NCBI RefSeq assembly: GCF_032884065.1
Contig: NC_088872.1
Span: 39,437,979 to 39,501,978 of the forward strand
Length of the DNA stretch: 64,000 bases
Reading direction: 5' to 3'
From: Artemia franciscana
Lineage: Eukaryota; Arthropoda; Branchiopoda; Anostraca; Artemiidae
The notes under the pieces are model-generated. The model did no database searches. It was not told the DNA's origin and saw only the letters and a list, made by a program, of their open reading frames with translations. Made by a program: the position numbers and the translations under genes. Of the stretch, positions 1 to 64,000 are shown one piece after another. Positions within the stretch are counted from its first letter, which is position 1, and each line of letters opens with the position of its first letter.

Positions 1-620
1 ACTGTCTAGTACATCCTCGAAATATCCTGGAAATTTCTCTTTAATTCTTCCTATATTATTAATTGTGGCCGAATTCCTCTTTTCAACTGGGATAAATACA
101 GACTGCCTGCTCCCTCTCAATTTATTTGTATGCCAGTACAATATTCTACTATTATGCCGCCTAGCTGCATCTTCTAGATCTCCTGCCATTTTATCCATGG
201 CCTCCACTTCTCACCTCTTTAGTTCATATTTTAATAATTTCTTCACTTCCTTTACATTACTCTTATTTTTGAAATGATCTATCACTCAGGTAATTTTTGT
301 AAAAGCCCCTTCTCCTTTCTTTTAAATATAAACCTTTGTCACTAATATTCCTAGCTGCTTTCCTTCACTTTCATCCCTATGCCATCATCAGCAACTTCCC
401 AAATTATTTTTTCAAAATTGTTCCATCCACCTTCTACGTCGTCAAATGCTAAACTTTCCAGTTAAGTATTCAACTGTTCCTGGAAAGTTTTTACTGAGCT
501 TCGGATCCTGGAGTTTAGCAACGTTAGGGTTTACCCGAAGGTAGTTGCTGTTACTAAATTTCTGCTTTTAATTAACCCTATCCACTAATAGATGGTAATC
601 TCTCCTCTCTTAAAACATTC
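1..620 (-). pseudogene. Non-LTR retrotransposon remnant (endonuclease end plus linker)
   Basis: Read on the minus strand from about 620 down to 1, one frame gives a decayed endonuclease C-terminus (a DYHLLVDRVN stretch where SDHHLL-type residues are expected, then NYLRVNPNVAKLQDPKLS) followed at 285-10 by the endonuclease-RT linker (RRHNSRILYWHTNKLRG, then QSVFIPVEKRNSATINN). The linker carries an in-frame stop after ELKR and the endonuclease part has further stops and shifts. The linker style is that of RTE-like elements often mis-annotated as craniofacial development protein 2. The element is truncated on both sides and no reverse transcriptase follows because the window ends. Family placement is from motif memory only. 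Confidence 0.6.
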
Positions 621-627
621 TCCCAAT

Positions 628-891
628 TCAACTACTCCCTTTCAATTTATTAACATGCCATTGCAATATTTTACTATTATGCCATCTAGGTGGATTGCCC
701 AGATCTTCGGCAATTTTATCCATGGTCTCCCCTTCACACCTCCTTAGCTCATTTAATAATGAATTCTCAACTTGCTTTACATTCGTCTTATTTTTGTATG
801 ATCTATCTTTCCTGTAATCTGGGTTACAGCGGTATTGAGCAGCTTGGTAAGAGATGATCATGTCCATCACTAAGAAATACAGTTTGCCCAT
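628..891 (-). pseudogene. Second copy of the same LINE linker segment
   Basis: This 87-codon open stretch ends in RWHNSKILQWHVNKLKGSS and contains NELRRCEGETMDKIAEDL. It is a diverged copy of the linker at 10-285 (KYELKR, EAMDKMAGDLED, RRHNSRILYWHTNKLRG). It lies upstream, on the minus strand, of the endonuclease remnant, so the order is linker, endonuclease end, linker. That order does not occur in an intact element and implies a tandem partial duplication or two nested insertions. No function is expected. Confidence 0.55.
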
Positions 892-1710
892 AACTCTGAA
901 AAAATAGATTTAGATCGAAGCACAAACTATGCTATTAGAATCGCGTTGTCCGAAATCCCGAAGAAGAAAACTTACAGCGCCTTGGCTTGAATAAAGCAAA
1001 TCCATTGGCTTGAAAAACAAGATAATTTGTTTAAACCACAATATTCTGCATCAACGACATCTTTTTCTCTTTTTTCTCCTGAGCTAGAGGGACACGGGAA
1101 AATCCTAAAGAACTGCTTAATGGCTCATTTACAGGAAATTGATGTATTTTAAAAGCTTTTGTTTTTAACAAAAGCAATTTTTTAAATTACATCAATTTTT
1201 ACGATTTTTTTCTATAGTACTATAGCAGCGGTAGGTAGCTAGTAGCCCAATAAGAGTTATATTAAATAACGAACTATAGCCGATAGTTATTAAAACATTT
1301 TAATAAATAACTATATGCATGATCATACAACATACGCTTATCTTTTGACAAAATAATACATTAAAGGACGAAATATAGCCCACAATAACTGAAATTTTAA
1401 AATAAATTTTATTTCATTTCATAAAGGATCGATATCGTAGATTATGAATGGAAACAATGTAAGTGTTATCGGATAAAGCTGAAATCTAGTAAAGATAAAA
1501 CTTATATTGGACTTAATTAGCTGTATGATTCTCTGAAATTCGTCTCTTACTATTCAAAATAAGAAAAAGCCATAGGTTTTTTCCTGTTTATGATTTTTAT
1601 ATTACCAAGGCTTGCAGCCATATTATTAGTCAAGATGGTGGGTGTCATTTAATAGTTATTAATAGAAGAATGTTTTGGACATGAAAATGCCAAGTGTTCT
1701 AAAAACTTTC
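892..1710. other. AT-rich stretch without a recognisable gene
   Basis: No open frame, RNA gene or repeat that I recognise. Short stretches such as the ATAACTAT-rich part near 1240-1320 look like decayed repeat sequence. Confidence 0.4.
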
Positions 1711-1714
1711 CTCT

Positions 1715-1785
1715 TTCAGGAATCGATCCAACAATCATTGAATCTAAATTCCGACGCGATATCCACTGCGCTAAGCAAACTGATA
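1715..1785 (-). repeat. tRNA-like SINE head
   Basis: On the minus strand the sequence has an A-box-like TAGCGCAGTGG (complement of 1763-1773) and, 33 bases further on, a B-box-like GGATCGATTCC (complement of 1719-1729). The intervening GATATCGCGTC resembles the D-arm side of a tRNA. The anticodon arm does not fold convincingly, so this is a tRNA-derived SINE promoter or a decayed tRNA pseudogene, not a working tRNA. No target duplication or tail was identified. Confidence 0.5.
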
Positions 1786-1851
1786 AAATCTGATTCAACA
1801 ACAGTTTATTTTATATTGCATAAGGGTGATTTAGTTCATTGTAAATAGGGA

Positions 1852-4296
1852 CTATGTAAGTTTCATCTGATGTAGATGAAATTTAGTAAAGAAAAAATTA
1901 ATATTGGAGGAGTGAATATTTTTTCTTGTGGGGGTATTTAAAATATGACTTGACTTAAGTGGGGGGTCAGACCTTTGTGGCTGTATTGGGGCTTCTTCGC
2001 TTCTGAGCAAATGATGAATGTGGCGACGGTAGTTTGATCTATCTGGCGCTAGACGAAGTAGCTGGGGGAAGTTATGAGCCGGGAAGTTGTCGGTCCATCT
2101 CTTACGAGGTCGGCCTCTAGGGCGCGTGCCGTGAACCCGTCCTTTGAATGTGATTTTTGGAAGCTGGTTGACCGACATTCACTGGATATGGTAAAGCCAG
2201 AGGAGTTGCTGGCTTCTGACCCGGTCCATGATGGCGCGGAGACAACGGAGTAATTTTCGGAGGTCTTCATTTGAGACTTGGTCAATGTAGGTAATCCCTG
2301 CAATGCGTCTAAGACATTTAGTTTCAAATGGGGAGATTCTTCGCTCATCATCAGCCTTTATTGACCAAGTTCCGCTTGAGTATAAAGCAATTGGGATTAT
2401 GAGAGAGTTGAAGAGTCGCACCTTCAGAGAAGTTGACAGAGTCTTGTTTTTCCAAATGGGCCTGAGGTTCTTGAAGCTGGAGCCTGCTAGGCCAAGTCTT
2501 CGTTTGATCGATTTCGAGCAAACGTTATCAGAAGTTAGGAGGCTCCCTAGGTAGACGAAGGAGTCAACATTTTCTACTGGCTGTCCTTTTATTGTTAGCT
2601 GCACGTTTCTTGAAGCAGGGTCTCCAGACACCCACATAACTTTGGTTTTGGCTGTGTTAACGACCATCCCAAAGGCCTCAGTTGCCGACACTAGTTTGTC
2701 GGTATCAGCTTGGAGTAGATGCTCTTAACTGTTTGAGTTTCTCGATGTCATCTGTGGATGCCAATTAATCGATAAGCTTCCCTCCGATTTCTGCACCGTA
2801 AACAGTCTCGGCAAATGATAGCGCTGCGTTGAGGAATGGGTTAAAGAGGTGGGGTGATAAGAGGCAACCTTGAAGAACGCCCACCGATGTCAGAAGCCCC
2901 TATGTCAATCTCTCGGGCATTTGGACTTGGCTGACGAAATGTGAATACATTTCTCTTATCAGGATTACTATGTTTTCAGGGACTCCATAGTGTAGTAGGA
3001 TATGCCATAATCCATCTCTCCATGTCAATTGAAAAGCCTACTTGAAATCAATGAAGAGTAGTAGCAGCTCTGTCGCAAACTCGATATACTTGATATACTC
3101 GATATACTCCATCATTTGCTGAGTGGAGAAAATCTGTTCTATTGTAGTGTGGTCTTTTCGAAAGCCTGCTTGGTATTCCTCTAAGATATGGCTTGTCAGA
3201 GATTTTAGACGGTCAAGGAGTATTTTTGTAAGAATCTTCGCCGGTTGGCTAATTAAACTTATTAGTCTGTAGTTGTCACATTCACACTTTTCCCCCTTTT
3301 TAAAAAGGGGGACAATGGTGGCTTTCACCCAAGATCTGGGGAAGTGGCCCGTTTCCCAGACACTTGTTATGACTTTGTGATAGATATCGATCAGTTCTTC
3401 TGGGTCTGCTTTTAATAGTTCGGACTGAATACTATTCGGGCTGGGGCTTTATTATTCCTTAGAGATTTTATTGCTGAGAGTACTTCATCTCTTAGTGGAG
3501 GATGGCTTGGGTCGACTGGGCACTGCTGTAGTGAGAAAGATAGTAAGATTTTCGGGTCGGGCGTTATTGTGGGATTCAGTTTTTCGCTGAAGTGATCCTT
3601 CCATCGTTCTCGTCTTCCCTCGGAGTCCTTGATTAGATGCCCGTGTTTATTTAACAGTGTAGGAGCGGCTGAGGACTTCTCTTTTGACAGTTCACGGACT
3701 TTCTTGTACATGAAGTGGCTATTACCTTTTTGAAAGGCTTTTTCACACTCACGACATTTGTAATTGACGTAGTGTCGTAGAGCTTGCCGGATTTTCTTTT
3801 CTACTAGGTGCTTCAACCTCTTGTACTCGTCCTTGCTTTGTCGATCTACCTTGTTAGCAGGGGCACGCTTCTGCACACATAGATAAAAAAATTCGGGGTT
3901 GATCCCCGGTTTATCCGAATGGGTCTGAATTCCCAGGATTTCACTAGCAGTTTCTCTGATGATGGATGCGCCTTCGTCGACGAATCGGTCAACTTCTTCT
4001 GCTATTGGAGCTTCCATGGCCTGGATTCTTGACAAATTGTTTGAGAGTGCTGTTCTATACCTGTTCCTTGTTTCTATGTTTTTCAGCAGGTCGACACAAT
4101 ATCTTGGTAAGCTTTTCTTAGGCTGTTGGGGCTTCCAAATGCGCAAACGGAGCTCAGACACGACTAAAAAGTGGTCCGAGTCGAAGTCGCCACCGGCTAT
4201 GGAGACTGTGATTCTTTCAGTACTGCCGATTTCCATCGCTTGTTTCTCTAGCAGTTTCTCTGATGATGGATGCGCCTTCGTCGACGAATCGGTCAA
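1852..4296 (-). pseudogene. RTE-like LINE fragment: endonuclease end, linker, reverse transcriptase
   Basis: Minus-strand pieces lie in the correct order. 4296-3412 encodes the endonuclease end ([15 protein letters not shown]) and a long linker. 3328-3038 holds the first RT blocks (IVPLFKKGEKCECDNYRLISL, then EEYQAGFRKDHTTIEQIF). 3037-2700 holds VLQGCLLSPHLFNPFLNAAL. 2691-2179 is the thumb (VENVDSFVYLGSLL), and 2178-1852 ends with GTRPRGRPRKRWTD. Frames change between pieces and there are stops near 2780 and 2930. Between GGKLID and LASTDDIEKLKQL the expected YADD box is missing, so the polymerase active site appears deleted. Clade is inferred from motif style. Confidence 0.75.
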
Positions 4297-4544
4297 CTTC
4301 TTCTGCTATTGGAGCTTCCATGGCCTGGATTCTTGACAAATTGTTTGAGAGTGCTGTTCTATACCTGTTCCTTGTTTCTATGTTTTTCAGCAGGTCGACA
4401 CAATATCTTGGTAAGCTTTTCTTAGGCTGTTGGGGCTTCCAAATGCGCAAACGGAGCTCAGACACGACTAAAAAGTGGTCCGAGTCGAAGTCGCCACCGG
4501 CTATGGAGACTGTGATTCTTTCAGTACTGCCGATTTCCATCGCT

Positions 4545-4546
<2 letters not shown>
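3944..4546 (-). repeat. 299-bp direct tandem duplication inside the LINE
   Basis: Bases 3944-4242 and 4248-4546 are nearly identical and separated by 5 bases. Each encodes the same endonuclease-end segment (from [20 protein letters not shown] to [13 protein letters not shown]). The duplication makes the minus-strand frame run from the second copy into the first out of order. The same segment occurs a third time, inverted, at about 5545-5850. Confidence 0.85.
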
Positions 4547-4547
<1 letters not shown>

Positions 4548-4625
<78 letters not shown>

Positions 4626-4745
4626 CAGGTGGGACACAGGGACACAACTACAATGGTGCGTAATGACTTACGCGCGCGGGGGGGCTTGGGGGGTGGGCGC
4701 GAAGCACCCCACCAACTAGGTGTTGGGGTGCCACCCCAACAGCTA

Positions 4746-4820
<75 letters not shown>
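4548..4820 (+). mobile_element. Helitron 3' terminus flanked by two (AT)n tracts
   Basis: After an (AT)n tract (4549-4621) comes the family's 3' subterminal sequence (CACAGGTGGGACACAGGGAC, then GCG-rich sequence), a first hairpin-like block ending in ACTAGG, and a second block ending CAGCTAG at 4746. A second (AT)n tract fills 4747-4817. No Helitron 5' end is present. The fragment sits exactly between a minus-strand and a plus-strand LINE fragment, so it marks or mediated that junction. Confidence 0.65.
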
Positions 4821-6010
4821 CCAGCAATGGGAAAAATTTCTCGGCGTCGCAGACCGCAGAACGGAGGATCCCTTCCCTTCCTAGACGGATAACTGTGAAG
4901 GGTGGACGATCCAGCTTCATGGACAATGGCCTCTGCGAAGGGTAGAGAGGAGTGGCTTACCGCTACCCCGACAAATTAGCCATGAAAATCTTTCTTTTAA
5001 ATATTAATCATGAATATGGCGAATAAGAAAGTAAGAACTCGTGCTACCACGTCCGGGGTAACCGACCAAGGTCACCATTGGTCACCACCAAGGTGTTGGT
5101 TTCCTACTCTCCAAGTGAGCCAAACAGTTTCTTCTTGCCGTCCGTCCTGTCCCTGAACGTATTATCACCATTCGTCTGAAAGCATCCATTGCCAACATGA
5201 CCATAATCCCAATTTACGCCCCAGACTCGTCCCAGAGTGACCAAGAAGCCGAAGAATTCTACAGCCAAAAACAACACACCGTTGATACGGCTCCCAAGAA
5301 AGATGTTCTGTTCATGATTGGGGACTTAAACGCCATTGTTGGACACTCAAATGATGGACTTGAAGACGTCATGGGCAAGTTAGGGCACGAGCGGCCGAAC
5401 ACAGGGGTGAAATGCTCATCGAAATTCGTCGGGATAACGAACTTTTCATAACGAACACCAAGTTTCGTCATAGAGAACGAAGGAAAGTTACTTGGAGATC
5501 CCCTGACGGCCACACTGCAAACATGATTGATTACATACTTGTCGGCAAGCGATGGAAATCGGCAGTACTGAAAGAATCACAGTCTCCATAGCCGGTGGCG
5601 ACTTCGACTCGGACCACTTTTTAGTCGTGTCTGAGCTCCGTTTGCGCATTTGGAAGCCCCAACAGCCTAAGAAAAGCTTACCAAGATATTGTGTCGACCT
5701 GCTGAAAAACATAGAAACAAGGAACAGGTATAGAACAGCACTCTAAAACAATTTGTCAAGAATCCAGGCCATGGAAGCTCCAATAGCAGAAGAAGTTGAC
5801 CGATTCGTCGACGAAGGCGCATCCATCATCAGAGAAACTGCTAGTGAAATCCTGGGAATTCAGACCCATTCGGATAAACCGGGGATCAACCCCGAAATTT
5901 TTGATCTATGTGTGCAGAAGTGCGCCCCTGCTAACAAGGTAGATCGACAAAGCAAGGACGAGTACAAGAGGTTGAAGCACATAAATAGCGAGGTATTTAT
6001 CTGCTCCTAA
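4821..6010 (+). pseudogene. 5' fragment of the same RTE-like LINE, plus orientation
   Basis: The plus strand carries the endonuclease N-terminal half missing from the minus-strand copy: IPIYAPDSSQ, the catalytic-type GDLNAIVGHS near 5322, NMIDYILVGKRW near 5520, then the [14 protein letters not shown] segment at 5603. The frame shifts near 5440 and again near 5545. A C-to-A change near 5747 turns a Ser codon of the inverted copy into TAA, so the linker restarts at 5753. Homology ends near 5982, before the RT. It looks like the inverted 5' part of the minus-strand element, overlapping it by about 450 bp. Confidence 0.65.
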
Positions 6011-7000
6011 ATACCTCGCTCTTTATGCTAAAGTATTTTTAGAACACCTCATATGCGTAATAATCTCTGTTCGTTTTCAGTTTCAATGCTACTCCTTACT
6101 TTCAATTGAAAAAATGTTTTCATGTTTATTTTTTTATTGTTTTTTTGTAGTAATGCTAGAAAATCCGGCGCCCTTTTCATTGAAGTTTTCTTCCTCCATG
6201 ACATATTCCTCCAAGGAAAGATCCTCCCACGTAAACGTAAAGATCCTGAAAACGTCTGTACACTTCCCAATAACCATTACTGTATGTAAACACTGGTCAA
6301 AGTTTGTAACTTGCAGCCCCTCCCCCAAGGACTGTGGGGGAGTAGTTCATTCCTAAATACATAGTTATTATGGTTTTCGACTATGCGGAACAAAATGGCT
6401 ATCTCAGAATTTTGATCTGTTGACTTTGGGAAGAGCGGGTGAGGGGGCCTAGGTGCCCTCCAATTTTTTGGTCACTTAAAGAGGGCACTATAACTTTTCA
6501 TTTCCGTTAGAATGAGCCCTCTTGCGACATTCTAGGACCACTTGGTCGATACGATGACCCCTGGGGAAAAGAAAAAAAAACAAAACAAACAAATAAACAC
6601 CCACCCGTGATTTGTTTTCTGGCAAAAAATATGAAATTCCACATTTTTGTAGATAGGAGCTTGAAATTTTTGCTACAGGGTTCTCTGATAAGCTGAATGC
6701 GATGGTGTGATTTTTGTTAAGATTCTGTGATTAGGGAGTGTTTCCGCCTATTTTCCAAAATAAGACAAGTTTTCTCAGGCTCGTAACTTTTGATGACAAA
6801 GACTAAATTTGATGAAACTTACATATTTAAAATCAGCATGAAAATTTGATTCTTTTTGTGCATCTTTAAGCATCAAAATTCCGTTTTTTAGAGTTTCGTT
6901 TACTATTGAGCCGGGTCGCTCTTTACTTTACTCGTTACCACGAACTGTTTGATATGAGGGGTTCATCCCCTCGAACTGTTTGATATATATTACCACGAAC
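6005..7000 (-). mobile_element. Dispersed foldback-type element, long version
   Basis: This about 1-kb block matches, in inverted orientation, the block at about 60010-61000. Shared stretches include the CGCTCTTTATGCTAAAG end, TGAGCCGGGTCGCTC, CCTAGGTGCCCTCCAATT and GTTACCACGAACTGTTTGAT. It has no coding capacity. One end shares the motif (CTGAAAGTAAGGAGC, AAAACGAACAGAAATTA) seen in the foldback at 61418-61775. It is probably a non-autonomous DNA transposon; no transposase was seen. Confidence 0.6.
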
Positions 7001-7017
7001 AGTTTGATATATGTCTA

Positions 7018-8325
7018 TCTATATATATAAAAATAAGTTGTCTGTGTGTGTGTGTGTGTCTGTCGAGTGACGTCATGTTTGTGTGTCGACTGACGTCATG
7101 TTTGTCGACTGACGAAATTACAGACCGGGACATCGGGACAAAAATGACGACCGGGACACCGGCACATAGGGAATATAAATGACGACCGGGACACTCAAAG
7201 AGAAAGCGACCGGGACACAAGGAATGTTCGATTAGCAATCACCATCAACAAAGCACCGGGACACAAATGACGACCGGGACACAGGGAGTATAAATGACGA
7301 CCAGGACATAAGTAAAAAAAACTAAAAAAACTAAAAACAAGGTAAAAACTACAAAAAAACTAAAAAAAAACTAAAAACTAATAAAAAACTAAAAAAGCTA
7401 AAAAACTAAAAAAAAGTAAAAAAGAAAAAAAAGAAAAAAACGAAAAAAAATGAAAAATAAAGGAGAAAAACAAAACTAAAAAAAAAAAAAAATAAAAAAA
7501 AACTAAAAAGAAAAAAGAAAAAAACTAAAAAAACTAATAAAAAAGTAAAAACCAAAAAAAAACTAAAAAGAAAAAAAGGGGAAAAATTAAAAAATTTATT
7601 TCATCATATACCATTTCAAAAACGAATGTATATACAGACCGGGACACCGGGATACAAATGACGATCGGGACACAGGGAATATAAATGACGACCGGGACAC
7701 AGGGATACAACTACAACGGGGACGCCGGGGGCACAGGAGGATATATAAATGATGACGGGGACACAGGGAATGTTCGATTAGCAATCACCATCAACAAAGC
7801 TCGAGGGCAATCATTAGAATCATGAGGTATAACTAAAAAAACTAAAAAAAAGGTAAAAAAACTAAAAACTAAAAAAAAAGACCAATTCAAAAACGAATGT
7901 ATATACAGACCGGGACACCGGGACACAAATAACGACCGGGACACCGGGACACAAGGAATATAAATGACGCCCGGAACACTCAAAGAGAAATCACAGACTG
8001 GGACACCGGGACACAAATGACGACCGGGAAACAGGGAATATAAATGACGACCGGGGCACAGGGACACAACTACAACGGGGACGCCTGGGGGCACAGGGGG
8101 ATATATAAATGACGACGGGGACACAGGGAATGATCGATTAGCAATCACCATCAACAAAGCTCAAGGGCAATCGTTAGAATCATGAGGTATAGATCTGAAT
8201 ACGGATTGTTTTCCCATGGACCATTATTTGTTGCATGTTCAAGAGTCGGTAAACCTGACAATCTATTGATATGCACAGACAATGGGACAGCAAAGAATGT
8301 TGTATATTCGCAAGTTTTACGTAGT

Positions 8326-8397
<72 letters not shown>
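7018..8397 (+). mobile_element. Non-autonomous Helitron copy with 5' end, no 3' hairpin
   Basis: It begins A|TC at 7018 with the family 5' end (TCTATATATATAAAAATAAG) followed by TGACGTCA octamers near 7068 and 7092. It continues with GGGACAC-type minisatellite (7130-7300), an A-rich CTAAAA tract (7310-7600), minisatellite (7630-7740 and 7900-8125), two copies of the helicase tail (7771-7825; 8131-8325) and an (AT)n tract (8328-8397). The 3' hairpins are missing: the next element's 5' end begins directly in the AT tract. Confidence 0.75.
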
Positions 8398-8400
<3 letters not shown>

Positions 8401-8959
8401 ATATATATAAAAATAAGTTGTCTGTCTGTGGATGTGTGGATGGATGTGTCAGGTGACGTCACCTGAAAAAACTGGATCAGGTGACGTCAAAACTGAAAAA
8501 ACTAAAAAAAGGCAAAAACTACAAAAAAAACTAAAAACTAATAAAAAAAATAAAAAAGCTAAAAAACTAAAAAAACTATAAAGGTAAAAACCAATAAAAA
8601 ACTAAAAAAAAAACTGAAAAAACTAAAAAAAGGCAAAAACTACAAAAAAAAACTAAAAACTAATAAAAAAGTAAAAAAGCTAAAAAACTAAAAAAACTAA
8701 AAAAACTAAAAAAAGGTAAAAAACTAAAAAAAATAAAAAATAAAAAAAAACTAAAAAAAAGGAAAAAACTGAAAAATAAGCTAAAATAAAGGTAAAAACC
8801 AATAAAAAACTAAAAAGAAAAAAAAGGAAAAAACTAATAAATGACGACACTCAAAGAGAAAGCGACCAGGACAAAAGGAATGTTCGATTAGCAATCAACA
8901 AAGCACCGGGACACAGGGAGTATAAATGACGACCAGGACATAAGTAAAAAAAAAAACTA
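8398..8959 (+). mobile_element. Helitron fragment: 5' end plus A-rich tract
   Basis: The 5' end TCTATATATATAAAAATAAG starts at 8398 inside the AT tract of the preceding copy. A TGACGTCA octamer occurs near 8454. Most of the body is A-rich CTAAAA sequence, ending with a remnant of minisatellite and helicase tail (GTTCGATTAGCAATCAACAA near 8881). No hairpin end precedes the next 5' end at 8960. Confidence 0.65.
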
Positions 8960-10903
<1,944 letters not shown>

Positions 10904-11590
10904 TATATATATAAAAATAAGTTGTCTGTGTGTGTGTGTGTCGAGTGACGTCATGTTTGTGTGTCGACTGACGTCATGTTTGTTGATTGACGTCATTATA
11001 AGGATTGAGCTGTATGCGTCATGAAGTTGTTTGTCGACTGACGTCATGTTTGTCAACTGATGAAATTACATACCGGGACACAAATGACGACCGGGACACA
11101 GGGAATATAAATGACGACCGGGAACCTCAAAGAGAAATTACAGACTGGGACACCCGGACAAAAATCACGACCGGGACACAGGGAATATAAATGACGACCG
11201 GGACACAGGGACACAACTACAACGGGGACGCCGGGGGCACAGGCGGGATATATAAATGACGACCGGGACCCAGGGATTGTTCGAATAGAAATTACAGACC
11301 GGGACACCGGGACACAAATGACGACCGGGACACAGGGAATATAAATGACGACCGGGACACTCAAAGAGAAATTACAAACTGGGACACCGGGACACAAATG
11401 ACAACCGGGACACAGGGACACATCATTAGAATAATGAGGTATAGATCTGAATACGGATTGTTTTTGCCATGGACAATTATATGTTGCATGTTCAAGAGTC
11501 AGTAAACCTGACAATCTATTTATATGCACGGACAATTGGACAGCGAAGAATGTTGTATATTCGCATGTTTTACGTAGTTAAAAACATATA
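10904..11590 (+). mobile_element. Helitron copy joined head-to-tail to the previous one
   Basis: Starts with TATATATATAAAAATAAG directly after CTAG. TGACGTCA octamers occur near 10946, 10970 and 10989. Minisatellite fills 11080-11425. The helicase tail at 11426-11580 ends with TACGTAGTTAAAAACATATA, and the next 5' end follows at 11591. AT tract and hairpins are absent. Confidence 0.7.
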
Positions 11591-11870
11591 TCTATATATA
11601 TAAAAATAAGTTGTTTGTGTGTGTGTGGGTCTGTCTGTCGGGTGACGTCATGTTTGTGTGTCGACTGACGTCATGTTTTCAACTGACGAAATTACAGACC
11701 GGGACATCGGGACACAAATGACGACCGGGACACCGGCACATAGGGAATATAAATGACGACACTCAAAGAGAAAGCGACCGGGACAAAAGGAATGTTCGAT
11801 TAGCAATCACCATCAACAAAGCACCGGGACACAAATGACGACCGGGACACAGGGAGTATAAATGACGGGA

Positions 11871-11960
<90 letters not shown>

Positions 11961-11976
11961 ATATATATATATATTC
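11591..11976 (+). mobile_element. Last Helitron copy of the 7-12 kb array
   Basis: The 5' end TCTATATATATAAAAATAAG is at 11591, with TGACGTCA near 11643 and 11665, a short minisatellite, a helicase-tail remnant near 11795 and an (AT)n tract (11875-11975). Unrelated sequence starts at about 11977 without a hairpin terminus. Confidence 0.65.
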
Positions 11977-12635
11977 ATGCTGGGAGTTGATTTCTGTCAC
12001 AAATAAAAGTGGAATTTTTTGGCATGCTGGAAAAGATAAAAACTGTCATTTTAAAGACTTTGAAACAAAATCTTCAAAATATAAAACCGTTTCATTTTAA
12101 TCGTTTAAGATATCGTTTTTTCTCTCCTGTGAAATTAAGTTAAATACGCGCTTTGGTTATGAATATAACTATGTTTGAAATTTTGATTTCTCAACTTTTT
12201 CTAAAACTTCATAAGCAGCCGATTACTTAAAACTTCAAAAATTGAAGAAAAACTCGAAATTTCTTGAAAAGAAGATTGACTCCTTTAATTTCCTATCTTA
12301 AAAATAACATCAATTGTTAATTTTGTTTACAAATTTCGTTAAATAGCCCTTGGAATGATGCGTGAAGTTAAAACGTATCTAGAATAAAGGTAGACGTATA
12401 CAAAATCAAGCAGAGAGCAATTTATTCTTTGGCCAATTGAAAATACTGATTGAGAAACAGATTGCTTCAAATTCAAAACTACCAACTGACGTTTGAAAGT
12501 TCTATTTGCCATTGAACAAATATAATTTTCCCGTTAGCTAGCTTCGTTTTATTGAGTTTAGTTTAAACTGGAATCGGGATTGTGAGATGGGGCTGGTACT
12601 GGAATCTTGATAAATCTATATGGGCTCTTGTAGGC
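11977..12635. other. AT-rich sequence without recognised features
   Basis: No gene, tRNA or known repeat seen on either strand. It may be older host sequence at the edge of the Helitron array. Confidence 0.4.
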
Positions 12636-13015
12636 CACTAGAGCGGTGCTGAAATTTTTTATGGGACAGGGGGGCAACTGCCCCTACACGATAAATGCAT
12701 GCCCACCCCATTCCAGACTTTTGTTTATCCCCCCCAATCACACCCCCGTTTGTCCCCCAGCTGAAGCTTTCCAAAATATTGTCAAAACTAAGATAAAACT
12801 GCATATATCAAGCATCGATAGAAACAGATCAGTTTTTTAGTACATATTTAAGTTTAGAGTAACATAAGGTACCTTTTTAGTACTAAATAGAACGTTTTTG
12901 GTACCAAATGGCTTATTGTTTTTTACTGTCATTTTCACTTGATTTTGGAAAATTGGTTCCAACTTTGCCTGCCCCCCACGATATTGGTGAAATTGTGCCA
13001 CTGCACCCGAATAGG
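12636..13015. mobile_element. MITE-like element with G-rich/C-rich terminal inverted repeats
   Basis: The left end (GCGGTGCTGAAATTTTTTAT, then GGGGGGCAACTGCCCC) is partly the inverse complement of the right end (GCCCCCCACGATATTGGTGA, then AATTGTGCCACTGCACCC). The interior is AT-rich with palindrome-like GGTACC parts and no coding capacity. The arms are imperfect and no target duplication was identified, so this is tentative. Confidence 0.4.
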
Positions 13016-13799
13016 CTAAGGTTAATTTGAAAGTTGTTTGCAAACCCAGAAAAAGACTAATTAACTGAACTAGACTTACTATTTATGACATCATTCCGGT
13101 AATTTATTTTTTTAATATGACAAATGATATCTTCTGTTGGTTGTTATAGTGTGGCTAAAACATTTCATTCAAATCCGAACTCTAGTTTGATTTATGAAAT
13201 GGAAAAACAGGCCTAACAAAGAGCTCATTTTAACCCCAGGGAGCTTTCAATCTCACTATGGACAGTTAGCGATCATTTCTTCTTTCTTTCTTTCCCATAA
13301 TTACATGTGAAAGCAGGATATCATCTTCATATCGGCTTACTGCTCCTACAGGATGTAATGACACCACAAACGTTGGTTTTGTCAACTAGAGGTCTTGAAG
13401 TAATTTTATTAAGATTGATGAACTTTGACTAATTTGCGTAACATTCATTTAAATTTTTACTAATTATTTTAATCCAATGTGCTTTTGCTTTAGCTCTCTT
13501 GTTAAGCATGAGCTTAAAGGTAAATTTAGTAGATTTTATTTTCAGAGATACGGTTGATTGTATTTCCAAGAATACATCTTGCATACTACTACTAATATTA
13601 ATTCTTGGATAGAAGTTTCGAAAAATGTTTTTTATTGTTACCCAATAGAACCTATCCATTATATATAAAAAAAAATTAAATTTCCGTTTTAAGAATAAAA
13701 ATCAGGTATAGCACTCTCCTGAATTGATGGAATTTGCCTCCCCTTTAAAGGTCTAAAAATCTTAAGGATTTTAAAACTTAGCACCGTATTATATTCAAA
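13016..13799. other. Unannotated AT-rich sequence
   Basis: Only short accidental frames. No splice-bounded exon or repeat that I can support. Confidence 0.35.
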
Positions 13800-14345
13800 T
13801 CTATATTTATATATATAAAAATGTAGGGTCCGTCTGTCCGTTACACTATCTTTATCGTTACACTGTCTGTCTGTCACTTGGTATTACGTCAATATATATA
13901 AAAAAAACTAAATAAAGCTTAAAACAATTAAAAAGTATCTTCTATAAAAAAAAATGAAAACAATAAAAAATAAAAAAGGAAAAAAACTAAAAAACTAAAA
14001 ATAAAAAATAAAAAAATAAAAGAAAAACTAAAAAACTACAATAGAGAAAACAACTAAAAAAATAAAGAAATAAAAGAAAAGACAGACAAAATCTAAAAAA
14101 AGGAAAAAACTAAAAGAAGAAAGACTAAGAGAAAAAAATATAAAATAAAAAAAATATAAAAAATTAAAAATAATAAAATAGTTAAAAAACTATAAAAAAA
14201 AAACTAAAAAGAAACTAAAAAACACAAAGAAAAAAACTAAAAAGAGAAAAAACTAAAAAAAGATGAAACTAAAAAAAGAAAAAACTGAAAAAGAAAAAAA
14301 ACTAAAAAAGAAAAAACTAAAAAAAAGGAAAAGCTAAAAAAAACA
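13800..14345 (+). mobile_element. Related Helitron-like 5' end with long A-rich tract
   Basis: A|TC at 13800 opens a variant of the family 5' end (TCTATATTTATATATATAAA), followed by GTCCGTCTGTCCGTTACACT. The TGTTACACTATCTT motif is shared with minus-strand 5' ends at 43.7-45.1 kb. From 13895 to 14345 the sequence is almost only A with CTAAAA/GAAAA interruptions. No minisatellite or CTAG terminus follows. Confidence 0.5.
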
Positions 14346-14399
14346 AAAAATTCTCCTCGACCATCCGAGTCTGACCATCCTCGATCATCCGATATCTCT

Positions 14400-14430
14400 C
14401 AAGGATGAGAGATAGACTCTCTCATCCTTG
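14400..14430. other. Perfect 13-bp stem, 5-base loop
   Basis: CAAGGATGAGAGA (14400-14412) is followed after TAGAC by its exact complement TCTCTCATCCTTG (14418-14430). It sits just beyond the A-rich tract, where a Helitron 3' hairpin could lie, but no CTRR follows, so its role is unknown. Confidence 0.6.
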
Positions 14431-14440
14431 GTTGTACCCA

Positions 14441-14945
14441 GAGGGATGATCCAGGATTGAACTTTTCAATGAACTAATTAAATTCATGATAATTAATTAC
14501 TTTCTTTTGTGTATTTGTTAAAATCCTTATGAAAATGTTACGGAACAAGCATATTGTGTGAAACCGCAAAAATAAATAAATAAATAAAATAAAAAAAAAA
14601 ACACCTCGAACACACACACAAAAATTCCTCACGATGGGATGTTTGTTTTCGGTTCTTGACGAAGAGTTTTAAACTGTGAATAAATTAATTGATTCTATCT
14701 GTCCTTATCCTTATTTAGGAAGGTATTGACTTTTTTCATTGCCATTGGACGGTTGATGGTGGGATGCCTGAGTTAAGTATAGAAATCCGAAGTTAGAAAT
14801 TTTACGTAAGTTCGTTCTTTCTTTTTTAACTTTTTTTTTTACCAAACTTCATTTGAATTAGGCTGTAATTGTTTTGCTTTCTTCTTTTTCTGTAGCAATT
14901 CCAAACAGTCTAGGATTTACCAATAGGCTCAGTAGGCACGGGCCT
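14441..14945. other. No gene seen
   Basis: AT-rich sequence with short microsatellite-like runs (AAATAAATAAATAA near 14575, CACACA near 14610). Nothing else supported. Confidence 0.35.
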
Positions 14946-15013
14946 AGGGGCTAACAATGGCAGGGTGTGTAATTGATTGATTGTAATTGGGCTAACAATG
15001 GCAGGGTGTGTAC
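14946..15013. repeat. 24-bp direct repeat at the broken end of the capping pseudogene
   Basis: GGGCTAACAATGGCAGGGTG plus TGTA occurs at about 14948-14971 and 14990-15013. The second copy abuts the last homologous base of the capping-enzyme pseudogene. The preceding GGCTCAGTAGGCACGGGCCT looks like the end of a short DNA transposon, so it may mark an insertion that truncated the gene. Confidence 0.5.
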
Positions 15014-15934
15014 AGATTCGACTGTCTGCTTAGAGTTTGGAAATAACTTGTCAAACCTTTGCCGCACAAACTTCCAAATCGATTCTCCATACGAAGTTTT
15101 ATCAAAGCAACACTCAATTATTTTGCCATCATTGTTTTTCCAATTTATTTCTCTTTCCAATTTAACGCTATTTTGTAAGAAATTTACTTCCTTCCCATAT
15201 TCCAACACAAGTAAAGAGCCATTTTTTCTTGGCAATTGCCCACATTTACGGACTTCCTCAATTTTTAGCCTAAAATCAGCAGTGTTGACGTCTTTCCATT
15301 TTAATAGTCTCAACCATTGGCCACAGTTGTATGACTCATCAACTGGCTGAAATATGAGCCCGTCAGTATTATGTGTCAACTGTTTAAAGAAAGATCCACC
15401 TTTGAACACGTTATGACTGTCTTCGAACTTGAAGTACTCCTTCTTTGTTATTCTGAAGGATTCTGTTCCTGTTTTTATTAAGTTTTTTTTTTGTAAATGT
15501 TCATTGCTCTGTAATGTCATCCCGAATGCAGTCCAATCGCATATTGAACGGTAAAGAGCCAATTTTTTTGCCATCATGCGATATAATACCATAGACGAGA
15601 AAATTATACCTGCTCACTTCAAGACCGGACTTCTTGCCCTTCCATTTATCAAGCACTTATTAGCCGTCTAAAAACGTATCCTTTAGTTCATTCATCATTT
15701 TGTTTGAATAAAACTTTGCAGACACTTCATAGATTTTATAATCTCTGTCACAAAGGTAAGTTTTTTCACCTTGAATCAGCATCATGAATCTTGTTCCATC
15801 AGCTTTCCATGTGATCTGATATTTATATTTTTTTAAAAATTATATGTTATCCTGTGTTAAAGAAAGAGGTTGACCCCCAGGGAAAGTGCTCAGTTTTTCC
15901 CAGCCACAAAGTTCGGCAATTTTTTTTTGTACAC
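15014..15934 (-). pseudogene. mRNA capping enzyme pseudogene, guanylyltransferase half
   Basis: Minus-strand continuation of the copy at 20759-22075 beyond the inserted LINE. It matches the guanylyltransferase domain of the intact gene at 49.1-52.1 kb: WKADGTRFMMLIQ near 15800, a nucleotidyltransferase-type TDGLIFQPVDESYNCGQWL at 15365-15308, then FRLKIEEVRKCGQLPRKNGS. There is a stop where the intact gene has LLDGELVLDKW (near 15660), a frame change near 15600, and a rearranged stretch near 15500. It ends abruptly at 15014, about 40 codons before the intact C-terminus. Non-functional. Confidence 0.85.
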
Positions 15935-16113
15935 CTTTTTGGATATAATCATTAATACAGTAAGACAATTGTTATTCTCTGGCTGGTCATTCAAGGTGTT
16001 AGCATCTCGCTAAAGTCAACCGTGCAAAACCTGTTTTTTTGTATAAGATTATTGTTGATAGCAAGGAATGGTCTAAGGTGATTTTAACTAGATCGTAATT
16101 ATTGATTTATTTA

Positions 16114-16853
16114 ATGATGACGAGCGTCAGCAAAAAGGATTTTGAGGACTTTAAAGTTAGCATTAATGCCAAGCTGATGAAACTTGATAAACTTGATATA
16201 ATTTTGGCAAACCAAAACGAATTGTCACTAAAGTTTGTGAGTTTGAAAGCTGATATTGAAGTCATAAAATCGGATGGAATAGAACGTGGCAATAGGATTC
16301 GTGAACTTGAAAGTCAATTGAATGCTCATAAAGCTTCCTGCGAATTACTTTCGAAAGAACTATTGCTAATTGACTTAAAAAGCAGAAAAAAACCTCATCA
16401 TTCATGGTCTACGAAACGAAAAGGGTAACCAAACCCTGGAATCTAACGTGAAATCATGGATCAGTGATACTTTGGGAATTTCTAGCCCTATTACAATTGA
16501 CAATTTGTATAGACCGGGGTCTAAAACAAGCAATAACATTACCACTAGGCGAGGCTCATCGAAAACTGAGACGTTAAAACCAGTTTTTCTTTCCCTTAGC
16601 AACGACAAAGATGTGCAATAAATTATGCGTAATGTGGGGAAGCTTAAAGGGTCCGGAGCTCGCGTTGTGTCTGATCTTCCTCCCAAACTTAACGATATCA
16701 GGAACATCCTCCTTGCTAAGGCTAAAGGTCTGCGCGAAGCTGGAAAATGGGAGTCCTCCAGGATCAAACAAAAGGGAGCGGATCTATGGTTAGAAGTATG
16801 TCACCTGAACTCTGATAAGTGGATAAAATACGATGACCAACATGAAGCTTAAT
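16114..16853 (+). pseudogene. LINE ORF1 (nucleic-acid-binding protein), frameshifted
   Basis: From the ATG at 16114 the first 90 codons are coiled-coil-like (LMKLDKLDIILANQNELSLK, RIRELESQLNAHK). At an A-run (16385-16391) one base shifts the frame; the continuation reads NLIIHGLRNEKGNQTLESNV and later VVSDLPPKLNDIRNILLAKA and WESSRIKQKGADLWLEV. That domain order matches the coiled-coil plus RRM-like L1-type ORF1 proteins known from several LINE groups. A TAA at about 16619 also interrupts it. It would bind element RNA; here it is inactive unless the shift is a sequencing error. Confidence 0.65.
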
Positions 16854-17040
16854 AGTTATTATTGAACTCCAGTGAAGATTATAATGATTATTTAAAATGT
16901 CTATTATTCCTTTTAAGTGACAACAGTTGAAAGTTCTTCTTTTTTCTTTTCTTTTTTTTTGATGGGGTTTTGTCGAGATAAGTGATGATTTTTGCTGTTA
17001 GTATGGGTTATATTTTAATTTGTAGGGAAATATTTATGTG

Positions 17041-17088
17041 TATGTGTATATATGGGTATATATATATATATATATATATGTGTGTATG

Positions 17089-17152
<64 letters not shown>
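17041..17152. repeat. (AT)n/(GT)-mixed microsatellite between LINE ORF1 and ORF2
   Basis: TATATG/TGTATG repeats passing into pure AT. It occupies the inter-ORF spacer, so it may have expanded within the element after insertion. Confidence 0.85.
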
Positions 17153-17155
<3 letters not shown>

Positions 17156-17373
17156 TCTTTTTTTTCTTGTCGTCATCATGGTTTGTTTAAAATTTAAATA
17201 CGATCTAGCCGTAATAATCATGGTCCTTTTTTTTGTCTTTTGTTGTCTTCTTTTTTTTCTTTCATTATTTTCGAGTTCTCACTGAATCAGTTGTTTTTGC
17301 TACTTTAAGACTCAGACGGTATGCATTTTGCGAAAGTTTCTGTTAGTTCGGATCATAATTCTGATTTTGCACA

Positions 17374-20350
17374 TTGGATGATAATTGCATTGGGGATAGA
17401 CTGAGATACCTTGAGTCTAACCCTTTTGATTTTTCCATATTCCAGAGCCATGATAAATTTTCAGGAAATAAGATAAATGACGGTGGGCTAATTAACTTTC
17501 CAAATTGTAAATATAAATTACCTTCCGAAGTTTCTGATCTTCCCAGTACCTGTGTTGTGAGAACAGGATTTTTAAATTTTAGGGTTTTTTTTAGTTCACA
17601 GGATGATCTTATTGATGTAGTTCATAAATTATCTTGTCATGTCGTTGGATTCTGTGAGACTTTTCTTACAGACCTGACTCCTCAGGTTGTTTTTCCTGGA
17701 TATCAATTTATTTTTAAAAACCGATCGACTAGGCGCCAAGGTGGTTTAGCAGTAATAGTTAAAGAAGGTATCTCTTTTCGACGCATTGCAAATCTGGAAG
17801 GTTCTCATGAGGAAATGCTTTTTGAAGTAATGGTGACTGAAATTAGTCTTGGAAAAAACGATGTTTTTTTGCGTAGTATACCGACCGCCTTCTTCTCCAG
17901 TCAAATCTTTCCTCTCTAAACTCCATGATATTTTGCATCAACCCCATTTTCAAAATAAAGATGTAATCCTTTCCGGAGATTTCAATATTGACCTTCTAGA
18001 AGCTTCAAATGAATCTTCTGTTGAGTTATTGTCTTCTTGCTTTTCTGCGTGTCTGCTTCCTACTTGCCTGATACCTACAAGAATTTCACCTAGTCCTGCT
18101 TCTCTCGTTGATAATATTTTTACATCTTTACCTATTCAAGCAAATTTTGCTGTTTTAAGTGATATATCGGATCATTTCCTGCTGGTTTCAGATTTAGCTT
18201 TTACTTATAAAATACCACAGGTAAGTAAGGAACGTCAAGGACGGTTAATAAATAAAATAACATTAAAGCACCTGAATGAAAGCCTTGGACTATTGGATTG
18301 GCAGGAGATAATATCCACGGAGGATAAAGATATGGCAACTGATAATTTTCTAAGAAATTTCAATTGCTGCCTTGATTCTAGTTGCCATTTGTTACGATTA
18401 AAATTTGCAGAGAAAAATTTCCTATAAGGCCATGGATAACGTCTGGAATTTTGATATCAGTTAAGAAAAAAAATCAGTTATTTAAAAAGCAGTTAAAGAA
18501 TCCAACTGATTATAATATTAAAAATTTTAGAATTTTCAAAAATAAATTAACCACAATGATACGTTTGTCGAAACAATTGTATTATAAAAAGTCTTTCGAA
18601 GAAGCTCAAAATTCTCCTCGCAAAACGTGGTCTTTAATTAATTATTTTATAAAAAAAGAAAGTAAGTCTAATTTTCCTGAAGTTATTAGTTTAGAAGATG
18701 GTTCGACTACTAATAAATCGGAGAAAGTGGCTGATATTTTGAATACTTATTTTGCTAAAATAGGAGAGAAAATTGTTTCATCAGTAATGAACCAGTTTGA
18801 TTCACGTAGTAATAAACATTTTTCTTCATACCTTCCATCTCCTCAAAGTAATTCCGGGCCTATTTCTCATTCTGAAATAACAAAAATAGTGTGTGATCTA
18901 AATCAGGATAATTCAGCGGGAATTGAAACTGGAGTTTTCCCATCTGCTTTTAAAGAAGTGCGGATAGTTCCGCTTCACAAAGGTGACTCTCCTGAAAATC
19001 CATCAAATTACCGCCCTATTTCTATTTTGTCAGTATTTTCTAAAATACTTGAGAAGGCAATTTATAAGAGGTTTTATGACTTTCTTAAATCGTCTAATTT
19101 CTTCACAAATTTCCAGTTTGGTTTCCGGTCTGGACACAACACTGAACATGCTATCGTTGCTCTCATCCAATATATTCATGAATGCTTAGATAGAGGTGAA
19201 ATTCCAGCAACAATATATTTAGATTTTAAAAAAGCATTCGATACAATATCCCATTGTATTCTTTTTAGTAAATTGGATAATTGTGGTGTGCGTGGACCGG
19301 CGTTGGATCTAGTTAAATCTTATCTTGATAAGAGAAAGCAACGATTAGATGGAGGCAATTTCCTCTCTTCACCTGTACATCAGTCTTCGAAGGTTGGGGT
19401 ACCTCAGGGCTCTGTCCTAGGTCCTCTCCTTTTTTTAATTTATATAAATGATTTTCACCGCGCTTTTACATCCCCGTGTCTCAACACACATTTTGCTGAT
19501 GATACGGCAGTTTCAATTTCTGAAAAGAATGACGAGGAGTTGGTGACAAAACTGAATACTGCATTTTCTAATGTTCTTGATTGGTGTTCTTCAAATTTTA
19601 TTGCTTTGAATGTATCAAAAACAAATTTCATAATTTACGGCAGAAAGTCAAATATCTGCCCTCGTATTACCCGAGTTACTTCTTCAAAGTATCTATTATC
19701 AATATCTCGGGTGAAAATGACAAAGTACCTTGGACTTGTGATTGACGAAAGCTTATCTTTTAAAACACACATTCAAAATCTACGATTAAAGATTTCAAGG
19801 TATGTTGGTTTAATGCGAAGGTTAAAGCTTTGTTTGCCCTACTCTGCTTTACGAAGTATTTATTTTGCTCTGATTCAGACTAATATTAATTATTGTTCTC
19901 TAGTATATTTATCTACATTTAAAAGCCATATTAAACCAATACAGATTTTACAAAATAAAGCCCTAAGAATCCTTAAACTTTTTATTCCATCACCTATTGA
20001 ACTTCCAAATAAGTCTTCTACTGCATCTTTATATACTTATCTAGATATACTTCCAATCTCTCAACAATTTGCTTTTGGAGCAATTCTGTTCAAATTATGA
20101 CATTAAGAAATTACCGCCATATTACCTCCATCAAAGTTTGTTTTCCCAATCACAAGATTTACATAATTATAACACTCGACAAAAAAAGGATATTTACATT
20201 GACAAGTATAATACTGAGAGATCTAAATTCGCTCCGTTTGTGTCAATAGCTCGGTGCTGGGATGCTCACAAGGCTCTTATTGATAAATTTTCCTCTATCC
20301 ATTTAATAAAAAGGAAACTTAAATTTCATTTAGTTCAGGATTATTTTTAA
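17374..20350 (+). pseudogene. LINE ORF2: endonuclease and reverse transcriptase, frameshifted
   Basis: Endonuclease: VVGFCETFL, GGLAVIVKEGISF, then after a shift near 17865 CVVYRPPSSPV, catalytic-type GDFNIDLL (near 17979) and SDISDHFLLVSDL. A second shift lies near 18413. Reverse transcriptase: NYRPISILSVFSKILEKAI, FQFGFRSGHNTEHAI, YLDFKKAFDTISH, VGVPQGSVLGPLLFLIYIND and the catalytic THFADDTAVS (near 19492). A third shift near 20090 leads to NYDIKKLPPYYLHQSLF and the stop at 20350. Between NQDNSAGIE and TGVFPSAFKE about 30-35 expected residues are missing in frame. Two of the shifts sit at A/T homopolymers. Confidence 0.8.
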
Positions 20351-20625
20351 TTAAGTATCTTTTTAGTAAGGCAAAGTTTTCGTATAGTTCGTTGCTCTGG
20401 GTGATTATGGGCCTCTCAGCTATCTTCCAGTATTAGTTTATATTTAATAATATTACATTCTTAATTTCTTCAATAGTATTGAATGATCCTGAGCTAGCTG
20501 CTACTTTCATATTATTGTTGTGTTATTGTATCTTTGCTGTCATGTTTATCTTTGTATTGTAGTGTGTTATTATTTTATCTTTGTCTAGGCCTAGTTTTTC
20601 GAGCTTGTCTCCCCATGGGCCTATG

Positions 20626-20725
<100 letters not shown>

Positions 20726-20758
20726 GCGATTAATAAATAAATGAACTTGAACTTGAAC

Positions 20759-22075
20759 AACGCCTTCAACGTATTTGACTCCTTTTGGCTCAAAAGGTTT
20801 CTTTTCCCATCTCTTCTGAAGTTCGAATATATAGGAATCCTTAATTATTCCAGGAGGCCGTTTTGATCCGAAAAAAATTATTGCATATTCTAGCTCATTT
20901 TCTTTATACACAAAAATTCGTTTATCCACAAGATATGAGATAATCATAAATCCTGTCCTATTGAATTCATGTGTACAGTGGACAGCTACGGTACTGGTTG
21001 AGTTTTTATCGAGAAAGCCATCACATAAAGTTTTAAACCCTTGATATTGTTCCATAGAAGGTGCATCTGAATGACCTTCACACCGTATTTTCTTATACAG
21101 AATGCCAGACTCTCTTATAACAGATGAGTCATAAAATTTATCTTCGTCTGCGTTTGTCAAGTCGATCAATAGGCCTACTTTTACCTGTTTTGCTATGTCC
21201 AAAAGCATTTTGGACGTAAATTTTTCACTCTTTTGAATGGGGTATATGGTATCCAATGGAGTCGTAAAAGCTATAAAATTATAAATGGGTTCCCTGCTAC
21301 ATCTTTCACTCCTAATTCACCTTATCCGCTTTAGATCTTTTGGATTCACAGGATTGCTACCTGGATCACTCATTGACGGTTCAAGTCTAGAAACTTTTTG
21401 ACCCGGTTCTTCGCTTATTTGAGGAGAAATACATTCAGCGTACACAGGTACTGATATTCTCAGATTTTCAAAGTTAGAGCTCCTAATTTTACTTTTTTTT
21501 AGATTAACAGCCTTGTTACCTGGGTCACTCATTTTTTTCAGAAGGCCGTTTCATTGGTTGTTCAAGTTTAAGAAAGGCTGCAGCTGGTTCATCACGTAAT
21601 CCAGCCTTTACTGGTACTGACACACTCGAATTGTCAAAGCTCAAGTTAAGAATTTTTTTGTTTTGGATTCACAATCATGCTACCAGGGTCACTCATTACT
21701 TCAGAATGCTGTTTTCTTGATTCTTGCGAAAAGTTTACATCTGGTTCATCAAGTAACTCCGCAGAAACGCATTCGGCATTGACTGGTGCTGGCTTGCTCA
21801 AATTTTGAAAGCTCGAGTCAAGAATGTTTCTTTTGTTTGTATTCACAGTCTTGTTACCTTGGTCACTCATTTCTTCAGAATGGGGTTTTATGTGTGATTA
21901 AAGTCTAAGATTTTTTGCACGTGGTTCATCACTAAATCCAGCGTTTACTGGTACTGACGCACTTAAATTGTCAAAGCTCATGTTAAGAAATATTTTTTGT
22001 TTTGGACTCAAAATCATGCTACCTGGGCCACTCATTTCTCCATAAAGCCGTTTTCTTGATTGTTTGGAAAAGTTA
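20759..22075 (-). pseudogene. mRNA capping enzyme pseudogene, N-terminal repeats and phosphatase half
   Basis: Reading down from 22075, repeats matching units 3-6 of the intact gene are recognisable (GSMILSPKQK near 22020, NKTVNTNKRNILDSS near 21850, NKAVNLKK near 21515, GSNPVNPKD near 21350), followed by the triphosphatase domain (21256-20760). The P-loop reads HCTHEFNRTG: the Gly of HCxxGxxR is replaced by Glu. IAKQVKV lacks the LFKINDK insertion of the intact copy. Frames break between repeats. The 5' end is cut at 22075, where a Helitron fragment begins; the 3' side is cut by the LINE. Inactive. Confidence 0.85.
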
Positions 22076-22084
22076 ATTCAAAGA

Positions 22085-23175
22085 GAAATTTTAGTATAAA
22101 TCCTGCAATGGCAGAAGAAACAGCCGAGGAAGCTGCTCAAAGAGTTAACGCCAAAAGGCTTGCGGCTGAAGAACGCAAAACCGCGCAGTTAGATGAAAAT
22201 CAACCTGGACAGCGAGAGTCAAAACGTATCAAAACTGAAAATGATAACGTTGATGATTGGGTTTGGGATTTTGACTTGGATAAGGTCATCAATGCCTACC
22301 AGATTTTAGTTAAAAAACAAAGGTTCGGCCTTATGTATTTCATAGTGACGAAAGACAAGCCAAGGTAAAACAAACCAAACAACTTGAAAGTGATACCAAT
22401 GATGAAAAAAAACGACGTTGAAAGGACTATCGTTTCCCAGTTGCAACATCTTTTCCAAAAAAATAATAATTTAGTGCTTCTGTTCAAAACAGCAATCGAA
22501 TTGATGCCTACTGATACGCAACTATCAACGAAGTGGCAATCGTTATGGTCGGTGATCAGTTCTCACCTCGAGATAATATTCTTTATAGGCGAAACAATCA
22601 GTTGACAAGAATTGCTTAAACTCATCGATGCTACGATGCCCTACAATATCCTATCATTTTTTGGGATGGAGCCGACGGCTATCACTTTAATATTAAATTG
22701 ATAAATCCAGCCACTAACAAAGAAATGGATAAGAAATGCAGCGCAATGAAATATTATGTCTATAGATTAATGATTCGTCATTTATTACATTTACATATAA
22801 TCCATGTTGGGATTAGATACAACAGCTTTTACATCCTGGACAATCGCCGGTTCATAGACACGACATTACGGCCCGTGTCTTCCAGCAAAAGTTGCTCTCC
22901 TTCATCTCCTACAGAGTTATGGGAGAAATACAAATCGCAAATGGCCGAGAATATACTCCACTGAATAAGGCTAGAAAGGTCAGATATGACCTTCGACTTT
23001 ACAACAGAAATTTATAACTGCACTTTAGTTATGATTGAAGATTTGTGCTTATCTATTGCAAACAAACTTCTCAAGCATTTGGGAATGCCTTCCCCTAATC
23101 GTACTGCTTCTATTTCTACATGTGTAGAATGGGATCGTGAACAAAGTTACAACACAATTGATCTATTATCGTATG
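22085..23175 (+). pseudogene. Degenerate Helitron Rep/helicase fragment with large deletions
   Basis: Starts with an N-terminal-type segment (EETAEEAAQRVNAKRLAAEE, then DDWVWDFDLDKVINAYQ), jumps to NVERTIVSQLQHLF-like and TAIELMPTDT parts (22410-22520), then to the nuclease region (FHFNIK-like near 22690), and to the linker before the helicase (LWEKYKSQMAENIL near 22920; LVMIEDLCLSIANKLLKHLG near 23030). Order is that of the long copy at 37.4-41.9 kb, but large blocks and the catalytic histidines are deleted and frames change. It passes directly into minisatellite at 23176. Confidence 0.75.
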
Positions 23176-25723
<2,548 letters not shown>

Positions 25724-25881
25724 GTTGTCTGTGGATCTGTGGATCGTGGATCAGGTGACGTCATGTTTCGGCTGACGTCATGAAATTAGTTGCCATCATT
25801 TTTGCTTTGACGATGCTTAGTATATTGTAAAACACATTAATTTGGTTAATAATATACCATTTAAAACAACAAAATGAACAT

Positions 25882-25958
25882 GCTGGAGTAGTCACTCGGT
25901 GAGAGAGGGTGTCAGAACGGAGAATGAAGGTCCCAGGTTCAAATCCTGGTTAGGCTAA
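25882..25958 (+). repeat. tRNA-like segment (SINE head or tRNA pseudogene)
   Basis: A perfect T-arm, CCAGG-TTCAAAT-CCTGG (25933-25949), holds a B-box GGTTCAAATCC. About 45 bases upstream TAGTCACTCGG is A-box-like. The acceptor stem does not pair and the anticodon arm is irregular, so it is not a functional tRNA. It lies within Helitron 5' sequence. Confidence 0.45.
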
Positions 25959-26045
25959 TAAAGGTAAAAAACTAAAAACTAAAAAAAAAATGAAAAAACT
26001 AAAAAAAGGCAAAAACTACAAAAAAAAACTAAAAACTAATAAAAA

Positions 26046-27594
26046 AAATAAAAAAGCTAAAAAACTAAAAAAATAAAAAAACTAAAAAACTAAAAAAACT
26101 AAAAACTAAAAAAAAAACTTAAAAAAAAGGAAAAAACTGAAAAATAGAAGAGAAAAAGAAAACTAATAAAATTAAGAATAAAATAAAAAAAATAAAAAAG
26201 ATAAAAACTAACAAAAAAGTAAAAAGAAAAAACGAAAAAAAACTAAAAAAACTAAAAAAAAAAGTTAAAACCAATAAAAAACTAAAAAGAAAAAAAGGAA
26301 AAAAAAACTAAAAAACTAAAAACTAAAAAAAAACTTAAAAAAAGGAAACTAAAAAAATATAAATAAAAATAAAAAAACTAAAAAGATAAAAACTTCAAAA
26401 AAAACTAAAAAGAAAAAAGAAAAAAACTAAAAAACCTAAAAAAAGGTCAAAACCAATAAAAAAAAACTAAAAGGGGAACACTGGGACACAAATGACGACC
26501 GGGATACTGGGAATATAAATGACGACCGGGACACAGGGAATGTTCAATTAGCAATCACCATCAACAAAGCTCAAGGGCAATCATTAGAATCATGAGGTAT
26601 AGATCTGAATATGGATTGTTTTTCCCATGGACAATTATATGTTGCATGTTCAAGAGTCGGTAAACCTGACAATCTAAATAAATGACGACACTCAAAGAGA
26701 AAGCGACCGGGACAAAAGGAATGTTCGATTAGCAATCAACAAAGCACCGGGACACAGGGAGTATAAATGACGACGACCGGGACACAGGGACATAACTACA
26801 AAGGGGACGCCGGGGTGCACGGGGGGATATATAAATGACGATGGCGATAAAAAAGCTAAAAAACTAAAAAAACTAAAAAACTAAAAAAAAAACTTAAAAA
26901 AAAGGAAAAAACTGAAAAATAGAAGAGAAAAAGAAAACTAATAAAATTAAGAATAAAATAAAAAAAAAATAAAAGATAAAAACTAAAAAAAAAAGTAAAA
27001 AGAAAAAACGAAAAAAAAACTAAAAAAGCTAAAAAAAAAGGTAAAAACCAATAAAAAACTAAAAAGAAAAAAAGGAAAAAAAAACTAAAAAAACTAAAAA
27101 CTAAAAAAAAACTTAAAAAAGAAAACTAAAAAAATATAAATAAAAATAAAAAAACTAAAAAGATAAAAACTTCAAAAAAAACTAAAAAGAAAAAAGAAAA
27201 AAACTAAAAAACCTAAAAAAAGGTCAAAACCAATAAAAAAAAACTAAAAGGGGAACACTGGGACACAAATGACGACCGGGATACTGGGAATATAAATGAC
27301 GACCGGGACACAGGGAATGTTCAATTAGCAATCACCATCAACAAAGCTCAAGGGCAATCATTAGAATCATGAGGTATAGATCTGAATATGGATTGTTTTT
27401 CCCATGGACAATTATATGTTGCATGTTGCAAATGACGACACTCAAAGAGAAAGCGACCGGGACAAAAGGAATGTTCGATTAGCAATCAACAAAGCACCGA
27501 GGCACAGGGAGTATAAATGACGACGACCGGGACACAGGGACATAACTACAAAGGGGACGCCGGGGTGCACAGGGGGATATATAAATGACGATGG
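26046..27594 (+). repeat. About 0.8-kb direct tandem duplication
   Basis: Both units run from an A-rich tract (including GAAAAATAGAAGAGAAAAAG) through GGGGAACACTGGGACACAAA, the helicase tail ending at GCATGTT, and a second minisatellite ending with ATATATAAATGACGATGGCG. Unit 2 starts at about 26849 and lacks about 30-60 bp of unit 1. The close match implies recent duplication. Confidence 0.8.
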
Positions 27595-27716
27595 CGACTC
27601 AGGGAATGGTCGATTAGCAATCACCATCAACAAAGCTCAAGGGCAATCATTAGAATCATGAGGTATAGATCTGAATACGGATTGTTTTCCCATGGACCAT
27701 CATATGTTGCATGTTA

Positions 27717-29287
<1,571 letters not shown>

Positions 29288-29877
29288 GCTAATCGACGAT
29301 TCCCTGTGTCGCCATCGTCATTTATATATCCCCCTGAGCCCCCCGGCGTCCCTGTTGTAGTTGTGTCCCTGTGTCCCGGTCGTCATGTCTCGGTGTCCCG
29401 GTCGTCATTTGTGTCCCGGTCTGTATATACATTCGTTTTTGAATTGGTCTTTTTTTAGGTTTTAGTTTTTTACCTTTATTTAGTTTTTTTTCTTTTTTTT
29501 AGTTTTGTTTTTCTCCTTTATTTTTCATTTTTTTTTTACTTTTTCATTTTATTTTCTTTTTTAGTTTTTTTTAGCTTTTTTAGTTTTTTTATTAGTTTTT
29601 ATTTTTTTCTTTTTAGTTTTTTTGTAGTTTTTACCTTTTTTTTAGTTTTTAATTTTTTTTAACTTATGTCCTGGTCGTCATTTATACTCCCTGTGTCCCG
29701 GTCGTCATTTGTGTCCCGGTGCTTTGTTGATGGTGATTGCTAATCGAACATTCCTTGTGTCCCGGTCGTCATTTATATTCCATATGTGCCGGTGTCCCGG
29801 TCGTCATTTGTGTCCCGATGTCCCGGTCTGTAATTTCGTTAGTCGAAAACATGACGTCAGTCGAGTATATATATATA
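29288..29877 (-). mobile_element. Minus-strand Helitron fragment
   Basis: Helicase-tail start and minisatellite in inverse complement (29288-29440 and 29670-29860) enclose a T-rich tract (29445-29665). TGACGTCA near 29852 marks the element's 5' side. Its end merges with the plus-strand 5' end at 29878 through an AT stretch. Confidence 0.65.
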
Positions 29878-30304
29878 TCTATATATATAAAAATAAGTTG
29901 TCTGTGTGTGGATCTGTGGATCAGGTGACGTCATGTTTGTCCGCATATGACGTCTGAATTATTTCACACTAATACAAAAGAAGAAAAAAACTAAAAAAGG
30001 TAAAAACTACAAAAAAAACTAAAAAGAAAAAAAAACTAAAAAAGCTAAAAAACTAAAAAAAACTAAAAAAAGGTAAAAATCTAATAACTAAAAAAAAACT
30101 GAAAAAAATAAAAAAAGGCAAAAACTACAAAAAAATAAAAACTAATAAAAAAACTAAAAAAGCTAAAAAACTAAAAAAACTAAAAAAAACTAAAAAAAGG
30201 TAAAAAACTAAAAAAAACTAAAAACTAAAAAAGAAAAAAACTAAAAAAAAGGAAAAAACTGAAAAATAAAAGAGAAAAAGAAAACTAAAAAAATATGAAT
30301 AAAT
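29878..30304 (+). mobile_element. Helitron 5' end plus A-rich tract
   Basis: TCTATATATATAAAAATAAG at 29878, TGACGTCA near 29927, then GTCCGCATATGACGTCTGAA and A-rich CTAAAA sequence. It is truncated where the next 5' core begins near 30305. Confidence 0.65.
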
Positions 30305-31273
30305 ATGTATAAAAATAAGTTGTTCGTGGGTTATGTCTGTCTGTCTGTCTGTCGAGTGACGTCGTGTTTGTCCGCATATGACGTCTGAATTATTTCACAC
30401 TAATACAAAAGAAGAAAAAAAACTAAAAAAGGTAAAAACTACAAAAAAAACTAAAAAGAAAAAAAACTAAAAAAAGGTAAAAAACAAAAAAAACTAAAAA
30501 CTAAAAAAGAAAAAACTAAAAAAAAGGAAAAAACTGAAAAATAAGAGAAAAAGAAAACTAAAAAAATATTAATAAATATAAAAAATATAAATATAAATAT
30601 AATATAAATTAGCAATCAACAAAGCACCGAGACACAAATGACGACCGGGACACAGGGAGTAAAAATGACGACCAGGACATAAGTAAAAAAAAAACTAAAA
30701 AAACTAAAAAAATGGTAAAAACTACAAAAAAACTAAAAACTAATAAAAAAACTAAAAAATCTAAAAATCTAAATAAACTAAAAAAGAAAAAAAAGAAAAG
30801 AAAAACTAAAAAACGAATGTATATACAGACCGGGACACCGGGATACAAATGACGACCGGGACACAGGGAATATAAATGACGACCGGGACGCAGGGACACA
30901 ACTACAATGGGGACGCCGGGGGGCACAGGGGGATATAAATGACGACCGGGACACCGGGACACAAGGAATATAAATGACGCCCGGGACACTCAAAGAGAAA
31001 TCACAGACTGGAACACCGGGACACAAATCACGACCGGGACACAGGGAATATGAATGACGACCGAGACACAGAGACACAACTACAACGGGAACGCCGGGGT
31101 CACAGGGGAGATATATAAATGACGATGAGGTATAGATCTGAATACAGATTGTTTTTCCCATGGACAAATATATGTTGCATGTTCAAGAGTCGATAAACCT
31201 GACAATCTATTTATATGCACAGACAATGGGACAGCAAAGAATGTTGTATATTCGCAAGTTTTACGTAGTTAAA

Positions 31274-31346
<73 letters not shown>

Positions 31347-31500
31347 ATATTCACAGGTGGGACATAGGGACACAACTACAATGGCGCGTAACTAATATGG
31401 CGCGTAACGACTTACGCGCGCGGGGGGGCTTGGGGGGGGGGCGCGAAGCGCCCCCACCAACTAGGTGTTGGGGTGGCGCGAAGCGCCACCCCAACAGCTA

Positions 31501-31501
<1 letters not shown>
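30305..31501 (+). mobile_element. Non-autonomous Helitron with paired-hairpin 3' end
   Basis: The 5' core is TATAAAAATAAGTTGTTCGT (leading TC lost). The stretch GTCCGCATATGACGTCTGAA repeats that of the preceding copy. Then follow A-rich tracts, minisatellite (30620-31110), helicase tail (31125-31275), (AT)n (31276-31343) and a 3' region with both hairpins. CTAG is at 31498-31501, followed by T. Confidence 0.7.
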
Positions 31502-32870
<1,369 letters not shown>

Positions 32871-33632
32871 CTAGCTGTTGGGGTGGCGCTTCGCGCCACC
32901 CCAACACCTAGTTGGTGGGGCGCTTCGCGCCCCCCAAGCCCCCCCGCGCGCGTAAGTCGTTACGCGCCATATTAGTTACGCGCCATTGTAGCTGTGTCCC
33001 TGTGTCCCACCTGTGAATAGAGAGAGATATAAATATATATTTTTAACTACGTAAAATATGCGAATATACAACATTCTTCGCTGTCCCATTGTCTGTGCAT
33101 ATAAATAGCATTTATATTCCCTGTGTCCCGGTCGTCATTTGTGTCCTGGTGTCCCAGTTTGTAATTTCTCTTTGAGTGTCCCGGTCGTCATTTATATTCC
33201 CTGTGTCCCAGTGTCCCGGTCGTCATTTGTGTCCCGGTGTCCCGGTCTGTAATTTCTATTCAAACAATCCCTATGTCTCAGTCGTCAATTATATATCCCG
33301 CCTGTGCCCCCGGCGTCCCCGTTGTAGTTGTGTCCCTGTGTCCCGGTCGTCATTTATATTCCCGGTTACATCCACGCTTTCTTTTCTTACTTTCTCTATC
33401 AGCAGCAAGTTTTTTGGCATAGACTCTTTGAGCAGCTTCCTCGGCTGTTGCCATTGTAGGTTCTTCAGTCATTTTACAATTAAACATTTTTCCGTGAACG
33501 CATGTCTTAAATACCATTAATGACGTCACCGTCATAGCAAAAATGACGACAACTAATTTCATGACGTCAGTCAACACAGAAACATGACGTCACCTGATCC
33601 ACAGACAGACAGACAACTTATTTTTATATAGA
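32871..33632 (-). mobile_element. Complete 762-bp non-autonomous Helitron
   Basis: Both termini are clear. The minus-strand 5' end begins TC at 33632 (TCTATATAAAAATAAG core, preceded by A); the 3' end has both hairpins and CTAG at 32874-32871. Inside, in order: TGACGTCA octamers near 33590, 33565 and 33525, the first roughly 40 codons of Rep (33495-33370), minisatellite, a remnant of the helicase tail (33110-33040) and the CACAGGTGGGACA 3' region. The 3' CTAG touches the 5' TC of the next minus-strand element with no base between. Confidence 0.85.
33370..33577 (-). pseudogene. Rep N-terminal scrap inside the 762-bp Helitron
   Basis: Encodes KMTEEPTMATAEEAAQRVYA and AADRESKKRKRG before running into minisatellite. 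It matches the first codons of the fragment at 28.26 kb. It shows this element arose by a deletion from within the K/R repeat to the minisatellite. Confidence 0.7.
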
Positions 33633-33656
33633 TAGATAGATATATCTATCTATCTA

Positions 33657-33777
33657 TCTATATATATAAAAATAAGTTGTCTGTCCGTGTGTCTGTCTGT
33701 GGATCAGGTGACGTCATGTTTCTGTGTCGGCTGACGTCATGAAGTTAGTTGTCGTCATTTTTGCTATGACGGTGACA
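33657..33777 (+). mobile_element. Helitron 5' end running into the gap
   Basis: TCTATATATATAAAAATAAG at 33657 faces the opposite-strand 5' end at 33632 across a GATA/TATC palindrome. TGACGTCA octamers near 33709 and 33732 follow before the run of N. Confidence 0.75.
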
Positions 33778-33877
33778 NNNNNNNNNNNNNNNNNNNNNNN
33801 NNNNNNNNNNNNNNNNNNNNNNNNNNNNNNNNNNNNNNNNNNNNNNNNNNNNNNNNNNNNNNNNNNNNNNNNNNNNN
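33778..33877. other. Assembly gap of exactly 100 N
   Basis: A run of 100 N. The round size suggests a scaffold gap of unknown true length. Element structure on either side cannot be joined across it. Confidence 0.98.
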
Positions 33878-34101
33878 AACTACCTGCTGATTTCTGTAAT
33901 TTAGTGACGTCCAAAAATGAATTGATTGAAAAAGTATTTCCGAATATTCTAAAAAATTATAAAAATAATAAATGGCTAAGTGAAAGAGCGATTCTTGCAC
34001 CCAAAAATATAGACGTCCACGAAATCAACAATATTGTTTTGACCAAGATTCGAGACCAGGCAGTCCTTTACAAGTCAGTCGACACAGTTTTGGAACCAAA
34101 T
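33878..34101 (+). pseudogene. Isolated helicase fragment next to the gap
   Basis: Encodes PADFCNLVTSKNELIEKVFP through AVLYKSVDTVLEPN, identical in frame to about 41245-41466 of the long copy. It ends at CCAAATG and passes into a 3'-terminus-like block (GGGGGCTTGGGGAGGGGGCC, CAACTAGG, GGGGTGGCGCTTC), and this block leads directly into ATGTCTAAAATTTG of the next Rep copy. It is a recombinant junction, not a gene. Confidence 0.75.
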
Positions 34102-34149
34102 GGGGGCTTGGGGAGGGGGCCAACACCAACTAGGTTTTGGGGTGGCGCT

Positions 34150-37100
34150 TCATGTCTAAAATTTGTCTAAGTTGCAAGGCCTTGAAATTCAATGGTGAAA
34201 CAATGGGAATGTGTTGCGCCTCAGGAAATGTTAAACTTCCTCTATTGGCTGCACCACCAGAGCCATTGAAGACTTTCCTTACTGGAACTGCGTCAGAATC
34301 TAAGCGTTTTTTATCACAAATCAGAAAATATAACTCATGTTTCCAAATGACTTCGTTTGGAGCCCAAATCGAAAATCCAGATCAATTAATGTCTACTTTC
34401 AAAGTAAAAGGGCAAAATTATCATAGAGCAGGGTCCCTTCTACCATTCTCAGGCGAGAATCATAGATTTTTACAATTGTACTTCATCAGTGATAGAAATT
34501 CTGAATTGAATGTGCCTTGTGAAATTTCTCCCAACGTTAAAAGGACAATCGTTTCTCAATTACAACATCTTTTCCACGAAAATAATAATTTAGTGCGTCT
34601 GTTCAAAACAACCATCGATTTGATGCCTACTGATACGCATAAAATTGTTTTTTCCGCTGACAAAACGCCTCCTGGCCAACATGTGCGTAGATACAATGCT
34701 CCAACTATCGACGAAGTGGCAATCGTTATGGTCGGTGATCAGTTTTTACCTCGAGATATTATTCTTCATAAGCGAAACGCTCAGTTGTTAAGAATTGCTG
34801 GAACTCATCGATGCTACGATGCAATACAGTATCCTATATTTTTTGGGATGGAGCCGACGGCTATCACTTTAATATTAAATTGGTTAATCCAGCCACTAAC
34901 AAAGAAATGAATAAGAAATGCAGTGCAATGCATTATTATTCCTATAGACTAATGACTCGGCAGGATGAAGAAAATTATATTTTAAAATGCCGTGAATTGT
35001 TTCACCAAGTCATCGTTGATATGTATGCTAAAATTGAATCAAAACATTGGCTATATATCCGCCTGAATCAGACCAAGCTCCGCTCTGAACAATACATTCA
35101 TTTGCGAGATGCAGTTGTAAATGACGGTAATACCACAAACGTTGGAAGATTAACAATTTTATCTTCGTCATGCTGGCAGTCCTCGTCATATGCATGAATA
35201 TGCTCAAGATGCTATTGCGTATGTTCGTCTCTATGGTCGTCCAGATTTATTTATTACATTTACATGTAATCAATCTTGGGACGAGATACAGCAGCTTTTA
35301 CTTCAAGGACAATCGGCGGTTCATAGACATGACATTACGGCCCGTGTTTGCCGGCAAAAGTTGAAATTACTGATAAACTACATAGTAAAACTTGAAGTGT
35401 TTGGGTCAGTGCGATGCTGGATGTACTCAGTGGAATGGCAAAAACGAGGTTTGCCACACGCACATATACTAATCTGGCTACATAAAAAAATTACTTCGAA
35501 CGAAATTGATGATGTGATTTCCGCTGAAATACCTGATGAAAATGTCGATAAGGGGTTACATGATATTATTGTAAAAAATATGATACATGGACCTTGCGGT
35601 GCACTGAACGAAAATTCACCATGCATGGCCAAAGGAAGGTGCACAAAGCAATATCCTCGACTTTTTGTATCCAACACAATTACTGGCAATGATGGTTACC
35701 CACAATATAGAAGAAGATCTACTGAAGATGGCGGTAAAACAGCAATAATAAAAAAGCGTAACGGTACCACCATCGAAGTAGATAACCAGTGGGTTGTTCC
35801 ATATTCCCCATTATTATCAAAAATATTTAATGCACACATAAACCTTGAATACTGTAACTCCGTAAAGGCAATCAAATACATATGTAAATACGTAAACAAA
35901 GGCAGTGACATAGCAGTTTTGCCATAGAACGATAGAGTGAAATACTCCATCGAAAACAGTTAGAGACGTCAGATATGACTTTTTATTTTACATCAGAAAT
36001 TTATAACTACACTTTAGTTATTATAGAAGATTTGTGCGTACGTATGGCAAACAAACCTCTTCAGGATTTGGGAATGCCTTCACCTAACCGTATCGCTGCT
36101 GTTTCGACATGTGTAGAATTGGATCGTGAACAAAGTTACAGTACGATTGATCTATTGTCGTATGTACAAAATAACACTTCCAAGCTAACGTCGTAACAAA
36201 AAGACATTTATGATACGATAATGCATTGTGTCGATAACAACGTTGGAGAAATTTTCTTTTTGGATGCGCCAGGAGGTACTGGTAAAACGTTTGTGATAAA
36301 ACTGATTCTGGCATCAATTTGATCAAAAAATGATATAGCGTTAGCAGTTGCGTTGTCCGGAATAACCGCAACATTGCTGCCTGGTGGAAGAACTGCTCAT
36401 TCCGCTTTGAAATTGCCTCTGAATTTGCATTCTACAGAAACTCCCACGTGCAATATTTCCAATTCATCTGGGATTGGTAAAGTATTGCAACAATGCAAAC
36501 TTATTATTTGGGATGAGTGCACAATGGCACACAAAAAATCGCTCGAGGCTCTGGATCAATGCTTGAAAGATTTGCGAGGGAAGCCGAAACCCTCTGGCAG
36601 CACGTTAATATTGCTTGCGGGAAATTTCAGGCAAACATTACCTATAATACCTAGATCAACCCCTGCAGACGAAATGAATGCTTGCCTGAAAAATTCTAAT
36701 TTATGGGCACACGCAAAAACATTAAAATTAACTACAAATATGCGTGTCCGATTGCAAAACGATGACTCTGGTCAAATATTTTCAGATCAATTGCTGGCAA
36801 TTGGAAACGGAAAGCTCCCAGTAGACTCAATTTCAGGACGAGACCAGGCAGTCCTTTACAAGTCAGTCGACACAGTTTTGGAACCAAATGAAGCGGTTAA
36901 TTATCCATCTGAATTTTTAAATTCCGTGGATCTTTCAGGGTTTCCACCACACGTGCTACAACTAAAAATAGGAGTACCAATAATACTTTTAAGAAATATC
37001 AACCCACCAAAGCTTTGCAATGGCACGCGACTTGCCGTAAAAAAAAAACAATGTAAAACCTAATAGAGGCCACAATCTTGACAGGGCCTTTTGAGGGTGA

Positions 37101-37223
37101 GGCTGTTCTTATTCCTCGCATTCCCATGATTCCAACGGATCTGCCTAAATTTAAAAGATTGCAATTCCCAATTCGATTAGCATTTGCAATCACCATTAAC
37201 AAAACTCAAGGTCAATCATTAGA
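34150..37223 (+). pseudogene. Helitron Rep/helicase copy A, decayed
   Basis: Begins at the zinc-finger region (MSKICLSCKALKFNGETMGM), so the N-terminal repeats are missing. The nuclease HUH block LPHAHILIWL (about 35450-35480) and the tyrosine region YICKYVNKGSD (about 35875-35910) are present. A 700-bp deletion then joins to LFYFTSEIYNYTLVIIEDLC (about 35975). Walker A GGTGKT (about 36275) and WDECTMAHKKSLEALDQC follow. There are stops near 36196 and 36321, frameshifts near 34850 and 35170, and a roughly 185-bp deletion near 36839. The last part stops at INKTQGQSLE, fused to the next element's 5' end. Inactive relative of the 37.4-kb gene. Confidence 0.85.
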
Positions 37224-37262
37224 ATATATAAAAATAAGTTGTCTGTCTGTGTGTCCGTCAGG

Positions 37263-37334
37263 TGACGTCATGTTTCTGTGTCGACTGACGTCATGAAGTT
37301 AGTTGTCGTCATTTTTGCTATGACGGTGACGTCA
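37263..37334 (+). promoter_or_regulatory. Three TGACGTCA octamers in the Helitron 5' leader
   Basis: Perfect palindromic octamers at 37263-37270, 37286-37293 and 37327-37334, between the 5' end and the ATG. TGACGTCA is the consensus binding site of CREB/ATF-type bZIP factors in animals. Most other 5' ends in this window keep at least one. Regulation is inferred, not shown. Confidence 0.5.
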
Positions 37335-37377
37335 TTAAAGATATTTAAGACATATATGTTCACGTAGAAATCTATTA

Positions 37378-40300
37378 ATGTTTAAGTTTAAAATGACTGA
37401 TGAACTTACAATGGCAAAAGCCGATGAAGATGCTCAAAGAGTCTATGCCAAAAAACTTGCTGCTGATAGAGAAAGTCAGAAAAGAAAGCGTGCCGAGGAA
37501 TCAAAAGAACAGCAAGGAAACAGGCTTGAGGCTGATAGAGAAAGAAAGAACAGAAAGCGTGCCAAGGAACTACCAGAGCAACGCGAAAGCAGACTTGCTG
37601 CTAAAAGAGAAAGTGAAAAAAGAAGGCGTGCCGAGGAATCACAAAAACAGCAAGAAATCAGGCTTGCTGCTGATAGAGAAAGTAAGAAAAGAAAGCGTGC
37701 CGAGGAATCACAAGAACAGCAAGAAATCAGGCTTGCTGCTGATAGAGAAAGTAAGAAAAGAAAGCGTGCCGAGGAATCAGAGCAACCTGAAAGTTATCGC
37801 CTGGCATTCAGGTACAGCCCAGTCGATGATTATAGCTTGAGTAGATGTGTTCAAATCGGGACAATGTCTAAAATTTGTCCCTATTGCAAGGCCTTGAAAT
37901 TCAATGGTGAAACAATGGGAATGTGTTGCGCCTCAGGAAAAGTTAAACTTCCTCTATTGGCTGCACCACCAGAGCCATTGAAGACTTTCCTTACTGGAAC
38001 TACGTCAGAATCTAAGCGTTTTTTGTCACAAATCAGAAAATACAACTCATGTTTCCAAATGACGTCGTTTGGAGCCCAAATCGAAAATCCAGATCAATTT
38101 ATGTCTACTTTCAAAGTAAAAGGGCAAGTTTATCATAGAGCAGGGTCACTTCTACCATTCTCAGGCGAGAATCATAAATTTTTACAATTGTACTTCATCA
38201 GTGATAGAAATTCTGAATTGAATGCACGTTGCGAAATTTCTCCCAACGTTGAAAGGACAATCGTTTCCCCATTGCAACATCTTTTCCACGAAAATAATAA
38301 TTTAGTGCGTCTGTTCAAAGCAGCCATCGATTTGATGCCTACTGATACGCATAAAATTGTTATTTCCGCTGACAAAACGCCTCCTGGCCAACATGTGCGT
38401 AGATACAATGCTCCAACTATCGACGAATTGGCAATCGTTATGTTCGGTGATCAGTTTTTACCTCGAGATATTATTCTTCATAAGCGAAACGCTCAGTTGT
38501 TAAGAATTGCTGAAACTCATCGATGCTACGATGCCCTACAATATCCTATCATTTTTTGGGATGGAGCCGACGGCTATCACTTTAATATTAAATTGATGAA
38601 TCCAGCCACTAACAAAGAAATGAATAAGAAATGCAGTGCAATGCATTATTATTCCTATAGACTAATGATTCGGCAGGATGAAGAAAATTATATTTTAAAA
38701 TGCCGTGAATTGTTTCACCAATTTGTCGTTGATATGTATGCTAAAATTGAATCGGAACGTTTGCTATATATCCGCCTGAATCAGACCAAGCTCCGCTCTG
38801 AACAATACATTCATTTGCGAGATGCAGTTATAAATGACGGTAATACCACAAACGTTGGAAGATTAATAATTTTACCTTCGTCATATGCTGGCAGTCCCCG
38901 TCATATGCATGAATATGCTCAAGATGCTATTGCGTATGTTCGTCTCTATGGTCGTCCAGATTTATTTATTACATTTACATGTAATCAATCTTGGGACGAG
39001 ATACTGCAGCTTTTACTTCAAGGACAATCGGCGGTTCATAGGCATGACATTACGGCCCGTGTCTTCCGGCTAAAGTTGAAATCACTGATAAACTACATAG
39101 TAAAACTTGAAGTGTTTGGGTCAGTGCGATGCTGGATGTACTCAGTGGAATGGCAAAAACGAGGTTTGCCACACGCACATATACTAATCTGGCTACATAA
39201 AAAAATTACTTCGAACGAAATTGATGATGTGATTTCCGCTGAAATACCTGATAAAAATGTCGATAAGGGGTTACATGATATTATTGTAAAAAATATGATA
39301 CATGGACCTTGCGGTGCACTGAACGAAAATTCACCATGCATGGCCAAAGGAAGGTGCACAAAGCAATATCCTCGACTTTTAGTATCCAACACAATTACTG
39401 GCAATGATGGTTACGCACAATATAGAAGAAGATCTACTAAAGATGGCGGTAAAACAGCAGTAATAAAGAAGCGTAACGGTACCACCATCGAAGTAGATAA
39501 CCAGTGGGTTGTTCCATATTCCCCATTATTATCAAAAACATTTAATGCACACATAAACGTTGAATACTGTAACTCCGTAAAGGCAATCAAATACATATGT
39601 AAATACGTCAACAAAGGCAGTGACATGGCAGTTTTTGGCTTGCAGACGGAAATCAAAGATTTCGACGATATCGTACAATATCAGGCTGGAAGATACATAA
39701 GCAGTAATGAAGCTGTTTGGCGAATTCTTTCATTTCCGATACATGAACGTAGTCCAGCTGTTCTTCACTTAGCGGTACATTTACAGAATAGTCCACGTGT
39801 TTATTTCTCGGAAACCAACGTGCAACAAAGAGCCCTGAATCCACCGGATACAAAATTAACAGCTTTTTTTTCGCTTTGCAAAAATGATTCTTTTGCAAAA
39901 AAACTGCTGTATACTGAAGTGCCTTCGTATTACACGTGGAATACTAAAAATAAAGTATTTGAACGTCGAAAACAGGGTATGCCAGTCGATGGCCAACCTA
40001 CCATCTTCAAAGATACCACGATAGGAAGACTCTACACCGTTCACCCCAATCAACATGAATGCTTCTTTCTACGCCTGCTTTTGTTGAATGTACCCGGTCC
40101 GACATCATTTGAGTATTTGAGAACTGTAAACGGTACTATACATGACACTTACCGTAGTGCTTGCGAAGCTCTGAATTTATTGGAGAATGACCAACACTGG
40201 GATAACTGCATCAATGACGCGTGCGAAACGTCAACCCCAAGTCAAATTCGTGCATTGTTTGGCATCATTTTAACAACTTGCTCTCCATCAGCTCCTACAG

Positions 40301-41892
40301 AGTTATGGGAAAAATATAAGTCAAAAATGTCCGAAGATATACTCCGTCGAAAACAGTTAGAGACGTCAGATATGACTTTTGATTTTACATCAGAAATTTA
40401 TAACTACACTTTAGTTATTATAGAAGATTTGTGCGTACGTATGGCAAACAAACCTCTTCAGGATTTGGGAATGCCTTCACCTAACTGTATCGCTGCTGTT
40501 TCGACATGTGTAGAATTGGATCGTGAACAAAGATAGAGTACGAGTGATCTATTGTTGTATGTACAAAATAACATTTCCAAGTTAACGTCGGAACAAAAAG
40601 ACATTTATGATACGATAATGCATTATGTCGATAACAACGTTGGAGAAATTTTCTTTTTGGATGCGCCAGGAGGTACTGGTAAAACGTTTGTGATAAAACT
40701 GATTCTGGCATCAATTCGATCAAAAAATGATATAGCGTTGGCAATTGCGTCGTCCGGAATAGCCGCAACATTGCTGCCTGGTGGAAGAACTGCTCATTCC
40801 GCTTTGAAATTGCCTCTGAATTTGCATTCTACAGAAACTCCCACGTGCAATATTTCCAAATCATCTGGGATGGGTAAAGTATTGCAGCAATGCAAACTTA
40901 TTATTTGGGATGAGTGCACAATGGCACACAAAAAATCGCTCGAGGCTCTGGATCAATGCTTGAAAGATTTGAGAGGGAAGTCGAAACCCTTTGGCAGCAC
41001 ATTAATATTGCTTGCGGGAGATTTCAGGCAAACATTACCTATAATACCTAGATCAACTCCTGCAGACGAAATGAATGCTTGCCTGAAAAATTCTAATTTA
41101 TGGGCACACGTAAAAATATTAAAATTAACTACAAATATGCGTGTCCGATTGCAAAACGATGACTCTGGTCAAACATTTTCAGATCAATTGCTGGCAATTG
41201 GAAACGGAAAGCTCCCAGTAGACTCAATTTCAGGACGTATACAACTACCTGCTGATTTCTGTAATTTAGTGACGTCCAAAAATGAATTGATTGAAAAAGT
41301 ATTTCCGAATATTCTAAAAAATTATAAAAATAATAAATGGCTAAGTGAAAGAGCGATTCTCGCACCCAAAAATATAGACGTCCACGAAATCAACAATATT
41401 GTTTTGACCAAGATTCGAGACCAGGCAGTCCTTTACAAGTCAGTCGACACAGTTTTGGAACCAAATGAAGCGGTTAATTATCCATCTGAATTTTTAAATT
41501 CCATAGATCTTTCAGGGTTTCCACCACACGTGCTACAACTAAAAATAGGCGTACCAATAATACTTTTAAGAAATATCAAACCACCAAAGCTTTGCAATGG
41601 CACGCGACTTGCCGTAAAAAAAAGAATGGAAAACCTAATAGAGGCCACAATCTTGACAGGGCCTTTTGAGGGTGAGGCTGTTCTTATTCCTCGCATTCCC
41701 ATGATTCCACCGGATCTGCCTTTTCAATTTAAAAGATTGCAATTCCCAATTCGATTAGCATTTGCAATCACCATTAACAAAGCTCAAGGTCAATCATTAG
41801 AAAAATCTGGTATAGATCTTAATACTGATTGTTTTTCCCATGGACAATTGTACGTTGCATGTTCGAGGGTCGGTAAACCTGACAATCTGTGA
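37378..41892 (+). pseudogene. Helitron Rep/helicase (RepHel), one in-frame TAG
   Basis: A 1505-codon frame interrupted only by TAG at 40534-40536 (codon 1053). Domains: K/R/E-rich repeats (codons about 20-140, AADRESKKRKRAEESQEQQE-type); zinc-finger-like CPYCKALKF...GMCCASG (from C167); HUH nuclease LPHAHILIWL with H599 and H601; two-tyrosine motif YICKYVNK (Y739, Y743); then a PIF1-like SF1 helicase with Walker A APGGTGKT, Walker B IIWDECTMAHKKS, LLAGDFRQTLPII, LTTNMRV, and [11 protein letters not shown]...[13 protein letters not shown]. Such proteins nick and copy one strand in rolling-circle transposition. The last roughly 20 codons are lost by a 24-26-bp deletion near 41890. Copy A has TAC where this copy has TAG. 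Confidence 0.9.
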
Positions 41893-41930
41893 AGAATGTT
41901 GTATATTCGCTAGTTTTACGCAGTTAATTT

Positions 41931-42049
41931 GTATTGTATCTATCTATCTATCTATCTATATAAAAACGAGTTGTGTGTATGCATGTTTGTTTGTTTTTAA
42001 AAAGAGCGTTTGCATATGACGTCATTATTAGTACATACGGCTTTGTATA
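41931..42049 (+). mobile_element. Short Helitron 5'-end fragment
   Basis: (TATC)n followed by TCTATATAAAAACGAGTTGT and GTGTATGCATGTTTGTTTGT, with GACGTCATTA near 42020. It is a diverged 5' end, cut off by the helicase-tail sequence starting at about 42050. Confidence 0.5.
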
Positions 42050-42481
42050 TGCACAGACCATGGGAAAGCCAAGAATGTTGTATATTCGCAATTTTTACGT
42101 AGTTTAACTCCTGCAGACGAAATGAATGCTTGCCTGAAAAATTCTAATTTATGGGCACACGTAAAAATATTAAAATTAACTACAAATATGCGTGTCCGAT
42201 TGCAAAACTATGACTCTGGTCAAACATTTTCAGATCAATTGCTGGCAATTGGAAACGGAAAGTTCCCAGTAGTGGGAAAGCCAAAAATGTTGTATATTCG
42301 CAATTTTTACGTAGTTTGAAACACATATATAAATCTATCTATATTCACAGGTGGGACACAGGGACACAACTACAATGGCGCGTAACTAATATGGCGCGTA
42401 ACAACTTACGCGCCTGGGGGGCTTGGGGGTGCCCCACCAACTAGGTGTTGGGGTGGCGAGAAGCGCCACCCCAACAGCTGG
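42050..42481 (+). mobile_element. Helitron 3' half with inserted helicase scrap
   Basis: A tail sequence (GGGAAAGCCAAGAATGTTGT, through TTTTTACGTAGTTT) at about 42060-42108 is repeated at about 42273-42317. Between them lies a 165-bp helicase fragment (MNACLKNSNLWAHVKILKLT, identical to about 41070-41235 of the long copy). A CACAGGTGGGACA 3' region follows, with hairpins and CAGCTGG at about 42475-42481, a CTRR variant of the usual CTAG. Confidence 0.7.
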
Positions 42482-43118
42482 TATATATATATATATATAT
42501 TTAACTACGTACAACATGCAAATATACAACATTCTTTGCTTTCCCATTGTCTCTCCATATAAATAGATTGTCAGGTTTACCAACTCTTGAGCAGGCAACA
42601 TAATAATTGTCCATTTGAAAACAATCCGTATTCAGATCTATACCGCATTTTTCTAACGATTGTCCTTGAGCTTTGTTGATGGTGATTGCTAATCGAACAT
42701 TCCCTGTGTCCCCTTCGTCATTTATATATCCCCCGTGCCCCCGGCGTCCCCGTTGTAGTTGTGTCCCTGTGTCCTGGTCGTCATTTATATTCCCTGTGTT
42801 CCGGTCGTCATTTGTGTCCCGGTATCCCAGTCTGTAATCTCTCTTTGAGTGTCCTAGTCGTCATTTATATTCCCTTTGTCCCGGTGTCCCGGTCGTCATT
42901 TGCGTCCCGGTGTCCCGGTTTGTAATTTCTCTTTGAGTGTCCCAGTCGTCATTTATATTCCCTGTGTTCCGGTCGTCATTTGTGTCCCGGTGTCCCGGTC
43001 TGTAGTGTCATCTTATAATGACGTCATATACAAAGCCTTATAGACTTATAATGACGTCAAATGCAAACCCACAAACAAACAAACATGCATATATACAACT
43101 TATTTTTATATATATAGA
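42482..43118 (-). mobile_element. Minus-strand non-autonomous Helitron
   Basis: The 5' end is at 43118 (TC on the minus strand, preceded by A; core TATATATATAAAAATAAG). Inside: GACGTCA motifs near 43020 and 43052, minisatellite (43005-42715), helicase tail (42705-42505) and a short AT tract (42482-42500). Its 3' hairpins are missing: the AT tract abuts the plus-strand element's 3' end, a tail-to-tail junction. Confidence 0.7.
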
Positions 43119-45085
43119 TACAGTTCCTTCTTTATTTTTTTTATTTTTTATTTTTTTCTTTTTTTTAGTTTCTTCTTTTTATTGATTTGTTTTCTTCAAT
43201 TTGTCGTTGTTCATTCTAACATTGACACTTGGAAAAATCTTTACGTGCCAAGCATGCTAAAGCTCCAACAATTTATATTAAACCTCAAATATTGGAGTAT
43301 CTGTTTTAAGGTTTTCGAATTACTTTAATCTATTGTATAAATATATTGAAATATTTGTGCAATTCCCAGTTTTTTTTTAGTTTTTTTCTTTTTTTTAGGT
43401 TTTTAGCTTTTCTTTAGTTTTTTTTTCTTTTTAGTTTTTCATCTTTTTTATTTTTTTACGTTTTTTCTTTTTTTAATTTTTTTTATTTTTTATTTTTTTT
43501 TTTTTTAGTTTTTTCTTTTTGTTTTTTTTTAGTTTATTGCCATTTTTATTTTTTCGAATTACTTTAATCTATTGTTAAAATATTTCGAAATATTTATGCA
43601 ATTTCCAGATTTTACATTCTAGTTTGTTTTCTTTTATATATATATAGAAGATATGATCTGGCGTAACAGACATAGTGTAACAGACATAACAGACAGACAA
43701 CTTATTTATATATATATAGATTTTTTTTAGTTTTTCTCTTTTTTTAGTTTTATTTTTTTAGTTTTTTTTTCATTTTTAGTTTTGTTCTTTCATTTTCTTC
43801 CTTATTTTTCAGACTTCATATGCAAACCCTCAAACATACAAAAAAACAAACATGTTTTAATTTTTTCTTTTTTAGTTTTTTCTTTTTTAGTTTTGTAGCT
43901 TTTTTAGTTTTTTTTTAACTTTTTTTCTTTCTAGTTTTTTAAGTTTTGTAGTTTTTTTTAACTTTTTTTCTTTCTAGTTTTTTAAGTTTTTTAATTTTTT
44001 CTTTTTTCTTTTTTTTTCTTTTTAGGTTTTTCTTTTTTTTAGTTCTTTCTTTTTTTCTTTTTTTTTCTTTTTTTTAGTTTTTTAGCTTTTTCAGTTTTTC
44101 TTTTTTAGTTTTTCTTTTTTTGTAGCTTTTTTAGTTTTCTTAGGTTTTTTTCTTTTAGTTTTTTACCTGTTTATTTTTTTTTTAGTTTTTTCTTTTTTTG
44201 TTTTTTTATTTTTTTTTATTTTTTTATCTCTTTTTTTAGTTTTCTTTTTTTAATTTTTTATTTTTTTATTTTTTTTTTATTTTTTTGTTTTTCCTTTCAT
44301 TTTATTTTTTATTTTTCAGACGTCATATGCAAACCCTCAAACATACAAAAAAACAAACATGTTATAATTTTTTTCTTTTTTATTTTTTTCTTTTTTTAGT
44401 TTTGTAGGTTTTTTAGTTTTTTTCAGCTTTTTATTCTTTTTAGTTTTTTACCATTTTTAATTTTTTTTTTTTTTAGTTTTTTTCTTTTTAGGTTTTCTTT
44501 TTTTATATTTTTTTGTTTTTAGTTTTTTCTTTTTTTTGTTTTTTTGCATTTTTAGTTTTTTTTTCTTTTTCAGTTTTCTTTTTCTTCTTTATTTTTCAGA
44601 CGTCATAATTAAACCCTCAACCCAAAAATACATAAAACTTATTTTTATTTATATAGAAAATAGTGTAACAGACAAATAGCTTATTTTTATATAGATAGAA
44701 GATATGTTTTCTCTTCTTTTTTAATTTTTTCTTTTTAGTTTTTTCTTTTTTTAGTTTTTTGGCTTTTTTTATTTTTTTAGCTTTGTTCATTTTAGTTTTT
44801 TACCTTTTTTGATTTGATTTTATTTTTTTAGGTTTTTCTGTTTAGGTTTTTTCTTCTTTTTAATTTTTTTATTTTTCAGTTTTTTTTTCTTTTTTTAGTT
44901 TTTTTCTTTTTAGTTTTTTTAGTTTTTTACCTTTTTTCTTTTTTCAGTTTTCTTTTTCTTGTTTATTTTTCAGACGTCATATGCAAACCCTCAACACAAA
45001 AGTTCATACAACTTATTTTTATATATATAGAAGATAGTGTAACAGACATACAACTTATTTTTATATATATAAATTGTTAGTGTTA
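43119..45085 (-). mobile_element. Array of minus-strand Helitron 5' ends and T-rich tracts
   Basis: Inverse-complement 5' cores lie near 43640, 43720, 44655, 44697, 45028 and 45068 (ACTTATTTTTATATATATAG-type). Several are paired only about 40 bp apart around AGATAGTGTAACAGACA. Between them run T-rich tracts (TTTTTAGTTTTTT-type) up to 900 bp and the GACGTCATATGCAAACCCTC motif. The stretch 43205-43375 matches 24990-25160. No minisatellite or 3' end is visible. Confidence 0.55.
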
Positions 45086-45089
45086 AAAA

Positions 45090-45450
45090 ATGTCAATATT
45101 TAACCATCGATAGCAATGACCGAGCTGAACTAAACTGCAAAAGGAGTATTTCATTTCTAGTTTCTGATACTGTTGTTATTTTATTGGACTTCAGCTCGAG
45201 GTCAACACTTATCTTAAATATCCAAGAAAAATTAGAAAGGCATGTGGTTCAATAACACGGCTACGTGGTATCTATACCCGTGATATTTTAGGTGCTCTTT
45301 TTTGACACAGTTGCCCTTCCGCGTGTTTTGTTCAGTTATGTTTTTAAGCCTATTGTAGATCATTGCTTTGTTGCATCTGTTCAAGTGTTTTTGCAATTAC
45401 ATTTGTGTACGCTATTTTATACACTCCTTGATTTTGAATAGAATAAATAA
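45090..45450 (+). pseudogene. LINE 3'-end remnant
   Basis: In changing frames the plus strand gives RKIRKACGSITRLRGIYTRD, ILGALF and VALPRVLFSYVFKPIV, the pattern of the region after the RT palm in non-LTR retrotransposons. It ends with AATAAATAAATAATTGG near 45445. Too short to assign a clade. Confidence 0.45.
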
Positions 45451-45545
45451 ATAATTGGAAACATAGTTTATAAATTGGTAAAATTTATGGTCTTTCACTT
45501 TATTTCAACTTACGTGAAAAGTCAACTGGGCTTCAGACATACTTT

Positions 45546-45917
45546 ATGGGTCTTTCAAGTTGGGCAGGAGCCAAAATCTTGTACTGTTTTATTGATGTCT
45601 TATTGGCTGTCAAAATCCCATCTCTCTCTGTGCAAATTTTTCTTTATGAATCATCGCCATCTAGAATTGAGAAATATAATAAAATCAAAGAGCACAACAA
45701 GATTTTTAAACACTTCTCAAATATTCTAGCTACCCCTGGACAGAGCTTTGCAAAATGGGTTACAACAAGGGTGTCACAAAAAAAAGGAAATGAATACATC
45801 GTACAAGAAACATTAAATTTCAAAGGTTCAAATTTCTCTGTTGCTACAGAGCCAATATTTAATCATCAACATTTCAAACCGTTATTTTTCAAATTATCTA
45901 AGCGGGAAACCCTTTAA
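45546..45917 (+). other. Unrecognised 123-codon open frame
   Basis: The frame contains SWAGAKILYCFIDVLLAVKI and ATPGQSFAKWVTTRVSQKKG. I recognise no family. The first codon is ATG. The AT content and lack of flanking splice signals or neighbours make it more likely a chance frame or decayed gene than a working one. Confidence 0.2.
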
Positions 45918-46032
45918 CTCTGCCCCCTCCCCTTCTTGTAAACATGAATGCATCATAAAATTTTGGATTTCAAGAAAACACAACCTTGCATTCTCTTTGC
46001 CAATTTTTAGGCTGAATCGTTCGCAAGCGACA

Positions 46033-46305
46033 TTAAATAAAAAACAGGTATTTTTTTTAACTGAAAGTAAGGAGCGACATTAAAACTTAAAACGGACAGA
46101 AGTTATTCCGTATATGATATGGACTGTCCCTTCCTCAGCACATTGTTCTGTACGCTAGAGTTTGACTCTTTGTCACAACTCTACTTTTTGAAACAATGAA
46201 AACTTTAGCGTAATGAGCGAGGCGTTGAGGAGGGGACAGCTCCTTTCATGCAGGAAATAATTTCTGTTTGTTTTCACTCGGTAATTTGATCACTCGGCAG
46301 GTTAG
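46033..46305. mobile_element. Foldback element copy starting with TTAA
   Basis: Starts TTAAATAAAAAACAGG at 46033 and continues CTGAAAGTAAGGAGCGACAT, as in the left arm of the foldback at 61418. Its right half carries TTTAGCGTAATGAGCGAGGC and GAGGAGGGGACAGCTCCTTT, the inverse complement of the left arm. The right end is diverged. Confidence 0.6.
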
Positions 46306-46325
46306 AAATGTTGTTGCCAAGAAAC

Positions 46326-47215
46326 TTATCTATTTACTATTTTCATTTGGGTTTCTATTGTTTTAACTCGTGAATCTTTAGAATTTGCTTCTTCTTTTGT
46401 TTTAACCTTATTAATAATATTTTCAACAATATTTTCCCTCAGTTTCTTCTTTGTGTCAAGCTTATTTTCTCGCTTGATGTCTTCCTTTCTTTTTTGTTCA
46501 TCTGCATTAATTTTCAACAGCTCAAAAGCTTCTTCAAGTTGTTTTTCTTGTCAGCCTGAATTTCATACTTGATTTCACTCTTATTGTTTTCCTAATTTTT
46601 CTCTACCTGTATCAGATTCTACCACATATATGCTTTTGTCAAATTTTTCCCCCTTTTCTTTACATTGTTCAATTTTCTCATTTCCTACGGAATACTGTTT
46701 TCTTCTTCATTTTTTTGAAGTATCTCTAAGTGCCGTATTAATTATTCATCTTGCTTAATGCTTTATAATTTCACCAAAATCATTGATTAACCATATGACG
46801 ACATTAAAAGATTGTCATTTTCTGGAACCCCCACGACAAAATTAAGTTTTACTACAAGAGAAGGTTGTCTGTCCCTGATATGCTTAATAACAATGACGAG
46901 AGTTCCCGCTACTTGTTTAATGTCTTTCCGTCTTTTTTTTTCATTTTGGGTTTCATCCGCTTCCCAGGGAAAGTTTCTTTCACTTACACTTCATCTTGGG
47001 TTTCTGCAATCTCAACTCAAAGTTCTGTAGATCTTTCTTCTTCTCTTATATCCACCTCAGTGACAAAAACTTTCGAAGATCGCTCGTTAGTTTCTCCTTC
47101 GTCTCAACCTTGGTCTTCTATAACTATTTACTTGCTTATTTCTTCGTCTGCATTAATTTTTACTATCCCTAACACTTTTTCTACTTCCTTTTCCTTTTCC
47201 TTTTCAGCGTAAATT
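46326..47215 (-). other. Degenerate lysine/glutamate-rich frame
   Basis: The minus strand reads K/E-rich protein in several frames, for instance INADEQKRKEDIKRENKLDT (46500-46440) and, near 47160, a similar INADEEISKQIVIEDQ. The repetition suggests a charged coiled-coil repeat that has decayed, or simply TTC/TTT-rich DNA on the plus strand. No start, stop or splice structure is supported. Confidence 0.25.
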
Positions 47216-47785
47216 TCTATTTTATTTCATTCTGATTCTTCTTCTTTTTTCTTTCTTCGTGTTTCCTGATTTTCCCATTCTCTTTTCTAAGACTTTACCA
47301 TTTGGGCCTTCTTTAAAATTACTCCACTTTTCTTCAGTTTTGTCATTCCTTACAGGCTGTAAATTCTCTTCTCATATTATTGAACTACATCTACTCTGTC
47401 TTGGACTTCGTTTTCAATATCGTCAGGCAGTATTAAATTCTAAACCAACCGTTGGTTCAACCTTTGATGAGCTATATGGAAACAGTTTATAAAACGAAAG
47501 GAATTCTCTAAAAGCCTTAAAGCCCTTAAAAATGGCGTTGGAAAAAAACAAGACTTCACGATACAAATCGTCATTTTCAGAAATTGCATGCACAAAACTC
47601 ACAACAGCCCTGCCCCCCTATCTATATTGAATAATTAGGAAAGTCACTTTTTGCATGGGCTCCATTGACGTGTGCTGGTTTTTTTTTTCTTGATTTTATC
47701 TACTCTAAATAAGAGCAGTTTTATACGCTTTCGGAAATAAACAGAATTTGCTACAAATAGGAAAACGGCTATTCATCTGAATTTT
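47216..47785. other. No supported feature
   Basis: T-rich, with a 77-codon chance frame on the plus strand. It probably contains the 3' flank of the minus-strand ankyrin gene; no AATAAA in the correct place was confirmed. Confidence 0.3.
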
Positions 47786-47792
47786 TTTAGTT

Positions 47793-48910
47793 TTACGATA
47801 TTTCGTTTCGTTTTTTGTTCATAGAAGATGATAATTCTGCACATATATTTTTTTTTAACAGAATTTGGAGTTCTTTTTCATACATCAAGTAATTTTTCAA
47901 AACTACTGGAACATCAAAACCTTGCATATTATTGAATATTTCGATAAGGCTTGTATCTCTGGTCATATAATCCCGGCAGATTGATTTCAACGTTGAAACT
48001 CTGAAATCATAGACTTTGAATGCCAGATTACACAGTTTTGCAAACCATTTCATATTTGATTTGAAATAAACATTTGCGATTATTCCTTCTAAATTTGTTT
48101 GTTCTACCAGCCAAGTAATAATTGAATTATACATTTTTTTTTTACACAAAACTCCCATCGGACCACAAAAGGCGTTGTTTTCAAGAAGATATTTTGACGT
48201 GGTAACATGTTTTTCAGAAAAAGCTAACATTAATGGAGTTTTCCAGTCAGAGTTTAAACTGTTTACATTTGAGCCATTTGAGATCAGCAGCCTACAAACA
48301 GCAACTTCTCCGTGCATAGCAGCCAAGTGTAATGGTGTGTTATTACAAAAATCGGCGGTATTTGTATTGGCCCCGTTTTGAATTAGAAACTCAACCATCT
48401 CTAGCTCTCCCAGCTCAGCAGCAGCATGTAACGGTGTTTGATTCAAAGAATTGGAGGTATTTACATTAGCACCATGCGAAATCAATAGCTTACAAACTGC
48501 AATCTTTTTTTGCATAGCAGTGTAGTAGAGTGGTGTGTTTTTATGTTCGCTTTGCTTAGCAGCCTTGTGTAATGGTGTTTCCATAAAATAATAATCGTAT
48601 GTATCTACATTGGCCCCATTTGCAATCAGGAGCTCACAAACAGCTACTTTTCCTTGCAAAGCAGCACAGTGAAGTGGTGTGCCAGAAAATCCAACGGCCC
48701 ATTAATGTTTGCACCGTTTAAAATCAATAGGTCACACAAAGGAATATTTCCTTGACATGCAGCAATTTGCAGTGGAGTTCTCCCCCAACGATCGGATGCA
48801 TTTACATTCGCACCATTTGTAATCAGTGCATTGCAAACAGCAACTTCTCCTCGCTCAATAGCAGGATGTAGACTCGGTTTTTCCGACATGTCCAATTTAG
48901 CGCTGTTCAT
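47793..48910 (-). pseudogene. Ankyrin-repeat protein with SOCS-box-like C-terminus, one frameshift
   Basis: Minus strand, start ATG at 48910 (MNSAKLDMSEKPSLHPAI), no introns. Six to eight ankyrin repeats are visible by their NGANVN-type ends and TPLHxAA starts (GRTPLQIAACQGNIPLCDLL, TPLHAAAELGELEMVEFLIQ, TPLHLAAMHGEVAVCRLLIS). A one-base shift near 48690-48705 breaks repeat 3 (GPLDF, then GTPLHCAALQGK in the next frame). The C-terminus has TLKSICRDYM and DVPVVLKNYLMYE, which fits the L..(I)C...P..LK.YL pattern of SOCS boxes in ASB-type ubiquitin-ligase adaptors. It is either a recent pseudogene or an intact gene with an assembly error. Confidence 0.7.
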
Positions 48911-48942
48911 AACTGAATAATACTAAGGCGTTTGCATTCTTA

Positions 48943-48952
48943 CTTTTATATA
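48943..48952 (-). promoter_or_regulatory. TATA box of the ankyrin gene
   Basis: TATATAAAAG on the minus strand, the same spacing to its ATG (48910) as in the divergent gene. Confidence 0.5.
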
Positions 48953-49067
48953 CTATAGCTTGAAATCTATATATAAATATATAATGATGTTAATATATGA
49001 CGTAAAATAATGATGTAAAAATATACTATGACGTTCACATATAAGCGATATGATGACATCATACCAT

Positions 49068-49077
49068 TATATAAAAG
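49068..49077 (+). promoter_or_regulatory. TATA box of the capping enzyme gene
   Basis: TATATAAAAG. A start site about 25-30 bp downstream would fall just before ATG 49110, which argues that the in-frame ATG at 49050, lying before the TATA box, is not used. Confidence 0.55.
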
Positions 49078-49109
49078 AAAAAATACAAATGCGTCAGTAT
49101 CATTTGCTT

Positions 49110-52052
49110 ATGAACAGTGCTAAATTGAAGATGCCAGAAAAACCGAGTCTGTCTTGCATCTCAAGGGGAAAAGTGGAAAAGAACAATCATAGAACAAACA
49201 AAAATTCCGTATCTATTGTCTACAATGATTCCCATGTTGCTGGAAGACAAGTTGAAAATGGCCGTACTCTTGCTGATTATAGCATACAGAAAAAATCAAC
49301 TCTTCACCGTATGCAAATAAAAGACACTGCTACTTCAAAAAATAAAACAATAACTGCTGAAGCGACTTCAAAAGACACTTCAGAAGCTTGGAATGATGCC
49401 ACCTTAAAGAAAGAGTCGCATATAAGCTCTACTAATAGAGTTTCTCAAAATCTGGCTAGTTTGGCGCCACCTGAGAGCGTGAAGGACCTGAAACAAAGGA
49501 ACGACCCAGGTAACAAGGCTGTGAATATAAAAAAAAGAAAAGTTTTTGACTTGAGTTCTCAAAATTTGAGTGTGTCAGCACCAGTCAAGGTCGAAAGTCT
49601 TTCCGCCCGATTACGTGATGAAGCAGATGCAAACATTACTAAAATTAAACCGCCCAAAAAACGCTCTTCTGAAGAAATTAGGGACCCAGAGAACAAGGCT
49701 ATGAAACCAAAAAAAAGAAAAATATGTGACTCAAGCTTTCTAAATTTGAGCGAGTCAGCACCAGTCAAGGCCGAATGTGTTTCTTCCCGATTACTTGATG
49801 AACCGAATGTAAACCTTTCCAAACAGTCAAGAAAACGGCTTTATGGAGAAATGAGTGGCCCAGGTAGCATGATTTTGAGTCCAAAACAAAAAATATTTCT
49901 TAACATGAGCTTCGACAATTTAAGTGCGTCAGTACCAGTAAACGCTGGATTTAGTGATGAACCACGTGCAAAAAATCTTAGACTTGAATCACACATAAAA
50001 CCCCCTTCTGAAGAAATGAGTGACCAAGGTAACAAGACTGTGAATACAAACAAAAGAAACATTCTTGACTCGAGCTTTCAAAATTTGAGCAAGTCAGCAC
50101 CAGTCAATGCCGAATGTGTTTCTGCGGAGTTACTTGATGAACCAGATGTAAACCTTTCGCAAGAATCAAGAAAACGGCCTTCTGAAAAAATGAGTGACCC
50201 AGGTAACAAGGCTGTGAATCTAAAAAAAAGAAAAATTAGCAGCTCTAACTTTGAAAATCTGAGAGCATCAGTACCTGTGCACGCTGAATGTATTTCTACC
50301 CAAATAAGTGAAGAACCGGGTGAAAAAGTTTCTAAACTTGAACCGTCAATGAGTGACCCAGGTAGCAATCTTTTGAACCCAAAAGATCCAAAGTGGATAA
50401 GGTGGATTAGGAGTGAAAGATGTAGCAGGGAACCCATTTGGAATTTTATTGCTTTTAAGACTCCATTGGATACCATATATCCCATTCAAGAAAGTGAAAA
50501 ATTCACGTCCAAAATGCTTTTGGACATAGCAAAACTTTTTAAAATTAATGACAAACAGGTAAAAGTAGGCCTATTGATCGACTTGACAAACGCAGACGAA
50601 GATAAATTTTATGACTCATCTGTTATAAGAGAGTCTGGCATTCTGTATAAGAAAATACGGTGTGAAGGTCATTCAGATGCACCTTCTATGGAACAATATC
50701 AAGAGTTTAAAACTTTATGTGATGGCTTTCTCGATAAAAACTCAACCAGTGCCGTAGCTGTCCACTGTACACATGGATTTAATAGGACAGGATTTATGAT
50801 TATCTCATATCTTGTGGATAAACGAGTTTTTGTGGATAAAAAATTTGAGCTAGAAGATTATATAAATTTGTTCAGATTAAAACGGCCTCCTGGAATAATT
50901 AAGGATTCCTATATATTCGAACTTCAAAAGAGATGGGAAAAGAAACCTTTTGAGCCAAAAGGAGTCAAATACGTTGAAGGCGTTGTTGGAGTTGAAGCTT
51001 ACAATATAAAAAAAAAAATTGCCGAACTTTGTGGCTGGGAAAAACTGAGCACTTTCCCAGGGGGTCAACCTGTTTCTTTAACACAGGATAACATAGAATT
51101 TTTAAAAAAATATAAATATCAGATCACATGGAAAGCTGATGGAACACGATTCATGATGCTGATTCAAGGTGAAAAAACTTATCTTTGTGACAGAGATTAT
51201 AAAATCTATGAAGTGTCTGCAAAATTTTATTCAAACAAAATGATGAATGAACTAAAGGATACGTTATTAGACGGCGAATTAGTGCTTGATAAATGGAAGG
51301 ACAAGAAGTCAGATCTTGAACTGAGCAGGTATAATTTTCTCATCTATGATATTATATCGCATGATGGCAAAAATATTGGCTCTTTACCGTTCAATATGCG
51401 ATTGGACTGCATTCGGGATGACATTATAGAGCCAAGAACATTGGCAAAAAAAAATAACTTAATAAAAACAGGATTAGAATCCTTTAGAATAACAAAGAAG
51501 GAGTACTTCAAGTTCGAAGACAGTCATAAGGTGTTCAAAGGTGGATCTTTCTTTAAACAGTTGACACATGATACTGACGGGCTCATATTTCAGCCAGTTG
51601 ATGAGTCATACAACTGTGGCCAATGGTTGAGACTATTAAAATGGAAAGACGTCAACACTGCTGATTTTAGGCTAAAAATTGAGGAAGTCCGTAAATATGG
51701 GCAATTGCCAAGAAAAAATGGCTCTTTACTTGTGTTGGAACATGGGAAGGAAGTAAATTTCTTACAAAATAGCGTTAAATTGGAAAGAGAAATAAATTGG
51801 AATAACTATGATGGCAAAATAATTGAGTGTTGCTTTGATAAAACTTCGTATGGAGAATCGATTTGGAAGTTTGTACGGCAAAGGTTTGACAAGTCATTTC
51901 CAAACTCTAAGCAGACAGTCGAATCTGTAATGCATTGCATAAGAAATCCAGTGTCAGAAGAATATTTAAAAATATTTATACAGGAAATTGTGAAAGTGTC
52001 GAAGGAAAGTGGAAGGATAGAGAGTCAAATCAAACCATTCGGAGCTGGATAA
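49110..52052 (+). CDS. mRNA capping enzyme (triphosphatase-guanylyltransferase), intronless, long repeat N-terminus
   Basis: The open frame runs from 49050, but ATG 49110 (MNSAKLKMPEKPSL) follows the TATA box and matches the divergent gene's start, giving 980 residues. Numbered from 49050: residues about 150-445 carry five or six 53-60-residue repeats (DPGNKAVNxKKRK...SAPVxAE...RLLDEP) with NLS-like KKRK; about 455-650 form the cysteine-phosphatase RNA triphosphatase, P-loop HCTHGFNRTGF with C573; about 660-980 form the guanylyltransferase, KADGTR with K695, then LLDGELVLD, YNFLIYDI, TDGLIFQP and LLKWKD. All catalytic motifs are intact. The enzyme caps nascent mRNA in the nucleus. Animal capping enzymes are about 600 residues and I would expect introns, so this is likely a retrocopy or otherwise acquired paralogue. 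Confidence 0.9.
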   Translation: MNSAKLKMPEKPSLSCISRGKVEKNNHRTNKNSVSIVYNDSHVAGRQVENGRTLADYSIQKKSTLHRMQIKDTATSKNKTITAEATSKDTSEAWNDATLKKESHISSTNRVSQNLASLAPPESVKDLKQRNDPGNKAVNIKKRKVFDLSSQNLSVSAPVKVESLSARLRDEADANITKIKPPKKRSSEEIRDPENKAMKPKKRKICDSSFLNLSESAPVKAECVSSRLLDEPNVNLSKQSRKRLYGEMSGPGSMILSPKQKIFLNMSFDNLSASVPVNAGFSDEPRAKNLRLESHIKPPSEEMSDQGNKTVNTNKRNILDSSFQNLSKSAPVNAECVSAELLDEPDVNLSQESRKRPSEKMSDPGNKAVNLKKRKISSSNFENLRASVPVHAECISTQISEEPGEKVSKLEPSMSDPGSNLLNPKDPKWIRWIRSERCSREPIWNFIAFKTPLDTIYPIQESEKFTSKMLLDIAKLFKINDKQVKVGLLIDLTNADEDKFYDSSVIRESGILYKKIRCEGHSDAPSMEQYQEFKTLCDGFLDKNSTSAVAVHCTHGFNRTGFMIISYLVDKRVFVDKKFELEDYINLFRLKRPPGIIKDSYIFELQKRWEKKPFEPKGVKYVEGVVGVEAYNIKKKIAELCGWEKLSTFPGGQPVSLTQDNIEFLKKYKYQITWKADGTRFMMLIQGEKTYLCDRDYKIYEVSAKFYSNKMMNELKDTLLDGELVLDKWKDKKSDLELSRYNFLIYDIISHDGKNIGSLPFNMRLDCIRDDIIEPRTLAKKNNLIKTGLESFRITKKEYFKFEDSHKVFKGGSFFKQLTHDTDGLIFQPVDESYNCGQWLRLLKWKDVNTADFRLKIEEVRKYGQLPRKNGSLLVLEHGKEVNFLQNSVKLEREINWNNYDGKIIECCFDKTSYGESIWKFVRQRFDKSFPNSKQTVESVMHCIRNPVSEEYLKIFIQEIVKVSKESGRIESQIKPFGAG
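49497..50400 (+). repeat. Coding tandem repeats, about 160-180 bp per unit
   Basis: Units begin (D/G of the DPG-type motif) at 49503, 49683, 49857, 50022, 50196 and 50355; spacings are 180, 174, 165, 174 and 159 bp, all multiples of three. Units 1, 2 and 5 carry KKRK; units 3 and 4 have KQK and NKR instead. The same repeats appear in both pseudogene copies, so the array predates the duplications. Confidence 0.85.
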
Positions 52053-52089
52053 ATTGAATCAAACCAATGAAGACTTAGCTATACTTAGA

Positions 52090-54205
52090 GATCCTTAGCA
52101 GTATTTTGTCTATGTGTGTGTTTGTGTGTGTGAACAATGGAGAGACCCACCAATGAACGACCCTAATGAACTTCTGAACAAATGAATGACCTAGGTAACA
52201 AGGGTTTGATCCAAAAAAAGAAAATTTTTTAATTGAATTTTCAAACTTAGAGCGCGTCATCGCCTGCCAATGTCGAAAATCTTTCCGCCCGAATACGTGA
52301 TGAACTGGATGCTAACAATACAGAAATTAAACCTCCCAATTAAACGCCCTTTTGAAGAAATGAGTGAACCAGAGAACAAGGCTGTGAATCCAAAAAAAAA
52401 AAATGAAAAAATTGGGACTCGAGCTTTCAAAATTTGAGCGAGTCAGCACCAGTTAAGGCCGAATGTGCTTCTGCCCGATTACTTGATGAACCGAAAGCAA
52501 ATCTTTCCAAACAATCAAAAAAAAGGGCCTTGTGAAGAAATTAGGAACCCAGATAGCATGATTGTGAATCCAAAACAAAACAAATTTCTTAACATGAGCT
52601 TTAACATTTCGAGTGCGTCACTAACAGTAAGGGCTGTATTTCGTAGTGAACCAGGTGCAAAAGTTCTTAGACTCAAACCAACAATAAAGCCTTCTGGAGA
52701 AATGAATGACCCAGGTAACAAGGCTCTGTGAATAAAAAAAAAATTGTGGTTTGAGTTTTCAAAATTTGAACACTTCAGCACCAGTCAAGGTTGAATTTCT
52801 TTCCACCCGATTACGTAATGAACTGGATGCAAACATTACTAAAATTAAACCACCAAGAAATGCCATTCTGAACAAATGAGTGACCCAGGTAACGGGCTGT
52901 AGATCTAAAAAAAAGTTTTAGCTCTAGCTTTGAAAACCTGATCACATGAGTACCTGTGATCGCTGAATGTATTTCTCCCCGATGAAGTGATGAGCCGGAT
53001 AAAAACGTTTCTAAACTTGAACGGTCGATGAGTGATCCAGGTAGCAATCCTGTGAATTTGAAAGATCCAAAGTGGATTAGGTGGATTAGGAGTGAAAGAA
53101 GTGGTAAAGGAACCATATGTAATTTTATAGCTTTTAAGAATCCATTGGAATAACATTTACCCCATTGAATTGAGTGAAAAATTTACGTTCCAAATGCTTT
53201 TGGACATAGCAAAACGTTTCAAAATTAATGGGGAAACGGTAAAAGTAGATCGACTTGACGAACGCAGACGAAGATAAATTTTAAGATTTATCTGTTATAA
53301 GAGAGTCTGGCATTCCATATAGAAAAATACGGCGTGAAGGTCATTCAGATACACCGTCTATGGAACAATATCAAAATATTGTTTCATCTATCTTTTATCG
53401 TTTCTCGATAAAACTCAACCAGTGCCATAGCTGTCCAATGTACGCGTGGATCCAATAAGACAAGATTTATGATTATTTCATATCTTGTGGATAAACTAGA
53501 ACCAAAACAGCCTCCTGGAATAAATAAAGATTCCTATATATTCGAACTTCAGTGGAGATGGGAAAACAAACCTTTTAAGCCAACTGGAGTCAAATAAGTT
53601 GCAGATATTGGTCGAGTTAAATCCTACTATATAAAAAAATTGCCGAACTTCATGGCTGGAAAAGGCTGAGCAGTTTCCCGGGGGGTCAACCTGTTTCTTT
53701 ACCACTGGATAATATAGAACTTTAAAAAAATGAATATCAGATCGCATGGAAAGCTGATGGAACAAGATTTATTAATGCTGATCCATTACAAAATTTATTA
53801 AATCGCTACAAAATTTTATTAAACCGAAACGTATTTACTAAAGGATACGTTATTAGACGGCAAATTAGTGCTTGATAAATCGAAAGAGAAGACGTTACGT
53901 CTTGAAGAGATATATTTTTCTTGAATTAGATATCCTTTTCTCATCTATGATATCATATAGTACGAAGGCAAAAAAATCGGCTCTTCACCGTTCGATAAGC
54001 GATTGGACTACATTCAGCATGACATTATAGAGCCAAAAACACCGACCAAAAAATTAACTTAATAAAAAAAGGACCAGAATCCTTCAAAATAGCAAAGAAG
54101 GAATACTTCAAGCTCAAAGAAAGTCATAAGGTGTTCAAAGGTGGCTCTCTATCTTTAAACAGTTGCCAAATGCTCATATTTCAGCTAGCAGACGAGTTTG
54201 GGACA
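52090..54205 (+). pseudogene. Tandem capping-enzyme pseudogene
   Basis: Lies 40 bp after the intact gene, same strand. Repeats recur (MNDLGNKG near 52183, SESAPVKAECASARLLDEP near 52440, DPGNKAL near 52720, EPGAKVLRLKP near 52655), followed by decayed phosphatase (53030-53600; ESGIPYRKIRREGHSD-like near 53305, the P-loop region near 53440 lost) and guanylyltransferase (53640-54190; WKADGTRF near 53750). Many frameshifts and stops and several deletions. The promoter and first exon-like part with MNSAKL are absent. It is much more diverged than the inverted copy at 15-22 kb. Confidence 0.85.
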
Positions 54206-54406
54206 ACTCAAAATAGGTTGGAAGACGAGACCAGGTAGACGAAAGAAAGGTTAGTAGACGAGACCAGGTTTGGAACAACTAAAAAATAATATTATAAGCA
54301 TTTGCAATAAAATACACATACTATCCCCAAGAAAAAAGGGTCACAAACAGTGAATAAAGACACTTCACCAAATAAATATTAAAAAATAAAAAGGAATAAA
54401 ACTCAC

Positions 54407-54531
54407 CTTGCCTAATTCCACAACCAATAGAAATCCATCAGAAGTAGTTGCGGCAATTTTTACTCCAAGTCCTGAATACCTGGATCTAAGAACTCTAACC
54501 ACACAAAGGGGAATCCCACTACTAATAAGAG
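54407..54531 (-). other. Candidate internal exon of an unknown gene
   Basis: The minus strand has a pyrimidine-rich acceptor (CTTCCACTCTTTCAG, ending at 54532), 125 bases open in one frame (LISSGIPLCVVRVLRSRYSG, then GLGVKIAATTSDGFLLVVEL), and a strong donor AAG|GTGAGT at 54407/54406. I do not recognise the protein. The opposite strand is also open here. Partner exons were not found, so this could be an exon of a decayed or intact gene crossing this region. Confidence 0.35.
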
Positions 54532-54654
54532 CTGAAAGAGTGGAAGCAGGCGAAGTTCATATTGTCAAAGCTTTTATATCAATCAAGTATGTATAAAGCA
54601 GAGAACCAGTTGACCTTGATTTATCAGTCGTTGCAGGGAATATTGCATGGGCAT

Positions 54655-54798
54655 TTTTTTTTTATTTTAAGAATTAACGACGCTTCTTGACTACTATGGT
54701 CCCTGCGTCGGCCCTGCAGTGCATTCCTGCAGCGTGATTCGATCTCTGGGTCCCGTATTACCAAGCTAAGGTCAAATCCAATGCGCCACCACAGGACA
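54655..54798 (-). mobile_element. tRNA-derived SINE with 13-bp target duplication
   Basis: A 144-bp minus-strand SINE: GTCCTGTGGTGGCGCATTGG start with A-box TGGCGCATTGG, B-box-like GATCGAATC (near 54740), and a poly(A) tail (plus-strand T-run 54655-54666). It is flanked by exact copies of ATTGCATGGGCAT at 54642-54654 and 54799-54811. The target duplication proves retroposition. Removing it restores the reading GMGCDHAHAIFPATTDKSRS on the minus strand, so it may have landed in coding sequence. Confidence 0.85.
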
Positions 54799-54811
54799 AT
54801 TGCATGGGCAT

Positions 54812-55800
54812 GGTCACAGCCCATTCCATTTTTGAAGTCTTCTTGATTAAGACCAACATCCAACTATTCAAAAAGATCATTTTTCCACATTTCAAAAAAC
54901 TTACCATTTATAGAACTTGGTGTTATCGGTCTATAAGAATCTTTGAATCTTTGTTATCGGTCTAAAAGCATTCAGTATTTATTGAAGAGTTGGGAACTTA
55001 TTCTCACTGGGGATTTTAGAAAATTTAGTGGCGACTTAGCAGCTAGAACAAATATAGTTACGAGTATTTTTAAAAAAAAATAAAGATCCCTCTTTAGGGA
55101 GGGGGGAGCCTCAATTTTTTCGTTTCCATATGAGCGCCAGAGTTCGTTGTCACTTGCACTAGGTTAGTATTATCACTTGCTCGAAAATGGTTTGAATGCA
55201 ATATATTTGCGTCCAAATAGTAAATAAATATCTAGAATCTAAGTTAGATCATGTTGGTTTGGTAATATTCTATTCCGTAGCAAAGTTTTACGAAAGAACG
55301 CTATAATAACTATGGTCCCTGTTTTAATTTATGTTAGATTCAAGTTCAATAAATCTGAAAAAAGTTGTTAATATCAGTGTTGTCAGCGTTGTACGATTGC
55401 ACCGTTCTTGACACAATTTAGAGGTCCTGGTACAATGCAGTACAATTGGAAATTTCCCGGTACATTTGGGTTGTGCTTGGTCCGTTTTGACTCAGTTAAC
55501 TGTTACAGTTTTAGTATACTTAAATTTTTTTCTTGTTACGGCATGTTTTTAACCTCCTGTTGAGATGGTGTGAATCAATCTCTAATGGTATATTCTTGTT
55601 CATATGATCAAATACCATATTGTTGTGTGTATAACTGTTATCTTTTTCAGATTTCTGAAACAAAAAAAAAACAATTTTTAGTTGTATTACAGCGTTAAGT
55701 GACTACCCTACATGTTAAGTCTTTATCCGTTTTATTATCATTTTTATAGGTATTACACGATTCCCACCTTAATTCAAATGAGCTGCCCTTTCTTAATCCA
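54812..55800. other. No gene identified
   Basis: AT-rich sequence. A short minus-strand frame (DVGLNQEDFKNGMGCDHAHA) lies next to the SINE. TCTTTGTTATCGGTCTA-like text is repeated twice at about 54925-54970. Nothing else supported. Confidence 0.35.
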
Positions 55801-55906
55801 GTTGACAAATTGAAGAAAACAAATCAATAAAAAGAAGAAACTAAAAAAAAGAAAAACTAAGAAAAGAAAAAACTAAAAAAGAAAAAAAAACTAAAAAAAA
55901 ACTGTA

Positions 55907-56502
55907 TCTATATATATAAAAATAAGTTGTATATATGCATGTTTGTTTGTTTGTGGGTTTGCATTTGACGTCATTATAAGTATATAAGGCTTTGTATATG
56001 ACGTCATTATAAGATGACACTACAGACCGGGACACCGGGACAGAAATGACGACCGGGACACAGGGAATATAAATGACGACCGGGACACTCAAAGAGAAAT
56101 TACAGACCGGGACACAAATGACGACCGGGACACCGGGACAGAGGGAATATAAATGACGACCGGGACACTCAAAGAGAAATTACAGACTGGGATACCGGGA
56201 CACAAATGACGACCGGGACACAGAGAATATAAATGACGACCAGGACACAGGGATACAACTACAACGGGGACGCCGGGGGCACAGGGGGATATATAAATGA
56301 CGACGGGGACACAGGGAATGTTCGATTAGCAATCACCATCAACAAAGCTCAAGGGAAATCGTTAGAAAAATGCGGTATACGTCTGAATACGGATTGTTTT
56401 CCCATGGACAATTATTATGTTGCATGTTCAAGAGTTGGTAAACCTGACAATCTATTTATATGGACAGACAATGGGACAGCGAAGCGCCACCCCAACAGCT
56501 AG
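55907..56502 (+). mobile_element. Non-autonomous Helitron, 596 bp, both ends present
   Basis: A55906|T55907: TCTATATATATAAAAATAAG, then GTATATATGCATGTTTGTTT and GACGTCA motifs, minisatellite (56015-56310), helicase tail (56320-56480) and half of the 3' hairpin with CAGCTAG ending 56502, followed by T. The AT tract, 3' region and left hairpin arm are missing: the tail joins the hairpin at the shared hexamer GCGAAG. Confidence 0.8.
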
Positions 56503-56533
56503 TTTTATGATAATATTGGAAAAACCGTTTCTT

Positions 56534-56592
<59 letters not shown>

Positions 56593-56731
56593 TCACAGGT
56601 GGGACACAGGGACACAACTACAATGGCGCGTAACGGTTTACGCACGCGCTTGGGGGGGGGGGGGGGGGGGTGGCGCGAAGCGCCACCCCAACAGCTAGTT
56701 TTATGATAATATTGGAAAAACCGTTTCTTTT
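56503..56731 (+). repeat. 33-bp flank repeated around a second Helitron end
   Basis: TTTTATGATAATATTGGAAA and the next 13 bases (ACCGTTTCTTT...) occur at 56503-56535 and again at 56699-56731. Between them lie an AT tract (56539-56586), the CACAGGTGGGACA region and a complete hairpin with CAGCTAG at 56698. So the host flank was copied together with a second 3' end. Confidence 0.85.
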
Positions 56732-56843
56732 ATTATAATTTGATGTTTAACTCAACTAAAAACACGATTAATATCTTGACAAAATCCAAATAATCGTGAT
56801 AGTGGTAGATACATACTAACCACGTGACTTTCTTTGGTTTTAT

Positions 56844-57113
56844 TTAATCTTTTAAATAAACCACTATTAAAGCGTTATTTTGTCTTATTATAATGGTTCC
56901 ACCACCTGCTGCAACAGGTGTAAAAGTGCTTTCAAACTCATTTTCTCCTTTAAAGTAATCAACGGATTGGGTTTTACCTTCATATCAAAACATATTAGTA
57001 GCTGCGCTTCGACTATAGTCATCTGAAAACAGATTTTTAACAGCCGTCGTTATGCCTACATAATCAGTTCTTTCAATACATTTTCCATTGATAGTATATT
57101 TAGCACTTGTCAT
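56844..57113 (-). pseudogene. Unknown 90-codon frame with one TGA
   Basis: ATG at 57113 (MTSAKYTINGKCIERTDYVG), then TGA near 56980 after SAATNMF, continuing open with VDYFKGENEFESTFTPVAAG and ending VVYLKD at 56844. It overlaps the end of the integrase-like frame. I do not know the family. Its neighbours suggest an accessory gene of the same large DNA transposon. Confidence 0.3.
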
Positions 57114-57319
57114 CGATACTATGAATGTGAACATGTCTTCTTTTAAATGTATAAGCTAACAAAAATGTTTTGTAAACAAAAACATTTTGATTTTGCAACA
57201 CTTCTTTGATTTTAGTTTTTGATACAGTAAAACCACGGTTTTTTAATTTTCTATGTAAATTATCAATCCCTGAAAAGTTTGAATAATAGTTCTAAAAATT
57301 TGTTTTCTACACTACTCAT
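57095..57319 (-). pseudogene. Integrase fragment of Polinton/Maverick type
   Basis: Minus strand from ATG 57319 with one shift near 57285; the readable part is FSGIDNLHRKLKNRGFTVSK, then IKEVLQNQNVFVY and FKRRHVHIHSIDD. This order (short GI/L..L motif, V...VKxxLxxQ..., xFKRRxVxVxxIDD) is that of the region before the catalytic core in the rve-type integrases of Polintons and the F54H12.3-like transposon proteins. The DDE core itself is absent. Identification is from motif memory, moderate. Confidence 0.45.
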
Positions 57320-57320
57320 A

Positions 57321-57728
57321 CCATTTCCTTTTATCCAGGGTTTGTGCTCATTGCTTCCCTTTTTTTAAAAACTGTTGTTGTTTTTTGCAACCACAAAATG
57401 TACAAATACATTTGATCATTGGCACTCCATTTCTTTTTGAAACTGTCCGAGTCCTTTTTACATTGCATACAATTAATATTTATTACAGATTTAAATTATT
57501 AAACAAATTTACTTTATTAAACATATTAATAAACAGTCACAGACTTTTACGTTCTGAAGAAAGTTTCAAGAGTAGTAAATAGGAAGTAATAAAATTCCTC
57601 ATGCTTGACTATTTTTTAGATTTGGAATTTTGTTTGATAAAATTAGTTTGTAATAAATGACAGACATTGCAGAGGTGATTAAAAGTTGCTTACAACGAAA
57701 ATTCAAATTCGTCAAGATAAAAAATTAA
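57321..57728. other. Spacer between the divergent Polinton-like remnants
   Basis: AT-rich; a 65-codon chance frame lies at 57385-57582. No regulatory site is supported. Confidence 0.3.
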
Positions 57729-58575
57729 TTGCCGCATTATACACTTAATGAATTGCAGTCATTTGCCAAAAACCATAATTTAAAAATGATTGGCAAAAAA
57801 CTTTTCAATACCATCAATGATCATCTTAATAACAAAATATATATGTGTAATCACTATATTCAATGGTCAAGAAATGTAAAAAGAGAAAACGACAAAAAGC
57901 AGCATTACTACAATATTGAACCTGAATTAAAACTAAAATTAGAAAATGAAATCGAAGAAAAGAATAAAATTCTTTTAGATTTAAAACTTCAATTTAGTAG
58001 TGTACGAAATAAAGATATTACTCAACTAAAAAATCTTCTAAATCAAAATAGATTTCAAGTGCTGGAAATTATAATGAAGTAAAGAACTATTTTAATAATC
58101 AAATAGAAATCAATAAAAAGGATGTTGATCAAAATCGACAATGCATTCGAGATGTAACTAGTAGAGAGTGTTAAAAAAGAATGGAATATTGATATTTTGA
58201 ATTTATTTACAAATAGGAAAAAAAAACAAGAAGTTCCAGATATCCCACAGTATATATTTAAAGAACAACAACACGATAACAATCCAACTATTCAATGGAT
58301 TAGAGAAAATTCCCTTACAGTTAATATCTCAATGAATTCAAATGGAGCAGATTTTTGACCACTATTTGACTCTGTTGTTAGAGATTTAAAAAATAGAATG
58401 AATGATAGAGATAGTTACAGAGTTCAATTTATAACACGTGTAACATTTTATTCTCAGATGGATAATAGAGAACTCGAACCTATTCATTATCATAGCTACT
58501 CCTGGATTTTTCATAAACATAGTGACATCGAACAAAGCCATCTAATATTTATCACAGGAATATACACACATTAGT
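57729..58575 (+). pseudogene. Degenerate frame, possibly from a large DNA transposon
   Basis: Opens with PHYTLNELQSFAKNHNLKMI, resembling a SAP-like start, then a coiled segment (KLKLENEIEEKNKILLDLKL) and stop at 58082. After a shift it continues WNIDILNLFTNRKKKQEVPD, TVNISMNSNGADF, stop near 58357, SVVRDLKNRMNDRDSYRVQF and LEPIHYHSYSWIF. Similar text occurs, as I recall, in proteins accompanying Polinton-like elements of arthropods, but I cannot name the protein. It is inactive. Confidence 0.35.
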
Positions 58576-59505
58576 CATAGAGAATACACCCAAGTACAGA
58601 AAGAATTTCTCAAGTACAGAAAGAACTTGGATATTCGCTTACTAAAATTTACGTATATTAAATGTATTTTGCAAAAGAGCTCTTTAGAGCTCCTTTTAAG
58701 AATAAGAGATTCGTTGGCAAACCATCTTCTTTTGTGTTCCAATAATATACTAACTGGAATTTCTATATTTTTTTTATAATACAGTTGATAAATTGCTTTG
58801 CTGTTATTTTCCACCGATTTTCATACACTGACAAGCAACTTTACTATTTCTATAATCCAGTTAACATGGATTCTAGTCTAAAGTCTCCTATGGAAGCGGT
58901 CGCGCCCCTCTTAAGACTATTCTATAAGCAATATTAAAATTCTTTACTTTTTTCTTAAGACCAACTAAAAGTATAAGGAAACTGTAATCGAGATTTCAGA
59001 ATAAGTTTATTTACAAAAAAAAGACTAGATACAGTAAGGAAATAAAACATAAACAACAAAAAGAAAACGCTAAATTTGTGGTTTATTTTTCTCTCTGATT
59101 AAGCGCCTCCGTTAAATAACATAAAAAAAATTACAAAGAGTGAAAGAGCTTTACTTACAATGTCTCTTTTACAATTAAAAAGACATTCAATATTAAGAAC
59201 CCCATTGAAGAAAAAACTCCCATTTGGATAATGGAGAATAAAAACATAAAAATAAAAATATAAGGTATGAACTAAAAATATTGAAATAAAAAAAAAAGTT
59301 ATTACGTGAAAGAGCAGTCAATTAGTGTTGTTCAACCAAGCATGGACAGGGCATTTACAAGAAAAAAATCACTAGGAGTAAGTAAGTAATAAAGAAGTTC
59401 ACAGGCGGATGATTAATCTATCTACAAAAGATAAATGATACACATGATTTGTCAAGGACGACTGGGTGAAGGACAGGGTCATACCTTGTTTTTCATGAAC
59501 TAGTG
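58576..59505. other. No gene identified
   Basis: AT-rich. A 79-codon minus-strand frame at 58575-58814 is rich in Ser/Leu/Lys and has no recognisable motif. Confidence 0.3.
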
Positions 59506-59511
59506 AAACAA

Positions 59512-59811
59512 TTATAACAGGGGCAACTTATCGAAAATATGGTTATTTTTGGTCACTGTAGAACAAATGGACTGAAAGTGGCAATTTTTATTCAGAATAA
59601 TAGATCTAACAATAAACTCTCGTTTTTTTCCAGATTTGTCCGAGGTCAAGTCAAAGTCCAACTTATATGGGTTTAGTTCTTTGTCATGATGTTTACTGAC
59701 GAAATTAAACTTAGGAATCAGTAGATGATCAATACTTGGACATGTCGGAATGCTCTTCAAATTGAAGCTCCCCCAAAAAAATCGGTGGGCCTTGAAAATA
59801 TCGACCTTCAA
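59512..59811 (-). other. Unrecognised 99-codon open frame
   Basis: The minus-strand frame includes FFWGSFNLKSIPTCPSIDHL and KLDFDLTSDKSGKKREFIVR. It lacks an ATG at its start (TTG) but is preceded by a pyrimidine-rich stretch ending in AAG, so it could be a last exon. No family recognised. It lies 2.2 kb beyond the Abi stop codon on the same strand. Confidence 0.25.
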
Positions 59812-59989
59812 ACAAAAGAAAATTAGTTCGATATAATCATTATTTTATTAAGGAAAGGCAGAAATGGGCCACAATTTTAAAAACATTCTGGGGGAATATT
59901 CAAGCTTCTATTCTGAGTAGAAAACGGGGGAAAGTGGAGGGCTGTAAGATTTCATGAGAAAGATAGAAAAAAGGTCCAAACCCCGGTCC

Positions 59990-61140
59990 CGAGTGGTGCT
60001 TTGAAATCAAACAGTTCGTGGTAACGAACTTGTAGTAAGGAGCGACCCGGCTCAATAGTAATCAAAACTCTAAAAAATTGGAATTTTGATACCAATAGCT
60101 ACATCAAAAGAATTGCATTTTAATGCTGATTTTAAATATATAAGTTTCATCAAGTTTAGTCTTACCCATCAAAAGTTACGAGCCTGAGAAAATTTGCGTT
60201 ATTTTAGAAAATAGGGGGAAACACCCCCTAAAAGTCACATAATCTTAACGAAAATCACACCATCAGATTCAGCGTATCAGAGAACCCTACTGTAGAAGTT
60301 TCAAGCTCCTATCTACAAAAATGTGGAATTTTGTATTTTTTGCCAGAAGGCAGATCACGGATGCGTGTTTATTTGTTTGTTTGTTTTTTTTTTCCAGGGG
60401 TGATCGTATCGACCCAGTTGTCCTAGAATGTTGCGAGAGGGCTCATTCTAACGGAAATGAAAAGTTCTAGTGCCCTTTTTAAGTGACCAAAAAAATTGGA
60501 GGGCACCTAGGCCCCCTCCCACGCTAATTATTTTCCCATAGTCAACGGATCAAAATTCTGAGATAGCCATTTTATTCAGCGTAGTCGAAAAACCTTATAA
60601 CTATGTCTTTGGGGACGACTTACTCCCCCACAGTCCCCGTGGGAGGGGTTACAAGTTACAAACTTTGACCAGTGCTTACATATAGTAATGGTTATTGGGA
60701 AGTGTGCAGGCGTTTTCAGTAGGATTTTTTGGTTGGGGGGAGGGGTTGAGAATAGGGGGATAGGCTGGGGAAACTTTCCATCGAGGAATTTGTCATGGTG
60801 AAAGAAAATTTCCATGAAGGGAGCGCAGGATTTACTAGCAATATTTAAAAAAAAATGAAAAAATACATATGAAAAAGTTTTTTTCAGCTGAAAGTAAAGA
60901 GCAGCATTAAAACTTAAAACGAACAGAAATTATTACCCATATGAGGGGCTCACCTCCTCCTAATACCCCGCTCTTTACGTTAAAGTATTTTTAGTAATTT
61001 CAACTATTTATTCTACGGCTTTTGTGATTCAGGGGTCATTCTTAATGAATTGGGACAAAATTTAAGCTTTAGTGTAAAGAGCGAGATACTGACGAGGGGG
61101 CGAACCCCCTCATATATGTAATAAAAACATGAGAACACAA
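59990..61140 (+). mobile_element. Dispersed foldback-type element, long version (second copy)
   Basis: Inverted relative to 6005-7000. It starts near CAAACAGTTCGTGGTAACGA and GAGCGACCCGGCTCAATAGT (60020-60060), continues through AAAAAATTGGAGGGCACCTA and CCCACAGTCCCCGTGGGAGG, and ends with CTGAAAGTAAAGAGC / AAACGAACAGAAATTATTAC and its inverse partner GTAAAGAGCGAGATACTGAC. No transposase. 61160-61400 repeats part of the interior (GGAGGGCAACTAGG, ATCAAAATTATGAGAAAG). Confidence 0.65.
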
Positions 61141-61417
61141 AACTTCTTTACGTAAGCTAATTTATAAGTTACGTATATCTTTTACTAAAAAAAAGATTCG
61201 TAAAAAATTAAAAGTTCTAGTTGCCTTTATCTTAATTAACCAAAAAATCGGAGGGCAACTAGGCTTCATCCTCCGCTCTTTTTTCTCAAAATCATTCGAT
61301 CAAAATTATGAGAAAGCGATTTAGCAAAAAAAAAAATTAATATGCAAATTTCGTTTTAATTATTCCTCTGCGGAGAGCCAAAATCAAAACATGCATTGAT
61401 TGAAAAACGTTCAGAAA

Positions 61418-61775
61418 TTAAATAAAAAAAAACAAGTTTTTTTAACTGAAAGTAAGGAGCAAAATTAAAACTTAAAACGAACAGAAATTACTTCGTATAT
61501 GAAAGGGGCTGCTTCCTCGCCAACGCCCCGCTCTTTACGCTAAAGTTTTTTACTGTTTTAAAAAAAAGAGTTGAGAGAAAGAGTCAAACTTTAGCGTAAA
61601 GACTGCTTTTTACTGTTAAAAAAAAAGAGTTGAGAGAAAGAGTCAAACTTTAGCGTAAAGAGCGAGGCGTTGGTGAGGAAGCAGCCCCTTTCATATACGA
61701 AGTAATTTCTGTTCGTTTTAAGTTTTAATTTTGCCCCTTACTTTCAGTTAAAAAAACTTGTTTTTTTTTATTTAA
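61418..61775. mobile_element. 358-bp foldback element with TTAA at both ends
   Basis: The left arm (61418-61556) and right arm (61640-61775) are near-perfect inverse complements: TTAAATAAAAAAAAACAAG opposite its complement ending TTTATTTAA; CTGAAAGTAAGGAGC; AACGAACAGAAATTACTTCG; GCTGCTTCCTCGCCAACGCC. The centre holds a direct repeat of about 55 bp (GAGTTGAGAGAAAGAGTCAA, twice). TTAA at both ends recalls piggyBac-type targets, but it is also part of the palindrome. Non-coding. Confidence 0.8.
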
Positions 61776-61969
61776 TACTGAGAAGAGACTAAGATGCATA
61801 CATACTGTTGCAAAGAACTGAATGAATTTTTAAAATGTACGCAGTACCAGAACTTTATAACTTAAAAACAGCCCAAAAATTACAGAAATGAAACTGGGCG
61901 GACCTTTCCCTTAAAAAATTCGAAGAAACATCGTGGTATTAACGATTCAACAAAAGAAAAAAAAAGGAA

Positions 61970-64000
<2,031 letters not shown>

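Follow-up and report, generated by a model that had tools for sequence, protein, structure and literature searches.

A cassette that joins a putative promoter to the first codons of a gene is present at no fewer than 16 places in the 1.27-Gb genome of Artemia franciscana, and it heads an open frame or a gene remnant at all 16. It is made up of TGACGTCA-type boxes, a TATA element, a short leader, an M-S-E-K start, and a few codons. The bodies behind it are capping enzymes (two places), an ankyrin protein (one), a SNAPC2-like protein (one), F-box proteins (two), and Nup153-like proteins (four); the remaining six places belong to a single decayed set, whose copies are related. Twelve places, including the whole decayed set, were found by DNA searches of the genome and four by a protein (Nup153) search. 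The DNA searches scored best candidates, so remote copies of the cassette could be missed, and the counts are lower bounds. A sequence-only reading of the window, the whole 64,000-nucleotide stretch analyzed, had proposed a gene family with one common start cassette, in which promoter and start are placed before different genes. The genome check bears out both ideas, since all 12 DNA-search places head a frame or remnant, and the cassette is found before capping, ankyrin, F-box, Nup153, and SNAPC2-like bodies. We think it probable that these genes form a chimeric family, in which one promoter-plus-start block was duplicated as DNA and gene bodies, largely processed copies of nuclear genes, were exchanged; that they act in germline genetic conflict is speculation on our part.

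The divergent gene pair in the window

The following features of the window are discussed below.

47793..48910, minus strand: ankyrin gene with cassette start; frame change near 48.69 kb
48870..48952, minus strand: cassette arm of the ankyrin gene, in inverted orientation
48943..48952, minus strand: TATATAAAAG box of the ankyrin gene (as complement), 32 bp 5' of the ATG (48910)
48953..49067, unstranded: 115-bp spacer that separates the two divergent arms; TGACGT cores at 48998 and 49029
49068..49150, plus strand: arm of the cassette that heads the capping-enzyme gene, with TATA box, leader, and first codons
49068..49077, plus strand: TATATAAAAG box of the capping-enzyme gene, 32 bp 5' of the MNSAKL ATG (49110)
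49110..52052, plus strand: intronless capping-enzyme gene, 980 aa from MNSAKL, with HCTHGFNRTG phosphatase loop and KADG nucleotidyl-transferase motif
49478..50384, plus strand: module of tandem repeats, each unit about 160-180 bp or 55-60 codons long, in the interval from cassette to catalytic domains; KKRK-like basic stretches present
52177..54197, plus strand: broken tandem capping copy without cassette start
20741..22077, minus strand: 5' part (repeats and phosphatase) of a broken capping copy
15011..15935, minus strand: 3' part (guanylyltransferase), probably of the copy at 20741..22077
Frames 17861-18427 and 18556-20100: non-LTR retrotransposon separating these two parts

Although the capping-enzyme and ankyrin genes are unrelated, they have in common a TATA box, a 32-bp spacer, and about 14 codons. 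The inverted match of about 85 bp claimed earlier for TATA box, leader, and start codons was recovered as two 83-nt arms (48870-48952, minus, and 49068-49150, plus) that are 82% complementary across a gap of 115 nt. The arms agree at 68 of 83 positions; when one arm was randomized 20,000 times under a first-order Markov model, the best version agreed at 42. The distance of 32 bp from TATA box to ATG, also part of that claim, reads the same on both strands. When the N-termini of the two genes are compared, they read MNSAKLKMPEKPSL and MNSAKLDMSEKPSL. Relative to the third in-frame ATG, the ungapped arms cover about -63 to +20, and a gapped alignment extends across the AT-rich spacer at 70%. Transcription is predicted to start at about 49096 on the plus strand and about 48924 on the minus strand. 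There is no full TGACGTCA box in the 115-bp spacer; full boxes occur in other family promoters.

An earlier in-frame ATG at 49050 extends the capping protein to 1000 aa (the longest frame, P0001). The ankyrin gene consists of two frames with one switch near 48.69 kb and has no single open frame. Pfam searches on five window frames identified capping, ankyrin, Helitron, and non-LTR proteins. Among the stretches of 3-10 kb each and the window, a true inverted pair is seen only in the window (C10). Matches on both strands at C2 and C15 had the appearance of further divergent pairs, and they proved to be single cassettes matched by both query arms.

Extent and composition of the cassette

The conserved family start codon is the later, M-S-E-K one, which is an ATG in 15 of the 16 copies. 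The length of DNA shared varies pair by pair, and the start lies inside every shared extent.

-412..+271: F-box and Nup153 C14
-182..+12: SNAPC2-like and Nup153 C4
-81..+108: capping and SNAPC2-like
-63..+21: ankyrin and capping C14

Among the four Nup153 copies, three share about 1.1-1.25 kb of upstream DNA, and the upstream match of these three to the fourth is about 1 kb long. Exact copies of TGACGTCA occur 27 times in 4180 bp of 19 promoters, which comprise 14 of the 16 cassettes and 5 of a second group. The octamer is absent from 4 of the 19, including both window promoters, and is frequent in other parts of the window (31 in 55 kb), so these boxes are not specific to the family. The broken members are the ankyrin gene, the F-box gene at C3780, Nup153 C4b, and the two further capping copies of the window. 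The bodies also occur without the cassette, as shown by a C11 Nup153-like copy that has the repeat module and no cassette matched in the stretch examined, and by SNAPC2-like frames on C19 and C16.

Processed gene bodies and selection

The window capping protein fits the RNGTT type, with a DSP-type triphosphatase, a guanylyltransferase, and a C-terminal domain, and with HCxxGxxR and KxDG present. Among solved structures, it best matches an mRNA-capping enzyme of 597 residues, in two stretches. It is unlike RNGTT-type enzymes in its long N-terminal repeat module and in the lack of introns. Matches to the tandem repeat module also occur in the F-box and Nup153-like frames and in many further long open frames of this genome. 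The C14 capping copy, whose frame is open, falls outside the RNGTT type, with no phosphatase and with the motif-I lysine changed to R. The altered catalytic lysine suggests a non-catalytic role for this copy.

Compared with solved structures, the C4 Nup153 copy has zinc fingers of Nup153 as its top four matches (E from 2e-4 to 3.5e-3), and Pfam finds Zn_ribbon_RanBP at 1.3e-8. The C14 Nup153-like copy has no zinc-finger match and was assigned through homology; other sequence motifs in the Nup153-like copies are presumably also those of Nup153. The SNAPC2-like protein matches Pfam SNAPC2 with E = 0.0025 (0.0053 without the cassette part) at 18.4 bits, below the cut-off of 25.5, and the name denotes a weak resemblance.

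The sequence-only reading had suggested that copying of the start cassette could be the way in which an intronless retrocopy gained expression. The match to the C8 capping gene is split into three stretches spread over 29 kb, and the window copy is a single frame; likewise, the C6 Nup153 gene matches in six stretches over 27 kb, and its copies are single frames. Thus, the introns of the parents are absent from the capping and Nup153 copies, which fits the retrocopy idea. In three Nup153 copies, the cassette is joined to ATTTTC at, or no more than one codon from, an exon start of the Nup153 gene, where the C6 gene reads ttttttgtag/GGAATTTTC. Inspection by eye after the stops of seven genes found no clear poly(A) tail, with A runs only up to about 10, so the case for retroposition is carried by the missing introns. 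A search for a multi-exon SNAPC2 parent did not reveal one.

Are these frames maintained? The long cassette-headed frames remain open. Under neutrality, simulated for the capping frame at 5.5% divergence with substitutions as the only change, 6.8 stops are expected, and 1 of 3000 runs had none. The comparison of Nup153 C4 with C16 gave dN/dS = 0.48 (p = 2e-5, 455 codons), and, as judged by such ratios, the Nup153 pairs are under purifying selection. For capping C10 and C14, dN/dS is 0.58 in the guanylyltransferase part, 0.74 overall, and 1.24 over 52 N-terminal codons; the shared N-terminal peptide, put forward earlier as a possible localisation or stability signal, is not constrained between these two copies.

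Origin of the family and alternative explanations

How could one start come to head so many bodies? We propose that the cassette moves as DNA, carrying variable lengths of upstream region, and that DNA duplication and recombination would exchange the bodies. Several of these would be processed, intronless gene copies (capping enzyme, Nup153, and probably SNAPC2); F-box and ankyrin bodies are also joined. In the window, an inverted second copy of the cassette heads the ankyrin gene, and the two divergent genes have one short upstream region in common. The cassette would serve as the working promoter of each gene, and one switch may thus control altered copies of the nuclear machinery. The resulting proteins, probably nuclear, might act in the germline; a role in genetic conflict there is our speculative preference. 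Among the bodies, those from capping, the nuclear pore, and perhaps snRNA transcription are similar to targets discussed in such conflict. It is conceivable, though we are doubtful, that the cassette is a reusable chassis that captures processed copies of nuclear machinery (mRNA capping, nuclear pore, snRNA transcription, F-box), whose nuclear-targeted, partly inactive versions interfere in the germline as a selfish family or as its suppressors. The same type of switch would then also be carried by mobile elements of this genome.

New retrocopies usually die for want of a promoter. One start block before five unrelated protein types offers a direct route to study the gain of expression and the growth of a chimeric family. 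No description of this cassette was found in the titles and opening parts of abstracts that were searched. In the KRAB-transposase fusions of vertebrates, one N-terminal module is likewise joined to many bodies, by splicing to a host exon; our genes lack introns and have both promoter DNA and start codons in common. Dox and Stellate of Drosophila and Orly of the mouse Y are sex-linked conflict genes that, like ours, are multicopy or chimeric. Orly is reportedly a chimeric gene with bidirectional transcription. Dox, Stellate, and Orly are each a single chimeric lineage, whereas here one 5' block heads at least five protein types. A further likeness is to the recurrent, fast-evolving RNA-mediated copies of nuclear machinery in Drosophila, where nuclear-transport retrogenes (Ran-like, Ntf-2r, and importin copies) are proposed to evolve under meiotic drive (PMC8645118). 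That source describes testis-enriched copies, and 1 of 30 nucleoporins, Nup93, is duplicated; the word promoter does not occur in its main text (PMC8645118). In our family, one start cassette links capping, Nup153, SNAPC2-like, F-box, and ankyrin genes.

The cassette might instead lie within a mobile element, a Helitron, a foldback, or another, that gives promoters by chance or capture and takes the genes as cargo. The window has two Helitron copies at 34-42 kb, with TGACGTCA boxes before the Helitron frame at 37378, and shorter pieces in its own 22-kb region (L030, L034). Near other loci, there are long pieces at C3780 (L024) and shorter ones in L022, L040, L041, and L074. We consider this origin unlikely, since Helitron proteins have no match in L021, L023, L025, L026, or L027 (7-10 kb each), and no common element ends were found, with shared upstream extents ranging from about 63 bp to more than 1 kb. 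A tandem array of about 285-bp units, in constant orientation downstream of four cassette genes (L021-L024), was a candidate element end. Of the seven longer loci, these four alone have it in that position; the window, L025, and L026 are without the array, L027 has it upstream, and near another Nup153 piece, L064, it is reversed. We have rejected it as an element end.

A local event of no wider meaning, in which the capping start was partly duplicated and inverted beside an old ankyrin gene, would agree with the broken state of that gene and with its arm, which is closest to the window capping arm (77% over -85 to +21, compared with 61-76% for the 12 other copies compared, 14 being aligned). 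It is nonetheless improbable as the full account, as it explains 1 of the 16 places and other kinds of gene are headed elsewhere. Ankyrin, F-box, and capping functions co-occur in some large DNA viruses, and integrated viral genes with one viral promoter type in common could look similar. The capping protein layout, a fused phosphatase-guanylyltransferase, argues against such an origin, and IMG/VR searches, which reach close relatives only, returned no relatives for either query, the capping domain and one repeat-module protein. The viral source suggested earlier for a start-sharing family thus gained no support, and we regard it as very unlikely. Remote copies that escape best-candidate searches would suit an ordinary low-copy dispersed repeat lying near genes by chance. 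This seems scarcely credible when 12 of 12 DNA-search places (best candidates) are at the starts of genes, frames, or remnants and the start codon is kept in nearly all copies. The chimeric family with exchanged bodies is our preferred explanation.

On C21, the cassette frame continues into a reverse-transcriptase element, which raised the possibility of a cassette-driven LINE. This was rejected because L026 (C21) and L027 (C1) carry the cassette and a minisatellite without the reverse-transcriptase element, so the C21 element is read as a later, 5'-truncated insertion.

Inverted cassette arms of a divergent gene pair

A cassette of predicted promoter, leader and first codons is present in the window as two inverted arms.

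48870-48952, minus strand: cassette arm of the ankyrin gene, 83 nt
49068-49150, plus strand: cassette arm of the capping gene, 83 nt

The arms are 82% complementary, with 115 nt between them, and agree at 68 of 83 positions, whereas 20,000 randomizations of one arm under a first-order Markov model gave at most 42. The order in both is TATATAAAAG, 32 bp, and ATG, with the peptide MNSAKL(K/D)M(P/S)EKPSL. This confirms the sequence-only reading that the divergent genes carry an inverted copy of TATA box, leader and N-terminal codons. The plus-strand gene, which has no introns, encodes a capping enzyme (Pfam DSPc, mRNA_cap_enzyme and mRNA_cap_C), and the minus-strand ankyrin gene changes frame once near 48.69 kb. 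Among the stretches examined, two cassettes facing apart were found only on C10, the contig of the window.

The cassette family and its predicted promoters

The same reading had proposed a genome search for the cassette before other genes, and this revealed at least 16 places with several types of gene body behind the cassette. Two DNA searches gave 12 of these and a Nup153 search of the 1.27-Gb genome gave 4; the total is a lower bound, with only the best candidates scored. Judging by its genes, this genome is probably an animal's. No published description of this cassette was among the literature matches listed.

Gene bodies behind the cassette, by contig
Capping enzyme: C10, C14
Ankyrin: C10
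SNAPC2-like protein: C2
F-box protein: C15 (Pfam F-box-like, 1.4e-11); C3780 (broken)
Nup153-like proteins: C14; C4 (two, one broken); C16
Six copies running into minisatellite: C21 (five), C1 (one)

The six minisatellite copies start like the Nup153 copies (one at 89% over -204..+54); two of them (C21, 14.406 and 14.435 Mb) were assigned by 99.9% identity to a third copy rather than by frames. In a tree of the short cassette, they form a clade with Nup153 of C4 and C16 (support 99); the F-box pair has support of 96, and Nup153 of C14 joins at 71. The family start codon, the ATG of M-S-E-K, is kept in 15 of the 16 copies, the exception being the C16 copy, with ATA at that site and another ATG just after. 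The SNAPC2 name is tentative, depending on a Pfam match below threshold and on resemblance to SNAPC2 sequence; the Nup153 name depends on the zinc fingers of the C4 copy and on further Nup153-type motifs. Long SNAPC2-like frames at loci L073 (C19, 597 aa) and L076 (C16, 598 aa) have start regions that resemble each other and not the cassette, which is missing from both. A further SNAPC2-like frame lies on C13, and a broken copy on C2 (24.14 Mb) has only a weak cassette relic. An intronless Nup153-like frame at L061 (genome G000, C16:35.58 Mb), reported as 1739 aa, contains many tandem near-identical zinc-finger units.

Most copies have a TATA element about 62 bp before the ATG and TGACGTCA-like boxes at about 77, 93 and 150 bp. 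Between the cassette and the catalytic domains of the capping gene is a repeat module, made of units roughly 55-60 residues long that contain KKRK-like stretches, for which we infer a nuclear targeting role. It also matches the F-box genes, the Nup153-like genes of C14 and C11 (the latter with no cassette match), and long open frames on C1, C3, C5, C9, C18, C317 and other contigs; Pfam found ankyrin repeats in three of seven such proteins (L053, L054 and L057). A second group of repeat-module genes, starting MRED or MREY, occurs on C9 (two), C317 (start frame broken), C5 and C18, with Pfam ankyrin repeats in 3 of 5. Their promoter arrangement is similar, but BLAST of the group's promoter against the cassettes gave no match. 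A set of 19 promoters totalling 4180 bp (from 14 of the 16 cassettes and these five genes) contains 27 exact TGACGTCA sites; four of the promoters, including both in the window, have none. This palindrome also occurs 31 times, mostly in repeats to judge by context, in the 55 kb of the window outside 45-54 kb (span 7068-55999), which means that the boxes are not confined to the cassette family. Three sites precede the Helitron frame at 37378.

34152-41892: pair of Helitron copies; the right-hand copy has long open frames of 1052 and 424 aa

We infer that the boxes tie the family to mobile-element control.

Joining of gene bodies to the cassette

The capping gene of C8 is split into three matching stretches spread across about 29 kb, whereas the window copy is one frame. 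For Nup153, the gene of C6 has six matching stretches within 27 kb, against one single frame in each of the copies on C14, C4 and C16. One exon of the C6 gene apparently starts after ttttttgtag, at GGAATTTTC, and in three Nup153 copies ATTTTC immediately follows the cassette, which places the cassette's end no more than one codon from that boundary. Such a joint fits a junction to spliced sequence. The shared upstream DNA, measured by BLAST ends that shorten with divergence, extends about 1.1-1.25 kb among three Nup153 copies and about 1 kb with the fourth, 412 bp for F-box/Nup153 C14, 182 bp for SNAPC2-like/Nup153 C4, 108 bp for the two capping copies, 81 bp for capping/SNAPC2-like and about 63 bp for ankyrin/capping C14. 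Because these extents vary, they suggest that the cassette was copied at the DNA level and the body exchanged. The Nup153 group, having the longest shared flank, may be the oldest home of the cassette.

Coding constraint and possible role

The Nup153 pairs give dN/dS of 0.48 (C4/C16; p 2e-5, 455 codons), 0.55 (C4/C14; p 1.5e-6) and 0.76 (C16/C14; p 0.02). Point estimates for capping C10/C14 are 0.58 for the 341 codons of the guanylyltransferase part, 0.74 for the full 890 codons and 1.24 for 52 N-terminal codons. In a neutral simulation with substitutions only, the capping frame would acquire 6.8 stops at 5.5% divergence, remaining stop-free in 1 of 3000 runs, and 3.9 at 3% divergence, remaining stop-free in 2.1%. 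The window copy retains HCTHGFNRTG and KADG. No phosphatase is left in the C14 copy, which is open over 928 residues (909 counted from the M-T-E-K start), and R replaces its motif-I lysine, an essential residue. Several broken family members are evidence against function.

A Drosophila study (PMC8645118) describes duplication of nuclear transport genes via RNA intermediates, with testis-enriched expression, and ties such duplicates to meiotic drive. The cassette bodies would match this picture of RNA-mediated duplicates. By analogy, cassette genes might act in germline conflict, a guess that we consider rather unlikely to be right.

Frames for the capping-type phosphatase alone, without cassette, are present at L038, L040 and L041 (C8, C13 and C459). 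Tandem units of about 285 bp form an array downstream of the cassette genes L021, L022 (7277-8827), L023 and L024, in the same orientation; the window, L025 and L026 lack it. At L025 (C21), a non-LTR retrotransposon (460-3886) lies inside a decayed cassette gene, with its frame running on from the cassette start.
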